From Leeuwenhoekiella sp. (GTDB taxonomy: Bacteria > Bacteroidota > Bacteroidia > Flavobacteriales > Flavobacteriaceae): a stretch of 53,351 nucleotides of DNA. The stretch is taken from assembly GCA_011050015.1 (NCBI GenBank), contig DRGP01000044.1, positions 1-53,351 of the forward strand. Direction: 5' to 3'. This document shows positions 1-53,351 of the stretch, piece after piece. Positions within the stretch are counted from its first letter, which is position 1. Every line of letters starts with the position of its first letter. The notes beneath the pieces are model-generated. The model did no database searches. It saw only the letters and a list, made by a program, of their open reading frames with translations, and was not told where the DNA came from. The position numbers were made by a program, and so were the translations under genes.

Positions 1-301
1 GTTCAGATGTTTTTACTTTGATATGTAATGGTAGCTCTTGTAATTGTTCAATTAGAATAATCTTGATTCTTTCTACGAGCATTTCTTCTTCGTTCTGCAC
101 TATTTCAAAATCATTGGCGTGAAGCACGGTTGTTACTGCATTGATGATTTCACTGTCTGTTTTATTTGGTGCTTCTACTAACAATCTTCCCAATTCCAAT
201 GAAAGTACGGTTACTTCAAGTTCTTGTAACTCCTGCATAATTACTTTTAAGCAGCGATTACAGACCATATTCTTAATCCAAAATTCTTTTGGTTTGCTCA
301 T
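1..301 (-). CDS. HMA-like/AraC-type regulator, N-terminal part only (runs off the left window edge)
   Basis: Not in the ORF track. Reverse-strand reading from ATG at 301: MSKPKEFWIKNMVCNRCLKVIMQELQELEVTVLSLELGRLLVEAPNKTDSEIINAVTTVLHANDFEIVQNEEEMLVERIKIILIEQLQELPLHIKVKTSE; clearly paralogous to the N-termini of 13042..13608 and 33383..33949. Confidence 0.85.
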   Translation of the reverse strand, partial: MSKPKEFWIKNMVCNRCLKVIMQELQELEVTVLSLELGRLLVEAPNKTDSEIINAVTTVLHANDFEIVQNEEEMLVERIKIILIEQLQELPLHIKVKTSE

Positions 302-472
302 AGTATATAATGTATTGTCATTGAGTTTTAACTCAATGGTTTGAAAGGTTAAGACCTAACAGGGTTAATGGTGTATAGTATTGTTGGGAATAGAGTACAA
401 CAAATGTTAGCCAGAAGTGAAACTTTGGCTATAGAGGTAATGCAGATTAAAGTCAATCTGCGATGTAGAAAA

Positions 473-895
473 TCAAATTAAGAAGGTCTCGTTGAGAATT
501 ATAATATCTGTAGATAATAAAGGCGGCCTATAGGTTTTAAAAGAAATGACTTTTTCTTCTAGCCCCTCGAACAGATTAATATAAGTATTAAAAAAAGTAT
601 TTAAGAAAACTAAAGTCTCAATCTCTAAAATTGTATTGGACTTCTTAAAGGTGTCATCTCCTTCTTTTACAATGGTCTGATTATCGCAACAATCCTTCTC
701 TTGTATGGAAGTACATTGCTTGGAATTATTATCTTTTTTTTGTACAATCTCCATACAGGATTCTGCCTTACTAAAAAAAGCCATATCCACCAATTTATTA
801 CAGCAAAAGTGCATATCCACCGTGAAAGAAGAAGTAGAAAACAGTATAAAAACTGCTAAAAAAAAAGATAGTATTTTGGTAAAAAAAGATTTCAC
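473..895 (-). CDS. HYC_CC_PP-type small secreted protein
   Basis: Signal-peptide-like N-terminus, CC motif, RPPLLSTDIIILNETFLI C-terminus; paralogous to 7551..7967. Confidence 0.75.
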   Translation of the reverse strand: MKSFFTKILSFFLAVFILFSTSSFTVDMHFCCNKLVDMAFFSKAESCMEIVQKKDNNSKQCTSIQEKDCCDNQTIVKEGDDTFKKSNTILEIETLVFLNTFFNTYINLFEGLEEKVISFKTYRPPLLSTDIIILNETFLI

Positions 896-1060
896 AGTAT
901 TAATAAATTTTGTCTAACATTAAATGTTTTCGTAAATTAAATGCTGCTGTTTAACAAGCTTGTTATCAAATTTTTATGAATTAACAGCAAAATTAATTAA
1001 TGCGAAGATAATTTTAAAGGTTCAACAGAAATATGATTTTTGTCATTAATGCAGATTAAC

Positions 1061-3508
1061 TCAAAATTTAAGTTGTAAGAGCACATATATGGTTCGTGGT
1101 AAACTTGGTATGATCCCTGGGCCCGGATAGCCCGTCGCACGGCGTGTAAAATAACTTTCGTTCAAAACATTGTTGACCCCCGCTTCCAGTTTAAACCGAT
1201 TATAGGTATAGGAAAAAGAAAGATCCATAATATTATAGGCAGGTATTTCACCTACAATACCACTCTGGCTTTGAAAATCCCTGGGCGAATTGGTGGCATC
1301 GGTAAACTGTTGGCCCAAATAAGTATATTGCAAACTACCCAAAAAGTCTTTATACCCAAAATTTAATCCTGTTTTTAGGTTAATACCGGGAATGAACTCC
1401 ACTTTTTTGCCCTTCACATTGTTTTCTTGGGAAGAGGTGTATTTTGAATCTGTAAGGGCCAGGTTGACAAAAGTACCGAGTTTGATATCGTTTTTTTCTG
1501 TGGACAGGGTTTCCCATATATTCCAGTCCACAAAACTTTCAATGCCATAGGTAATGGCATCCCCTATGTTCCCTCTAAACCGCTCCTGTTGGATATCACT
1601 TACTTCCCGTAATATCACACCCAAACGATCTTTGTAATTTAAAAAAAATGCTCCCACATCATAGGAAAGGTATTTCTTTATTCGCCCGCGAGCCCCTATA
1701 TCAAAAGTATATCCTTGCTCATCTTTGATGTTGGGATCTACGGTCAATGACGGATTGGTAATTCTAATATCATTAAAAGTAACCGAGCGGTAATTCTGGC
1801 TTATATTCCCATATAGTTCAACCGTTTTATGGGGTTTATAACTTAGCCCAACACCCAATAAAATAAAAGAACGTTCAAGATCACGGTTATCCGCCACATC
1901 TTCGTTTAAGATGGGGTTACCTGCAATATCAAAGTTGATCCGTTTAAATTCGCCCCTACTTCTAGTCTTTATATATTCAAACCGTAGCCCAGGAGTTACC
2001 GAAATTTTTTCGGAGAACTTAAAGACATTTTCGGAAAACAGGGCAAGGTTCAAGTTCGGAAACCTAAAATCGCTTTGCCTTGGGTAGTTGGGGTAGGTCT
2101 GTTCTTCAAAATTAAAATTGGCGTTGCTGCCGTTGCTGCCGGGCCCCTGCCGCTCTGTATTATTGGATTGATAGTACTTTCCACCAAAAAGCACCGTATT
2201 CTCTTTTCCGAAGAAATTATACCGCGTCAACAAACGGGCCTCTGCCCCCCAATTGTTAAAATTACCTACTATCAATTCCCTTGGAGCCTCCACATCATCC
2301 TCCTGTGAAACCCTGTTTTCGCGAAAACCAACCGATTTCCTATAGGCGTCCAAGGCAAAGAGGTTGAGGCTAAAATCGGTTTTATTGCTCAAAGCGTGTT
2401 CCAATCGCATAGCATATAATTTCCAATCCACATTAAACCAGTTTCGGGTTCGGTTGCTAAACGTGGGGTCTTCCTCAAACTGTTCATCGGTAAGACCGCC
2501 CGGTTGCTGTGCCAAATAGTTTAAATAGCTTACCTCAAAGGAAATTTTGGTCCTTTCTGTAGGCGAATAATCCAAATGTACGTAGCCATTGAAGGATTCA
2601 AACTGGGAGTTGGGACGAAAACTATTTCCTTTTTTATAGTTGAAAAAAGTATAATAACCTACCTTGCCCAAGGTCCCGCCTAAACTGTTAAAACTGGTGA
2701 ACAAGTTGTAAGAACCCAAGGATTGCCGGGATATCCACTCTATTTTCTTGTTGGGATCGGGTTGTTTCAGTTTAAAATTGATAAGGCCTCCAAATTGTGT
2801 CCCATACTGCAAAGATGCCGCACCGCGTACCACTTCGATCTCTGAAATGGATTCAGCCGGCGGTGTATAGTAACTTTCGGGATATCCCAGTACATCTGCA
2901 GAGATGTCATAACCATTTTGTCTTGTATTGAAGTTTGCACTGCGGTTGGGATTGAGGCCACGCCCACCAATATTCAATTGCAGTCCCGCATCGTTGTTTT
3001 CGTAGATATTGAGCCCGACCACTTGGGAGTATATCTGCCTGGCATTACCGCCGGCAAGGTTAGCGGTAAGGTTGCTTACCAATACCACTTCGCTCTTCTT
3101 GCCCGCATAAATGGCAGTTCCCTCAACGTCCCTTAATCGTTTTAGGGCGAAAAGGCGTTCTTTTCTTTGGGTGACCACTACTTCAGAAAGTTCTATGCCC
3201 AAAGATTCAAGTTCTAAGTTCAGTGACGTATCATCGGAAATGCTAACCTCGTGATCCAGTATAGCATACTCGTAGGCAAATACGGTAAAATTATAGGTCC
3301 CTTTTGGAATGTCCTGAAATTTGAAATCCCCAAAATCATTCGTGATGGTTGATTTTCTTAGAGTAGTGAGAAACACTTCGGCATTTGGGACAGGTTCGTT
3401 GGAAGCTGCAGAAACTACTTTTCCCTGAACCACATATTGTGCAAACATTGCAGAACTTGTGAAGGCAAAAAATAGGGTTGCGATTATATGTTCTTTTTTT
3501 AAATACAT
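1061..3508 (-). CDS. TonB-dependent receptor (FecA-like), carboxypeptidase-like N-terminal repeat
   Basis: Signal peptide, VQGKVVSAASNEPVPNAEVFL plug-preceding domain, TonB plug and barrel, terminal F. Confidence 0.92.
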   Translation of the reverse strand: MYLKKEHIIATLFFAFTSSAMFAQYVVQGKVVSAASNEPVPNAEVFLTTLRKSTITNDFGDFKFQDIPKGTYNFTVFAYEYAILDHEVSISDDTSLNLELESLGIELSEVVVTQRKERLFALKRLRDVEGTAIYAGKKSEVVLVSNLTANLAGGNARQIYSQVVGLNIYENNDAGLQLNIGGRGLNPNRSANFNTRQNGYDISADVLGYPESYYTPPAESISEIEVVRGAASLQYGTQFGGLINFKLKQPDPNKKIEWISRQSLGSYNLFTSFNSLGGTLGKVGYYTFFNYKKGNSFRPNSQFESFNGYVHLDYSPTERTKISFEVSYLNYLAQQPGGLTDEQFEEDPTFSNRTRNWFNVDWKLYAMRLEHALSNKTDFSLNLFALDAYRKSVGFRENRVSQEDDVEAPRELIVGNFNNWGAEARLLTRYNFFGKENTVLFGGKYYQSNNTERQGPGSNGSNANFNFEEQTYPNYPRQSDFRFPNLNLALFSENVFKFSEKISVTPGLRFEYIKTRSRGEFKRINFDIAGNPILNEDVADNRDLERSFILLGVGLSYKPHKTVELYGNISQNYRSVTFNDIRITNPSLTVDPNIKDEQGYTFDIGARGRIKKYLSYDVGAFFLNYKDRLGVILREVSDIQQERFRGNIGDAITYGIESFVDWNIWETLSTEKNDIKLGTFVNLALTDSKYTSSQENNVKGKKVEFIPGINLKTGLNFGYKDFLGSLQYTYLGQQFTDATNSPRDFQSQSGIVGEIPAYNIMDLSFSYTYNRFKLEAGVNNVLNESYFTRRATGYPGPGIIPSLPRTIYVLLQLKF

Positions 3509-3516
3509 TTTTTTGT

Positions 3517-4881
3517 TTAAAAACCTTTGATTTCATCCTTAAATTCCAATATCCAGTCCTTAGGCCCAAACGACTCTTCTTGCTCCAGTAAATTTACTTT
3601 TGGGTCAATATAAGGTTGGCTAAGCCTGCCATTCAGTGCTACATAGCTCTCTACATAGACCGCTACATTTTTATGGCCTTGTGCTGTAAAATGTTTTCCG
3701 AGGAACTGGGCGTACTGAAGGATAAAGTCGGGTTGGGTGCTCATCTGTTTTTCCTGAAATGTTGACAGAAAATCGGTATTGTCAACAAGGAAAGCTGTTC
3801 CCTTTTTTTTATCCACAATCTTAAATTGTGCATATCCAGCTTTTTCCATTAGCATTACCCGCCAAGAAAAACGGTATCCCTCCTCGGTCCAAAAAAGCTC
3901 GTTTTTGTAGAGCAGATAACGCCAAGGAAAAAGTAACTGAAAGGCAATAAACAAACCCACGATAAGCATTGGGGCCATGGTTTTATTGCGATAGGTTTTA
4001 TTGCGTATCCCTGCATCTGCCTTTTCCTTTTTAATCCTAAAAATAGTCGAAAGCGTTTTCAATATTTTATGGTGGACTCCCGCATCGAAAAAAACGAGTG
4101 CGCTCACTATCATCACATAAGGGAACATACCTATGGGAAAGAGGATGCGGGTCATCAAATGAAAAATTACCACCAGACCGAAAGCTGCCCAACGGGTGGG
4201 TCTATAAAACAACAAAAACGGTATCGCCAGATCATAGGCGGCACCGCCCCAGCTAAAGGCATAGTGAAGCCATTGTTGCTGCATTAAATTTCCCAACAAT
4301 GGCAGGTCATATTGGGCCGGCAACCATATCTTAAGCGGCATTGCCCCAACGAGCCAGTCGCTGTTCAGTTTTGCCAGACCGGCGTAGAAATAGACTAGTG
4401 CAATCAATAATTTTATGGCATCAACGGTCCATTTGGGAATCTGTTTATAGGCCTTATCCTTATTCCTTTGTGCATCCATTGAATAATAGGCATTTGCGGG
4501 AAGGAAGATCATTAAAAAACTAAGACAACTAATAAAATAGTAATGGTTAAGATAGGTCGTCTTATCCATCAACTCGATGTAGGTAAAGCTTAAAAAGAAA
4601 AGGATGATCGCCATTCTGTATCGATACCCCAACGCAATGCAGATTGCGGAGATACCGCAGATAAAGAACAATAAATAGGTGTAAACACCCAAAGGCCGTA
4701 CCCATTCAAACCCATAATATGAAAAAAAGAATTTGGGTTGAATATAAAGTTTATCGATCCAGCCATAGCTCCAAAAACGGACGATGCCAAAAAACATCAT
4801 CAGTCCAAAAAAAATACGAAAGACCGCCAACGGGGCAGCCTCTGTAGTTATATTTCGGTATGCATTTAAACGTGAGGCCAT
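3517..4881 (-). CDS. HTTM domain (vitamin-K-dependent gamma-carboxylase-like) membrane protein
   Basis: Multi-TM protein with APLAVFRIFFGLMMFFGIVRF, YFYAGLAKLNSDWL and NELFWTEEGYRFSWRVMLMEK motifs typical of HTTM proteins. Confidence 0.82.
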   Translation of the reverse strand: MASRLNAYRNITTEAAPLAVFRIFFGLMMFFGIVRFWSYGWIDKLYIQPKFFFSYYGFEWVRPLGVYTYLLFFICGISAICIALGYRYRMAIILFFLSFTYIELMDKTTYLNHYYFISCLSFLMIFLPANAYYSMDAQRNKDKAYKQIPKWTVDAIKLLIALVYFYAGLAKLNSDWLVGAMPLKIWLPAQYDLPLLGNLMQQQWLHYAFSWGGAAYDLAIPFLLFYRPTRWAAFGLVVIFHLMTRILFPIGMFPYVMIVSALVFFDAGVHHKILKTLSTIFRIKKEKADAGIRNKTYRNKTMAPMLIVGLFIAFQLLFPWRYLLYKNELFWTEEGYRFSWRVMLMEKAGYAQFKIVDKKKGTAFLVDNTDFLSTFQEKQMSTQPDFILQYAQFLGKHFTAQGHKNVAVYVESYVALNGRLSQPYIDPKVNLLEQEESFGPKDWILEFKDEIKGF

Positions 4882-4884
4882 TGA

Positions 4885-6009
4885 CTAATCGCCATCGGCA
4901 TCTACATAATCCACATTTATGCTCAGTGCCTGCAACATATCCACTTTTAAGAGGATAACGTTGCGTTGTAGCTCATCATAAGTACTTAGCATTTTGGTAT
5001 TGTCAGTTTCAATCTGTAGAGCAAAATTATTGTTCAGTTCATTTGCCTGGGTTTCTGCAGCATTGAACTGCGCATTGATAAGGCCACCTAGATCCTCCCC
5101 ATTTTTAATACTGTTCAAAAAATCAAGATAGGTCTTGAAGCTTTCCCCGGTAGTATTGTTGTTAAAGTATTTTCCGTTGAAAAAATCCTGGCTTGCCTTA
5201 ACTGCTGTTAGCATCAATTGTTTGGAAAAATCTTTTTTATAGCGCGCCTCTACATTTTCGGGTAATGGTTGTTGGGAGAAAACACCTGCGGGTATCCCTA
5301 CTTTACCCGCCCGCAACGATTTTTCAAAATAGAATATATAGTCGTTCGTTAGTTTGTCAACAGATCCAGTAGCCGAAGAACTAGTATTTGCAACAAAAAC
5401 ATCCCTAAAGTTGGCATTCCAATCATCGAGTACTGTTGTGGTCAATTGCAGGATAGTTTCCGTAAGGGTGCCGAGATAATTTTTATATCCCAGGGCATTG
5501 CCGTTGGTAGTATAGAAACTTACAATTTCGGTATCTGTTGCTCCAAGACCGTTGATCAGATAATCTATAGCAGGGAAACCCTGTACATCCATTGTAGATG
5601 GCAAGGCCAGATCGTAAGAACCGGTGGCTACAAAATCTTCAATTTTTTGGGTGTTTGATGGATAAATATTCAGTCGGTTTCTGTACCGTAACTCTTCGGC
5701 CTTGCCTATTTCGAACATAGAGACCTTTTGAAAGGAAATGTAGGCCGCTGTCCACGAGGCGCGCAAACTCTGTAGGCTTGCCTCTGTAGGCTCATTTGAA
5801 TAGACCGTTGCGGCATTGTTCAGGTTTTCGGCCTCTGTTTTAAAAGAAGTATATGCAGGGACAATGATATTATCTGCCCAATTTAAAAGCATTGCGCCAC
5901 GATCAAAATTATTGTTAGCCGGTGGCAAGTTTTCGTTCCCATTATCTTTTGAACACGCTACAATCAGCAGTCCGATACTAATAAAACTCCAAAGTTTCCA
6001 GTGTTTCAT
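4885..6009 (-). CDS. Imelysin family lipoprotein
   Basis: Lipobox (LLIVACSKD); GFPAIDYLINGLG motif; ORF track extends to 6042 but MKHWKLWSF at 6009 gives the signal peptide. Confidence 0.85.
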   Translation of the reverse strand: MKHWKLWSFISIGLLIVACSKDNGNENLPPANNNFDRGAMLLNWADNIIVPAYTSFKTEAENLNNAATVYSNEPTEASLQSLRASWTAAYISFQKVSMFEIGKAEELRYRNRLNIYPSNTQKIEDFVATGSYDLALPSTMDVQGFPAIDYLINGLGATDTEIVSFYTTNGNALGYKNYLGTLTETILQLTTTVLDDWNANFRDVFVANTSSSATGSVDKLTNDYIFYFEKSLRAGKVGIPAGVFSQQPLPENVEARYKKDFSKQLMLTAVKASQDFFNGKYFNNNTTGESFKTYLDFLNSIKNGEDLGGLINAQFNAAETQANELNNNFALQIETDNTKMLSTYDELQRNVILLKVDMLQALSINVDYVDADGD

Positions 6010-6081
6010 AACTATTTTTTTTAAATCAACCGATTTTTCCATCGGCGGTAAATCGGTTGATGTGGCTAATTCAATTTTTAT

Positions 6082-7305
6082 TTAATTTGCGCTGGCAGCT
6101 TGCTCGACCGTGAAGTCAAATTTAGCGGCAATAGCTTCAGTAATACTGTCCAGTGTTGAAGGTTCAAGGTCCCAAAAACCATTGAGTCCATCCGCCAAGA
6201 GAGCAGATGTAAAACCATCAACTTCGCTTGTGCTAAAGAAGGAAGTATCTGTACTCTGGTTTCTAGTAAAACGCAAGCTAAAAACAAACCCATAACCCTC
6301 AGAAAGGTTTTGGAATGCGGCGCCAAAATCACCGTTTGCAAGCAAATTTTTTCCTTGTTGTAAATAGTATACCGCACGTATGGCAATTACCTCGGATATT
6401 TTTTGACGTATAATGGCAGCCTGGGTATCCCGTACTGTATAATCTTTTGCCACTATCGCGGCACGACCCAATTTGAATGCATCAAAAATATCGGCAGCAA
6501 TGGTAGAAAAATCCGGGTCTGCGTTTACTGTGCCCAAATAATCATTCAAAAAACTATCATCGCCCCCAATGGTTACATTCGGGTTGGCTGCATCAACGGA
6601 TGTTCCGTAGAGGTATCCATAGGCCTCGTCCCAATTATGTTCCATCGTGGTAAAGGTCTCTCCATCCTCTGTAATCCCATTGTCGTTGTCCGCAACTTTA
6701 TTATCAGCATCAAGAACAGCTATGCTGAGATAGTTGTTAAGCATCTGATCTGCCATCAGCGCCCCAATAAGGCTTTTTGCAAACATTTGGTTGTACACAA
6801 GTCCTTTAGCGTTAACATACCGGGTTTTTGTCCCATCGGCAAGTTGACCGGCACTGCCAGCGACTGCTAGGACATCCTTGTTAGGGAATACCTCATTGAC
6901 CTGACCGGAAATATAGCTATCGAATAGGTTTCTTATAGCTGCCGCTTCTGTGGTGTTTGCGCTAAAATAATCTTGGGACGCAGCCGTTTTACTGCGTACG
7001 TTTTTATCTGACGCATTTAAGGCAGCGTCTGAAAAATCTAGGTCCCCTTCCTGATGTGCATACATTGCCTGCAAGGATATCACAGTCGTGTTTTCGAAAT
7101 CTGTAAAGGAATTAAGGATTTCTTCAGCCATTAAAATTCGGGTGGTCTGGCCACTAAAATCCACTGTGGATTGTCCATCTCTTTCGAAGGTGTAGTTTGA
7201 AGGCACCTCAATGTTTGAGGTTTCAGTAATCGGCTCATCATCAGAAGAACACGAAGCAAAAATAAGGCTTCCTATAATTGCGGTAAAAAACATTTTTTTC
7301 ATCAT
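6082..7305 (-). CDS. DUF4856 domain lipoprotein
   Basis: Lipobox (LIFASCSSDDE); YTFERDGQSTVDFSGQTTRILMAEEIL and KGLVYNQMFAKSLIGALMADQM motifs. Confidence 0.8.
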   Translation of the reverse strand: MMKKMFFTAIIGSLIFASCSSDDEPITETSNIEVPSNYTFERDGQSTVDFSGQTTRILMAEEILNSFTDFENTTVISLQAMYAHQEGDLDFSDAALNASDKNVRSKTAASQDYFSANTTEAAAIRNLFDSYISGQVNEVFPNKDVLAVAGSAGQLADGTKTRYVNAKGLVYNQMFAKSLIGALMADQMLNNYLSIAVLDADNKVADNDNGITEDGETFTTMEHNWDEAYGYLYGTSVDAANPNVTIGGDDSFLNDYLGTVNADPDFSTIAADIFDAFKLGRAAIVAKDYTVRDTQAAIIRQKISEVIAIRAVYYLQQGKNLLANGDFGAAFQNLSEGYGFVFSLRFTRNQSTDTSFFSTSEVDGFTSALLADGLNGFWDLEPSTLDSITEAIAAKFDFTVEQAASAN

Positions 7306-7550
7306 TAAATTTATTTAGACTTAATATAAGTAAGTGATTATTTCAGCGACAAAAATAGAAATGAAATTTAAAAAAACAAACTTATTTAGAACAATTCTTA
7401 ATAATAAATTTAAAACAGGTTTGTATTCGGCATTTTTCTAGAAATTAGATAATCTTTCATATAGATTTAGGAGAATATGTTGCATATGAAATCAAAATTA
7501 TTTGTTAAATAAAGAAAATTTACTTGAAATTTTGTATTTTTGTAAAATTA

Positions 7551-7967
7551 ATGAAGAAAATCTTTTTTAAAATATCAACATTCTCTATGGCACTGTTAGT
7601 GTTGTTGTCAACCGTATCATTTACGGTAGATAGTCATTATTGTGGAGATATTTTTGTGGACTCTTCATTATTTGGTCACGCTCAAACTTGCGGTATGGAT
7701 GTTCAACAGCAATCGCAGTCATCAGAGTGTGATATTTCTAAAAAAGATTGCTGTAGTGATGAACAAGTGATTGTTGAAGGGCAAGATACTTTAAAAACAT
7801 CGTTCGACAAATTAGATAAAGACCAACAACTATTTGTTGCTGCTTTTATCCATACCTATATACACTTATTTTTCGAATCTCAAGAAGATTTAAATTCATA
7901 CAGAGATTATACGCCTCCTCCCTTGGTCAGGGATATTCAAGTTTTAGACCAGACTTTCCTTATTTGA
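7551..7967 (+). CDS. HYC_CC_PP family small secreted protein
   Basis: DSHYCGD...KKDCC...YTPPPLVRDIQVLDQTFLI; internal ATG at 7551 preferred over 7524. Confidence 0.8.
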   Translation: MKKIFFKISTFSMALLVLLSTVSFTVDSHYCGDIFVDSSLFGHAQTCGMDVQQQSQSSECDISKKDCCSDEQVIVEGQDTLKTSFDKLDKDQQLFVAAFIHTYIHLFFESQEDLNSYRDYTPPPLVRDIQVLDQTFLI

Positions 7968-8070
7968 TTTTTAAGTAATTAGAACTGTAGTCCTGCATTA
8001 ATTTGTTTTGGACATTTCTGCTTGTTTGTCACTTTTAAACAAGATTTATAATTACTTAATAATCATTTCT

Positions 8071-11000
8071 ATGCTGAATAAAAGCATCAAATTTCTAATA
8101 GAAAATAAATTAGTAGCTGTTTTACTATTAGCTTTGTTCGTCGGTTGGGGCGTTGTAAACGCACCTTTTAATTGGGAGACCGGTATTTTGCCTACTGACC
8201 CTGTAGCTGTGGATGCCATTCCCGATATTGGTGAAAACCAACAAATTGTTTTTACCAAATGGCAAGGGCGCTCGCCACAGGATATTGAAGACCAAATTAC
8301 GTATCCACTTACAACTTCGCTTCTAGGTATTCCAGGCGTGAAAACTATTCGTAGTTCCTCTATGTTTGGGTTTTCCAGTATCTATATCATTTTTGAAGAA
8401 GATGTGGAGTTTTACTGGTCACGTAGTCGCATTCTCGAAAAACTCAATTCGCTTCCTTCCAACTTGCTGCCAGATGGCGTTAACCCAGCTTTGGGCCCTG
8501 ATGCCACAGGTTTAGGACAAATATTCTGGTACACCCTAGAAGGTCGTGACAAGGATGGTAATGTAACCGGTGGTTGGGATTTACAGGAACTGCGTAGTAT
8601 ACAGGATTATTATGTGAAATACGGATTGTCATCGGCAAGTGGTGTTTCCGAAGTAGCGTCTATCGGCGGTTATGTTCAGGAATATCAAGTAGATGTGGAC
8701 CCGGAGAAAATGCGCCAATACAATATTGGATTAAGTGCCATTGTCAAAGCCGTTAAGCAGAGCAACCAAGATATTGGTGCACAAACATTGGAAATCAATC
8801 AGGCCGAATATCTGGTTCGTGGTTTGGGCTATGTAAAATCCGTTGCAGATATTGAAAATGCCGTGGTCACTTCAGAGAATTTTACGTCTATCCGAATAAA
8901 AGACATCGCAACTGTTCATTTGGGACCGCAAACTCGTCGTGGTATTTTAGATAAAGAAGGTGCCGAAGTTGTTGGTGGTGTTGTGGTAGCGCGATATGGC
9001 GCCAACCCTATGGAAGTTATCAATAATGTAAAAGAGCAAATCGCTGAACTGTCATCTGGGCTTCCAACAAAAGTTCTGGCAGATGGCCGCACCTCACAAG
9101 TGACCATTGTCCCCTTTTACGACCGTACCCAGCTTATTCAAGAGACCCTACACACGCTTAATGAAGCACTCACGCTTGAAATCTTAATAACCATTCTGGT
9201 CATTATCGTAATGGTGTTCAACCTACGCGCATCCATCTTAATTTCAGGTTTGTTACCCGTTGCAGTATTAATGGTTTTCATTGCAATGAAACTTTTTGAT
9301 GTAGATGCAAATATTGTAGCATTGTCAGGGATTGCCATTGCTATAGGTACAATGGTGGATGTGGGCGTTATACTGGCCGAAAATATGATTCGGCATTTGG
9401 AAGATGAAAAATTACGCTTTCGCGAAAGCGGAATCGAGTACACCACAAATGAAATCATCTACAATGCAACTGCTGAAGTTTCTGGTGCAATTTTAACGGC
9501 AGTATTAACAACCATTATCAGTTTTATTCCTGTATTCACTATGATAGGTGCTGAAGGAAAGTTGTTTCGTCCACTCGCATTTACAAAGACAATGGCGCTC
9601 ACGGCGTCTTTGGTTATCGCCCTTTTCTTGATACCACCATTTGCCGCATTCCTTTTCAAAAAGAGTACTATTAGGGAGCACGCTAAATATATTATTAATG
9701 CTGTTCTCATCGTCCTTGGTATCACAGCCATCTTCTATGGTTATTGGTTGGGTATTATATTAATTGCCTATGGAATCGTTGCAATTTTGAGTGTACGCGA
9801 TATTATCACGGCAAAAAGAGCCAATCTAATACATATCGTTATTTCTTGTATTGCTATTGTTTTCCTTCTAGCCGAATACTGGCGACCACTAGGTTTTGAC
9901 CGCGGTATTATAATGAACTTGATTTTTGTTGCGATTATCTGTTTCGGATTACTGGGGGCGTTTTCAATTTTCCAAAAATATTACGACACTATATTACGTT
10001 GGGCACTTCAAAACCGATTACTGTTTTTAATAATTCCGACCACAGTGTTGATTTTAGGGGCCATAATAATGCGCAACACGGGTAAAGAATTTATGCCATC
10101 GCTCAACGAAGGCTCATTCCTGTTAATGCCAACATCCTTGCCACACGCAGGTGTTGAAGAAAACAAGCGTGTGTTACAGCAGCTTGATATGGCCGTAGCC
10201 AGTATTCCTGAAATCGAAACGGTAGTAGGTAAATCGGGTAGAACAGAATCTGCTCTTGACCCTGCGCCGCTCTCGATGTATGAAAATGTGATTCAGTATA
10301 AGTCTGAATATATGCGAAACAAGAATGGCGAGAGACAACGCTACCGCGTAAACGATGATGGTTTATTTGTTCTGAAAAATGATAAATTCATTATTAATCC
10401 AAATAATGAAATCGATGATGACGCTAATTATGAGGCCTCGCAACTAAAAACAAATGCAACCCATAACGATTTAATTGAAGACGGCAGCGGTGAATATTAC
10501 CGAAACTGGCGGCCAGAAATCGACAGCCCAGACGATATCTGGAATGAGATTGTGAAAGTGACCAAATTTCCAGGGGTGACTTCTGCACCAAAACTACAAC
10601 CTATCGAGACAAGGCTCGTAATGCTTCAAACAGGTATGCGTGCGCCTATGGGTATAAAAGTTAAAGGGCCAGACTTGAAAACAATAGAAGCTTTTGGTCT
10701 ACAGCTCGAAGACATTTTAAAACAAGCTGAAGGTGTAAAAGAACAAGCTGTCTTTGCAGACCGTATTGTGGGCAAGCCCTATTTACTAATTGATATAAAA
10801 CGAGACCAATTGGCACGCTATGGAATTTCCATAATGGATGTTCAGGAAGTACTTCAGGTAGCTGTGGGCGGTATGCCGCTTACTCAAACGGTAGAAGGTC
10901 GTGAGCGGTATGGAGTAAGAGTGCGCTATCCGCGTGAGTTGCGTGCAAACCCAGAAGATTTAAAAGATATTTATGTTCCGGTTGAGAAAGGAAGTCCGGT

Positions 11001-11823
11001 TCCACTGAGCGAATTGGTAGACATACGTTATGAACAAGGTCCACAGGTCATAAAAAGTGAGGACACCTTCTTGATAGGGTATGTACTGTTTGATAAACTC
11101 GATGGTTTTGCCGAAGTTGATGTGGTCGAAAATGCCCAAGCGCTCATTCAACAAAAAATAGACAATGGTGATTTGATTGTGCCACAAGGTATTAATTACC
11201 GTTTTACGGGTACGTATGAAAATCAGCTGCGCGCAGAAAAAACACTTTCCGTAGTTGTGCCTTTGGCATTGCTTATTATTTTCTTGATTCTGTATTTCCA
11301 GTTCCGTTCTGTTTCCACCTCGTTGATGGTATTTACAGGAATCGCAGTTGCCTTTGCAGGTGGCTTTATAATGATTTGGCTTTACGGTCAGGATTGGTTC
11401 TTCAATTTCAGCTTTTTTGGTGAGAATATGCGGGATTTGTTCAATATGAAAACCATCAATCTAAGTGTTGCTGTCTGGGTTGGCTTTATTGCGCTTTTTG
11501 GTATCGCAACAGATGATGGTGTAGTTATGGCTACCTACCTCACACAAACTTTTGACAGAGAGAATCCCAATGATAAAAAAGGAATCCGACTTGCCACATT
11601 AGAAGCTGCTGGAAAGCGAATTCGTCCGTGTTTGATGACTACTGTTACCACCGTGCTTGCACTCTTACCTGTACTTACTTCTACGGGAAAAGGAAGCGAT
11701 ATTATGATACCTATGGCAATCCCCATTTTCGGTGGGATGATTATAGATATTACATCCTACTTTTTAGTACCAGTATTATATAGCTGGAAAAAAGAGTACC
11801 AACTTAAACGAGCAAACAAATGA
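8071..11823 (+). CDS. cusA: CusA/CzcA family heavy-metal efflux RND transporter
   Basis: RND permease with CusA-type N-terminus, DVGVILAENMIRH and WVGFIALFGIATDDGVVMATYL motifs; start at 8071 (MLNKSIKFLIENKLVAVLL). Confidence 0.93.
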   Translation: MLNKSIKFLIENKLVAVLLLALFVGWGVVNAPFNWETGILPTDPVAVDAIPDIGENQQIVFTKWQGRSPQDIEDQITYPLTTSLLGIPGVKTIRSSSMFGFSSIYIIFEEDVEFYWSRSRILEKLNSLPSNLLPDGVNPALGPDATGLGQIFWYTLEGRDKDGNVTGGWDLQELRSIQDYYVKYGLSSASGVSEVASIGGYVQEYQVDVDPEKMRQYNIGLSAIVKAVKQSNQDIGAQTLEINQAEYLVRGLGYVKSVADIENAVVTSENFTSIRIKDIATVHLGPQTRRGILDKEGAEVVGGVVVARYGANPMEVINNVKEQIAELSSGLPTKVLADGRTSQVTIVPFYDRTQLIQETLHTLNEALTLEILITILVIIVMVFNLRASILISGLLPVAVLMVFIAMKLFDVDANIVALSGIAIAIGTMVDVGVILAENMIRHLEDEKLRFRESGIEYTTNEIIYNATAEVSGAILTAVLTTIISFIPVFTMIGAEGKLFRPLAFTKTMALTASLVIALFLIPPFAAFLFKKSTIREHAKYIINAVLIVLGITAIFYGYWLGIILIAYGIVAILSVRDIITAKRANLIHIVISCIAIVFLLAEYWRPLGFDRGIIMNLIFVAIICFGLLGAFSIFQKYYDTILRWALQNRLLFLIIPTTVLILGAIIMRNTGKEFMPSLNEGSFLLMPTSLPHAGVEENKRVLQQLDMAVASIPEIETVVGKSGRTESALDPAPLSMYENVIQYKSEYMRNKNGERQRYRVNDDGLFVLKNDKFIINPNNEIDDDANYEASQLKTNATHNDLIEDGSGEYYRNWRPEIDSPDDIWNEIVKVTKFPGVTSAPKLQPIETRLVMLQTGMRAPMGIKVKGPDLKTIEAFGLQLEDILKQAEGVKEQAVFADRIVGKPYLLIDIKRDQLARYGISIMDVQEVLQVAVGGMPLTQTVEGRERYGVRVRYPRELRANPEDLKDIYVPVEKGSPVPLSELVDIRYEQGPQVIKSEDTFLIGYVLFDKLDGFAEVDVVENAQALIQQKIDNGDLIVPQGINYRFTGTYENQLRAEKTLSVVVPLALLIIFLILYFQFRSVSTSLMVFTGIAVAFAGGFIMIWLYGQDWFFNFSFFGENMRDLFNMKTINLSVAVWVGFIALFGIATDDGVVMATYLTQTFDRENPNDKKGIRLATLEAAGKRIRPCLMTTVTTVLALLPVLTSTGKGSDIMIPMAIPIFGGMIIDITSYFLVPVLYSWKKEYQLKRANK

Positions 11824-13037
11824 AAAATATAAAAATTATTACCTGTCTTTTGTTTGTTTCCGCTTTCGCGAAAGCGCAACAACTACAATCATACATTGAA
11901 GAGGCACAATCTAACAACCCCGAGATTCAAGCCTTTGAACTGCGCTATAACATCGCCGAAGAAAAAGTGAACGAAGCAAACTGGCTGCCTAATACTGAAG
12001 TGAGTGCTGGGTACTTTGTCAGTGAGCCCGAGACCCGTGTTGGGGCGCAGAGAGCACGTATTGGCTTTAAGCAAATGTTGCCTTGGTTCGGGACCATAAC
12101 GGCAAGAGAAAATTATGCAGCCTCAATGGCTGAAGCTGAATATGTGGAAATCATAATTGCCAAAAGAAAACTGGCACTTTCTGTAGCTCAATCCTATTAT
12201 CGTTTGTATGAAATACAAGCAAAGCAAAGGGTGCTCGATAAGAACATTAAATTATTAGAAACCTATGAGCGTCTTGCCCTTACATCGGTTGAAGTAGGCA
12301 AGGCATCTTCTGTTGACGTTTTGAGATTACAGATTCGTCAAAATGAATTGCAACAGCAAAAAGAGGTGCTCGAAGAGGAATTTGGGTCAGAACAAATCAC
12401 CTTCAATAAGCTACTCAATCGTGATGGAACTATGATGGTTGATGTGGTCACATTAATGGAAATTCCAAGTGAAAACGCCGTATCTGGTAGAGATGCACTA
12501 TCACTTAATCCTGAACTGCTTAAATATGATAAACTCTACGAATCTATAGCACAATCTGAATTGCTCAACCAGCGTGAGGCATTACCTATGTTTGGTTTTG
12601 GGGTTGATTATCTACCAGTGAGCGAGCGAGCGGATATGAATCCAATAGACAATGGAAAGGATATACTAATGCCTATGGTTTCAGTTTCCATTCCCATTTT
12701 TAATAATCGGTATAAATCTATTTCAAGGCAAAATGACTTGCGCCAACAAGAAATCGAGACTCAAAAAGCACAACGATTGAATGTTTTGGAATCCGCTTTC
12801 GCAAAAGCAATATCGCAACGCAACCAAGCACGAATAGCATATAATACACAAGAGAACAATCTGAAACAAGCAGAAGATGCTGAAGAAATTCTCATTAAAA
12901 ACTATGAAACGGGCACCATTGATTTTAATGATGTGCTGGATATCCAAGAGTTACAGCTCAAATTTCAGTTAAATCAAGTGGAATCGATACAGAAGTATTA
13001 CACACAATCTGCAATTGTTAATTACCTAATCAACTAA
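11820..13037 (+). CDS. TolC family outer membrane efflux protein
   Basis: Overlaps the cusA stop by 4 nt; coiled-coil OEP repeats (SYYRLYEIQAKQRVLDKNIKLLETYERLA...). Confidence 0.9.
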   Translation: MKNIKIITCLLFVSAFAKAQQLQSYIEEAQSNNPEIQAFELRYNIAEEKVNEANWLPNTEVSAGYFVSEPETRVGAQRARIGFKQMLPWFGTITARENYAASMAEAEYVEIIIAKRKLALSVAQSYYRLYEIQAKQRVLDKNIKLLETYERLALTSVEVGKASSVDVLRLQIRQNELQQQKEVLEEEFGSEQITFNKLLNRDGTMMVDVVTLMEIPSENAVSGRDALSLNPELLKYDKLYESIAQSELLNQREALPMFGFGVDYLPVSERADMNPIDNGKDILMPMVSVSIPIFNNRYKSISRQNDLRQQEIETQKAQRLNVLESAFAKAISQRNQARIAYNTQENNLKQAEDAEEILIKNYETGTIDFNDVLDIQELQLKFQLNQVESIQKYYTQSAIVNYLIN

Positions 13038-13041
13038 CCGG

Positions 13042-13608
13042 ATGGAAAAGAAATTATTTATAAAAAATATGGTGTGTAATCGCTGTATTAAAACAATCCA
13101 GAGTGATGTTGAAACATTAGGGATTCACTTAAAGCATATTGAATTGGGTTCTATTATTTACGAAGAGAAATCTATAGATGATTTTGAAAATATAAAAAAT
13201 GTTTTAGAAAACAATGGTTTCGAAATTTTACTGGCGCAAGACCAGCAATTAGTAGAGCAAGTTAAAATTGAACTTATTAAATTATTACAAAAATTACCAC
13301 TTCAATTAAATAAAACGCTGTCCAAGCATTTGGAAAGTAAATTAAACCTTGAGTACTCAAAAATCAGTAAAATATTTTCTGTTACGGAGCATATTACCAT
13401 AGAAAAATACTTTATAAAACTCAAGATAGAAAGAGTGAAAGAGCTGATTCAATTACAAGAGGGTAATTTTACGGAGATAAGTCAGCTGCTTGATTACAGT
13501 AATGTAAATCATTTAAGTAGGCTGTTTAAAAGTGAAACTGGTATGAGTCTGACTAATTATAAGAATAATCAAAAAAGTATTAGAAACCCTTTAGATCAAA
13601 TAAGGTAG
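13042..13608 (+). CDS. HMA-like N-terminal + AraC-type HTH C-terminal regulator
   Basis: FIKNMVCNRCIKTIQ N-terminus; C-terminal KIERVKELIQLQEGNFTEISQLLDYSNVNHLSRLFKSETGMSLTNYK AraC HTH. Confidence 0.85.
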   Translation: MEKKLFIKNMVCNRCIKTIQSDVETLGIHLKHIELGSIIYEEKSIDDFENIKNVLENNGFEILLAQDQQLVEQVKIELIKLLQKLPLQLNKTLSKHLESKLNLEYSKISKIFSVTEHITIEKYFIKLKIERVKELIQLQEGNFTEISQLLDYSNVNHLSRLFKSETGMSLTNYKNNQKSIRNPLDQIR

Positions 13609-13672
13609 ATAACAACCATAATTATGACACAAACTTCTCATAATCAATATTAATTTTAAAAAAAGTAATCTT

Positions 13673-16060
13673 ATGAAAAAAATAAGCTATGCATTTATTC
13701 TTTTGTTACTGTGTACCTATACAGCATCTGCACAGTCCGTGGAAGGTAATGTCGATAATCTACCCGTTCACGAATACACGTTGACCCTAAAGGAAGAAAT
13801 GGTTAATAAAGCCGGTAAAGAAGTAAAAGGGATGACCGTCAACGGAGGTATTCCAGGGCCAACGCTCGAATTTACCGAAGGGGAGTACGCAGTAATCTAT
13901 GTAAAAAATGAAATGAGCGTGGAGACATCCATCCATTGGCACGGCTTGTTGTTGCCCAATTTTTATGATGGGGTACCCTACCTTTCTACACCGCCCATAG
14001 AACCCGGTAAAACACTAAAATATGAATTCGCAATAAAGCAAAACGGCACCTATTGGTACCATTCCCATACAATGTTGCAGGAACAGAGCGGTGTTTACGG
14101 CTCAATTGTAATACAGCCCAAAGAAAAAACCTTGGAGTATGATAAAGAGCAGGTTTTGGTACTATCTGACTGGACCAACGAAAAACCGCGGGATGTACTT
14201 CGGTTTTTAAAGCGAGGTACAGAATGGTACAATATAAGAAAAGGAACAGCTACGCCGCTTAACCAAGTAATTGCAAGGGGCGCATTTGGGGCGCAATTAA
14301 ATTTTTGGAGACAGCGTATGGAAAGTGCAGATGTGGCAGATGTGTATTACCCAGCGTTCTTAATTAATGGAGAAGAAAAAGTGGAGTACCCCGAGTTTAA
14401 ACCTGGCGAAAAAGTGCGCCTTCGCATTATAGACGGCTCTGCTTCTACTTCGTTCTGGATGGCCTTTGGCGGCCCTGACCCTTTGCTTGTCTCGGCAGAC
14501 GGTAAAGATGTAGTACCGGTTAAGCATAACAAGACATTTATAGGGGTCGCTGAAACCTATGATTTTATCGTAACCATACCGGAGAACGGCAAACTGGAAT
14601 ATAAAATTATGGCCCAAGACGGCTCTGGTACCGCAACGGCATACCTAGGCCAAGGACCTATTGTTGCTGCACCCGATGTATCCAAACCTGATAAAATAGG
14701 GATGATGCAACAAATGGCCAAAATGAAAATGAAAATGGGTGCACCCGCTTTAAAGTTCCGACCAGGCAAAGATGAGCGTTACGAGATGAAAGAAAAATGG
14801 GGAATGCAGATGGAAGGAATGAAAGATATGGATATGGGTACAATGAATATGGACAAGTCCAATATGAAGGGTATGGAAATGAAGAAGCATAAAATGGACG
14901 AAATGCAAATGGATATGAAAAAGGATTCAATGCAGATGGACCATTCCAAAATGGCAGGGATGGACACAAAAATGGATACCAAAATGAAAAAGGCCTCTCA
15001 AATGGATGATATGAAAATGGACGAAGCAGATGGAATGCAGGGAATGAATATGTTTTCAGAGTATAACTATGACTACTTGAAATCGCCGGAGAAGACCAAT
15101 TATGACCCAGATGTTCCTGTAACGGATATCCTATTAAACCTTACCGGGAATATGCAGCGCTATATCTGGAGTTTGAATGGGGTTCCTCTATCTGAAGCAG
15201 ATAAAATAAAAATCAAGGGAGACGAAGTAACTAGGATTACCTTCAATAACCTGACTATGATGCACCACCCAATGCACCTACACGGTCATTTTTTTAGGGT
15301 CATTAACGAAAATGGGGAATACTCACCCTTAAAACACACAGTCAATGTTCCACCAATGAAACAAGTTACCATTGAATTTTATGGTGATGAATATGGCGAT
15401 TGGTTTTTCCATTGTCATATTCTATACCATATGATGGGAGGTATGGCGCGTATTGTAAGTTATGATACCCCTAGGGATCCAAGGTTGAAGGAATATCCCG
15501 TATCTAAACTTATTGACGAGACCGACCAGTTCTATTCCTACGGAATGATAGATGCCGCATCACATATGACCACTTTGAACCTTATATCTTCAAATATCCG
15601 AAACCAATTCAGTTTGAGGGGCGAATATGGTTGGAACAGGAATATGGAGGTTGAAGCTGCCTACGATAGATACCTCTATGATTATCTAACCGTTTTTGGC
15701 GGTGTAAATGTCGAGAACGAAATGGAGGATAGCCTTGAAGAAATAACAACAACAGCTATAGCAGGGATACGATACCTTACGCCCTACTTATTTACGTTGG
15801 ATGTGAGGATGGATAGTAAGCTACGCCCGCAGATTAGCTTAAGCCGTGCTATTACCATTTTCCCTAGAACTATTGTTTTTGGGATGTACGAGTACCAAGC
15901 AGATTTTGGGTGGGTAGATGACCTGCCTCAAGGAGATAATTTCAAAAAAGAGATTACTTGGAGTACGGGTGTTGAATATCTTTTATCCAAAAATTTCTCA
16001 TTGATGGGAAGTTATGATAACCGTTTTGGTGCAGGTGGAGGATTATCACTAAGATTTTAA
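13673..16060 (+). CDS. copA: CopA-type multicopper oxidase with Met-rich linker and C-terminal CopB-like/outer-membrane-barrel-like extension
   Basis: HWHG, HSH, HPMHLHGHFF and HCHILYHMMGGM copper ligand motifs; MxxM/DM-rich region about 14,700-15,040; C-terminal amphipathic repeats ending GGGLSLRF. Confidence 0.88.
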   Translation: MKKISYAFILLLLCTYTASAQSVEGNVDNLPVHEYTLTLKEEMVNKAGKEVKGMTVNGGIPGPTLEFTEGEYAVIYVKNEMSVETSIHWHGLLLPNFYDGVPYLSTPPIEPGKTLKYEFAIKQNGTYWYHSHTMLQEQSGVYGSIVIQPKEKTLEYDKEQVLVLSDWTNEKPRDVLRFLKRGTEWYNIRKGTATPLNQVIARGAFGAQLNFWRQRMESADVADVYYPAFLINGEEKVEYPEFKPGEKVRLRIIDGSASTSFWMAFGGPDPLLVSADGKDVVPVKHNKTFIGVAETYDFIVTIPENGKLEYKIMAQDGSGTATAYLGQGPIVAAPDVSKPDKIGMMQQMAKMKMKMGAPALKFRPGKDERYEMKEKWGMQMEGMKDMDMGTMNMDKSNMKGMEMKKHKMDEMQMDMKKDSMQMDHSKMAGMDTKMDTKMKKASQMDDMKMDEADGMQGMNMFSEYNYDYLKSPEKTNYDPDVPVTDILLNLTGNMQRYIWSLNGVPLSEADKIKIKGDEVTRITFNNLTMMHHPMHLHGHFFRVINENGEYSPLKHTVNVPPMKQVTIEFYGDEYGDWFFHCHILYHMMGGMARIVSYDTPRDPRLKEYPVSKLIDETDQFYSYGMIDAASHMTTLNLISSNIRNQFSLRGEYGWNRNMEVEAAYDRYLYDYLTVFGGVNVENEMEDSLEEITTTAIAGIRYLTPYLFTLDVRMDSKLRPQISLSRAITIFPRTIVFGMYEYQADFGWVDDLPQGDNFKKEITWSTGVEYLLSKNFSLMGSYDNRFGAGGGLSLRF

Positions 16061-16078
16061 TGACTAAAAAATAAAACG

Positions 16079-16273
16079 ATGGACTACAATTGGGATTTCT
16101 TAACCATTTTCGGTGTTATTATTCTAGGTGTTTTCATCTATGCAGGAGGAAAGAAAATAAAGCGGACTAAAAGTTCAAAGGCTATGGATGTCCTTGATGA
16201 AAGGTACGCTAAAGGAGAGATAACCAAAGAGGAGTATGAAGAAATTAAGCAGGCTATAGGCTCAAAGAAATAA
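16079..16273 (+). CDS. Small SHOCT domain membrane protein
   Basis: N-terminal TM plus AMDVLDERYAKGEITKEEYEEIKQAI (SHOCT). Confidence 0.8.
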   Translation: MDYNWDFLTIFGVIILGVFIYAGGKKIKRTKSSKAMDVLDERYAKGEITKEEYEEIKQAIGSKK

Positions 16274-16392
16274 AAAAAAGAAGCAATCCAAAAATCTGTT
16301 AGACATAGCACTATGTAAAAAAAAATTAAGCTGTGTAAACAGGTATAACAATAAATTAAAATCAAATATTAACTATTAAAATCGAAATTAAA

Positions 16393-16980
16393 ATGAAAAA
16401 ATTAAAAATGACCGTCGGTATTTTAGTAATGACCTTAACCCTTACGGCTATATCCTGTAAGGACGGAAAAAAAGATGAACCAGCTGCACCTATGAGCAAT
16501 GAGATGTACCAAGAGTCTATGGATGACAAAGATGATATGGCAATGAGTGACAACCAAGACGCAAAAGCAGAAGCAATCCTGAAAGATTATTTCAACTTGA
16601 AAGATGCACTTGTAGGCGATGACAATGATAAGGCAAAAGAATTGGGAGCAACGCTTGCAAGTACTTTTGGAAATTTTGATGCATCCAGCTATTCAGATAG
16701 TGAGCAACAGGAACTCAAGGATATTATGGAAGATGCCACAGAACACGCAGAACATATTTCAGAAAGTGATATAGCACACCAGCGAGAACATTTTAAAATC
16801 ATAAGTAAGGATGTAACAGATATGGTTGCTATAACCGGTACAGAAAACACCTTGTATCAACTATTCTGCCCAATGTATGATGGAGGTAGTAATTGGTTAA
16901 GTATGAGCAAGGACGTTAAGAATCCTTATTATGGAAGTAAAATGTTGACCTGTGGTGAAATGCAAAAGGAAATCAATTAA
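16393..16980 (+). CDS. DUF3347 domain lipoprotein
   Basis: Lipobox (TAISCKDG); [22 protein letters not shown]...[13 protein letters not shown]...[13 protein letters not shown]. Confidence 0.85.
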
Positions 16981-17433
16981 ATGAAAATTTTAAAAATCAT
17001 AGCAATAATAGCACTGGTAGGGTTTGTGGGGATTCAATTTATTCCCACGGAACGCAATCAAAGTTATACGGTTCCCGAAACTGATTTTATGTTGGTACAT
17101 AATGTTCCTGAAACTATTCAGAAAAAATTACAGGTATCCTGCTATGATTGTCACAGTAACAATACGCAATATCCTTGGTATAATAAGATTCAACCCGCTG
17201 CTTGGTTTTTGGAAGACCACATTAAAGAAGGCAAGGCCGAACTTAATTTTAACGAATGGGATTCGCTTTCAAGCCGAAGAAAATCAAGTAAACTTCGATC
17301 AATTATCAAACAGATAGAAAGCGGAGAAATGCCTTTGGATTCTTACACTTTGATACATAAAGATGCTAAGTTTTCTGAAGCGGAGGCAGAAGAATTAATC
17401 AATTTTATCACACAATTAAAAGATAGTTTATAA
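16981..17433 (+). CDS. Haem-binding domain protein (CxxCH)
   Basis: [42 protein letters not shown]. Confidence 0.85.
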
Positions 17434-17456
17434 ACAATAATTTAAAAATAATAAAA

Positions 17457-18017
17457 ATGAAAAATTTAAAAATGAGTATAGCAGTAATGCTATTGTTAGC
17501 AGTTTCTTTTACCAACGCCCAGGAAAAAGAAAAAATGAACCACAAGCACGGTGAAATGGAAATGGATCATAGTAAAATGAAAATGGACAAAATGAATCCA
17601 GCGGCAGAAACGGTTCTTGCCGATTATTTTATGTTGAAAGATGCTTTGGTAGGCGATGACACCAAGAAAGCGGCACAATCAGGTTCTAAATTGGTAGCCT
17701 CTCTTAAAAAATTCGATAAGAGTAGTTACTCAAAAGAACAACAAAAAGAGCTGGCCGATATCATAGAAGATGCTACCGAGCACGCAGAACATATTTCTGA
17801 AAGTGCGATAGACCACCAACGCGAGCACTTTAAAACGTTAAGTAAGGATATTACTGATATGGTAGCTATTACGGGTACAAAAAGCACGTTATATGAACAA
17901 TTTTGCCCAATGTACGATAAAGGAAGTGCTTGGTTAAGTACAAGTAATGAAGTAAAAAACCCCTACTATGGCAGCAAAATGCTTAAATGTGGGAAAGTTC
18001 AAAAGACAATTCAGTAA
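17457..18017 (+). CDS. DUF3347 domain protein
   Basis: Paralogue of 16393..16980 with Met/His-rich N-terminus ([20 protein letters not shown]). Confidence 0.85.
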
Positions 18018-18073
18018 AGTTGTAATCCTTTTGACCAAAATCAAGAGAATTAAGCAACCAACAATAATCAAAG

Positions 18074-18505
18074 ATGAGGACTAAAATAATCAAACTCTTT
18101 TTGCGACTTGCAATATCAATCGGATTTTTATCGGCAGTAGCTGATAGATTTGGATTGTGGAACAAAGATGTTTCTGTGTGGGGGAATTGGGATAATTTTC
18201 TTAACTACACACAACAGATAAATCCTTGGATTCCGGACTCATTAATTTCAACAATCGGAATTATTGCAACCGCAGCTGAAATTATTTTTGCATTCTTCTT
18301 GATAATTGGATTTAAAACAGAATTGTTCGCAAAATGGAGTGGATTTTTACTGCTACTATTTGCGCTTTCAATGACATTTTCCACTGGAATAAAAGGAGCA
18401 TTAGACTTTTCAGTCTTTACAGCTTCTGCTGGAGCTTTTGCGTTAAGCCTAATGAAAGAAAAGTATATGGAATTGGACAGCCTAATTGCAAAAGGAAATA
18501 ATTGA
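18074..18505 (+). CDS. DoxX-like membrane protein
   Basis: RLAISIGFLSAVADRFGLW, four predicted TM segments. Confidence 0.65.
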   Translation: MRTKIIKLFLRLAISIGFLSAVADRFGLWNKDVSVWGNWDNFLNYTQQINPWIPDSLISTIGIIATAAEIIFAFFLIIGFKTELFAKWSGFLLLLFALSMTFSTGIKGALDFSVFTASAGAFALSLMKEKYMELDSLIAKGNN

Positions 18506-18589
18506 GTGTAAATAAACAAAGTAAGAAACCGATAATATGGTAGTAGGAAGTTTAAATATGGCAAAATACAAAAGACTATTCAATAGGTA

Positions 18590-18667
18590 ATCCCTTCCCT
18601 AAGCATCTTTTGTTGCTCTGGTTTATTAGTTAACAGAAGTAAATAAGATGTCTGGGATATCTTGGGT
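18590..18667 (+). repeat. Possible diverged copy of the intergenic hairpin family
   Basis: TCCCTAAGCATCTT ... AAGATGTCTGGGA stem with TTGTTG...TTAGTTA loop, immediately 5' of copy A. Confidence 0.35.
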
Positions 18668-18674
18668 AGTCATT

Positions 18675-18737
18675 AAGTCCTGTCGTGGGAAGGAAAACAA
18701 TGTTGATGGTTAGTGTTAATTCCTTCCCAGGTCAGGC
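18675..18737 (+). repeat. Intergenic hairpin repeat, copy A
   Basis: AAGTCCTGTCGTGGGAAGG-AAAACAA-TGTTGATGGTTAGT-GTTAATT-CCTTCCCAGGTCAGGCA. Confidence 0.8.
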
Positions 18738-18745
18738 AAAAATTT

Positions 18746-18813
18746 AAGTCCTAATAAGAGAGAGGGCACATACTTTTGGTTGGTTAGTGAAGCCCTTTCT
18801 CTTAATTAGGCAC
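18746..18813 (+). repeat. Intergenic hairpin repeat, copy B
   Basis: AAGTCCTAATAAGAGAGAGGG ... TTGGTTGGTTAGT ... CCCTTTCTCTTAATTAGGCAC. Confidence 0.8.
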
Positions 18814-18915
18814 AAATAAAATAGTATGAAATGAGCCATACAAAAAAGTTGATAACAAGCGAAATGTTGATTGGCCAATTACATCTGATAATTAAAAATA
18901 AATAAATATCAACAG

Positions 18916-19053
18916 ATGAAAGATTGTTGTAAAACCGGTAGCGAAACCAAACAAAAGAGAAGTGGCTTCAAAAAATGGTTCAATTATACCATTTATGCCA
19001 TTATAGCCATTATTGTGATAGGTGTATTGATCTTGCAATTAACAGGTGATTAA
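18916..19053 (+). CDS. Small single-TM protein (45 aa)
   Basis: MKDCCKTGSETKQKRSGFKKWFNYTIYAIIAIIVIGVLILQLTGD; below the ORF-track cutoff, directly upstream of the DUF2231 gene. Confidence 0.6.
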   Translation: MKDCCKTGSETKQKRSGFKKWFNYTIYAIIAIIVIGVLILQLTGD

Positions 19054-19069
19054 TTTAAAACTATATAAA

Positions 19070-19744
19070 ATGAAATCTAAAAAAATAATTTTCACCGTAT
19101 TGATGTTAGCCTTGTTTGGAGGTTTTTCGACGGTATTTGCTGATAGTAATTTTATTGTTTCTGAAACTAAAACCGACATCAAGGATGAGAAATCACTTTC
19201 TATTTTTGAAACAAGCAGTCCAATTTCTGTCTCACAAGACCATACTGAAGCCGGTTTGGACGATTTCCCTAATCTGCATCCATTAGTTGTACACTTCCCG
19301 ATTGTACTGCTTTTATTGGCAGTTTTGTTACAGCTCATCCAGCTGTTCGTTTTAAATCGCACACTGGATTGGGTCATTTTACTAACAGTAGGATTCGGAT
19401 TTATCGGAGCTTACGTAGCAGGTACACTGGTGCACCCACATACCGAAGGACTTACAGAAACCGCAAAAAAGGTCTTGGAACTGCACGACAAATATGCAGA
19501 TTGGACTTTATGGGCAAGTGCTTTGGCAGCCCTATTAAAAATAGTAAGCCTCTTCTGGTACAAATTAAAGCGAGGTTTTGAAATTGGGGTATTTGTAGTT
19601 ATGGCTTTTGCAGGATATTCAGTAGCACAGGCAGGACACTATGGTTCACAGCTCGTGCATATTGAAGGAGTTGGCCCACAGGGGAAATATCTTGGTAACG
19701 AAAACGAAGAAGGTCACGGAGAAAGTGATGAACATTCACATTAA
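19070..19744 (+). CDS. DUF2231-like membrane protein
   Basis: LHPLVVHFPIVLLLLAVLLQL; internal start 19070 (MKSKKIIF). Confidence 0.8.
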   Translation: MKSKKIIFTVLMLALFGGFSTVFADSNFIVSETKTDIKDEKSLSIFETSSPISVSQDHTEAGLDDFPNLHPLVVHFPIVLLLLAVLLQLIQLFVLNRTLDWVILLTVGFGFIGAYVAGTLVHPHTEGLTETAKKVLELHDKYADWTLWASALAALLKIVSLFWYKLKRGFEIGVFVVMAFAGYSVAQAGHYGSQLVHIEGVGPQGKYLGNENEEGHGESDEHSH

Positions 19745-19753
19745 TACTGAAAA

Positions 19754-21280
19754 ATGAGAAAAGGATTTATTATAACCGCTATATTTTTAGTTGCTGCATA
19801 TATCGTTATGGTATTTTGGCATCCCCATTTGTGGTGGATTGGATTGATTATCCTTCCTTTACTCGTTCTCGGTCTTGTGGACTATTTTCAAGAATCAAAT
19901 AATATTAGGAGAACCTACCCTTTGCTTGGTAGAATCACAAATCTTCTTGAGGAGCAACGCCACGTTATTCAGGAAACATTATTGCTCAACCGTACCGAAG
20001 GGCAACCCTTTACTTTAATTCAAAAGGAAATTGTCTATAAAAGAGCTGCCGATGCGCTTATAAATCAACCTTTTGGAACACAGATTCCGTATGACAAAGT
20101 GGGGCGCGAGTGGTTTACCCATTCCACATATCCTGCAAAACAAATCAATGACGACTTTAGAGTTCTTATAGGAAGTTCCCACTGCTTAAAACCTTACTCT
20201 GCCAGCATTCTCAACCTTGCGGGAATGAGTTTTGGTTCCATAAGCAAAAATGCTACCCTTGCTTTTAACGGTGGTGCGAAAATAGCAGGTTTTGCTCAAA
20301 ACACCGGCGAAGGTGGCTTTACACCCTATCATCAAGAATACGGTGCAGATATTATCTTTCAGTTTGGAACAGGCTATTTTGGATGTCGTGATGCAGAAGG
20401 AAATTTTGACGCCAAAAAATTCGCCGATATCGCAACCAACGATGTAGTGAAAATGATTGAAATAAAAATATCGCAAGGTGCCAAACCTGGCTTTGGGGCA
20501 ATTTTGCCGGCAAAGAAGAACACAAAGGAAATTGCCAAATTCAGGGATGTGGAGCAGGGAACGGAAATTCATTCCCCAGCCTTTCATTCGGCATTCGACA
20601 ATGACGTTGAAATGCTACGCTTCATTAGAAAATTGAGAAAACTCTCTAAAGGAAAACCTGTGGGAATAAAGCTGTGCATTGGTCAACAAGATGAGTTTGA
20701 AAGAATGGTTCAAACCTTTGCCGAAAAGCAAAATTGCCCAGACTTTATAGCCATTGACGGTGCCGAAGGTGGCTCTGGTGCTGCCCATATGGAATCCTTA
20801 CATTGGGCCGGTATGCCAATAATTGAAGCCATCCATTTCGCAAACGGCATTCTTAAAAAGTATGGGTTGCGAGATGAAATTAAAGTAATGGCAGCTGGTA
20901 AAATTATATCCGCTTTTGATATCTATAGAATGATGGCGCTCGGCGCAGATGCCTGTTATAGCGCAAGAGGGATGATGTTTGCCTTGGGCTGTGTGCAATC
21001 GCTAAAATGCAATTTGGATACCTGCCCTACGGGAATTACCACAATGGTGCCTTCCCGAGTTGCATCCATTGTTGTAAAAGATAAAAAAACCAAAGTTGCC
21101 AACTATCATAAAAATACCATCGAAGGTTTTAAGGAACTGCTAAAATCAATGGGTATTGAAAATAGAAAGGGTATCGACAAAAAGTATATTGTCCGCCGAA
21201 TCAATGAGAATGAGACCAAGACATATCAAGAGTTATACTCAAATGGATTGAATGGTCGAAAAATAAAAAGTAATGGGTAA
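19754..21280 (+). CDS. FMN-binding glutamate synthase family protein
   Basis: GMSFGSISKNATLAFNGGAKIAG, AIDGAEGGSGAAH, CPTGITT motifs of the GltB FMN domain. Confidence 0.9.
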   Translation: MRKGFIITAIFLVAAYIVMVFWHPHLWWIGLIILPLLVLGLVDYFQESNNIRRTYPLLGRITNLLEEQRHVIQETLLLNRTEGQPFTLIQKEIVYKRAADALINQPFGTQIPYDKVGREWFTHSTYPAKQINDDFRVLIGSSHCLKPYSASILNLAGMSFGSISKNATLAFNGGAKIAGFAQNTGEGGFTPYHQEYGADIIFQFGTGYFGCRDAEGNFDAKKFADIATNDVVKMIEIKISQGAKPGFGAILPAKKNTKEIAKFRDVEQGTEIHSPAFHSAFDNDVEMLRFIRKLRKLSKGKPVGIKLCIGQQDEFERMVQTFAEKQNCPDFIAIDGAEGGSGAAHMESLHWAGMPIIEAIHFANGILKKYGLRDEIKVMAAGKIISAFDIYRMMALGADACYSARGMMFALGCVQSLKCNLDTCPTGITTMVPSRVASIVVKDKKTKVANYHKNTIEGFKELLKSMGIENRKGIDKKYIVRRINENETKTYQELYSNGLNGRKIKSNG

Positions 21281-21821
21281 AAACTTAATTTATTTGTTAA
21301 TAATACTGTTGTTTTCAAGCAATGTATCTATAAAGGCCCAAAATTATATAGTAAAGGAAGGAACCGCATCCTTTAAGGCAAAAATGCCACTTAATTCCTA
21401 TATCGGCAAATCTGATGATTTACAGGGCACCATAGGTTTTAAGGACGGCACGTTGACCTTTTCGGTTCCTGTAAAATCCATAAAGACAGATAATGAAAAA
21501 CGGGATGGACATATGTATGATCTGGTAAAAGCGGAAAAAAAACCCAATGTTGTTTTTGAAGGAAAATTTATGGACGATTTTAATTTTGAAGAAAAAGCGA
21601 CACAAACGCTCAACGCAAAGGGAGATTTCACCCTTGCCGGAGTTACTCGGGAAATAACCATTCCTATTGAGTTGAAACTTGTTTCAGAAGATACAATTCA
21701 ATTAACAGCTTCTTGGTCTTTATTGATTACCGATTATAATTTGGAACGCCCAAGTTTGGTATTTATAAAAGTTAATGACAAGCACGACTTGAGTGTGGAT
21801 GCAATACTTACGAAGAAATAA
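21273..21821 (+). CDS. YceI-like periplasmic protein
   Basis: Signal peptide; KGDFTLAGVTREITIPIEL. Confidence 0.8.
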   Translation: MGKNLIYLLIILLFSSNVSIKAQNYIVKEGTASFKAKMPLNSYIGKSDDLQGTIGFKDGTLTFSVPVKSIKTDNEKRDGHMYDLVKAEKKPNVVFEGKFMDDFNFEEKATQTLNAKGDFTLAGVTREITIPIELKLVSEDTIQLTASWSLLITDYNLERPSLVFIKVNDKHDLSVDAILTKK

Positions 21822-21850
21822 AATAGATTGTTGAATTAAATAAATGGATT

Positions 21851-22447
21851 ATGAGAACATTAATAAAATTGGCAGTCTGCCTTTTAATAAGCATTACCGC
21901 AGTAAGTTGTTCGGTCACTTCTTCGGCCATCGTTACCGATTATGACCAAGAAGCACAGTTTGGAACCTACAAAACCTTTTACTGGTCCGATGATTTTCAA
22001 ATGGACAGCGACAAGGAAAACGAACCGTTATTTTTCAACACATTGATAAAGAAACGGTTAAAAGGCGCCATTCAGGAACAAATGGAAAATAAAGGCTACG
22101 TCTTGAATAAGAGCAATCCTGATTTATTGGTAGATTCCCGTATCGTTGTACAGACAAGAGATATAAACACAGGTGGTGGCTACCCTTATTTTCCTTCTTA
22201 TGGTCACGGTTATGGTCATTTCGGGTCTTACGGTTATGGATATTATGGCGGTTACCAATCATCTCAAGAACACAAAGAAGGTGGCGTTGTCATAGAACTT
22301 ATAGATATGAAACGCCGTCAATTAGTCTGGCAAGGATTTGCGCCAGATGTGCTGCACGCAAATACCACCGACAAGCAAAAGGAAATTAAGGAGGCGGTGG
22401 CAAAAATATTTGCAAAATATCAATATGGGAATACTGTAAAAAACTGA
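21851..22447 (+). CDS. DUF4136 domain lipoprotein
   Basis: Lipobox (ITAVSCSVT); GTYKTFYW...KEIKEAVAKIFAKY. Confidence 0.8.
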   Translation: MRTLIKLAVCLLISITAVSCSVTSSAIVTDYDQEAQFGTYKTFYWSDDFQMDSDKENEPLFFNTLIKKRLKGAIQEQMENKGYVLNKSNPDLLVDSRIVVQTRDINTGGGYPYFPSYGHGYGHFGSYGYGYYGGYQSSQEHKEGGVVIELIDMKRRQLVWQGFAPDVLHANTTDKQKEIKEAVAKIFAKYQYGNTVKN

Positions 22448-22480
22448 GCTTAAAATGATATAAAAAGATATCAAGAAAAA

Positions 22481-22541
22481 AAGCCCTAATTAGGGAAGGG
22501 TCAATGTTGATGGTTGGTTTTAGTCCCCCCTTGTTAGGCAC
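22481..22541 (+). repeat. Intergenic hairpin repeat, copy C
   Basis: AAGCCCTAATTAGGGAAGGG-TCAA-TGTTGATGGTTGGT-TTTAGT-CCCCCCTTGTTAGGCAC. Confidence 0.8.
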
Positions 22542-22704
22542 TAGAAATTTTGTGAAAGAAAATCTTATTGTAAATACTGGATTTTCAGGATGTATATTTT
22601 TATGGAGTGGCCACTAGAGTTTCATCTATCCTTTCAAGGCATCAATACTTATTTATTGGTGTTGCAATGATATAACTAATATTAATGTATTAAAAAAATC
22701 AATA

Positions 22705-23262
22705 GTGAAAGAAACTATAAATGATATATCAAACGGCAATGGGTTTTATGGACAGCTCTTTAAAAAAGTATTGCTTACCGCAACGGCGGTTATCGCTATA
22801 TCACTGAGTTATATATTTTGGGCACAAGCAGATGATAATGGCCTATGGCGACCTATTTTAATTGTGGCTTTGGCTCTAATCAAGACCATTTTTATCGTTC
22901 GGCTTACGTTCATACAATTGGCTAAAATAATAGGCGAAAGCCATCAGCTTGCGCACGTCCTAACTTTATTTGCGGTGTTGATTGTTTTGATTGTTTTTTC
23001 ATTCACGACTGATTATCACGCGTTATATATTTTGAATTCTGAAAATTTCAAAGAGAGTACTTCGCTCAATGGTTCATTCTTCTTGCAATTTTTTGAATTT
23101 ATCTATTTCAGCTTGATAACTTTTTCCTCGGTTGGATATGGCGATATTGTACCAATTTCAATTGCGGGAAAAACGCTGGTAATGATGGAAATTTTCTTGA
23201 GCTTTTTGGTACTTGTCTTTGGCATTGCAAATATTAATAGAATACACGTTGATAATAAATAA
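22705..23262 (+). CDS. Potassium channel family protein
   Basis: LITFSSVGYGDIVPISIAGK selectivity filter; GTG start in track. Confidence 0.82.
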   Translation: MKETINDISNGNGFYGQLFKKVLLTATAVIAISLSYIFWAQADDNGLWRPILIVALALIKTIFIVRLTFIQLAKIIGESHQLAHVLTLFAVLIVLIVFSFTTDYHALYILNSENFKESTSLNGSFFLQFFEFIYFSLITFSSVGYGDIVPISIAGKTLVMMEIFLSFLVLVFGIANINRIHVDNK

Positions 23263-23280
23263 CCTTTAAAAACTAAAATT

Positions 23281-23763
23281 ATGAAAACAATTAAAACAAT
23301 TGCACTCGTAACAATTCTCATTGCTACTTTCAGCTTATCCAACGCACAGGAAACAAAAGCAAAGACGGATACGGAAGCGGTTATTGCTGTGATGAAAACC
23401 TACAAGGATGCCATTCAAAATTTGACAACTGAAGGCACGTTCAATTTATTTGCAGAAGATTCTGAAGTATTTGAATCCGGTGGAGTCGAAGGCACGTATG
23501 CACATTACATTGAGCATCATCTTGGACCAGAATTAGGCGAATTTAAAAGTTTTACCTTTTCTGATTATGAAATCGATGCCAAAGTAGATGCGCCCTATGC
23601 TTTTACTACTGAAACCTACATTTATACCATAGTGCTTAACCCAAATGAAAAAGGTGAAACACGAACGATTCGCAAAAAAGGCGTGGCAACGTCTATCCTA
23701 AAAAAGATGGGTGGCGAATGGAAAATCATCAAAACACATACCTCTTCAAGAAACACGAAATAA
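23281..23763 (+). CDS. NTF2-like/DUF4440 secreted protein
   Basis: Signal peptide; AVMKTYKDAIQNLTTEGTFNLFAEDSEVFESGGVEGTYAHYIEHHL. Confidence 0.65.
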   Translation: MKTIKTIALVTILIATFSLSNAQETKAKTDTEAVIAVMKTYKDAIQNLTTEGTFNLFAEDSEVFESGGVEGTYAHYIEHHLGPELGEFKSFTFSDYEIDAKVDAPYAFTTETYIYTIVLNPNEKGETRTIRKKGVATSILKKMGGEWKIIKTHTSSRNTK

Positions 23764-23771
23764 CAGCAACA

Positions 23772-25016
23772 ATGAGCAATTTTCCTCAAATAATCCATCA
23801 ATATAAAACCGACTCGGAAAGTGTTTACAATACTTGGTTTGTTGACAATGACCAGAGATTGAAGGCGTTTAGAACCATCCGTAGAGGCGTTTTGCAGGTG
23901 ATTGAGGACATTAAAAACAAAACCTTCCCAAACGATTTTAAGGAAAGCAGTCTGGAATTTGTGTTGGGCAGCATTGCAGAGCAAAAGCAAGTTTTTGCGG
24001 GTGTGGCGCATCCTTTTTATTGGAAGCCGAAACTGCGCATTCCTGATATCTATGAAAATCAGGACAATAAAATAGCTTTTGGTCAATTTTTGGAAAACTG
24101 TATTAATGCCAAAACGGAAGAACAGGTCGTAAGGGAAATCGTAAAGTTGGATGCACTCAAAGTAAAAGGCCTCGGCCCAGCGGTAGCAAGTATTTTATAT
24201 TTTTTGCATCCCACTTGGTTTCCACCATTTAATACGGCCATACTAAATGGGTTTAATTTTCTGTTCAAGGATAAAAAGAAATTGGGAAGTTGGACGGAGT
24301 ATCTGAAAATCAGGGAAATCTTGATAGAAACCAATACTAAAAACAAAACGGAACTGTCAAACGATTTAGGCGCAATTGCAGGATTGTGTTTCGAGATTGG
24401 CACCCAAAAAATGCTCATAGGTAACGACGAATATTTAAGTGAGGCCGAACGGGTCAAATTTGAAAAAAACATCGTAAAACGGCAAAGGGAAATTCAGGAA
24501 GAAAAGCAGGAAGAGAAACTTCACGACGAAATGCAATACCATTTATTGAAAATCGGCATTTCACTTGGTTTTGACGTTACACCTGCCAGCAACGATAAAA
24601 GTAAATCTTTTGGCGGTCAAAGTTTTTCGTTCATTTCAATGAAAACATTTCCAGCGCTTCCTTGCGATAAGGAAACCCAAACCACCATTAAACTCATTGA
24701 TGTGCTTTGGTTTGAAAAGGGAACCAATAATATAGTAGCCGCTTTTGAGGTTGAAAAAAGCACCAGTATCTATTCAGGAATTTTAAGACTGTCCGATTTA
24801 TATTTCAGCATTTCCGATGGCGATGAGGTTTTTTATATCATCATTCCAAACCATCGTGAAAAAGACGTCATACATCAATTGAATCGACCTGTAATCAAAA
24901 ATTCCAAGATGCATATAAAGTATATTTTGTTTTCTGAATTGAGGATGCATTGCGATGCGATTTGCAAATTTGGTACAGACCTTACAATTATGGAAAAAAT
25001 AGCAAAATCAGTTTGA
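23772..25016 (+). CDS. Uncharacterised protein: HhH-like N-terminus and PD-(D/E)XK-like (restriction-endonuclease-type) C-terminus
   Basis: KVKGLGPAVASILYFLHPTWFPPFNT (HhH-like) and IDVLWFEKGTNNIVAAFEVEKSTSIYSGILRLSDL (D-x(n)-ExEK). Start 23772 chosen; 23718 would overlap the upstream gene. Confidence 0.6.
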   Translation: MSNFPQIIHQYKTDSESVYNTWFVDNDQRLKAFRTIRRGVLQVIEDIKNKTFPNDFKESSLEFVLGSIAEQKQVFAGVAHPFYWKPKLRIPDIYENQDNKIAFGQFLENCINAKTEEQVVREIVKLDALKVKGLGPAVASILYFLHPTWFPPFNTAILNGFNFLFKDKKKLGSWTEYLKIREILIETNTKNKTELSNDLGAIAGLCFEIGTQKMLIGNDEYLSEAERVKFEKNIVKRQREIQEEKQEEKLHDEMQYHLLKIGISLGFDVTPASNDKSKSFGGQSFSFISMKTFPALPCDKETQTTIKLIDVLWFEKGTNNIVAAFEVEKSTSIYSGILRLSDLYFSISDGDEVFYIIIPNHREKDVIHQLNRPVIKNSKMHIKYILFSELRMHCDAICKFGTDLTIMEKIAKSV

Positions 25017-25087
25017 TTTGAAATTGGCAATTGCGGATTATGGTTATACTTACTTTATATAGAAAACAATTAGCAACAATAAACATT

Positions 25088-25630
25088 ATGAAAACTAAAC
25101 TATTGATGTTCGCAGTTCTTTTAATAACATATTTCGAGGTTTCGGCTCAAAAAATATATAGAACCGATGATGGCCATATTGAGATGATGACTTTGGTGGA
25201 CGGTAAGACTATCAAGGCAGAAAGCCATAGTCTGGCACTATATCTTGATTACAATTCTAAAGTAGTAAATGGTGTTCTAGACCTTAAAACTTTAGTAACA
25301 GACCTTCCTGAATTAAATGCCATTATACAAGAAGGGGAAGCACCTGCAATTCTTCGGTTTACAGGTACTATTCCATCCGTTGATTTTTTATCAAAACGGC
25401 ACGACCCTATCAATTTTAATTGGCTGGTTGATGTTTTATATCAAGGGGAAACCTATAAATCACAGTTTAAAGCAACCATTACCCATATAGAACAGGGCAT
25501 AAATATGTCTTGTCTGATAAGTGCAACGGGACAGGTTTTGGTTTCAGATACGGGGTTAGATTCTTTAATGCAAGGTTTGGATAAAACAATAAATGTGCAA
25601 TTTGCACAATTGGTGCTGAAATTGGAATAA
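25088..25630 (+). CDS. YceI-like secreted protein
   Basis: MKTKLLMFAVLLITYFEVSAQ signal peptide followed by YceI-like fold residues. Confidence 0.6.
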   Translation: MKTKLLMFAVLLITYFEVSAQKIYRTDDGHIEMMTLVDGKTIKAESHSLALYLDYNSKVVNGVLDLKTLVTDLPELNAIIQEGEAPAILRFTGTIPSVDFLSKRHDPINFNWLVDVLYQGETYKSQFKATITHIEQGINMSCLISATGQVLVSDTGLDSLMQGLDKTINVQFAQLVLKLE

Positions 25631-25705
25631 CTATGTGTTTTCTATATTCAAAAAGAATGATAAGAGTATTTATGATATTTAAAACAGGCCAAGAGAACAT
25701 AAAAT

Positions 25706-25778
25706 AAGTCCTGATGTGGGAAGGGAATGGAAAATTTTTCATTGTTGATTAGTTAAAACTCCTTCCCAAGTCGGGCAC
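25706..25778 (+). repeat. Intergenic hairpin repeat, copy D
   Basis: AAGTCCTGATGTGGGAAGG ... TGTTGATTAGTT ... CCTTCCCAAGTCGGGCAC. Confidence 0.8.
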
Positions 25779-25787
25779 TATTATAAT

Positions 25788-26081
25788 ATGAAAAGCTACG
25801 ATACACTTTCTGAAACTATGGCTCATTTACAGGCTAAAGGCTACACTGTTGATTTCAATTTGAAAGAGAAACATCTGGAATGTAATGCTCTAAAGTTGAA
25901 ATTCCATCCAGAAGATTTTGAGGTGGACGAGATGCATCGTTTTGAAGGAATGAGTAGCACAGATGACAATAGTGTACTATATGCCATTTCTTCCAAAAAT
26001 GGAATAAAAGGCTTATTGGTGGATGCTTATGGGGTTTACTCTGAAAATATTTCTGAGGCAATCCGAAAAAAATTAAGGTAA
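25788..26081 (+). CDS. Small conserved soluble protein of unknown function
   Basis: MKSYDTLSETMAHLQAKGYTVDFNLKEKHLECNALKLKFHPEDFEVDEMHRFEGMSSTDDNSVLYAISSKNGIKGLLVDAYGVY. Confidence 0.75.
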   Translation: MKSYDTLSETMAHLQAKGYTVDFNLKEKHLECNALKLKFHPEDFEVDEMHRFEGMSSTDDNSVLYAISSKNGIKGLLVDAYGVYSENISEAIRKKLR

Positions 26082-26155
26082 TTTGAAACATATATATAAC
26101 ATATAAAAAGTGACCCGCAACCAATATTGTAATCAGATTAAATAGAAATTTCGAG

Positions 26156-27511
26156 ATGAAACCATTAAAAATAAATACCCAAAAGCTCTCATTATTAGGC
26201 TCTGTATCTTTAGGTACAGGCGTAATGATTGGTGCAGGTATTTTTGTTTTAATGGGGCAGATAGCCGAATTAGTCGGCGATTTATTTCCTATTGCTTTTA
26301 TCGCAGGCGCAGTTGTAGTAGGCTTTAGCTCCTATTCGTATGTTAAATTTTCAAACGCCTATCCTTCTTCTGGAGGTGTTGCTAAATTTTTGACAAAGGC
26401 CTATTTACCAGGTACACTTGCTGGTTCATTTTCTTTGCTGATGTATGTATCAATGGTTGTCTCAGAAAGTTTAGTGGCAGGTACTTTTGGGGCGTATGCG
26501 TTACGACTGTTTCCGCAAGGATATGAAGGTTATGCATCTGCATTGGGTGTATTGCTTATTGTTGCTGCATATATCATCAATATTTCGGGTAACAAGATTA
26601 TTGAGACTACCGCTACCATTACTGCAATTATTAAAGTAGTGGGTATTGCAGTTCTTGCTATATCAGGATTGGTTATTTCTGGTTTACCCACAATCACAGG
26701 TACTTATAGTGCTGCCAATGGCCAATCCCTGCCTGAAGGTTTTGGATTTATTGCCGCATTGGCCTTGTCTATCCTTGCATACAAAGGATTTACGACCATT
26801 ACCAATCAAGGTGGCGATATAAAAAATCCTCATAAAAATGTAGGGCGTTCCATAATTATATCAATAATCGTTTGTACGGTTATCTATGTTGTTTTGGCAT
26901 TATCGGTTGCTGGCGGATTGAGTATTGAAGAAATTATAATAGCAAAAGATTATGCTCTCGCAGCAGCAGCAAAACCTCTATTTGGCGAATGGGGTTCAAC
27001 GCTAACTATTTTACTAGCCATTGTTGCAACAGTTTCCGGTGTAATTGCCAGCGTATATTCTGCCTCGCGAATGTTGGGTATGTTAAGCAATATGAAACAA
27101 GTTCCTGATATGAACAGAATGAAGCAACTTAAAAATCCTTCGCTGATTTTTACTGTTTCTTTAGCGATACTTTTGACTGTTTTGTTCGATTTAACTCGCA
27201 TAGCTTCCATTGGTGCTATTTTCTATTTGATAATGGACATTGCTATTCATTGGGGACTTTTTAAATATTTGAAAAAGGAAGTAAAATTCAACCCGATTAT
27301 TCCAATAATTGCCATACTGTTGGATGTTGTTATTTTGGCAGCATTTATCTATTTAAAATATGTAAACGACCCATTTGTACTAATAGTTGCTGCAATTGGT
27401 ATTGCCCTCATTTTTCTTTCTCAATTTATTTTTATGAAATCGCATACAGATAAAGACGGAAATATGAATATGGGAATGGAAAACAGTGAAAAAGAACAAA
27501 TGAAAATGTAA
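26156..27511 (+). CDS. APC family amino-acid permease
   Basis: LGTGVMIGAGIFVLMGQIAE; 12-TM APC pattern; Met-rich tail. Confidence 0.88.
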   Translation: MKPLKINTQKLSLLGSVSLGTGVMIGAGIFVLMGQIAELVGDLFPIAFIAGAVVVGFSSYSYVKFSNAYPSSGGVAKFLTKAYLPGTLAGSFSLLMYVSMVVSESLVAGTFGAYALRLFPQGYEGYASALGVLLIVAAYIINISGNKIIETTATITAIIKVVGIAVLAISGLVISGLPTITGTYSAANGQSLPEGFGFIAALALSILAYKGFTTITNQGGDIKNPHKNVGRSIIISIIVCTVIYVVLALSVAGGLSIEEIIIAKDYALAAAAKPLFGEWGSTLTILLAIVATVSGVIASVYSASRMLGMLSNMKQVPDMNRMKQLKNPSLIFTVSLAILLTVLFDLTRIASIGAIFYLIMDIAIHWGLFKYLKKEVKFNPIIPIIAILLDVVILAAFIYLKYVNDPFVLIVAAIGIALIFLSQFIFMKSHTDKDGNMNMGMENSEKEQMKM

Positions 27512-27525
27512 AAATAACAGATACT

Positions 27526-30063
27526 ATGAAACACACCTATAAAATACACGGAATGACCTGCAATGGTTGTCGAAATCACGTAGAAGGAACACTTTCCAAA
27601 GTGAAAGGTGTCTCAAAGGCTACTGTGAATTTAGCAAAAGCTGAAGCTACCATTGAAATGGAATCACATATTCCTATTGAGAAATTCCAAGATGCCCTTA
27701 AAAAAGAAGGTGGTACTTATTCTATCCACAAATCTGGAGAGCGACATCATCAAAACGATACCGCCGGAGTTGATGCTGAGCGTAGTCGAAGTACGAAAGC
27801 AAAAAATGAAAAACCTAAAGGTAAAGGAACTGGCACTTTTTACTGTCCGATGCATTGTGAGGGAGACAAAACATATGAAAAAACTGGAGACTGTCCTGTC
27901 TGCGGAATGGATTTAGTTGAAGAGCAAAATTTATCTGCAAAAACTTCTGAACAATGGACTTGCCCAATGCACCCGGAAATTGTAAAAGATGAACCTGGAG
28001 CCTGCCCAATCTGTGGGATGGACTTAGTCCCAATGGAAGCAGATAGTTCAGCCGAAGAAAAGACCTATAACAAATTACTCAAGAAATTCTGGATTGCAGT
28101 CGCCTTTACCTTACCTATTTTCTTAATCGCAATGAGCGATATGATTCCGAATAATCCGTTATATACGGTAATGAAGCAAAAAAACTGGAACTGGATTCAG
28201 CTTGCACTTTCAATTCCTGTGGTGTTTTATGCTACGTGGATGTTCTTTGAACGTGCCTATAAAAGCATCAAAACCTGGAACCTCAATATGTTTACCCTAA
28301 TCGGCATTGGTGCTGGCGCAGCGTGGTTATTCAGCGTATTCGGTATGCTTTTTCCCGATTTTTTCCCGGCACAGTTCAAAACAGAATCTGGTGCCGTTCA
28401 CGTATATTATGAAGTATCCACTATTATTTTGACCTTGGTGCTCTTGGGTCAGGTTTTGGAAGCACGTGCCCACGGCAAAACCAATTCAGCAATAAAGGAA
28501 TTGCTAAAGCTCGCGCCAAACAAGGCCATACTAGTCAAAGATGGCAAGGAAGAAGAGGTTACGATTGATAGCATTAAATTGGGCGATATCCTACGGGTGA
28601 AACCAGGCGAAAAAATTCCAGTTGATGGCGTGATTTCCGAAGGTAGTACAACGGTCGATGAATCTATGATTACAGGCGAACCTATTCCCGTAAACAAAGC
28701 GGCAAATGACAAAGTTACCAGTGGCACCATCAACGGCAACCAATCTTTTTTGATGAAAGCCGAAAAGGTGGGTGCAGATACCCTACTGTCCCAAATTATC
28801 CAAATGGTCAATAATGCCAGTCGCAGTCGTGCACCAATCCAAAAATTGGCGGATACCGTCTCGGGATATTTTGTACCCATAGTTGTCCTTATTTCCATTA
28901 TCACATTTGTGGTTTGGGCTATTTTTGGTCCGGAACCCGTCTATGTTTATGCCTTTGTAAATGCAATTGCAGTATTGATTATCGCCTGTCCCTGTGCCTT
29001 GGGCTTGGCAACACCAATGTCCATTATGGTCGGTGTTGGTAAGGGCGCACAAAATGGTGTGCTCATAAAAAATGCCGAAGCTTTGGAAAAAATGGACAAG
29101 GTGGATACACTTATTATCGATAAAACAGGAACCATAACAGAAGGCAAACCAACGGTTGAAAAAGTCGGAGCCTTCGGAACTAATTTTTCAGAAAAAGAAG
29201 TGCTTCAATACATCGTTTCCCTAAACAGCAAAAGCGAGCATCCGCTTGCCGAAGCAACTGTAAAATATGGTAAAGAAAAGAATGTTGAGTTTTTGAGCGC
29301 TGAAAAGTTTAGCGCAGTTACCGGAAAAGGTGTTGAAGGAAACATCAACGGGAAAAAAGTGGATTTAGGGAATTCCAAAATGATGGCATACGCCAAGGCT
29401 GAATTAACTTCGGAAATGGAAACCGAAGCACAAAGTTTTCAAAAGCAAGGAAAAACAGTTTCATACCTATCCATCGATTCAAAAGTTGTGGGATATGTTG
29501 TCATTGGCGACAAAATAAAGGCGACCAGCGCCAAAGCGATCAAAGCACTTCAAGACAAAGGTATCGCAGTAATAATGCTTACTGGCGACAATCACGATAC
29601 TGCCCAAGCGGTCGCAAAAGAATTAAATCTTGCTGATTTTAAAGCAGGAATGTTGCCCGAAAACAAACTTCAGGAAGTAGAAAAATTACAGAACAGCGGA
29701 AAAGTTGTAGCAATGGCAGGCGACGGCATCAATGATGCGCCAGCCTTGGCAAAAAGTGATGTTGGTATCGCAATGGGAACAGGAACAGATGTTGCCATTG
29801 AAAGTGCAATGATAACCTTGGTAAAAGGCGATTTGCACGGTATTGTCAAGGCACGGGAATTGAGCGACGGTGTAATGCGTAACATCAAGCAAAACCTATT
29901 TTGGGCTTTAGGATATAACATTTTAGGAATCCCAATCGCAGCAGGTGTTTTGTTCCCTATTTTCGGGTTGTTATTATCACCAATGATAGCGGCTTTGGCA
30001 ATGAGCTTTAGTTCAGTTTCCGTTATTATGAACGCTTTGCGGTTACGTTCGTTAAAACTTTAA
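27526..30063 (+). CDS. copA: Copper-translocating P-type ATPase with HMA and two heavy-metal-binding Cys modules
   Basis: GMTCNGC, FYCPMHCEGDKTYEKTGDCPVCGMDL, WTCPMHPEIVKDEPGACPICGMDL, CPC (IACPCALG), [21 protein letters not shown]. Confidence 0.93.
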   Translation: MKHTYKIHGMTCNGCRNHVEGTLSKVKGVSKATVNLAKAEATIEMESHIPIEKFQDALKKEGGTYSIHKSGERHHQNDTAGVDAERSRSTKAKNEKPKGKGTGTFYCPMHCEGDKTYEKTGDCPVCGMDLVEEQNLSAKTSEQWTCPMHPEIVKDEPGACPICGMDLVPMEADSSAEEKTYNKLLKKFWIAVAFTLPIFLIAMSDMIPNNPLYTVMKQKNWNWIQLALSIPVVFYATWMFFERAYKSIKTWNLNMFTLIGIGAGAAWLFSVFGMLFPDFFPAQFKTESGAVHVYYEVSTIILTLVLLGQVLEARAHGKTNSAIKELLKLAPNKAILVKDGKEEEVTIDSIKLGDILRVKPGEKIPVDGVISEGSTTVDESMITGEPIPVNKAANDKVTSGTINGNQSFLMKAEKVGADTLLSQIIQMVNNASRSRAPIQKLADTVSGYFVPIVVLISIITFVVWAIFGPEPVYVYAFVNAIAVLIIACPCALGLATPMSIMVGVGKGAQNGVLIKNAEALEKMDKVDTLIIDKTGTITEGKPTVEKVGAFGTNFSEKEVLQYIVSLNSKSEHPLAEATVKYGKEKNVEFLSAEKFSAVTGKGVEGNINGKKVDLGNSKMMAYAKAELTSEMETEAQSFQKQGKTVSYLSIDSKVVGYVVIGDKIKATSAKAIKALQDKGIAVIMLTGDNHDTAQAVAKELNLADFKAGMLPENKLQEVEKLQNSGKVVAMAGDGINDAPALAKSDVGIAMGTGTDVAIESAMITLVKGDLHGIVKARELSDGVMRNIKQNLFWALGYNILGIPIAAGVLFPIFGLLLSPMIAALAMSFSSVSVIMNALRLRSLKL

Positions 30064-30065
30064 AG

Positions 30066-30779
30066 ATGGTGAAAAGGAAAACCGCACTAAAAATACGAAA
30101 GACCCACAGATATTTGGGGCTCTTTTTGGGGGTACAGTTCCTGTTTTGGACCATTAGCGGAATGTATTTCAGTTGGACAAACATAGACGACATTCACGGT
30201 GACCAATTCTGTAATTTAGATTACGTGCCCAAAGCCTTTGATGATTTAATAAGTCCTTCACAAATAAACAATCCTGAAGGCATTGGAAGTATCGAAATTA
30301 GGGACATCAACAACGAGCCTTATTACTGGATAAACAATCAAAAATTGTACAGTGCAAAAACTGGGAAAGCAAAAAAAAATATTACGGAAGAAGAGGCCTT
30401 GTCTGTTGCCAAAAACTATATGAAAGATGGTTTGAAAGTCGCCAACATCGAAAAAATAACCGAAGTGGACGACTATCACGAATATCGGGAAAAGCTATTG
30501 CCAGCCTATGTTATTTCATATGATACCGATGAAGCTCTTAATGCTTATGTTTCGGTAACAGACGGAAAATTCCAGACTGTAAGGCATCGAGCGTGGCGTT
30601 GGTTCGACTTTTTATGGATGACCCACACAATGGATTATGACACGCGCGACAATTTCAATACCATTGTATTAAGGGCGTTTTCGCTCTTGGGATTGATTAC
30701 GGTGTTAAGCGGATTCCTGCTGTGGTACACCTCCTCGCCAACCATTAGAAAATTAAAAAAGAAAATAATTAAATCATAA
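30066..30779 (+). CDS. PepSY-associated membrane protein
   Basis: RKTHRYLGLFLGVQFLFWTISGMYFSW; HRAWRWFDFLWMTHTMDYDTRDNFN. Confidence 0.8.
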   Translation: MVKRKTALKIRKTHRYLGLFLGVQFLFWTISGMYFSWTNIDDIHGDQFCNLDYVPKAFDDLISPSQINNPEGIGSIEIRDINNEPYYWINNQKLYSAKTGKAKKNITEEEALSVAKNYMKDGLKVANIEKITEVDDYHEYREKLLPAYVISYDTDEALNAYVSVTDGKFQTVRHRAWRWFDFLWMTHTMDYDTRDNFNTIVLRAFSLLGLITVLSGFLLWYTSSPTIRKLKKKIIKS

Positions 30780-30796
30780 CCAAAAACTCTAAAACA

Positions 30797-31276
30797 ATGA
30801 AAAATTCAAATCAACACACAAACAAAGGCAATTACACAAAATTTATTTTGATGCTTGTCGCATCTTTTATTGCAATGTACATCACGATGTATCTAAATAG
30901 TTATGCGTTAGACCACGTATATTTTAGTTTAACCAGATTCTATATGAGTTGTTTGGGTATTGCAGCAATGGCAGTAATAATGTGGTTTTTTATGCGGAAA
31001 ATGTATCAAAACAAGAAAAAGAACATCGCTATTTTATTAGGTAGCTTGGTGCTATTTTTAGGCGCACTTGGTTTGGTTAGGGCACAAAGCCCAATCATTG
31101 GCGATATTCTGTGGATGAAAGCAATGATTCCCCATCACTCAATTGCAATTTTAACAAGTGAAAGAGCCGATATCAAAGACCCTGAAGTGCGCAAACTGGC
31201 TGATGATATTATCAAAGCACAACGTAAAGAAATTGGAGAAATGAAAGCAATGATAAAGCGTTTGCAAGCAGAATAA
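30797..31276 (+). CDS. DUF305 domain membrane protein
   Basis: LWMKAMIPHHSIAILTSERADIKDPEVRKLADDIIKAQRKEIGEMKAMI. Confidence 0.85.
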   Translation: MKNSNQHTNKGNYTKFILMLVASFIAMYITMYLNSYALDHVYFSLTRFYMSCLGIAAMAVIMWFFMRKMYQNKKKNIAILLGSLVLFLGALGLVRAQSPIIGDILWMKAMIPHHSIAILTSERADIKDPEVRKLADDIIKAQRKEIGEMKAMIKRLQAE

Positions 31277-31293
31277 TAATAATTACCAAAACC

Positions 31294-31320
31294 TAACTGG
31301 TCTTAAAATCTGTTGGGTTT
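31294..31320 (+). terminator. Possible imperfect hairpin terminator
   Basis: AACCTAACTGGT-CTTAAA-ATCTGTTGGGTTTT. Confidence 0.45.
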
Positions 31321-31344
31321 TATAAAGAAATAAAAAAATATACT

Positions 31345-33129
31345 ATGAAAAAATACATCATTTATACCGCAATTTTAGCCATAGGATTGGTCTTGGGCTA
31401 TGTCTTTTTTGGCCCTTCTGCGGAAGGTTCCGTAAACAGCAAGAAAGTAACAGATTTGAGCGAAGACGTTAACCACTCCGAAGAACATCAAATGTGGACC
31501 TGTTCAATGCACCCACAGATTATGCAACCAGAACCTGGCGACTGCCCAATATGCGGTATGGATTTAATTCCCGCCGAAACTGGTGCGGAAGGGCTTGCAA
31601 TGAACGAAATAAAAATGAGCGACAATGCAATGGCACTGGCGAATATCCAAACTACAATTGTAGGAAATATTTCAGGAACCGACGATAACAAAATAACACT
31701 TTCCGGAAAAATAATGGCCAACGAAGAAGCCAATGCGGTACAGGCAAGCTATTTTGAAGGACGTATTGAAAAGTTGAATGTCAATTTCACGGGCGAAGAA
31801 GTACGAAAAGGACAGTTGTTGGCAACGATTTATGCACCAACGCTCGTTGCTGCCCAACAAGAACTTTTAACTGCTTCTGACCTGAAAGAATCACAACCAG
31901 GTTTATACAAAGCAGTTCGAAACAAATTAAAATTGTGGAAACTTTCTGAAAGCCAAATAGACCAAATAGAAAGTTCTGGCAAGGTGCGGGAAAATTTTCC
32001 GATTTATGCAACTGTTTCAGGCACCGTTTCCCAAAAAATGGCAGAAGAAGGCGACTATGTAAAACAAGGCCAGCCCATTGTTAAAGTAAGTGATTTGGGT
32101 ACTGTTTGGGCAATGTTTGACGCCTACGAAAGACAAATCTCGCAACTAAAGGAAGGTCAAAAGGTAACAATCACTAGTAACGCTTATCCCAATAAAGAAT
32201 TTGAAGCATCAGTTTCATTTATCGACCCTACTTTGAATACAAAGTCCAGAACTGTTTCAGTGCGCGCCACATTGAACAATAAGGAAAATCTATTAAAACC
32301 AGGAATGTTCGTAACCGCAAAAGTGGCAATGACAAAAGGCAATACTATGGAAATTGCGATAAGCATACCTGCAACGGCAGTAATGTGGACAGGCGAGCGC
32401 TCATTGGTGTACGTAAAGACCAATCCCAATGAACCCGTTTTTGAAATGCAAGAAGTGACTTTGGGAACGAAAAATGGTGAGAACTATACCATTATCGAAG
32501 GGCTTTCTAACGGCGATGAAGTGGTAACCAACGGAACATTTACCGTAGATGCCGCTGCACAGTTACAAGGAAAAAAATCTATGATGAATGCATCAGGTGG
32601 TAAAACAATGACAGGTCACGAAGGGCATTTGGGAATGGAAAATTTAAACAACACAGTTGATGCCGCCAAGCGTATGGATGTAGCTTCCAAATTCCAAGAG
32701 CAGCTCAAAACAGTTTTTGATGATTATATTATGCTTAAAACAGCATTGACAAACGACCAAAGTGAAAAAGCAAAAACGGCCGCACAGACCTTACAGAAAA
32801 GTTTAACACAAGTTGACCTTGCTTTGCTAAAGGATAAAAATGCGAATAACCACTGGGCGCAACTTGAAAAAGAATTGAAGGCTTCCTCAAATGAAATTGC
32901 CCAGACATCCGATATTAAAACCCAGAGAAATCATTTTATCAGTCTTTCAGCACACCTCATAAATGCAATGAAAGCGTTTGGCATCAACCAAGAAATTTAC
33001 ATAGATTTTTGTCCAATGGCAAATAATAATGAAGGCGCATATTGGTTGAGCACGGAAAAAGAAATACAAAATCCCTACTACGGACAAGCAATGCTAAACT
33101 GTGGTGAAGTAACAGAAACCGTACAATAG
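31345..33129 (+). CDS. cusB: CusB-type RND periplasmic adaptor with N-terminal metal-binding module and C-terminal DUF3347 domain
   Basis: MWTCSMHPQIMQPEPGDCPICGMDLIP; membrane-fusion protein core; C-terminal FCPMANNNEGAYWLS...NPYYGQAMLNCGE. Confidence 0.9.
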   Translation: MKKYIIYTAILAIGLVLGYVFFGPSAEGSVNSKKVTDLSEDVNHSEEHQMWTCSMHPQIMQPEPGDCPICGMDLIPAETGAEGLAMNEIKMSDNAMALANIQTTIVGNISGTDDNKITLSGKIMANEEANAVQASYFEGRIEKLNVNFTGEEVRKGQLLATIYAPTLVAAQQELLTASDLKESQPGLYKAVRNKLKLWKLSESQIDQIESSGKVRENFPIYATVSGTVSQKMAEEGDYVKQGQPIVKVSDLGTVWAMFDAYERQISQLKEGQKVTITSNAYPNKEFEASVSFIDPTLNTKSRTVSVRATLNNKENLLKPGMFVTAKVAMTKGNTMEIAISIPATAVMWTGERSLVYVKTNPNEPVFEMQEVTLGTKNGENYTIIEGLSNGDEVVTNGTFTVDAAAQLQGKKSMMNASGGKTMTGHEGHLGMENLNNTVDAAKRMDVASKFQEQLKTVFDDYIMLKTALTNDQSEKAKTAAQTLQKSLTQVDLALLKDKNANNHWAQLEKELKASSNEIAQTSDIKTQRNHFISLSAHLINAMKAFGINQEIYIDFCPMANNNEGAYWLSTEKEIQNPYYGQAMLNCGEVTETVQ

Positions 33130-33193
33130 TTTAAAACTATACTTAATTGGGTAGTTTAAATTAGTCATCTTGATTTTTTGAAGGAGAACGAGG

Positions 33194-33370
33194 ATGAGTG
33201 AGAGTAGAAGAAATAGAAGAAAAAATGACAGAAAGAAACATCAGCCTAAAAGTGATATTCCAAAAAAAGATAAAATTATAGCTTTAGTTGTGATAGTATT
33301 GATTTTTGTAGTTGCTGCAACAGCTGCCGTTTATTATTCTCTATACAAATCTGGATTAAAATTATTTTGA
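33194..33370 (+). CDS. Small basic single-TM protein (58 aa)
   Basis: MSESRRNRRKNDRKKHQPKSDIPKKDKIIALVVIVLIFVVAATAAVYYSLYKSGLKLF; preceded by AAGGAGAACGAGG; not in the ORF track. Confidence 0.5.
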   Translation: MSESRRNRRKNDRKKHQPKSDIPKKDKIIALVVIVLIFVVAATAAVYYSLYKSGLKLF

Positions 33371-33382
33371 AACAAGTACTAT

Positions 33383-33949
33383 ATGAATGAGACTATCCAT
33401 ATTAAAAATATGGTCTGCCCAAGATGTATCTCAGCAGTTTCCAATATTTTGGAACAACTTAAAATACTGTATGTTTCTATAAAATTGGGGGAGGTTAAAT
33501 TAGTTTCATCGTTAAGTCCCAACACAAAAAATAGTCTTTCCAAAGCGCTTCAAAATTCAGGTTTTAGTTTGATTGACGACCGTAAAAGTCAACTTATTGA
33601 ACAAATGAAAACATTGGTTGTAGATAAAATCCATCATTCTTCCGAGGAGCTCGATTTCAAATGGGCAGATATTGTTACAGGCGAACTTCACTTGGACTAC
33701 AAATATTTAAGTTCACTTTTTTCGTCGGTAGAAAATATTACGTTCGAGCAGTACATCATAAACCAGAAAATTGAACGTGTTAAAGAACTTATAGTTTACG
33801 ATGAATTAACCTTGAGTGAAATAGCATTTAAACTTCATTATAGTAGTGTTGCATACTTAAGCAATCAATTTAAAAAGGTTACAGGAATGACACCTACACA
33901 GTTTAAAAAAAGCACAAATCAGAATCGTAAATATTTGGATAAAATATGA
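33383..33949 (+). CDS. HMA-like N-terminal + AraC-type HTH C-terminal regulator
   Basis: HIKNMVCPRCISAVSNIL; C-terminal IERVKELIVYDELTLSEIAFKLHYSSVAYLSNQFKKVTGMTPTQFK. Confidence 0.88.
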   Translation: MNETIHIKNMVCPRCISAVSNILEQLKILYVSIKLGEVKLVSSLSPNTKNSLSKALQNSGFSLIDDRKSQLIEQMKTLVVDKIHHSSEELDFKWADIVTGELHLDYKYLSSLFSSVENITFEQYIINQKIERVKELIVYDELTLSEIAFKLHYSSVAYLSNQFKKVTGMTPTQFKKSTNQNRKYLDKI

Positions 33950-33970
33950 TGTTAAATTCTGTTAATCCGA

Positions 33971-34003
33971 AAATTTTACAAATCATTCGGCATATTTTAT
34001 AAC
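33971..34003 (+). promoter_or_regulatory. Candidate copper-regulator operator (copy 1)
   Basis: AAATTTTACAAATCATTCGGCATATTTTATAAC; 25/33 identical to 34574..34606; upstream of Csp-like gene. Confidence 0.45.
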
Positions 34004-34092
34004 AAAAAACGATATTACATACATTAAATTGTCTTTAGTAATATCCGCTATAGTAGTGGACTATTTTTAACAATTTAAATTCTAATATATTT

Positions 34093-34413
34093 ATGAAAAA
34101 TTCAAAATTAATCGAAGCTTTAAACAATTGTGTAGCACATTGTAATTACTGTGCAGATGCTTGTCTTGGCGAAGAAAACGTCAAGATGATGGTAGATTGT
34201 ATAAGAACTGATAGGGCTTGTGCTGCAATCTGTAGTGCAACAGCAAATTTGCTTGCGTCAAATTATAAAGATGTTAGAGGTATGGTAGAACAATGCCGTG
34301 ATATCTGTAAAAAATGCGCTGATGTATGTGCCAAGCACGACCACAAACACTGTCAAGAATGTGCAGATGCCTGTAGAAAATGTGAGGAAGCTTGTAACGA
34401 ATATTTAAAATAA
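34093..34413 (+). CDS. Four-helix-bundle copper-storage-like (Csp/DUF326) Cys-rich protein
   Basis: Repeated CxxxC/CxxC: NCVAHCNYCADAC...CIRTDRACAAIC...CRDICKKCADVCAKHDHKHCQECADACRKCEEAC. Confidence 0.88.
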   Translation: MKNSKLIEALNNCVAHCNYCADACLGEENVKMMVDCIRTDRACAAICSATANLLASNYKDVRGMVEQCRDICKKCADVCAKHDHKHCQECADACRKCEEACNEYLK

Positions 34414-34467
34414 TACAACTTATCTCAATTCATTATAGTGAGGTGCAACAACCTCAAATTCCGAAAG

Positions 34468-34495
34468 GCTACAACTCACATTGTAGTCTTTTGTT
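34468..34495 (+). terminator. Hairpin terminator after the Csp-like gene
   Basis: GGCTACAA-CTCACA-TTGTAGTC then TTTTGTTTT. Confidence 0.5.
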
Positions 34496-34573
34496 TTATA
34501 AAAAATCGGGTATAAGTTATCTTGTTTGTATCGGAAACTTGGGAAAATTACATATTGGTGACCCTTAACAAGC

Positions 34574-34606
34574 AAATTCTACAATTCATTCAGCATATAA
34601 CGTAAT
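34574..34606 (+). promoter_or_regulatory. Candidate copper-regulator operator (copy 2)
   Basis: AAATTCTACAATTCATTCAGCATATAACGTAAT; matches 33971..34003; upstream of the second Cu-ATPase. Confidence 0.45.
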
Positions 34607-34647
34607 ATATTAAAAACTTTAAATCCTAAAATTTGTGATGTATTAAG

Positions 34648-36918
34648 ATGAATACGATTATGGAGACAATCAACATATTTGAAACCAAAGAAAAGAAGCA
34701 AAAACAGGGAATAAAAGAATCATTTCCTGTTACGGGAATGACCTGCGCATCGTGTGCAGCGAGCGTTGAATCTGTTTTAAAACACACAGAAGGAGTGTTT
34801 GATGCCAGCGTCAATTTCGCTAATAGTTCTGTTCTTGTGGAATACGACAAAGCGTTGAGTCCTAATCAACTTCAAAATGCACTTCGCGAGGTAGGCTATG
34901 ATATTATTATAGATACAGAAAATCCTTCGGAAGTACAACAAGAACTTCAGCAAAAACATTATCAGGACATAAAAAGCCGTACTATCTGGTCGGCTATACT
35001 TACGCTACCCATTTTTGTATTAGGAATGTTTTTTATGCAATGGGAACCAGGTAAGTGGATTTCTTTGGTGTTAACTTTTCCAATTCTTTTTTGGTTCGGT
35101 CGTAGCTTTTTCATCAATGCTTTCAAGCAAGCCAAACACGGTAAAGCAAATATGGATACCTTGGTAGCTTTGAGCACAGGAATCGCTTTTATCTTTAGTG
35201 TATTCAATACCTTTTTTCCAGAATCTTGGTTGAGTCGTGGTATTGAACCTCACGTTTATTATGAAGCGGCTACGGTAATTATAACCTTTATTTCCTTGGG
35301 GAAACTATTGGAAGAAAAGGCAAAATCCAATACGTCTTCAGCCATCAAAAAATTAATGGGTCTTCAGCCTAAAACCCTTAAAATCATTGAGAATGGAGAA
35401 GAAAAGGAAATTCCTATTTCATCCGTGCAAGTTGGCCAGACCATTTTGGTGCGTCCCGGAGAAAAGATTCCTGTGGATGGAGAAGTTTCCAAGGGAAGCT
35501 CGTATGTAGATGAAAGTATGATTACGGGAGAACCTGTTCCAGTAGAAAAATCAACTGATGAAAAAGTATTTGCAGGCACGGTAAATCAAAAAGGGAGCTT
35601 TCAATTTACTGCCGAAAAAGTAGGTGGAGAAACCTTACTATCACAAATCATTAAAATGGTTCAGGAAGCTCAAGGAAGCAAGGCGCCTGTTCAGAAACTG
35701 GTCGATAAAATTGCTGGAATATTTGTTCCCGTTGTGTTGGCTATTTCCATTATTACCTTTATTGTATGGATATCAATTGGAGGCGATAATGGTTTTTCAC
35801 AAGCCTTATTAACTTCTGTAGCCGTGTTGGTTATCGCTTGTCCTTGCGCATTGGGATTGGCCACACCTACTGCCATTATGGTGGGTATCGGTAAAGGCGC
35901 TGAAAATAATATTTTGATAAAGGATGCCGAAAGTTTAGAGCTTGGCCATAAAGTGAATGCAGTAATCCTTGATAAAACGGGTACGATTACTGAAGGAAAA
36001 CCTTTGGTAACCGACATACTTTGGAAGGACAAGCTTGAAAATCAGAACGATTACAAGGAAATTCTTTTGGCTATCGAAGCACAGTCAGAACATCCCTTGG
36101 CAGGGGCTGTAGTCAACCACTTAAAAGATGAAAATGTTGAACAAACTGAAATGGCTTCCTTCGAAAGTATCACAGGAAAGGGGGTAAAAGCTCAAACAGA
36201 AAATGGTTCAAAATACTATGTTGGAAACCATAAGCTAATGGTTGAAAAGAATATTCAAATCGACGCTTCCTTAATGCAAACGGCAGAAAGTCTCGAAGAG
36301 CAGGCTAAAACGGTCATTTTCTTTGGCAATGAAAAACAAGTGCTGGCGATACTCGCCATTGCTGACAAGATTAAAGAAACTTCAAAAAAAGCTATAGAAA
36401 CACTTCAAGACAGAGGCATCGAAGTCTATATGCTTACTGGAGATAACAATAAAACCGCATCTGCTGTCGCAAAACAAGTAGGAATAACAAATTACCAAGG
36501 AGAAGTGATGCCTTCACAGAAAGCAGCTTTTGTTGAAAAATTGCAAGCTGATGGAAAGATAGTCGCAATGGTGGGCGATGGTATCAACGATTCGCACGCT
36601 TTGGCACAGGCCAATGTAAGTATAGCAATGGGTAAAGGGTCTGATATAGCAATGGACGTCGCGAAAATGACATTGATAACGTCAGATTTGCAATCTATTC
36701 CCAAAGCTTTGGAACTATCGAAAAGAACCGTGTTGGGCATACGTCAGAATCTATTTTGGGCATTCATTTATAATCTTATTGGTATTCCAATTGCAGCAGG
36801 CGTTTTGTATCCCGTAAATGGATTTTTATTGGACCCAATGATTGCGGGAATGGCAATGGCTTTCAGTAGCGTATCTGTAGTTCTAAATAGTTTAAGGCTT
36901 AAAGGAGTAAAACTTTAA
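34648..36918 (+). CDS. copA: Copper-translocating P-type ATPase
   Basis: [39 protein letters not shown]. Confidence 0.94.
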
Positions 36919-36941
36919 TATTAATTATAAATTCAAATACA

Positions 36942-37154
36942 ATGAAAACTTTAAAATTTAAAACAAATATCAATTGTGGTGGTTGTGTATCAAAAGTGAC
37001 CCCTTTTTTAAACAAGCAAGAAGGTGTCGAAAGTTGGGAAGTGGATACCGCTAATCCTGATAAAATTTTAACCATAGAAAGCGATGGTGCTTCAGAAGAA
37101 GATGTAAAGGCTACCTTGCAAAAGGTAGGCTTTAAAGCGGAACCTGTAGATTAA
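36942..37154 (+). CDS. HMA-domain metallochaperone-like protein (CopZ-like)
   Basis: FKTNINCGGCVSKVTPFLNKQEGVESWEVD; 70 aa. Confidence 0.85.
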   Translation: MKTLKFKTNINCGGCVSKVTPFLNKQEGVESWEVDTANPDKILTIESDGASEEDVKATLQKVGFKAEPVD

Positions 37155-37168
37155 TACCTCGCTATAAT

Positions 37169-37954
37169 ATGGTTTATATTTTAATTTTGGTTGTGATTCT
37201 TCTGTTTGCTATTCATTTTTATCGAAAAGAGAAACGGCATAGCGTAAAGCCATTTCCAGAGCATTGGCACAAATTATTAATGGAGAATGTTCTTTATTAT
37301 AAAAATCTTTCAAAAGGCAGGCAACTTGTTTTTCAACAAAAAATGATGCAGTTTTTAAGTGAGGTTTATATAGATGGCGTGCAGTTTGAATTGGAAGAAT
37401 TAGACAAAATTTTAATTGCAGCAAGTGCGGTAATTCCTGTTTTCGGCTTTAAAGAATGGCATTACACTAATTTAAGTGGAATCCTCTTATACCCAGATAA
37501 TTTTAATGAAGATATGCAATTTAGCAGTAAGGATAACTCGCGCAATATTGGTGGGATAGTCGGGAACGGACGTTTTGAGAAACAAATGATTTTATCTAAA
37601 AAAGCATTGTATCACGGTTTTAGAAACACAACAGATAAAAGCAATACAGGCATACACGAATTTGTACACCTTATTGATAAGCTGGATGATAGAACAGATG
37701 GCGTTCCAGAGCGATTATTAGAACATCAATATGCAATACCTTGGCTGAATTTAATTCATAAGGAAATAGAAGCCATAAACGACAACCATTCTGATATCAG
37801 AAAATATGGTGGTACAAACCAAGCAGAATTCTTTGCAGTAGCTTCAGAATATTTCTTCGAGCGCCCAGATTTGCTCAAAAAGAAACATCCAGAACTTTAT
37901 AAAATGTTAGTTAAATGCTTCAATCAAAAATTAGCAAATCCAATTAAAAATTAG
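37169..37954 (+). CDS. MtfA-like zinc-dependent peptidase
   Basis: TGIHEFVHLIDKLDDRTDGVP (HExxH), AEFFAVASEYFFERPDLL. Confidence 0.88.
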   Translation: MVYILILVVILLFAIHFYRKEKRHSVKPFPEHWHKLLMENVLYYKNLSKGRQLVFQQKMMQFLSEVYIDGVQFELEELDKILIAASAVIPVFGFKEWHYTNLSGILLYPDNFNEDMQFSSKDNSRNIGGIVGNGRFEKQMILSKKALYHGFRNTTDKSNTGIHEFVHLIDKLDDRTDGVPERLLEHQYAIPWLNLIHKEIEAINDNHSDIRKYGGTNQAEFFAVASEYFFERPDLLKKKHPELYKMLVKCFNQKLANPIKN

Positions 37955-37995
37955 TTTCTATTTAGGAGAGATTAAATCTGTAATTGAAAATCGTA

Positions 37996-38051
37996 AAGAG
38001 CGGATATTTTGAATATGCTAAACTACTTATAGCAATAAAATATCCGCTCTT
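37996..38051. terminator. Long-stem hairpin between convergent genes
   Basis: AAGAGCGGATATTTT (37996-38010) perfectly complementary to AAAATATCCGCTCTT (38037-38051). Confidence 0.7.
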
Positions 38052-38066
38052 CAATTATTTATTTCC

Positions 38067-39281
38067 TCAAAAGTTTATAACACTATCCAATGCATCATCT
38101 GCCTCTTTATGGATGAAATTGGCTTGATAGTTCAAGGTGGTTTTCAAATCACTATGGCGATATAATTTCTGTAGCATCAACGGATGAATGGCATCCCCAG
38201 CAATATTTCCAAAACTATGCCGTGCTATGTGCATCGTTATTTTCTTATTTATTTTAGCCTTTTTAGAGATTGATTTTAGATTGTCATTAAACCTCTTTGT
38301 AGCAGTTTTTCTCTTGTTATATAAATCTTTCGCATTTTCAGGGTCTGCCTTTTTCAATTCAGGGAAAACAAAATCATCATCACTTCTTTTATCATCTTTA
38401 TATTGGTCTAAAATCTTTAGTACTTTTTCAGGAATTTTTAATGATAGAAGTTTTGCGTTTTTATGCATTCTATAATGCAGCCTGTTATCATAAATATCTG
38501 ACCATTTGGTTCGTAGAACATCAGAAACCCTCATACCAGCAAAATTGAAACTAAAAAGCCAAACATTTCTAGTATGTATTTCAGAAGGTTTGAGATTTAT
38601 CAAATTTTCAATTTGTTGAATCTCTAAAATATTTAGTCCGACTTTGGTAGTTTCAGGAAATTTGATTTTTATTTTATCGCCACCGAAGGGATATAATTCT
38701 CTGCTTACAATTTTGTATTTAATTGCTCTGTTAAATAATAGCCTTACAAATACCAAAATGTTCATTATTGAGGTTTCAGACAGGGAGTACTTAACTTTTA
38801 AAGTTAACATCAGTTTTTTAAGAAAACGTTCATCAATTTCTTGAAAAGACAATTGTTTCGAATTGTGATATTTTATAATAAAGCTCAACCACGCTTTATC
38901 AGTAGATAAACGATTTAGCTTTTCTGTACTTTCTAAATCGTCAAGATGTTCTTGTGCTAATTCAAAGAATGAAGCATTGATACCGGAGGAATATATTTCC
39001 TTCTTAATTTGATTGGCAGAAGCATCTTTTTGTTCGGATTGAAGCGTAATAAGAGCATTGTTTAATTCAGAAAGTTTCAAGGATAACAAATTGTTCAAGG
39101 TTTTGAAATTTATGTGTGATTTCTTAACCCGAATATTCTTTTCATCCCAATCTTCCAATTCAATGTAGTGACCTATATATTGGTATGTTGAGCGACGATT
39201 TTTTGTAATACGTATGGCAAGAGGATACAAGCCTTCTTTATTAGGCTTTTTGCGAAGAACTATTTTAGCGTTTGATGACAT
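38067..39281 (-). CDS. int: Tyrosine-type recombinase/integrase (phage-integrase SAM-like, Bacteroidetes ICE/island type)
   Basis: FNFAGMRVSDVLRTKW, HIARHSFGNIA, YRHSDLKTTLNYQ; ORF track start 39311, internal start 39281 plausible. Confidence 0.9.
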   Translation of the reverse strand: MSSNAKIVLRKKPNKEGLYPLAIRITKNRRSTYQYIGHYIELEDWDEKNIRVKKSHINFKTLNNLLSLKLSELNNALITLQSEQKDASANQIKKEIYSSGINASFFELAQEHLDDLESTEKLNRLSTDKAWLSFIIKYHNSKQLSFQEIDERFLKKLMLTLKVKYSLSETSIMNILVFVRLLFNRAIKYKIVSRELYPFGGDKIKIKFPETTKVGLNILEIQQIENLINLKPSEIHTRNVWLFSFNFAGMRVSDVLRTKWSDIYDNRLHYRMHKNAKLLSLKIPEKVLKILDQYKDDKRSDDDFVFPELKKADPENAKDLYNKRKTATKRFNDNLKSISKKAKINKKITMHIARHSFGNIAGDAIHPLMLQKLYRHSDLKTTLNYQANFIHKEADDALDSVINF

Positions 39282-39315
39282 AATTGACCTAGTTTTGCGT
39301 ACGAAAGCCAAATCA

Positions 39316-39335
39316 GGTACAACATAGGTACAACA
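39316..39335 (+). repeat. Direct repeat GGTACAACATAGGTACAACA, copy 1
   Basis: Identical 20-mer at 39401..39420; each contains two GGTACAACA units. Confidence 0.85.
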
Positions 39336-39400
39336 TTCAATTTTGAATGTTTAGTTTACCAAGAAGTTTCCCTAAAGATACAAATTTATTAGTTTCTCTG

Positions 39401-39420
39401 GGTACAACATAGGTACAACA
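39401..39420 (+). repeat. Direct repeat GGTACAACATAGGTACAACA, copy 2
   Basis: Identical 20-mer at 39316..39335. Confidence 0.85.
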
Positions 39421-39519
39421 AATGTTGAAATCAATTGATATTAGATGATATCAAAGAAAATGACATATTATATAATCAATTGAAAATGAGTGGCTTTGGT
39501 GCTGTTTGGGCAAATGTAC

Positions 39520-39575
39520 GCTAGACTTAGGATCTAGTGCCTTACGGTGTGAGAGTTCGAGTCTCTCCGCCTGTA
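39520..39575 (+). tRNA. 3' fragment of tRNA-Leu(TAG), probable attachment-site remnant
   Basis: CTAGA-CTTAGGA-TCTAG anticodon arm, long variable arm, GAGAG-TTCGAGT-CTCTC T-arm, CGCCTGT-A acceptor end; no matching ACAGGCG 5' acceptor or D-arm upstream. Confidence 0.75.
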
Positions 39576-39580
39576 CAACG

Positions 39581-39610
39581 AAAAGACTTCTTGGAAACAA
39601 GAGGTCTTTT
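39581..39610 (+). terminator. Rho-independent terminator downstream of tRNA-Leu 3' end
   Basis: AAAAGACTTCTTG-GAAA-CAAGAGGTCTTTTTTT. Confidence 0.75.
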
Positions 39611-39662
39611 TTTATGCAGAAAATTTTTAAAAACCAAAATCAAGGAGAGACGAGAAGTTTAT

Positions 39663-39680
39663 CCTGAGCCTGTCGAAAGG
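39663..39680 (+). repeat. Interspersed REP-like repeat of the CCTGAGCCTGTCGAAAGG type
   Basis: CCTGAGCCTGTCGAAAGG; recurrent intergenic motif in Bacteroidetes genomes. Confidence 0.55.
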
Positions 39681-39691
39681 CCTGTAAAACG

Positions 39692-39724
39692 AGAAAAGCC
39701 GACTTTAACGAGTCGGCTTTTTCT
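39692..39724. terminator. Hairpin terminator
   Basis: AGAAAAGCCGACT-TTAACG-AGTCGGCTTTTTCT. Confidence 0.7.
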
Positions 39725-39918
39725 GTTTTTAGATCAATAATAATTCGTTTTAAGGAAGCCATTACTAGTTTTCAGTCTCTTTTTCCAGATTTTCCTGCGT
39801 TGTAAATGCACCAGCATCAATTTCATTCTCGGCATCCAGCAGTTCTTGATTGTACCGCTTTTTTGTCAAGGGTTTCTTTAAAATTTTCGACCTATAATGA
39901 ACTTACACCAAAAAAAAT

Positions 39919-40935
39919 CTATAATAATGTAGCTTTTATTTCAACTAAATCTACTTGGTATTTATTTACCTCTAAGCACTCTAGCTTATCGTCTGCGAAA
40001 ATCACATAGTTTACACCATTCTTGTGCACTGAACTTTCAAAAATGATTCCATGAGCTCCAGTGATGTATTTAATAAATTCACATATAAATTGAGTAGGAA
40101 TGTATTCTATTTGTGAATCGTAGCGCCGCACAGGCTTTGACAGATCTAAACTGATTTTCTTTTTAAGAAATCTCGACTTCGCATATTCAATTTTATCTTG
40201 CTCTAAAAAGGGGCTGCCATAGCTCGTAAAATCGACTAATTTTATAGTTTCATTTTTCTTTAGCGAAAATTTTCCGATACTGAGTTCATCTAAATATGTA
40301 ACTCTAGTTTCATATAGAGTTGTCGTCCATTCCTTACATAAATATAGAAAAGAAATTCCTTCAGGATTAGCCCTACCGTTTGTAGAATATTTGGCAGGCG
40401 GACTACCCATTTCATTTATGGAATATACACTAGCTCCTTCTTTGTGATGAATTCTTGCCCTGTACAAAATTGTTTTATCAGATAATCCTGTTTGAGCTTC
40501 AAAGAACCTATCCCAACCATAATCAAAAGAAATTGTATCTAAATTTATTAAAAAACGTCTCTCCCATTTTAATTCATGTTTTAAAACTTCCCAATAAGAT
40601 ACGCAATCTTCAATTTCTTGTAAATAAGTTACTGTGGTATCTGGGTTTTTCAAATCATTAGGCATTAATGAATAAGCATCTAGTAAAATACTATGAGCTA
40701 TATTTTGTGAGGAAAAAAGATTCCAGTCATTTTGTAGTATTTGAGACAAAGTAAATTCTGAACTTTTATCTTCCTCGAAAATATCTATCAACTCAACAAA
40801 AAAGTCTAATAATTCAGCTATGTCGATTTGATGGGATTTAGGATGCCCACAATACATGCATTCAGATATTATGGAAGAGTTTGCTTCAATAAATCTTTTT
40901 AGCTCTAAATCATTAAAACATTCACTGCAAACCAT
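39919..40935 (-). CDS. RES-domain protein with N-terminal Cys-rich/HEPN_RES-like domain
   Basis: N-term MVCSECFNDLELKRFIE...CMYCGHPKS (two CxxC); RES-like YRAR, NGRANPEGISFLYLCKEWTTTLYETR, YIPTQFICEFIK, GIIFESS. Confidence 0.75.
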   Translation of the reverse strand: MVCSECFNDLELKRFIEANSSIISECMYCGHPKSHQIDIAELLDFFVELIDIFEEDKSSEFTLSQILQNDWNLFSSQNIAHSILLDAYSLMPNDLKNPDTTVTYLQEIEDCVSYWEVLKHELKWERRFLINLDTISFDYGWDRFFEAQTGLSDKTILYRARIHHKEGASVYSINEMGSPPAKYSTNGRANPEGISFLYLCKEWTTTLYETRVTYLDELSIGKFSLKKNETIKLVDFTSYGSPFLEQDKIEYAKSRFLKKKISLDLSKPVRRYDSQIEYIPTQFICEFIKYITGAHGIIFESSVHKNGVNYVIFADDKLECLEVNKYQVDLVEIKATLL

Positions 40936-40937
40936 TT

Positions 40938-41864
40938 TTAAACTCTAGCAGAATCATTTATAATTTCTAGGTGGTGCTTAATTGCAATTTTCTTTACCAT
41001 TCCCAATCCAGGATATTTGGCTTCATTATAATAATCTCTAAGTTCATTAGAAGCTACTGTATGAATTTCCTTTTCATTTAGAAAATCAACAGCTTTTTTG
41101 GCAGCTTCTGCAAATTTCCCCTGTATGTTCGCACGGTCAAAGTTACTCTCAGAAGTGAAGTGCCTAATCCATATTTCATCTTTTGTCTTCAGATATGTTA
41201 AGTGAATAGCTACAGCGTATGGAGCACTGCCACCTTCAATCCATTCACTGATTAGAGGCGTGTAATCCGAAAAACCAGCATATCCATCTTGAAGGTAATA
41301 AAAATGTTCTTCCGTAAATTTTTCTTCTGGCAAATCCAAATAATCACTATTTCTCTTTTCTGGTTTGAAATTGTCGTCTAGTCTTATTATTTTTTTATCG
41401 ATACCATCAACAAACCTTTTTAGGCTTCTATTATCTTCTGAAAGAACAGCAGTAACATAGTCAGATAAAACAATCTCTTTAAAATATTCGTTATTGGTAT
41501 CAGTTTGATCAGTGCAAATAATCATTGTATTTTCAAGTGCCAATTGATTCAATAGGACATTTACGGCATCATAATTATTTCTAACTATCAATACTGGTAT
41601 CCACCTTTCTCTATTAGCTAATTCAGTAACAAGTCCATTGAGAATATCATCCACATTTTTAATTTCGCCTACTTGTGGATTTAAAACCATTCCAAATTTC
41701 ACTTTACCGGCTATAAGCTTCGGTAAAGCTAGTTTCATGCTGTTAAACGATTTTTTTACAGGTTCGATTATTGGGATGATGTTATTTTTATCCCCTCTAA
41801 TATCGGAGTATTCTCTTAGAGCTATTAATTCAAACTGTCTTCCTCTCAAATATGGATAATACAT
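40938..41864 (-). CDS. sce7725 family / phage beta-like protein
   Basis: MYYPYLRGRQFELIALREYSD N-terminus; IIPIIEPVKKSFNSMKLALPKLIAGKVKFGMVLNPQVGE; operonic between the two neighbouring genes. Confidence 0.65.
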   Translation of the reverse strand: MYYPYLRGRQFELIALREYSDIRGDKNNIIPIIEPVKKSFNSMKLALPKLIAGKVKFGMVLNPQVGEIKNVDDILNGLVTELANRERWIPVLIVRNNYDAVNVLLNQLALENTMIICTDQTDTNNEYFKEIVLSDYVTAVLSEDNRSLKRFVDGIDKKIIRLDDNFKPEKRNSDYLDLPEEKFTEEHFYYLQDGYAGFSDYTPLISEWIEGGSAPYAVAIHLTYLKTKDEIWIRHFTSESNFDRANIQGKFAEAAKKAVDFLNEKEIHTVASNELRDYYNEAKYPGLGMVKKIAIKHHLEIINDSARV

Positions 41865-41868
41865 GTAA

Positions 41869-42732
41869 TTATATTGAAATTGGTTGCTTTAAAGCACTGA
41901 TTAGCTCGTTACGCTTTTTTAAACTGAGATTCAATGCTAAACCCAGCTGTCTGAGTTCGCTAGGATAATCGCTTAAAATTTCGGAATTTGTTTTTCTTTT
42001 TTTCAGCTCATTAATAAAAAGTGTATTTAAAATCTCATTTGGTATTTTTGATATTAGCTTTTCACATATTTCAAACATGTTAAAACTATTCATAGGAGGC
42101 AAATATCCATAATAAGAGTTTACTATGTTTTTATATTCATTTGTCCTTACTACTCGCATTAAAGTATAAGGACATATCAATTCATTAATTTCAGCTGACC
42201 TTACCTGAACCATTTTGAAAGACTTTGTTTTTTTTACGAGCGCTATTATGCCAGCGCTATTATCTTCAGCCTTATACTTATCAACAAGGTTTTCGTGTGT
42301 AACAATATACGTCTGTTTAAAAAGCTTTCTATAATCACTTAATTGTCCAATCAAACGTTTAGTCGAATCTAACTCAGTTTTTATTTCAAAAACTTTACTT
42401 GTACCATTAAATAGAACCATATCTGCTATGGAATTACCTACCCTAAATTCATTAATTATGTTAGTGTCATCTAAAGCATATTTTTTTAGAATTAATTTTT
42501 CTATTAGGGTGTTTTTATAAATATACTCATTTTGATAATTTTGAAGTAAATGTCTGTATACATGTTTTATGTACCCCCTATAATCAGAAAATGAAGAGCC
42601 TATATTTTTTTTATCGTAAGCATTAATTCTATTATTCATAAAATCGTAATCTCCATTTTTCAGTAATTTTGAAAAATTAGTACTAGAAAAAATTAATGAA
42701 TAACTTCGTAACTTCTGAATGTCTTTTTTCAT
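41869..42732 (-). CDS. sce7726 family, PD-(D/E)XK nuclease-like protein
   Basis: EFRVGNSIADMVLFNGTSKVFEIKTELDSTKRLIGQLSDYRKLFKQTYIVTHE (D...ExK core followed by QxxxY). Confidence 0.7.
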   Translation of the reverse strand: MKKDIQKLRSYSLIFSSTNFSKLLKNGDYDFMNNRINAYDKKNIGSSFSDYRGYIKHVYRHLLQNYQNEYIYKNTLIEKLILKKYALDDTNIINEFRVGNSIADMVLFNGTSKVFEIKTELDSTKRLIGQLSDYRKLFKQTYIVTHENLVDKYKAEDNSAGIIALVKKTKSFKMVQVRSAEINELICPYTLMRVVRTNEYKNIVNSYYGYLPPMNSFNMFEICEKLISKIPNEILNTLFINELKKRKTNSEILSDYPSELRQLGLALNLSLKKRNELISALKQPISI

Positions 42733-43018
42733 TAAACTTTATTTTTAATATATCACAAAGATATCTAAAGCAATTTACTTGATAGGTTCTTTCCAAAATT
42801 CTACTGCGGACTCAAATATTACGGATTTTAGAGTTAATTATTATTTAGGATTGGTTTTTCATTTTATAATTTACTCAGTCTAAACTTTACTAATGTAATT
42901 TTTTTAACTATCAATCATATTGAACTAACACCATATATTCATCACTAAAATTAGCAAATTACCCCATATACCCCCCCATTCAACCAAAACCCTGCCTATC
43001 TTTACCGAAAATAATTTT

Positions 43019-44359
43019 ATGCCCAAAACCTTTTCCGATTTAGGAATCAATACTGCACTACAACAAAGTTTAGCGGAATTAAACATTGCCGTTCCCACAG
43101 AAATTCAGCAAAAAACAATACCACTTATCTTAAACGAAACCAAGGATGTAGTAGCCCTGGCAAAAACGGGAAGTGGGAAGACGGCTGCGTTTGGGTTGCC
43201 CTTATTGCAAAAAATAGATGCCCAAAACACAACGATACAAGCGGTAATTTTGGCGCCTACACGCGAACTGGGACAGCAAATTCATGCCAATTTGATCAGT
43301 TTTTCGGCCCACAGTCCAGAAATCAGTATCGCATCTATTTGCGGTGGGATTCCCATAAAGCCTCAGATAGAACGTTTAAAAGGTGCCACGCATATAGTTG
43401 TGGCCACGCCCGGAAGATTGGTCGATTTAATAAACCGCAAAGCCATCGACCTTAAAAACGTTTCTTATCTGGTACTGGACGAGGCAGACGAAATGGTAAC
43501 CGCCCTAAAAACCGATCTGGAAAGCATTCTTGCGGAAATTCCAAAAAGCAGAAGAACGTTGCTTTTTACGGCCACCATGCCGGGAACCATTAAGCAACTG
43601 GTGCAAAACTACATGAGCAAGCATGTGCTGCATATAGAAGCTGAAATGGAAACAGTAGGCCATCAGGGCATTGATCATCAATTTATGGTGGTCGAACCCA
43701 TTGAAAAACTGGAGGTTTTGCTTCACTTTTTAAGTGCTAAAGAAGGGGAGCGGGGCATTATTTTCTGTAAGACAAAAGCCGCGGTTAACAAACTGGCCAA
43801 AAATCTAGCGATCAATAAATTTTCTTCTGGAGCGCTGCACGGTAGTCTTTCGCAGCCTATCCGTGATCGCATTATGGGTCAGTTTCGCGAAGGACATATT
43901 GATATCTTGGTTGCTACAGATCTTGCTGCACGCGGCCTGGACGTTAAAGAAATCAGTTATGTGATCAATTACCATTTGCCAGATACGTATGAAACCTACG
44001 TGCACCGAAGCGGCCGTACGGCAAGGGCAGGGGCAAAGGGACTCGCGATTACCATCCTTCAGCAAGAAGAGGTTTTTGAAATCCCAGAATTTGAAGAAGA
44101 ACTGGGCATCGTTTTCAACGAAATGAAAAAGCCAGACGCCCAGAGCACCGAAGAAAACAATACGCTTTTATGGGCCAAAAAAATCTTTAAAACAAAACCC
44201 AACAGAACTATTTCGGCGGAATTTAAAGAGAAAATCAGCACGGTTTTTCATCATTTGACAAAAGAAGAACTCATAGATAAAATACTCGCGCATCAGTTGG
44301 CAAAAACCACAAGTATCGAACCAAAAGCTGAAGCGCCAACTAAGAAAAAGAAAAAATAG
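43019..44359 (+). CDS. DEAD/DEAH-box RNA helicase
   Basis: AKTGSGKTAAFGLPLL, DEAD, TATMP, HRSGRTARAG. Confidence 0.95.
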   Translation: MPKTFSDLGINTALQQSLAELNIAVPTEIQQKTIPLILNETKDVVALAKTGSGKTAAFGLPLLQKIDAQNTTIQAVILAPTRELGQQIHANLISFSAHSPEISIASICGGIPIKPQIERLKGATHIVVATPGRLVDLINRKAIDLKNVSYLVLDEADEMVTALKTDLESILAEIPKSRRTLLFTATMPGTIKQLVQNYMSKHVLHIEAEMETVGHQGIDHQFMVVEPIEKLEVLLHFLSAKEGERGIIFCKTKAAVNKLAKNLAINKFSSGALHGSLSQPIRDRIMGQFREGHIDILVATDLAARGLDVKEISYVINYHLPDTYETYVHRSGRTARAGAKGLAITILQQEEVFEIPEFEEELGIVFNEMKKPDAQSTEENNTLLWAKKIFKTKPNRTISAEFKEKISTVFHHLTKEELIDKILAHQLAKTTSIEPKAEAPTKKKKK

Positions 44360-44536
44360 ATTTTTTACATTTTCTTCTTCGGAATTTAAATTTTTCTTAC
44401 TGACGGAATTTTCTTAAGCCTAGTCTTTTTTGGTTCGTTTTTTTGGCAATGAAAAAAATGAACAACTATTGATTGAAAAAAAATGAGAGTTTATTTACTA
44501 CAGCTTTTATAGAATACAATATACATCAAAGAATAA

Positions 44537-45850
44537 ATGGCAAACGAAATAAAAAACCAACAGGAAATTTTAGCAAAGCTGGAGATAGCGGTATTAAACC
44601 CGATGCAGGAAGAAGCGATTGCTGTGATTAAAAAAACAGCAAATACCATCCTGTTATCGCCTACAGGAACGGGGAAAACGCTGGCGTTTCTATTGCCTAT
44701 TCTAAAGAATCTGGATGCCGAGAATCCAGAAGTGCAAGCGCTGATTGTGGTCCCCACACGAGAACTTGCCATTCAGATTGAGCAGGTGGTGCGCGATATG
44801 GGGTCGGGCTTTAAAGTAAATGCCGTTTATGGCGGTAGGGCCAAGAGCAAGGATAAGATAGAATTGAAACATACTCCCGCTATTTTAATCGGTACGCCGG
44901 GGCGTATTTTGGATCACTTTGAAGATGATCGGTTTTCAAAAAAGAGTATTAAAAATTTGGTGCTTGATGAATTTGACAAGTCGCTTGAGATAGGTTTTGA
45001 AAGCGAAATGAGCGATATTCTAAATGCATTGCCCGCTTTGAACAAACGCATATTGACATCGGCTACTCAAGGCGTTAAAATCCCGAAGTTTGTAAAATTG
45101 GTCAAACCGACGATTATTGACTATTTATCGGACAAAAAAGACCCAAAATTGGCCATTAAAACGGTGGTTTCACCCGGTAAGGATAAATTGAAAACGCTAC
45201 TACAACTTCTGCGGTTTCTGGGCGACCAACCGGGAATCATCTTTTGCAATTTTAGGGACAGTATTGAAAGCGTAAGCGGTTTTCTGACCGAAAACAAGAT
45301 AAGCCATACCTGTTTTTCCGGCGGCATGGAACAGAAAGACAGGGAGCGGACGCTTATAAAATTCAGAAATGGAAGCAGCCAGGTTTTGGTGGCCACAGAT
45401 CTCGCGGCCAGAGGGATAGATATTCCTGAGTTGAAATTTATCATCCATTATGAGCTGCCCCATTCCGCCATAGAATTCACCCACAGAAACGGTAGGACAG
45501 CCCGGGTCAATGAAAAAGGAACGGCCTACATCCTGCAATGGAAAAACCAGCTTTTACCAGAATTTATTAAAAAAACAGAACCCATAACAATTCCACAAGC
45601 AACGACGCAAGAAGGAGAATCTTGGGTAACACTTTTTATTTCCGGTGGAAGAAAGGACAAAATTTCCAAAGGTGATATTGCCGGACTTTTCATAAAAGAG
45701 GGGAATATTTCAAGTGAACAATTGGGCAACATTGAGTTAAAACAGGACTGCGCTTTTGTGGCCGTGCCGCTGGCGCTTGCAGATCAATTGGTAAATACAT
45801 TGAACAATAGCAGGCTGAAGAAGAAAAAGGTACGTATCTATGTTATGTAA
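44537..45850 (+). CDS. DEAD/DEAH-box RNA helicase, DEFD variant
   Basis: SPTGTGKTLAFLLPIL, VLDEFDK, TSATQ, HRNGRTARV. Confidence 0.93.
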   Translation: MANEIKNQQEILAKLEIAVLNPMQEEAIAVIKKTANTILLSPTGTGKTLAFLLPILKNLDAENPEVQALIVVPTRELAIQIEQVVRDMGSGFKVNAVYGGRAKSKDKIELKHTPAILIGTPGRILDHFEDDRFSKKSIKNLVLDEFDKSLEIGFESEMSDILNALPALNKRILTSATQGVKIPKFVKLVKPTIIDYLSDKKDPKLAIKTVVSPGKDKLKTLLQLLRFLGDQPGIIFCNFRDSIESVSGFLTENKISHTCFSGGMEQKDRERTLIKFRNGSSQVLVATDLAARGIDIPELKFIIHYELPHSAIEFTHRNGRTARVNEKGTAYILQWKNQLLPEFIKKTEPITIPQATTQEGESWVTLFISGGRKDKISKGDIAGLFIKEGNISSEQLGNIELKQDCAFVAVPLALADQLVNTLNNSRLKKKKVRIYVM

Positions 45851-46106
45851 ACCATCGTTTGGTGGTATCTTGGGCGTAACGTGCTACTTCAAATTAGAAT
45901 TGAAAAGACCTAATTTAAAGAGATACTCGTAAAATTAAGGACGTTGGCAATAGAATTTCTGAATTAGGTAAAAAGCCTTTGGGAATTACCATAAAAGGCA
46001 GGGTATTTGCCCACAATGTTTGCTTAAAATTAAATTTTTGCCTAGGTTGTAATAAACCGAAAACCAGTCTATTGTTGATAGCCCAATAAAAATAAAAGCT
46101 CTATTT

Positions 46107-46964
46107 ATGACAAAAAGAATTTTGATTTCGACAGATTTTTCTGAAAATTCAGTAAACGCCATCCGTTATGTGCTGGCATTATATGGTGGTATGGCCTGTG
46201 ATTTTCATGTTTTACATGCGTATTATCTAGCGGGGGATTCTAAAGAAAACCTTTTGATCCCCGAGCCAAGTAAGGCAGCTCACGAGGCCGTGCGTGTATC
46301 TTCTGAAAAGGATATTGAGAAGCTCAAGGAAACGATAATGGACTTTAGTGAGAAATCTGATCACAAATTTCATTTTTCAAGCGAAAGGGGGCCTTTGTTG
46401 GATGTTATAAGAGAAAAAGTGAAGAAAGAAGATATTGATCTTATCGTAATGGGCACACGTGGTCAAAATGATATGGAAAACCTCACTTTTGGCAGTGTGG
46501 CGATAAGCGTTATGGAAAATGTGCGCGTGTGCCCCGTGCTTGCGATCCCCAGAAACACACCATTCAAAAAGCCCAACGAAATTGTATTGCCCACCGGTTT
46601 TAAAACCAATTATAAAATTGATGAGCTTAAATTCCTAGCAGAAATATCACGTCTCACAGAAGCACCCATACGCATTCTTTACATCAAGAAAGAGGAAGCG
46701 TTAAGTAAAGCTCAGGTGGAAAAGAAAAAGTATTTGGAAGATGCTTTTTCAGAGGTTGCTTTCAGTCATCATACCCTTTATGATGTGGCTGTAAAAACGG
46801 GGGTGCGTTGCTTTGTACAGAGCAGGGAGAGCGGTATGATCGCTTTTGTCAATAAAAAGCACTTCTTTTTTGGAGGCGCTTTTTCAGACCCTATGGTCAA
46901 GCAACTGGGCAGGTTTGCAAATGTGCCTTTGCTGGCCTTGCACAATATGAAAAAGAAAAATTGA
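46107..46964 (+). CDS. Universal stress protein
   Basis: ILISTDFSENSVNAIRYVLALYGG; MGTRGQNDMENLTFGSVAISVMENVRVCPVLAIP. Confidence 0.9.
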   Translation: MTKRILISTDFSENSVNAIRYVLALYGGMACDFHVLHAYYLAGDSKENLLIPEPSKAAHEAVRVSSEKDIEKLKETIMDFSEKSDHKFHFSSERGPLLDVIREKVKKEDIDLIVMGTRGQNDMENLTFGSVAISVMENVRVCPVLAIPRNTPFKKPNEIVLPTGFKTNYKIDELKFLAEISRLTEAPIRILYIKKEEALSKAQVEKKKYLEDAFSEVAFSHHTLYDVAVKTGVRCFVQSRESGMIAFVNKKHFFFGGAFSDPMVKQLGRFANVPLLALHNMKKKN

Positions 46965-47063
46965 TTCTTTTTGTCACTGCCCTTAAACCTATAAGTTTTT
47001 TTTGGCGTTTGATGAGCGGACTTCCTTTTGATTTCTCGTGTAAAGAGTTTCAGTAAAATTTGA

Positions 47064-47091
47064 AAAAAAGCGGCCATTTGACCGCTTTTTT
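47064..47091. terminator. Hairpin terminator
   Basis: AAAAAAGCGG-CCATTTGA-CCGCTTTTTTT. Confidence 0.75.
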
Positions 47092-47259
47092 TAGTGTTTC
47101 GACCACATTTAATATTGATGTTGCCGCCTTCTGGAAACTGGCGTTCTATTGCGCTAGTATTCTGTATGGATCATAAACAATGTGAGTTTGTCCACAGTGG
47201 CAGGATAAACTACGGTCTTGATAGAGTGGCTTTCCCCGCAAGGGCTTCAGTATCTTTGG

Positions 47260-47284
47260 TGCTTCGTTTTGCACCGACGAAGCA
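47260..47284. repeat. REP-like palindrome (TGCTTCGT...ACGAAGCA followed by ATCTG)
   Basis: TGCTTCGTTTTGCACCGACGAAGCAATCTG resembles common Bacteroidetes interspersed repeats. Confidence 0.5.
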
Positions 47285-47382
47285 ATCTGCCGTTTCATTT
47301 CACAATAACAAAAAAGCAACCCATAAACGAGCCGCTTAAACTATTAAAACGTACTTTCGCGCCCGCAAAAACACACAAGTTT

Positions 47383-47832
47383 ATGAAACGCATTACCCAA
47401 TACAAGAAACTCTTTGGAGTTGAAAAGGAAATTGATCTCAAAGAACTTAAAAAAAGTTACCGAAATTTGGTAAAAAAATGGCACCCAGACAAGTTTCAAG
47501 ATGGTGATGAGAAACAGGAAGAAGCTGAGATTAATAGCCGAAAAATCATCGATGGTTACCATTTTCTGGTAAGTATTGCCCCAGAAACAAAGGCTGCGAA
47601 CATGGAAGAATATACAGAAACCATCACAAATTCTGGTATTGTAGATTTTCAGCATAAGGGAATGTTACTGGAAATTAACTATCTGGATGGGAATACCTAT
47701 GAATATTTTGGGGTCACAAAAAAAATATACATAAAAATGGTAAATAGCGATAATCTGAACCGTTTTGCAAAACGTAGTATATATCCCAAATACCTGTACC
47801 GAAAGTCAAAACGCACCATGGAACACGCATAA
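47383..47832 (+). CDS. DnaJ-like domain + KTSC-like domain protein
   Basis: LKELKKSYRNLVKKWHPDKFQDG (HPD); C-terminal KGMLLEINYLDGNTYEYFGVTKKIYIKMVNSDNLNRFAKRSI; internal start 47383. Confidence 0.85.
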   Translation: MKRITQYKKLFGVEKEIDLKELKKSYRNLVKKWHPDKFQDGDEKQEEAEINSRKIIDGYHFLVSIAPETKAANMEEYTETITNSGIVDFQHKGMLLEINYLDGNTYEYFGVTKKIYIKMVNSDNLNRFAKRSIYPKYLYRKSKRTMEHA

Positions 47833-48299
47833 TGAAGATGGGTGATTCGTTTTTGTTGATTGATCATCGCTTCTTGCTGGATGCAAGGCAAAACCTAAAT
47901 TATTAAGCAATAGGGGCATTGTGAACCATTCTCAATGTCCCTGTTGTTATATTCCCACCGAATTGTTTTCTTCTCCAACCTGCTGATCCTGCATTAATTT
48001 TTTCTGAATTAAATAGGAAGTTTTGTCGTGTAATAGCTTATTAGGATGCTTCGTTTTAAATCCCACCAGTAGGTTTTTTATTCCCCACATCCTTTGGGTC
48101 GAAATTCAAAAATTATTTCCGAATCTTACCTCGCGGGCTTGCCCCGTTGTTGGTGATTTTATCTAAAGGTTTACCTTAAGTCAATTTTAAGTAAAAATAC
48201 TTCTGAGTTCATTATATTTCTTTGCATTGGAAATACTTAAAAAACCTTCCAAAAGCGATTGAAAATTGATAAAAAACACACATAAAAGGCATTATTTAT

Positions 48300-49283
48300 A
48301 TGAAAAATAGAACTTTAGGAAATAACGGATTTGAAGTAAGCGAAGTAGGCTTGGGCTGCTGGCAAATAGGAGCCGACTGGGGCAGCGAGATCGCAAAAAA
48401 TGAGGCTGAGCAAATTTTAGATAAAGCGGCAGCAAGCGGCATTACCTTCTATGACACCGCAGATGTTTATGGAGATGGCCGTAGCGAAAAACTGGTAGGC
48501 GAATTTTTAAAAAAGCAAGAAAAAACAGTGAAGGTCGCGACAAAATTTGGTCGTGACGGTGCTATTTTCCCTGATAATTATACCGAAAGAGGATTGCGCG
48601 ATTGCGTAGAAGCCTCAAGGAAACGACTAGGTGTTGAAAAGATTGATTTACTCCAACTACATTGCATCCCTATCGAAGAATTAAAGAAAGGTGACATTTT
48701 TGACTTGTTGCGCACCTTGCAAAAAGAAGGAAAAATTGCCCATTTTGGGGCCAGTGTAGAAAGTGTGGAAGAAGGTCTTATTTGCCTGGAGCAGGACGGC
48801 CTGCAATCCTTACAGGTAATCTTCAATATTTTCAGGCAGAAATTAGTAAAAGAATTGCTTCCCCAAGCCCAGGCGAAAGGGGTAGGTATTATCGTGCGCC
48901 TGCCGTTGGCAAGTGGTTTGCTTACCGGAAAATTTACTAAAGACACCTCGTTTGAAGAAAACGATCACCGTAATTTCAATCAAAATGGAGAGGTTTTCAA
49001 CGTGGGTGAGACCTTTGCCGGACTGCCTTTTGAAAAAGGGGTAGAATTGACTGATGAATTAAAAAAAATGTGTCCTGAAAATATGACCTTGACAGAAATG
49101 TCCCTGCGCTGGATTCTGGATCACAAAGCGGTAAGTACCATTATTCCCGGTGCCAGTTCATCAAAGCATATAGCGGCAAACGCAACAGTGAGTGAACTTC
49201 CATCGCTTTCTAATGAGCTCATGAAAACACTGGAAGAATTTTATACTACTAAAGTATATAGCCACATTAGAGGGAACTATTAA
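48300..49283 (+). CDS. Aldo/keto reductase
   Basis: FEVSEVGLGCWQIG, FYDTADVYGDGRSEKLVGEFL, IDLLQLHC. Confidence 0.93.
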   Translation: MKNRTLGNNGFEVSEVGLGCWQIGADWGSEIAKNEAEQILDKAAASGITFYDTADVYGDGRSEKLVGEFLKKQEKTVKVATKFGRDGAIFPDNYTERGLRDCVEASRKRLGVEKIDLLQLHCIPIEELKKGDIFDLLRTLQKEGKIAHFGASVESVEEGLICLEQDGLQSLQVIFNIFRQKLVKELLPQAQAKGVGIIVRLPLASGLLTGKFTKDTSFEENDHRNFNQNGEVFNVGETFAGLPFEKGVELTDELKKMCPENMTLTEMSLRWILDHKAVSTIIPGASSSKHIAANATVSELPSLSNELMKTLEEFYTTKVYSHIRGNY

Positions 49284-49304
49284 TAGGAGAAATCAAAATA
49301 AGTA

Positions 49305-49330
49305 AAAAAGGCGTCTTTAGACGCCTTTTT
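49305..49330. terminator. Rho-independent terminator
   Basis: AAAAAGGCGTCT-TT-AGACGCCTTTTT. Confidence 0.9.
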
Positions 49331-49619
49331 GTATTTAAAGCTTCCAAGGTTTTTATCCCCCCAATAAATACGCTGTATCAAAATAAAAAACTTCTTAAAT
49401 ATAACCTCTTGGGCTTATTCTCTAGGTAATTAAATATGGGTTTAATCATTCCTCTATTCGAAGAATAGAATATCTACTTCTTCAAAAAAATGAATTTATA
49501 ACAATTACTTTTATAAAAATTTAGAAAAAGTTTAGTCGTATTGAAAATTAATTTTATTTTTATGATCTGTTGACAATCCCCATATTGCATTATCAACCTT
49601 ACTTTTTAAAATCGATTTT

Positions 49620-50465
49620 ATGGCTTCATACAAGATGGGTATTGATATTGGCGCAACCAAAACGCATATAGGAATCGTCAAGGATGCTCAGGTTATACAG
49701 GAAATAAAATATCCCACCAGGGCTTTGGCGCCGCAAGAGGCTATTATTGAAGACCTAATTGCCCAGATGAATATTTTTGCCGAATTCGGTTTTGAGAGCG
49801 TGGGAATAGGCGTGCCCGGTCTTGTGGATGATGAAACGGGAATTGTGTATGACCTTACCAATATCCCTTCGTGGCAGGAAGTACCGCTTAAAAAACGATT
49901 GGAAGAGCACTTTAAAATCCCGGTACGGGTCACCAATGATGCTAATATGTTTGCCTTGGGCGAAAAAACCTATGGAGCCGGTAAAAACTATAAGAACTTA
50001 GTGGGAATTACCCTGGGCAGCGGTTTTGGCGCAGGCCTCATTGTAGATCATAAAATGTACTCCGGAATCCTCTCCAGCGCAGGCGAAATGGCCGATATCC
50101 CTTATCTCGATAAAACCATTGAGGATTACTGCAGCGGTAAATTTTTTAAACAGCAGCACGGTCTGGAAGGTATAAAAGTAAGTCGATTGGCCGTCGCAGG
50201 AGATGAAAAAGCCAAGCAGATTTTTCATGAATTTGGTATGCACGTGGGGGCCTCCATTCGTATTATTATGAATATCTTGTCACCAGAAGCTATTTTTCTG
50301 GGAGGTTCTGTCACTACATCCTATTCTTTTTTTGAACAGGGGATCCTTGAGAAACTAAACGATTATCCTTTTGAACGGGTGAGGAAGAAAGTGCACATTG
50401 CACCTTCAAAAATACCTAATATTTCTATTCTGGGAGCAGCCGCCCTCGTGGATGCAGCATACTAA
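49620..50465 (+). CDS. ROK family sugar kinase/protein
   Basis: MGIDIGATKTHIGIV; VTNDANMFALGEK; GITLGSGFGAGLIVD. Confidence 0.92.
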   Translation: MASYKMGIDIGATKTHIGIVKDAQVIQEIKYPTRALAPQEAIIEDLIAQMNIFAEFGFESVGIGVPGLVDDETGIVYDLTNIPSWQEVPLKKRLEEHFKIPVRVTNDANMFALGEKTYGAGKNYKNLVGITLGSGFGAGLIVDHKMYSGILSSAGEMADIPYLDKTIEDYCSGKFFKQQHGLEGIKVSRLAVAGDEKAKQIFHEFGMHVGASIRIIMNILSPEAIFLGGSVTTSYSFFEQGILEKLNDYPFERVRKKVHIAPSKIPNISILGAAALVDAAY

Positions 50466-50498
50466 TTGTTATAAAACAACCTATAATTTAAAACGAAT

Positions 50499-51779
50499 AT
50501 GGCACAAGTAACTACCACCAAAAACACAGCCCCACAGTCCAATGGCAGTACAAAGCGATCTATCGTGATCATCGGGGCGCTTTTCTTTATTTTTGGTTTT
50601 GTAACCTGGCTCAATTCGGTATTGATCCCGTATTTGAAAATGGCCAACGAACTTAATAATTTTGAGTCTTATCTGGTCGCTTTTGCTTCCTATATTTCGT
50701 ATTTCGTGATGGCAATCCCCTCGGCCTGGGTGTTGCAAAAAACCGGATTTAAAAAGGGGATGACCCTGGGACTGGTCGTTATGGCAGCGGGCGCGCTCAT
50801 CTTTATACCGGCTGCGCTCTCGCGTACGTATGGCCTGTTTTTATTCGGTCTTTTTGTGCAGGGTACAGGGCTGGCTTTATTACAATCTGCTGCAAATCCA
50901 TACATCACCATTCTTGGCCCTATAGAAAGCGCAGCCAAACGTATTAGCATCATGGGAATCTGTAACAAACTGGCCGGTGCGCTGGCTCCCATTATTTTTG
51001 GTGCCATTTTACTGAAAAATATGGATGCGCTGGAAGCTAAGCTGTTAACTTTAGGTGCAGCGGAAAAAGCAGCCGAACTTGATGAACTTTCTGCCCGGGT
51101 GATTCCGCCTTATGTAATTATGGCAATCGTTCTTGTCGCACTGGGTGTGCTTATCTATTTTTCTGCCTTGCCGGAAATTGAAACCGACAGTGAAGATGAA
51201 GCGGTGGCCGCGGCCAATAAGGACAAGAAAAGTATTTTTCAGTTCCCCAATTTGCTTATGGGTACGCTGGCTATGTTTGTCTATGTAGGGGTTGAGGTGA
51301 TTGCTGGAGATACGGTGATCAGTTATGCCAGAAATGGTCAAAATATACCCACAGATGTGGCCAAATTTTTTACCACCTATACGCTTATCGCCATGATTGT
51401 GGGGTATCTGGTAGGTACGGTCACAATACCAAAATACCTGAGCCAGGAAAAGGCGATGAAGATTTCGGGGATTTTGGGCATCGTATTGGGACTTTGCGCT
51501 ATTTTTTCAGACGGATATATTTCGGTGTTGTGCATTTCACTATTAGGGCTGGCAAATGCACTCGTGTTTCCGGCTATCTGGCCGCTATCATTGGCTGGGC
51601 TGGGGCGCTTTACAAAAATAGGATCTTCCTTTTTGATCATGGCTCTTGCCGGGGGGGCGATCATCCCACCGCTTTATGGTTATCTGGCAGATGCCTGGAA
51701 CCCACAAAGCGCGTATTGGATTATTATTCCCTGTTATTTTTACATCTGGTTTTTTGCCGCAAAAGGGCGTAAAATTTAA
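50499..51779 (+). CDS. Sugar MFS transporter (FucP/glucose-galactose type)
   Basis: FGFVTWLNSVLIPYLKMANEL; GLALLQSAANPYITILGP; YVGVEVIAGDTVISYA. Confidence 0.92.
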   Translation: MAQVTTTKNTAPQSNGSTKRSIVIIGALFFIFGFVTWLNSVLIPYLKMANELNNFESYLVAFASYISYFVMAIPSAWVLQKTGFKKGMTLGLVVMAAGALIFIPAALSRTYGLFLFGLFVQGTGLALLQSAANPYITILGPIESAAKRISIMGICNKLAGALAPIIFGAILLKNMDALEAKLLTLGAAEKAAELDELSARVIPPYVIMAIVLVALGVLIYFSALPEIETDSEDEAVAAANKDKKSIFQFPNLLMGTLAMFVYVGVEVIAGDTVISYARNGQNIPTDVAKFFTTYTLIAMIVGYLVGTVTIPKYLSQEKAMKISGILGIVLGLCAIFSDGYISVLCISLLGLANALVFPAIWPLSLAGLGRFTKIGSSFLIMALAGGAIIPPLYGYLADAWNPQSAYWIIIPCYFYIWFFAAKGRKI

Positions 51780-51961
51780 TAAGAATCAGCTATCTCGTGG
51801 CACGTGTATTTTTCGACAGACAGGCCCACGAGCTATAGTTCTGAAAGAATCTTTGAATTTTGATCTAGCGGGTCGGGAATAAAATCCACTGGTGAGATTT
51901 AACAACAATCTTCAAAAAATCGGTTCAAAAAGTATTGAAAATTGGATAAAAACGATCATTT

Positions 51962-52660
51962 TTATTGGAGTAGGCTGTCCTTAACTTCATTAATATAACT
52001 GCGTCCTATGGTATATTTATAACCCGCGATCTCCACACAATTCCCTTCAATGGCCTCCACTTTATTGACCGATATTGTAAATGAGCGGTGAATACGTAAA
52101 AAGCGTTCAGCAGGAAGATTATTGGTAAAGCTACTAAGGGTTTGGTGCACAATATATTTGCTCGTGGTAGTCACGATCTTGATATAATCCTTAAGGCTTT
52201 CTACCACTAGGATGTCCTTTAGATAGATTTTCTTCATTCTCTTCTTATCTATTTTCACAAAAAGATAATCTGTTTCTTGTGTGGTTGCTATAGGGATCGG
52301 CTCCGCTTTATTTTTAAGGGCCTTGTTGACTGCTTTTAAAAAACGAGGAAAAGGAACTGGTTTTACCAGGTAATCCAAAACCTCTAGTTCATAACTCTGT
52401 ACCGCATATTCTTCATGCGCAGTGGTAATAATGACCATGGGTTTATACTGCAGGCTGTTTAAAAAACTAAAACCATCTATTATGGGCATATTAATGTCCA
52501 GAAAAAGAAGCCCAACTTCGTTGATCTGTAAAAACTGCAAACTGTCTATGGCATTGTTAAAAGTTCCTAGCAATTCAAGATCTTTTACCTGTCCCACAAA
52601 GTTTTTGATGACATTGACGGCCAAGGGCTCATCATCTATGATAATACATTTTAAACGCAT
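51962..52660 (-). CDS. LytTR-type response regulator
   Basis: CIIIDDEPLAVNVI, LFLDINMP, LVKPVPFPRFLKAVNKAL; LytTR domain with FLRIHRSFTISVNKVEAIEG. Confidence 0.93.
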   Translation of the reverse strand: MRLKCIIIDDEPLAVNVIKNFVGQVKDLELLGTFNNAIDSLQFLQINEVGLLFLDINMPIIDGFSFLNSLQYKPMVIITTAHEEYAVQSYELEVLDYLVKPVPFPRFLKAVNKALKNKAEPIPIATTQETDYLFVKIDKKRMKKIYLKDILVVESLKDYIKIVTTTSKYIVHQTLSSFTNNLPAERFLRIHRSFTISVNKVEAIEGNCVEIAGYKYTIGRSYINEVKDSLLQ

Positions 52661-53349
52661 TGTAATTTCAGTTTTAGATCAACTATAAATTCGTTTTTCA
52701 GATTATGGATCTCTAGTTGATATTCATCTTTGGCGTAGCCCAGTTCCAGTCTTTTTTTGACATTTTCTATGCCTATACCCCCCGCGTTTTCCAGTTTTTG
52801 AACGTAGGATTCGCTCGTAGCGGTATTGCGTATTTTAAAGAAGAGAAAATCATCCTGAATGATAAAATCGATTTTGATGCAGACTTCGCCTATATTTTTA
52901 TTGGCGCCGTGCTTAAAGGCATTTTCCACAAAGGGAATTAAAAGCATGGGCGCTATTTTTTTATCTTCTATATCGCCCGAAATGCTCAGGTCAATATTTA
53001 AGAGCGCGCCGTAGCGTATGCGCTCCAGATCCAGGTAATTCTGTATACAGAGAATTTCTTTTTTAAGGCATTGTTTATTAGGCTTGGTTTCATACACCAG
53101 ATAGCGCATGAGTTCAGAAAGCTTAAGCACTACGTCAGGTGTTTTGGTCGAGTTTTCAAGGCTTAGCGAGTAAATGTTATTCAGTGTATTGAAGAAAAAA
53201 TGTGGCGAGATCTGCGAGCGTAAAAAGCGAAGTTCGGTCTCCATCTGTACCTTTTCTAAGCGGGCTGCACGGCTGCTTTCCCGTAGAAAATCTGCCGTTA
53301 TTTTTATGGCGGTAACAAAAGAGAGCACGTAAAACTCACCCAGCATCAT
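52651..53349 (-). CDS. LytS-like sensor histidine kinase (probably partial; 5' end at window edge)
   Basis: FLRSQISPHFFFNTLNNIYSLSLE; PFVENAFKHG; GIGIENVKKRLELGY. Confidence 0.9.
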   Translation of the reverse strand: MMLGEFYVLSFVTAIKITADFLRESSRAARLEKVQMETELRFLRSQISPHFFFNTLNNIYSLSLENSTKTPDVVLKLSELMRYLVYETKPNKQCLKKEILCIQNYLDLERIRYGALLNIDLSISGDIEDKKIAPMLLIPFVENAFKHGANKNIGEVCIKIDFIIQDDFLFFKIRNTATSESYVQKLENAGGIGIENVKKRLELGYAKDEYQLEIHNLKNEFIVDLKLKLQCV

Positions 53350-53351
53350 CA

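Follow-up and report, generated by a model that had tools for sequence, protein, structure and literature searches.

A conserved sce7726-sce7725-RES gene trio, a RES-armed relative of Gop-Beta-Cll, as a candidate abortive-infection system

Described systems and the three genes of the locus

The RES proteins that have been studied degrade NAD+ or ADP-ribosylate proteins. RES toxins are widespread; as of 2024, however, no role in immunity had been reported for any RES toxin-antitoxin (TA) system, and the only enzymes known from NAD-targeting immunity were of the TIR and SIR2 types (PMC11535050). The RES domain had been predicted to be an RNase by Anantharaman et al. 2013 (PMC3710099), who described the Zn ribbon, HEPN/RES-NTD1 and RES architecture that is also found in the third gene of the locus studied here, but who nowhere mention sce7725. 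In the E. coli satellite phage P4, the gop-beta-cII genes confer protection from lambda and P1, and Gop becomes toxic when Beta is missing (Rousset et al., PMC9122126).

The window, a stretch of 53,351 nucleotides from Leeuwenhoekiella sp., carries three genes on the minus strand from 42732 to 39919, separated by spacers of 4 nt and 2 nt (Table 1). An earlier sequence-only reading of this DNA had described them as a compact operon of nuclease-like sce7726, Beta-like sce7725 and RES proteins. Its open reading frames (ORFs), strands, coordinates and spacers were reproduced exactly, as were its observations that the locus is AT-rich (GC 27-33% vs 43.6% in the adjoining 43-44 kb) and that it lies between a tRNA-Leu gene and DEAD-box genes at 43019 and 44537. 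The window copy stands alone between the tRNA and these housekeeping genes, without an obvious defence island. The ORFs of the window include no Xre/MbcA/ParS antitoxin in the operon, which agrees with the earlier claim that a linked Xre antitoxin is missing; the conserved partners of RES are sce7725 and sce7726. PADLOC (PADLOC-DB 2023) recognises gene 1 only, as cll, and a PDB sequence search with profiles of all three proteins gave no meaningful match.

Table 1. Features of the trio and of the adjoining DNA, in window coordinates
Feature	Position	Strand	Evidence
Gene 1, sce7726-family protein, relative of P4 Cll, PD-(D/E)XK-like, 287 aa	41869..42732	-	NF033832 E 4e-51; PADLOC cll E 3e-21; tblastn to P4 cII E 7e-7
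PD-(D/E)XK-like motif of gene 1 (E95, D104, E116-x-K118, Q130)	42343..42450	-	all five invariant in 50 homologues
Gene 2, sce7725-family protein, P4 Beta homologue, TIM-barrel-like model, candidate antitoxin, 308 aa	40938..41864	-	NF033831 E 6e-86
Gene 3, Zn ribbon + HEPN/RES-NTD1-like + RES, 338 aa, predicted NAD+-degrading effector	39919..40935	-	PF08808 E 9e-13
CxxC...CxxC zinc-ribbon-like N-terminus of gene 3 (C3, C6, C26, C29)	40849..40929	-	Cys conservation
HEPN/RES-NTD1-like helical domain of gene 3	40543..40866	-	PF18870 E 1e-3, sub-threshold
RES domain of gene 3, residues 157-317	39985..40467	-	PF08808
Terminator-like hairpin 3' of the trio, predicted, T runs on both strands	39693..39722	.	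stem of 13 pairs (+), 11 (-)
tRNA-Leu	39495..39576	+	
Copper/heavy-metal resistance mobile element	1..39494		
Tyrosine recombinase at right end of the element	38067..39311		
Four copies of GGTACAACA	39316..39420		

The first gene scored 173.5 bits against NF033832 (sce7726; cut-off 70), the model that P4 Cll itself matches with 151 bits, and it finds P4 cII by tblastn. An E...D...E-x-K pattern is typical of PD-(D/E)XK nucleases. Such a core, already noticed in the sequence-only reading, is present and conserved in gene 1, and the equivalent residues E32, D43, E55, K57 and Q69 do not vary among nine proteins of Cll type, P4 Cll included. The Salmonella homologue of sce7726 gave a weak match to PF13366 (E 0.09), and the search of PDB sequences returned no match for sce7726. 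By its motif, gene 1 is nuclease-like, a putative nuclease of PD-(D/E)XK type.

The second gene scored 289 bits against NF033831 (sce7725; cut-off 60), and a Pfam search with it returned no match, PF14350 (Beta) included. Its AF2 model (pLDDT 93.8) matched mostly TIM barrels in Foldseek; because these matches are weak (best E 2.5e-3), no activity is assigned from the fold. When the Beta family was compared with sce7725 by hhalign, the result was 97.1% with an E of 6e-11 over 296 columns, and by this profile comparison sce7725 and P4 Beta are distantly homologous. The middle gene had previously been called an adaptor; since Beta counteracts the toxin Gop in P4, candidate antitoxin fits better and replaces that term, while the kinship is so distant that sce7725 may not share the antitoxin role.

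The third gene scored 48.9 bits against PF08808 (RES; cut-off 23.2), and its AF2 model (pLDDT 93.2) found NatT as the best PDB match in Foldseek (8qnl, E 2.7e-4), followed by RES-Pp and ParT. The RES motifs and RES fold proposed for this protein are therefore borne out by a profile match above cut-off and by top structural matches that are all RES toxins. Six residues (R161, R188, Y198, E209, S301 and N309) are invariant in 56/56 homologues. The active-site residues of NatT are R23, R82, Y93, S184 and N193 (PMC11535050), and their counterparts in gene 3, mapped by motif order and not by superposition, are R161, R188, Y198, S301 and N309. The two-CxxC N-terminus read from the sequence also held, the first three cysteines being present in 56/56 homologues and the fourth in 51/56. 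PF18870 (HEPN_RES_NTD1) matched gene 3 below threshold and its Salmonella homologue likewise below cut-off (23.8 bits); this domain takes its name from being associated with HEPN and with RES proteins and is no HEPN RNase, so RNase activity does not follow. A HEPN RNase activity of gene 3 is unsupported, and no Rx4-6H motif was seen on reading the protein.

When 297 genomes were searched from a RES seed, 7/7 matches above 300 bits lay in trios, while sce7725 and sce7726 were absent within the roughly 1.5 kb flanking the weaker RES matches. By this contrast, the RES protein of the trios seems to form a subfamily of its own. HEPN-RES proteins without sce7725 occur elsewhere, and in three that were examined no Xre gene is annotated alongside, so their N-terminal domain might be enough to restrain RES.

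Relation to known systems and a proposed mechanism

The trio resembles Gop-Beta-Cll in the shared family of Cll and sce7726 (NF033832), in the homology between Beta and sce7725, and in being a small module of three genes borne by mobile elements. However, P4 Gop is a 133-aa membrane-type protein with a hydrophobic N-terminus, in place of which the trio has a RES protein of 338 aa; P4 gop-beta is convergent with cII, whereas the trio is collinear in the order sce7726-sce7725-RES; and Beta belongs to PF14350, which does not match sce7725. Of the components that define Gop-Beta-Cll, the trio therefore contains the Cll-family protein, but neither a PF14350 Beta nor a membrane-type Gop toxin. Since the core pair is shared but the killer and the gene order differ, the trio is, judged by these homologies, a RES-armed relative of Gop-Beta-Cll and not a member of it. 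The idea that Gop might itself be a RES relative was rejected, P4 Gop being short, of membrane type and without a RES match.

A library of 5.39 million papers, with preprints, supplements and subscription papers outside its scope, yielded no description of the trio; the five records in it that mention sce7725 or sce7726 deal, by their titles and abstracts, with other subjects, and the DefensePredictor main text mentions neither Cll nor NAD. The earlier description of the system as uncharacterised holds in this sense, and fails in that characterised relatives exist, Cll for gene 1 and Beta for gene 2. Beta-Cll convergent pairs occur in other genomes and plasmids. Four of them (L134, L135, L169 and L171) have an upstream Xre regulator and are possible further variants with another third gene; in L134 and L135, an IrrE/ImmA-like peptidase gene lies directly before beta.

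With the RES-Xre modules (NatRT, MbcTA, RES-Xre Pp and ParST), the trio shares the RES fold and the active-site residues. It differs from them in having no Xre/MbcA/ParS antitoxin, in its near-constant linkage to sce7725 and sce7726, and in the extra Zn-ribbon and HEPN/RES-NTD1 N-terminus of its RES protein. Thoeris and SIR2-based systems are comparable in the predicted loss of NAD+ in infected cells, but they employ TIR or SIR2 NADases where the trio would use RES.

We consider it moderately probable that the trio is an abortive-infection system in which RES depletes NAD+, sce7725 restrains it and sce7726 triggers it. The three genes would form one mobile immune module. The RES effector, once released, would cleave NAD+ by phosphorolysis or hydrolysis, and the infected cell would stop; Beta-like sce7725 would keep RES silent, as Beta does Gop in P4; and nuclease-like sce7726 would tie the release of RES to infection, in that it recognises or cuts foreign DNA or is itself what the phage disturbs. 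These elements are not equally firm. RES quite probably destroys NAD+, and we infer that NAD+ would be lost in vivo through the trio RES. The module is quite likely to be antiviral, though a shade less so; whether sce7725 restrains RES is evenly poised; and the role of sce7726 as a trigger or DNA-acting sensor is put forward tentatively. The abortive-infection-like design of the sequence-only reading is thus retained as the best reading, from fold, linkage and defence context, with activity, restraint and trigger kept conditional.

A wider proposal, which we place just short of an even balance, is that Beta/sce7725 and Cll/sce7726 may be a widespread sensor-and-restraint chassis with swappable killers, namely RES NADases, membrane proteins (Gop), or an Xre protein with an IrrE-like peptidase in the Beta-Cll loci; the RES form would then be the first immune system based on a RES toxin. 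If so, the large RES toxin family would gain a physiological role, and the trio would be the missing case of a RES toxin in immunity, beyond TIR and SIR2. It would also bring together the little-understood Gop-Beta-Cll and the orphan families sce7725 and sce7726, with antitoxin and sensor as a modular pair that can take different killers. Intact natural copies of the trio exist in E. coli, for example at the W409 locus (L223:14004-16869).

Conservation and mobility of the trio

A protein scoring above the sce7725 cut-off was found in 14/396 Bacteroidota genomes, and 13 of these 14 loci (window included) have sce7726 upstream and RES downstream. The exception, L023, lacks RES, and its pair is followed by a convergent ORF of 241 aa with several hydrophobic stretches (L023:2495-3220), possibly a Gop-like exchange. 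An alignment search of the genome collection gave at least 80 loci among the matches listed, with 557 candidate stretches confirmed, and the viral collection gave 27 loci with the alignment query and no match with a single-sequence query. With profiles of the three proteins, all three genes were found in 111/131 loci among the matches listed, copies that are partly non-independent (about 10 viral contigs are near-identical, and some genomes are in two collections). Incomplete loci are mostly explained by contig ends, by an IS insertion or by two-gene forms, and several of these two-gene forms come from phage-like contigs. The genes of complete trios lie on one strand in the order sce7726-sce7725-RES in 108/108 cases, the median gaps being 3 and 2 nt, an arrangement that is far beyond chance. 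In a mirror-tree comparison, the distance matrices of the three proteins correlated with r of 0.85-0.87, vs shuffle maxima of 0.19-0.24. Neighbourhood conservation had been proposed earlier as a check on the operon, and its outcome is clear: the trio is a real conserved three-gene unit. At most 3 of the 121 nearest flanking genes share a Pfam family, and PADLOC on the flanks likewise found nothing recurrent; there is thus no sign of a fourth member, and a fourth conserved gene was rejected.

RES-less sce7726-sce7725 pairs were seen in the phage-like contigs L128, L129, L115 and L132, the first two adjoining phage repressor-like genes, a common cargo position. Such pairs suggest that sce7726 and sce7725 may act without RES. 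In E. coli UTME-9 (L224:15844-16868), RES is annotated as frameshifted and sce7726 and sce7725 as intact, which, as annotated, is a natural loss of the putative effector. The two-gene forms agree with a reading in which the sce7726-sce7725 pair would itself defend the cell, as a nuclease that targets DNA together with a TIM-barrel cofactor, and a RES protein restrained by its own Zn/HEPN-like N-terminus would be the back-up when this first line is inhibited; the occurrence of HEPN-RES proteins away from sce7725 and the complete nuclease motif of sce7726 are in keeping with it. However, almost every intact sce7725 locus also has RES, which co-evolves with sce7725 and sce7726, and the flanking genes contain no recurrent methyltransferase or other mark of self and non-self, so that we regard this reading as unlikely.

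By record title and among the matches listed, several of which are MAG contigs, the hosts span at least 9 phyla. Trios are borne by plasmids in Moraxella, Shinella, Pseudorhizobium and Rhizobium, they occur in prophages and viral contigs, and the Salmonella trio lies in an integrative element at tRNA-Leu. The trio was found in 18/5,426 complete E. coli genomes. Five of the 18 E. coli loci were examined descriptively and showed an element bearing a relaxase and an integrase, with exchangeable cargo alongside. Cargo near E. coli trios includes KwaB-like (Kiwa-like) genes, adenylate cyclase/TIR/caspase (Pycsar-like) genes, a reverse transcriptase with a phosphoribosyltransferase (retron-like), SIR2 and phospholipase D-like genes, and BREX, AbiE or type I restriction genes lie near some of the trios. 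The trio is absent from 12/12 other genomes of the window's genus. It is therefore mobile and, in E. coli, located among defence genes; the co-movement in defence islands that the sequence-only reading had raised is seen in E. coli, on mobile elements beside named defence systems, but not in the window, where the trio is alone.

Carriage on plasmids, integrative elements and viral contigs would also suit an addiction TA, in which a RES toxin and an sce7725 antitoxin stabilise islands or plasmids, phage resistance is secondary and sce7726 is an accessory regulator. A TA module, SlvT-SlvA, regulates megaplasmid stability, and the paper on it mentions the RES domain (PMC7301842). But the invariant putative nuclease motif of sce7726 is needless for addiction, the E. 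coli trios stand among changing defence cargo, and the Beta and Cll homologues are experimentally antiviral; we rate addiction as improbable, marginally more so than a nuclease first line with RES as back-up. Protein ADP-ribosylation is another activity of RES folds (ParT, PMC12457610), and the trio might accordingly have no immune role, its RES protein modifying a specific cellular target for stress control, as ParT does Prs, and its island location being hitchhiking. The patchy, mobile, cross-phylum distribution and the homology to an antiviral system make this very improbable. Taken together, the conserved unit, the RES fold, the homology to Beta and Cll, the mobility and the E. coli context argue for abortive infection through RES as the best reading.

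The adjacent copper-resistance element and tRNA-Leu

To the left of the tRNA-Leu gene, the window is occupied by a copper/heavy-metal resistance mobile element. The 10 kb of it that were tested (20-30 kb) recur at 100% identity in six further species of the genus, whereas the DNA to the right of the tRNA in those species is ~77% identical or unrelated. From this comparison, the element appears to have spread between species very recently. The sequence ceases to match that of the other element-bearing species beyond about nt 47 of tRNA-Leu. The trio was considered as cargo of this element and rejected as such, because the element ends inside tRNA-Leu and near-identical copies elsewhere in the genus are without the trio. 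The integrase of the element lies on the 5' side of tRNA-Leu, the reverse of the usual integration at the tRNA 3' end. Just upstream of the integrase are four copies of GGTACAACA, with two 20-nt repeats, where 0.33 copies are expected; these repeats are likely to be arm-type binding sites.
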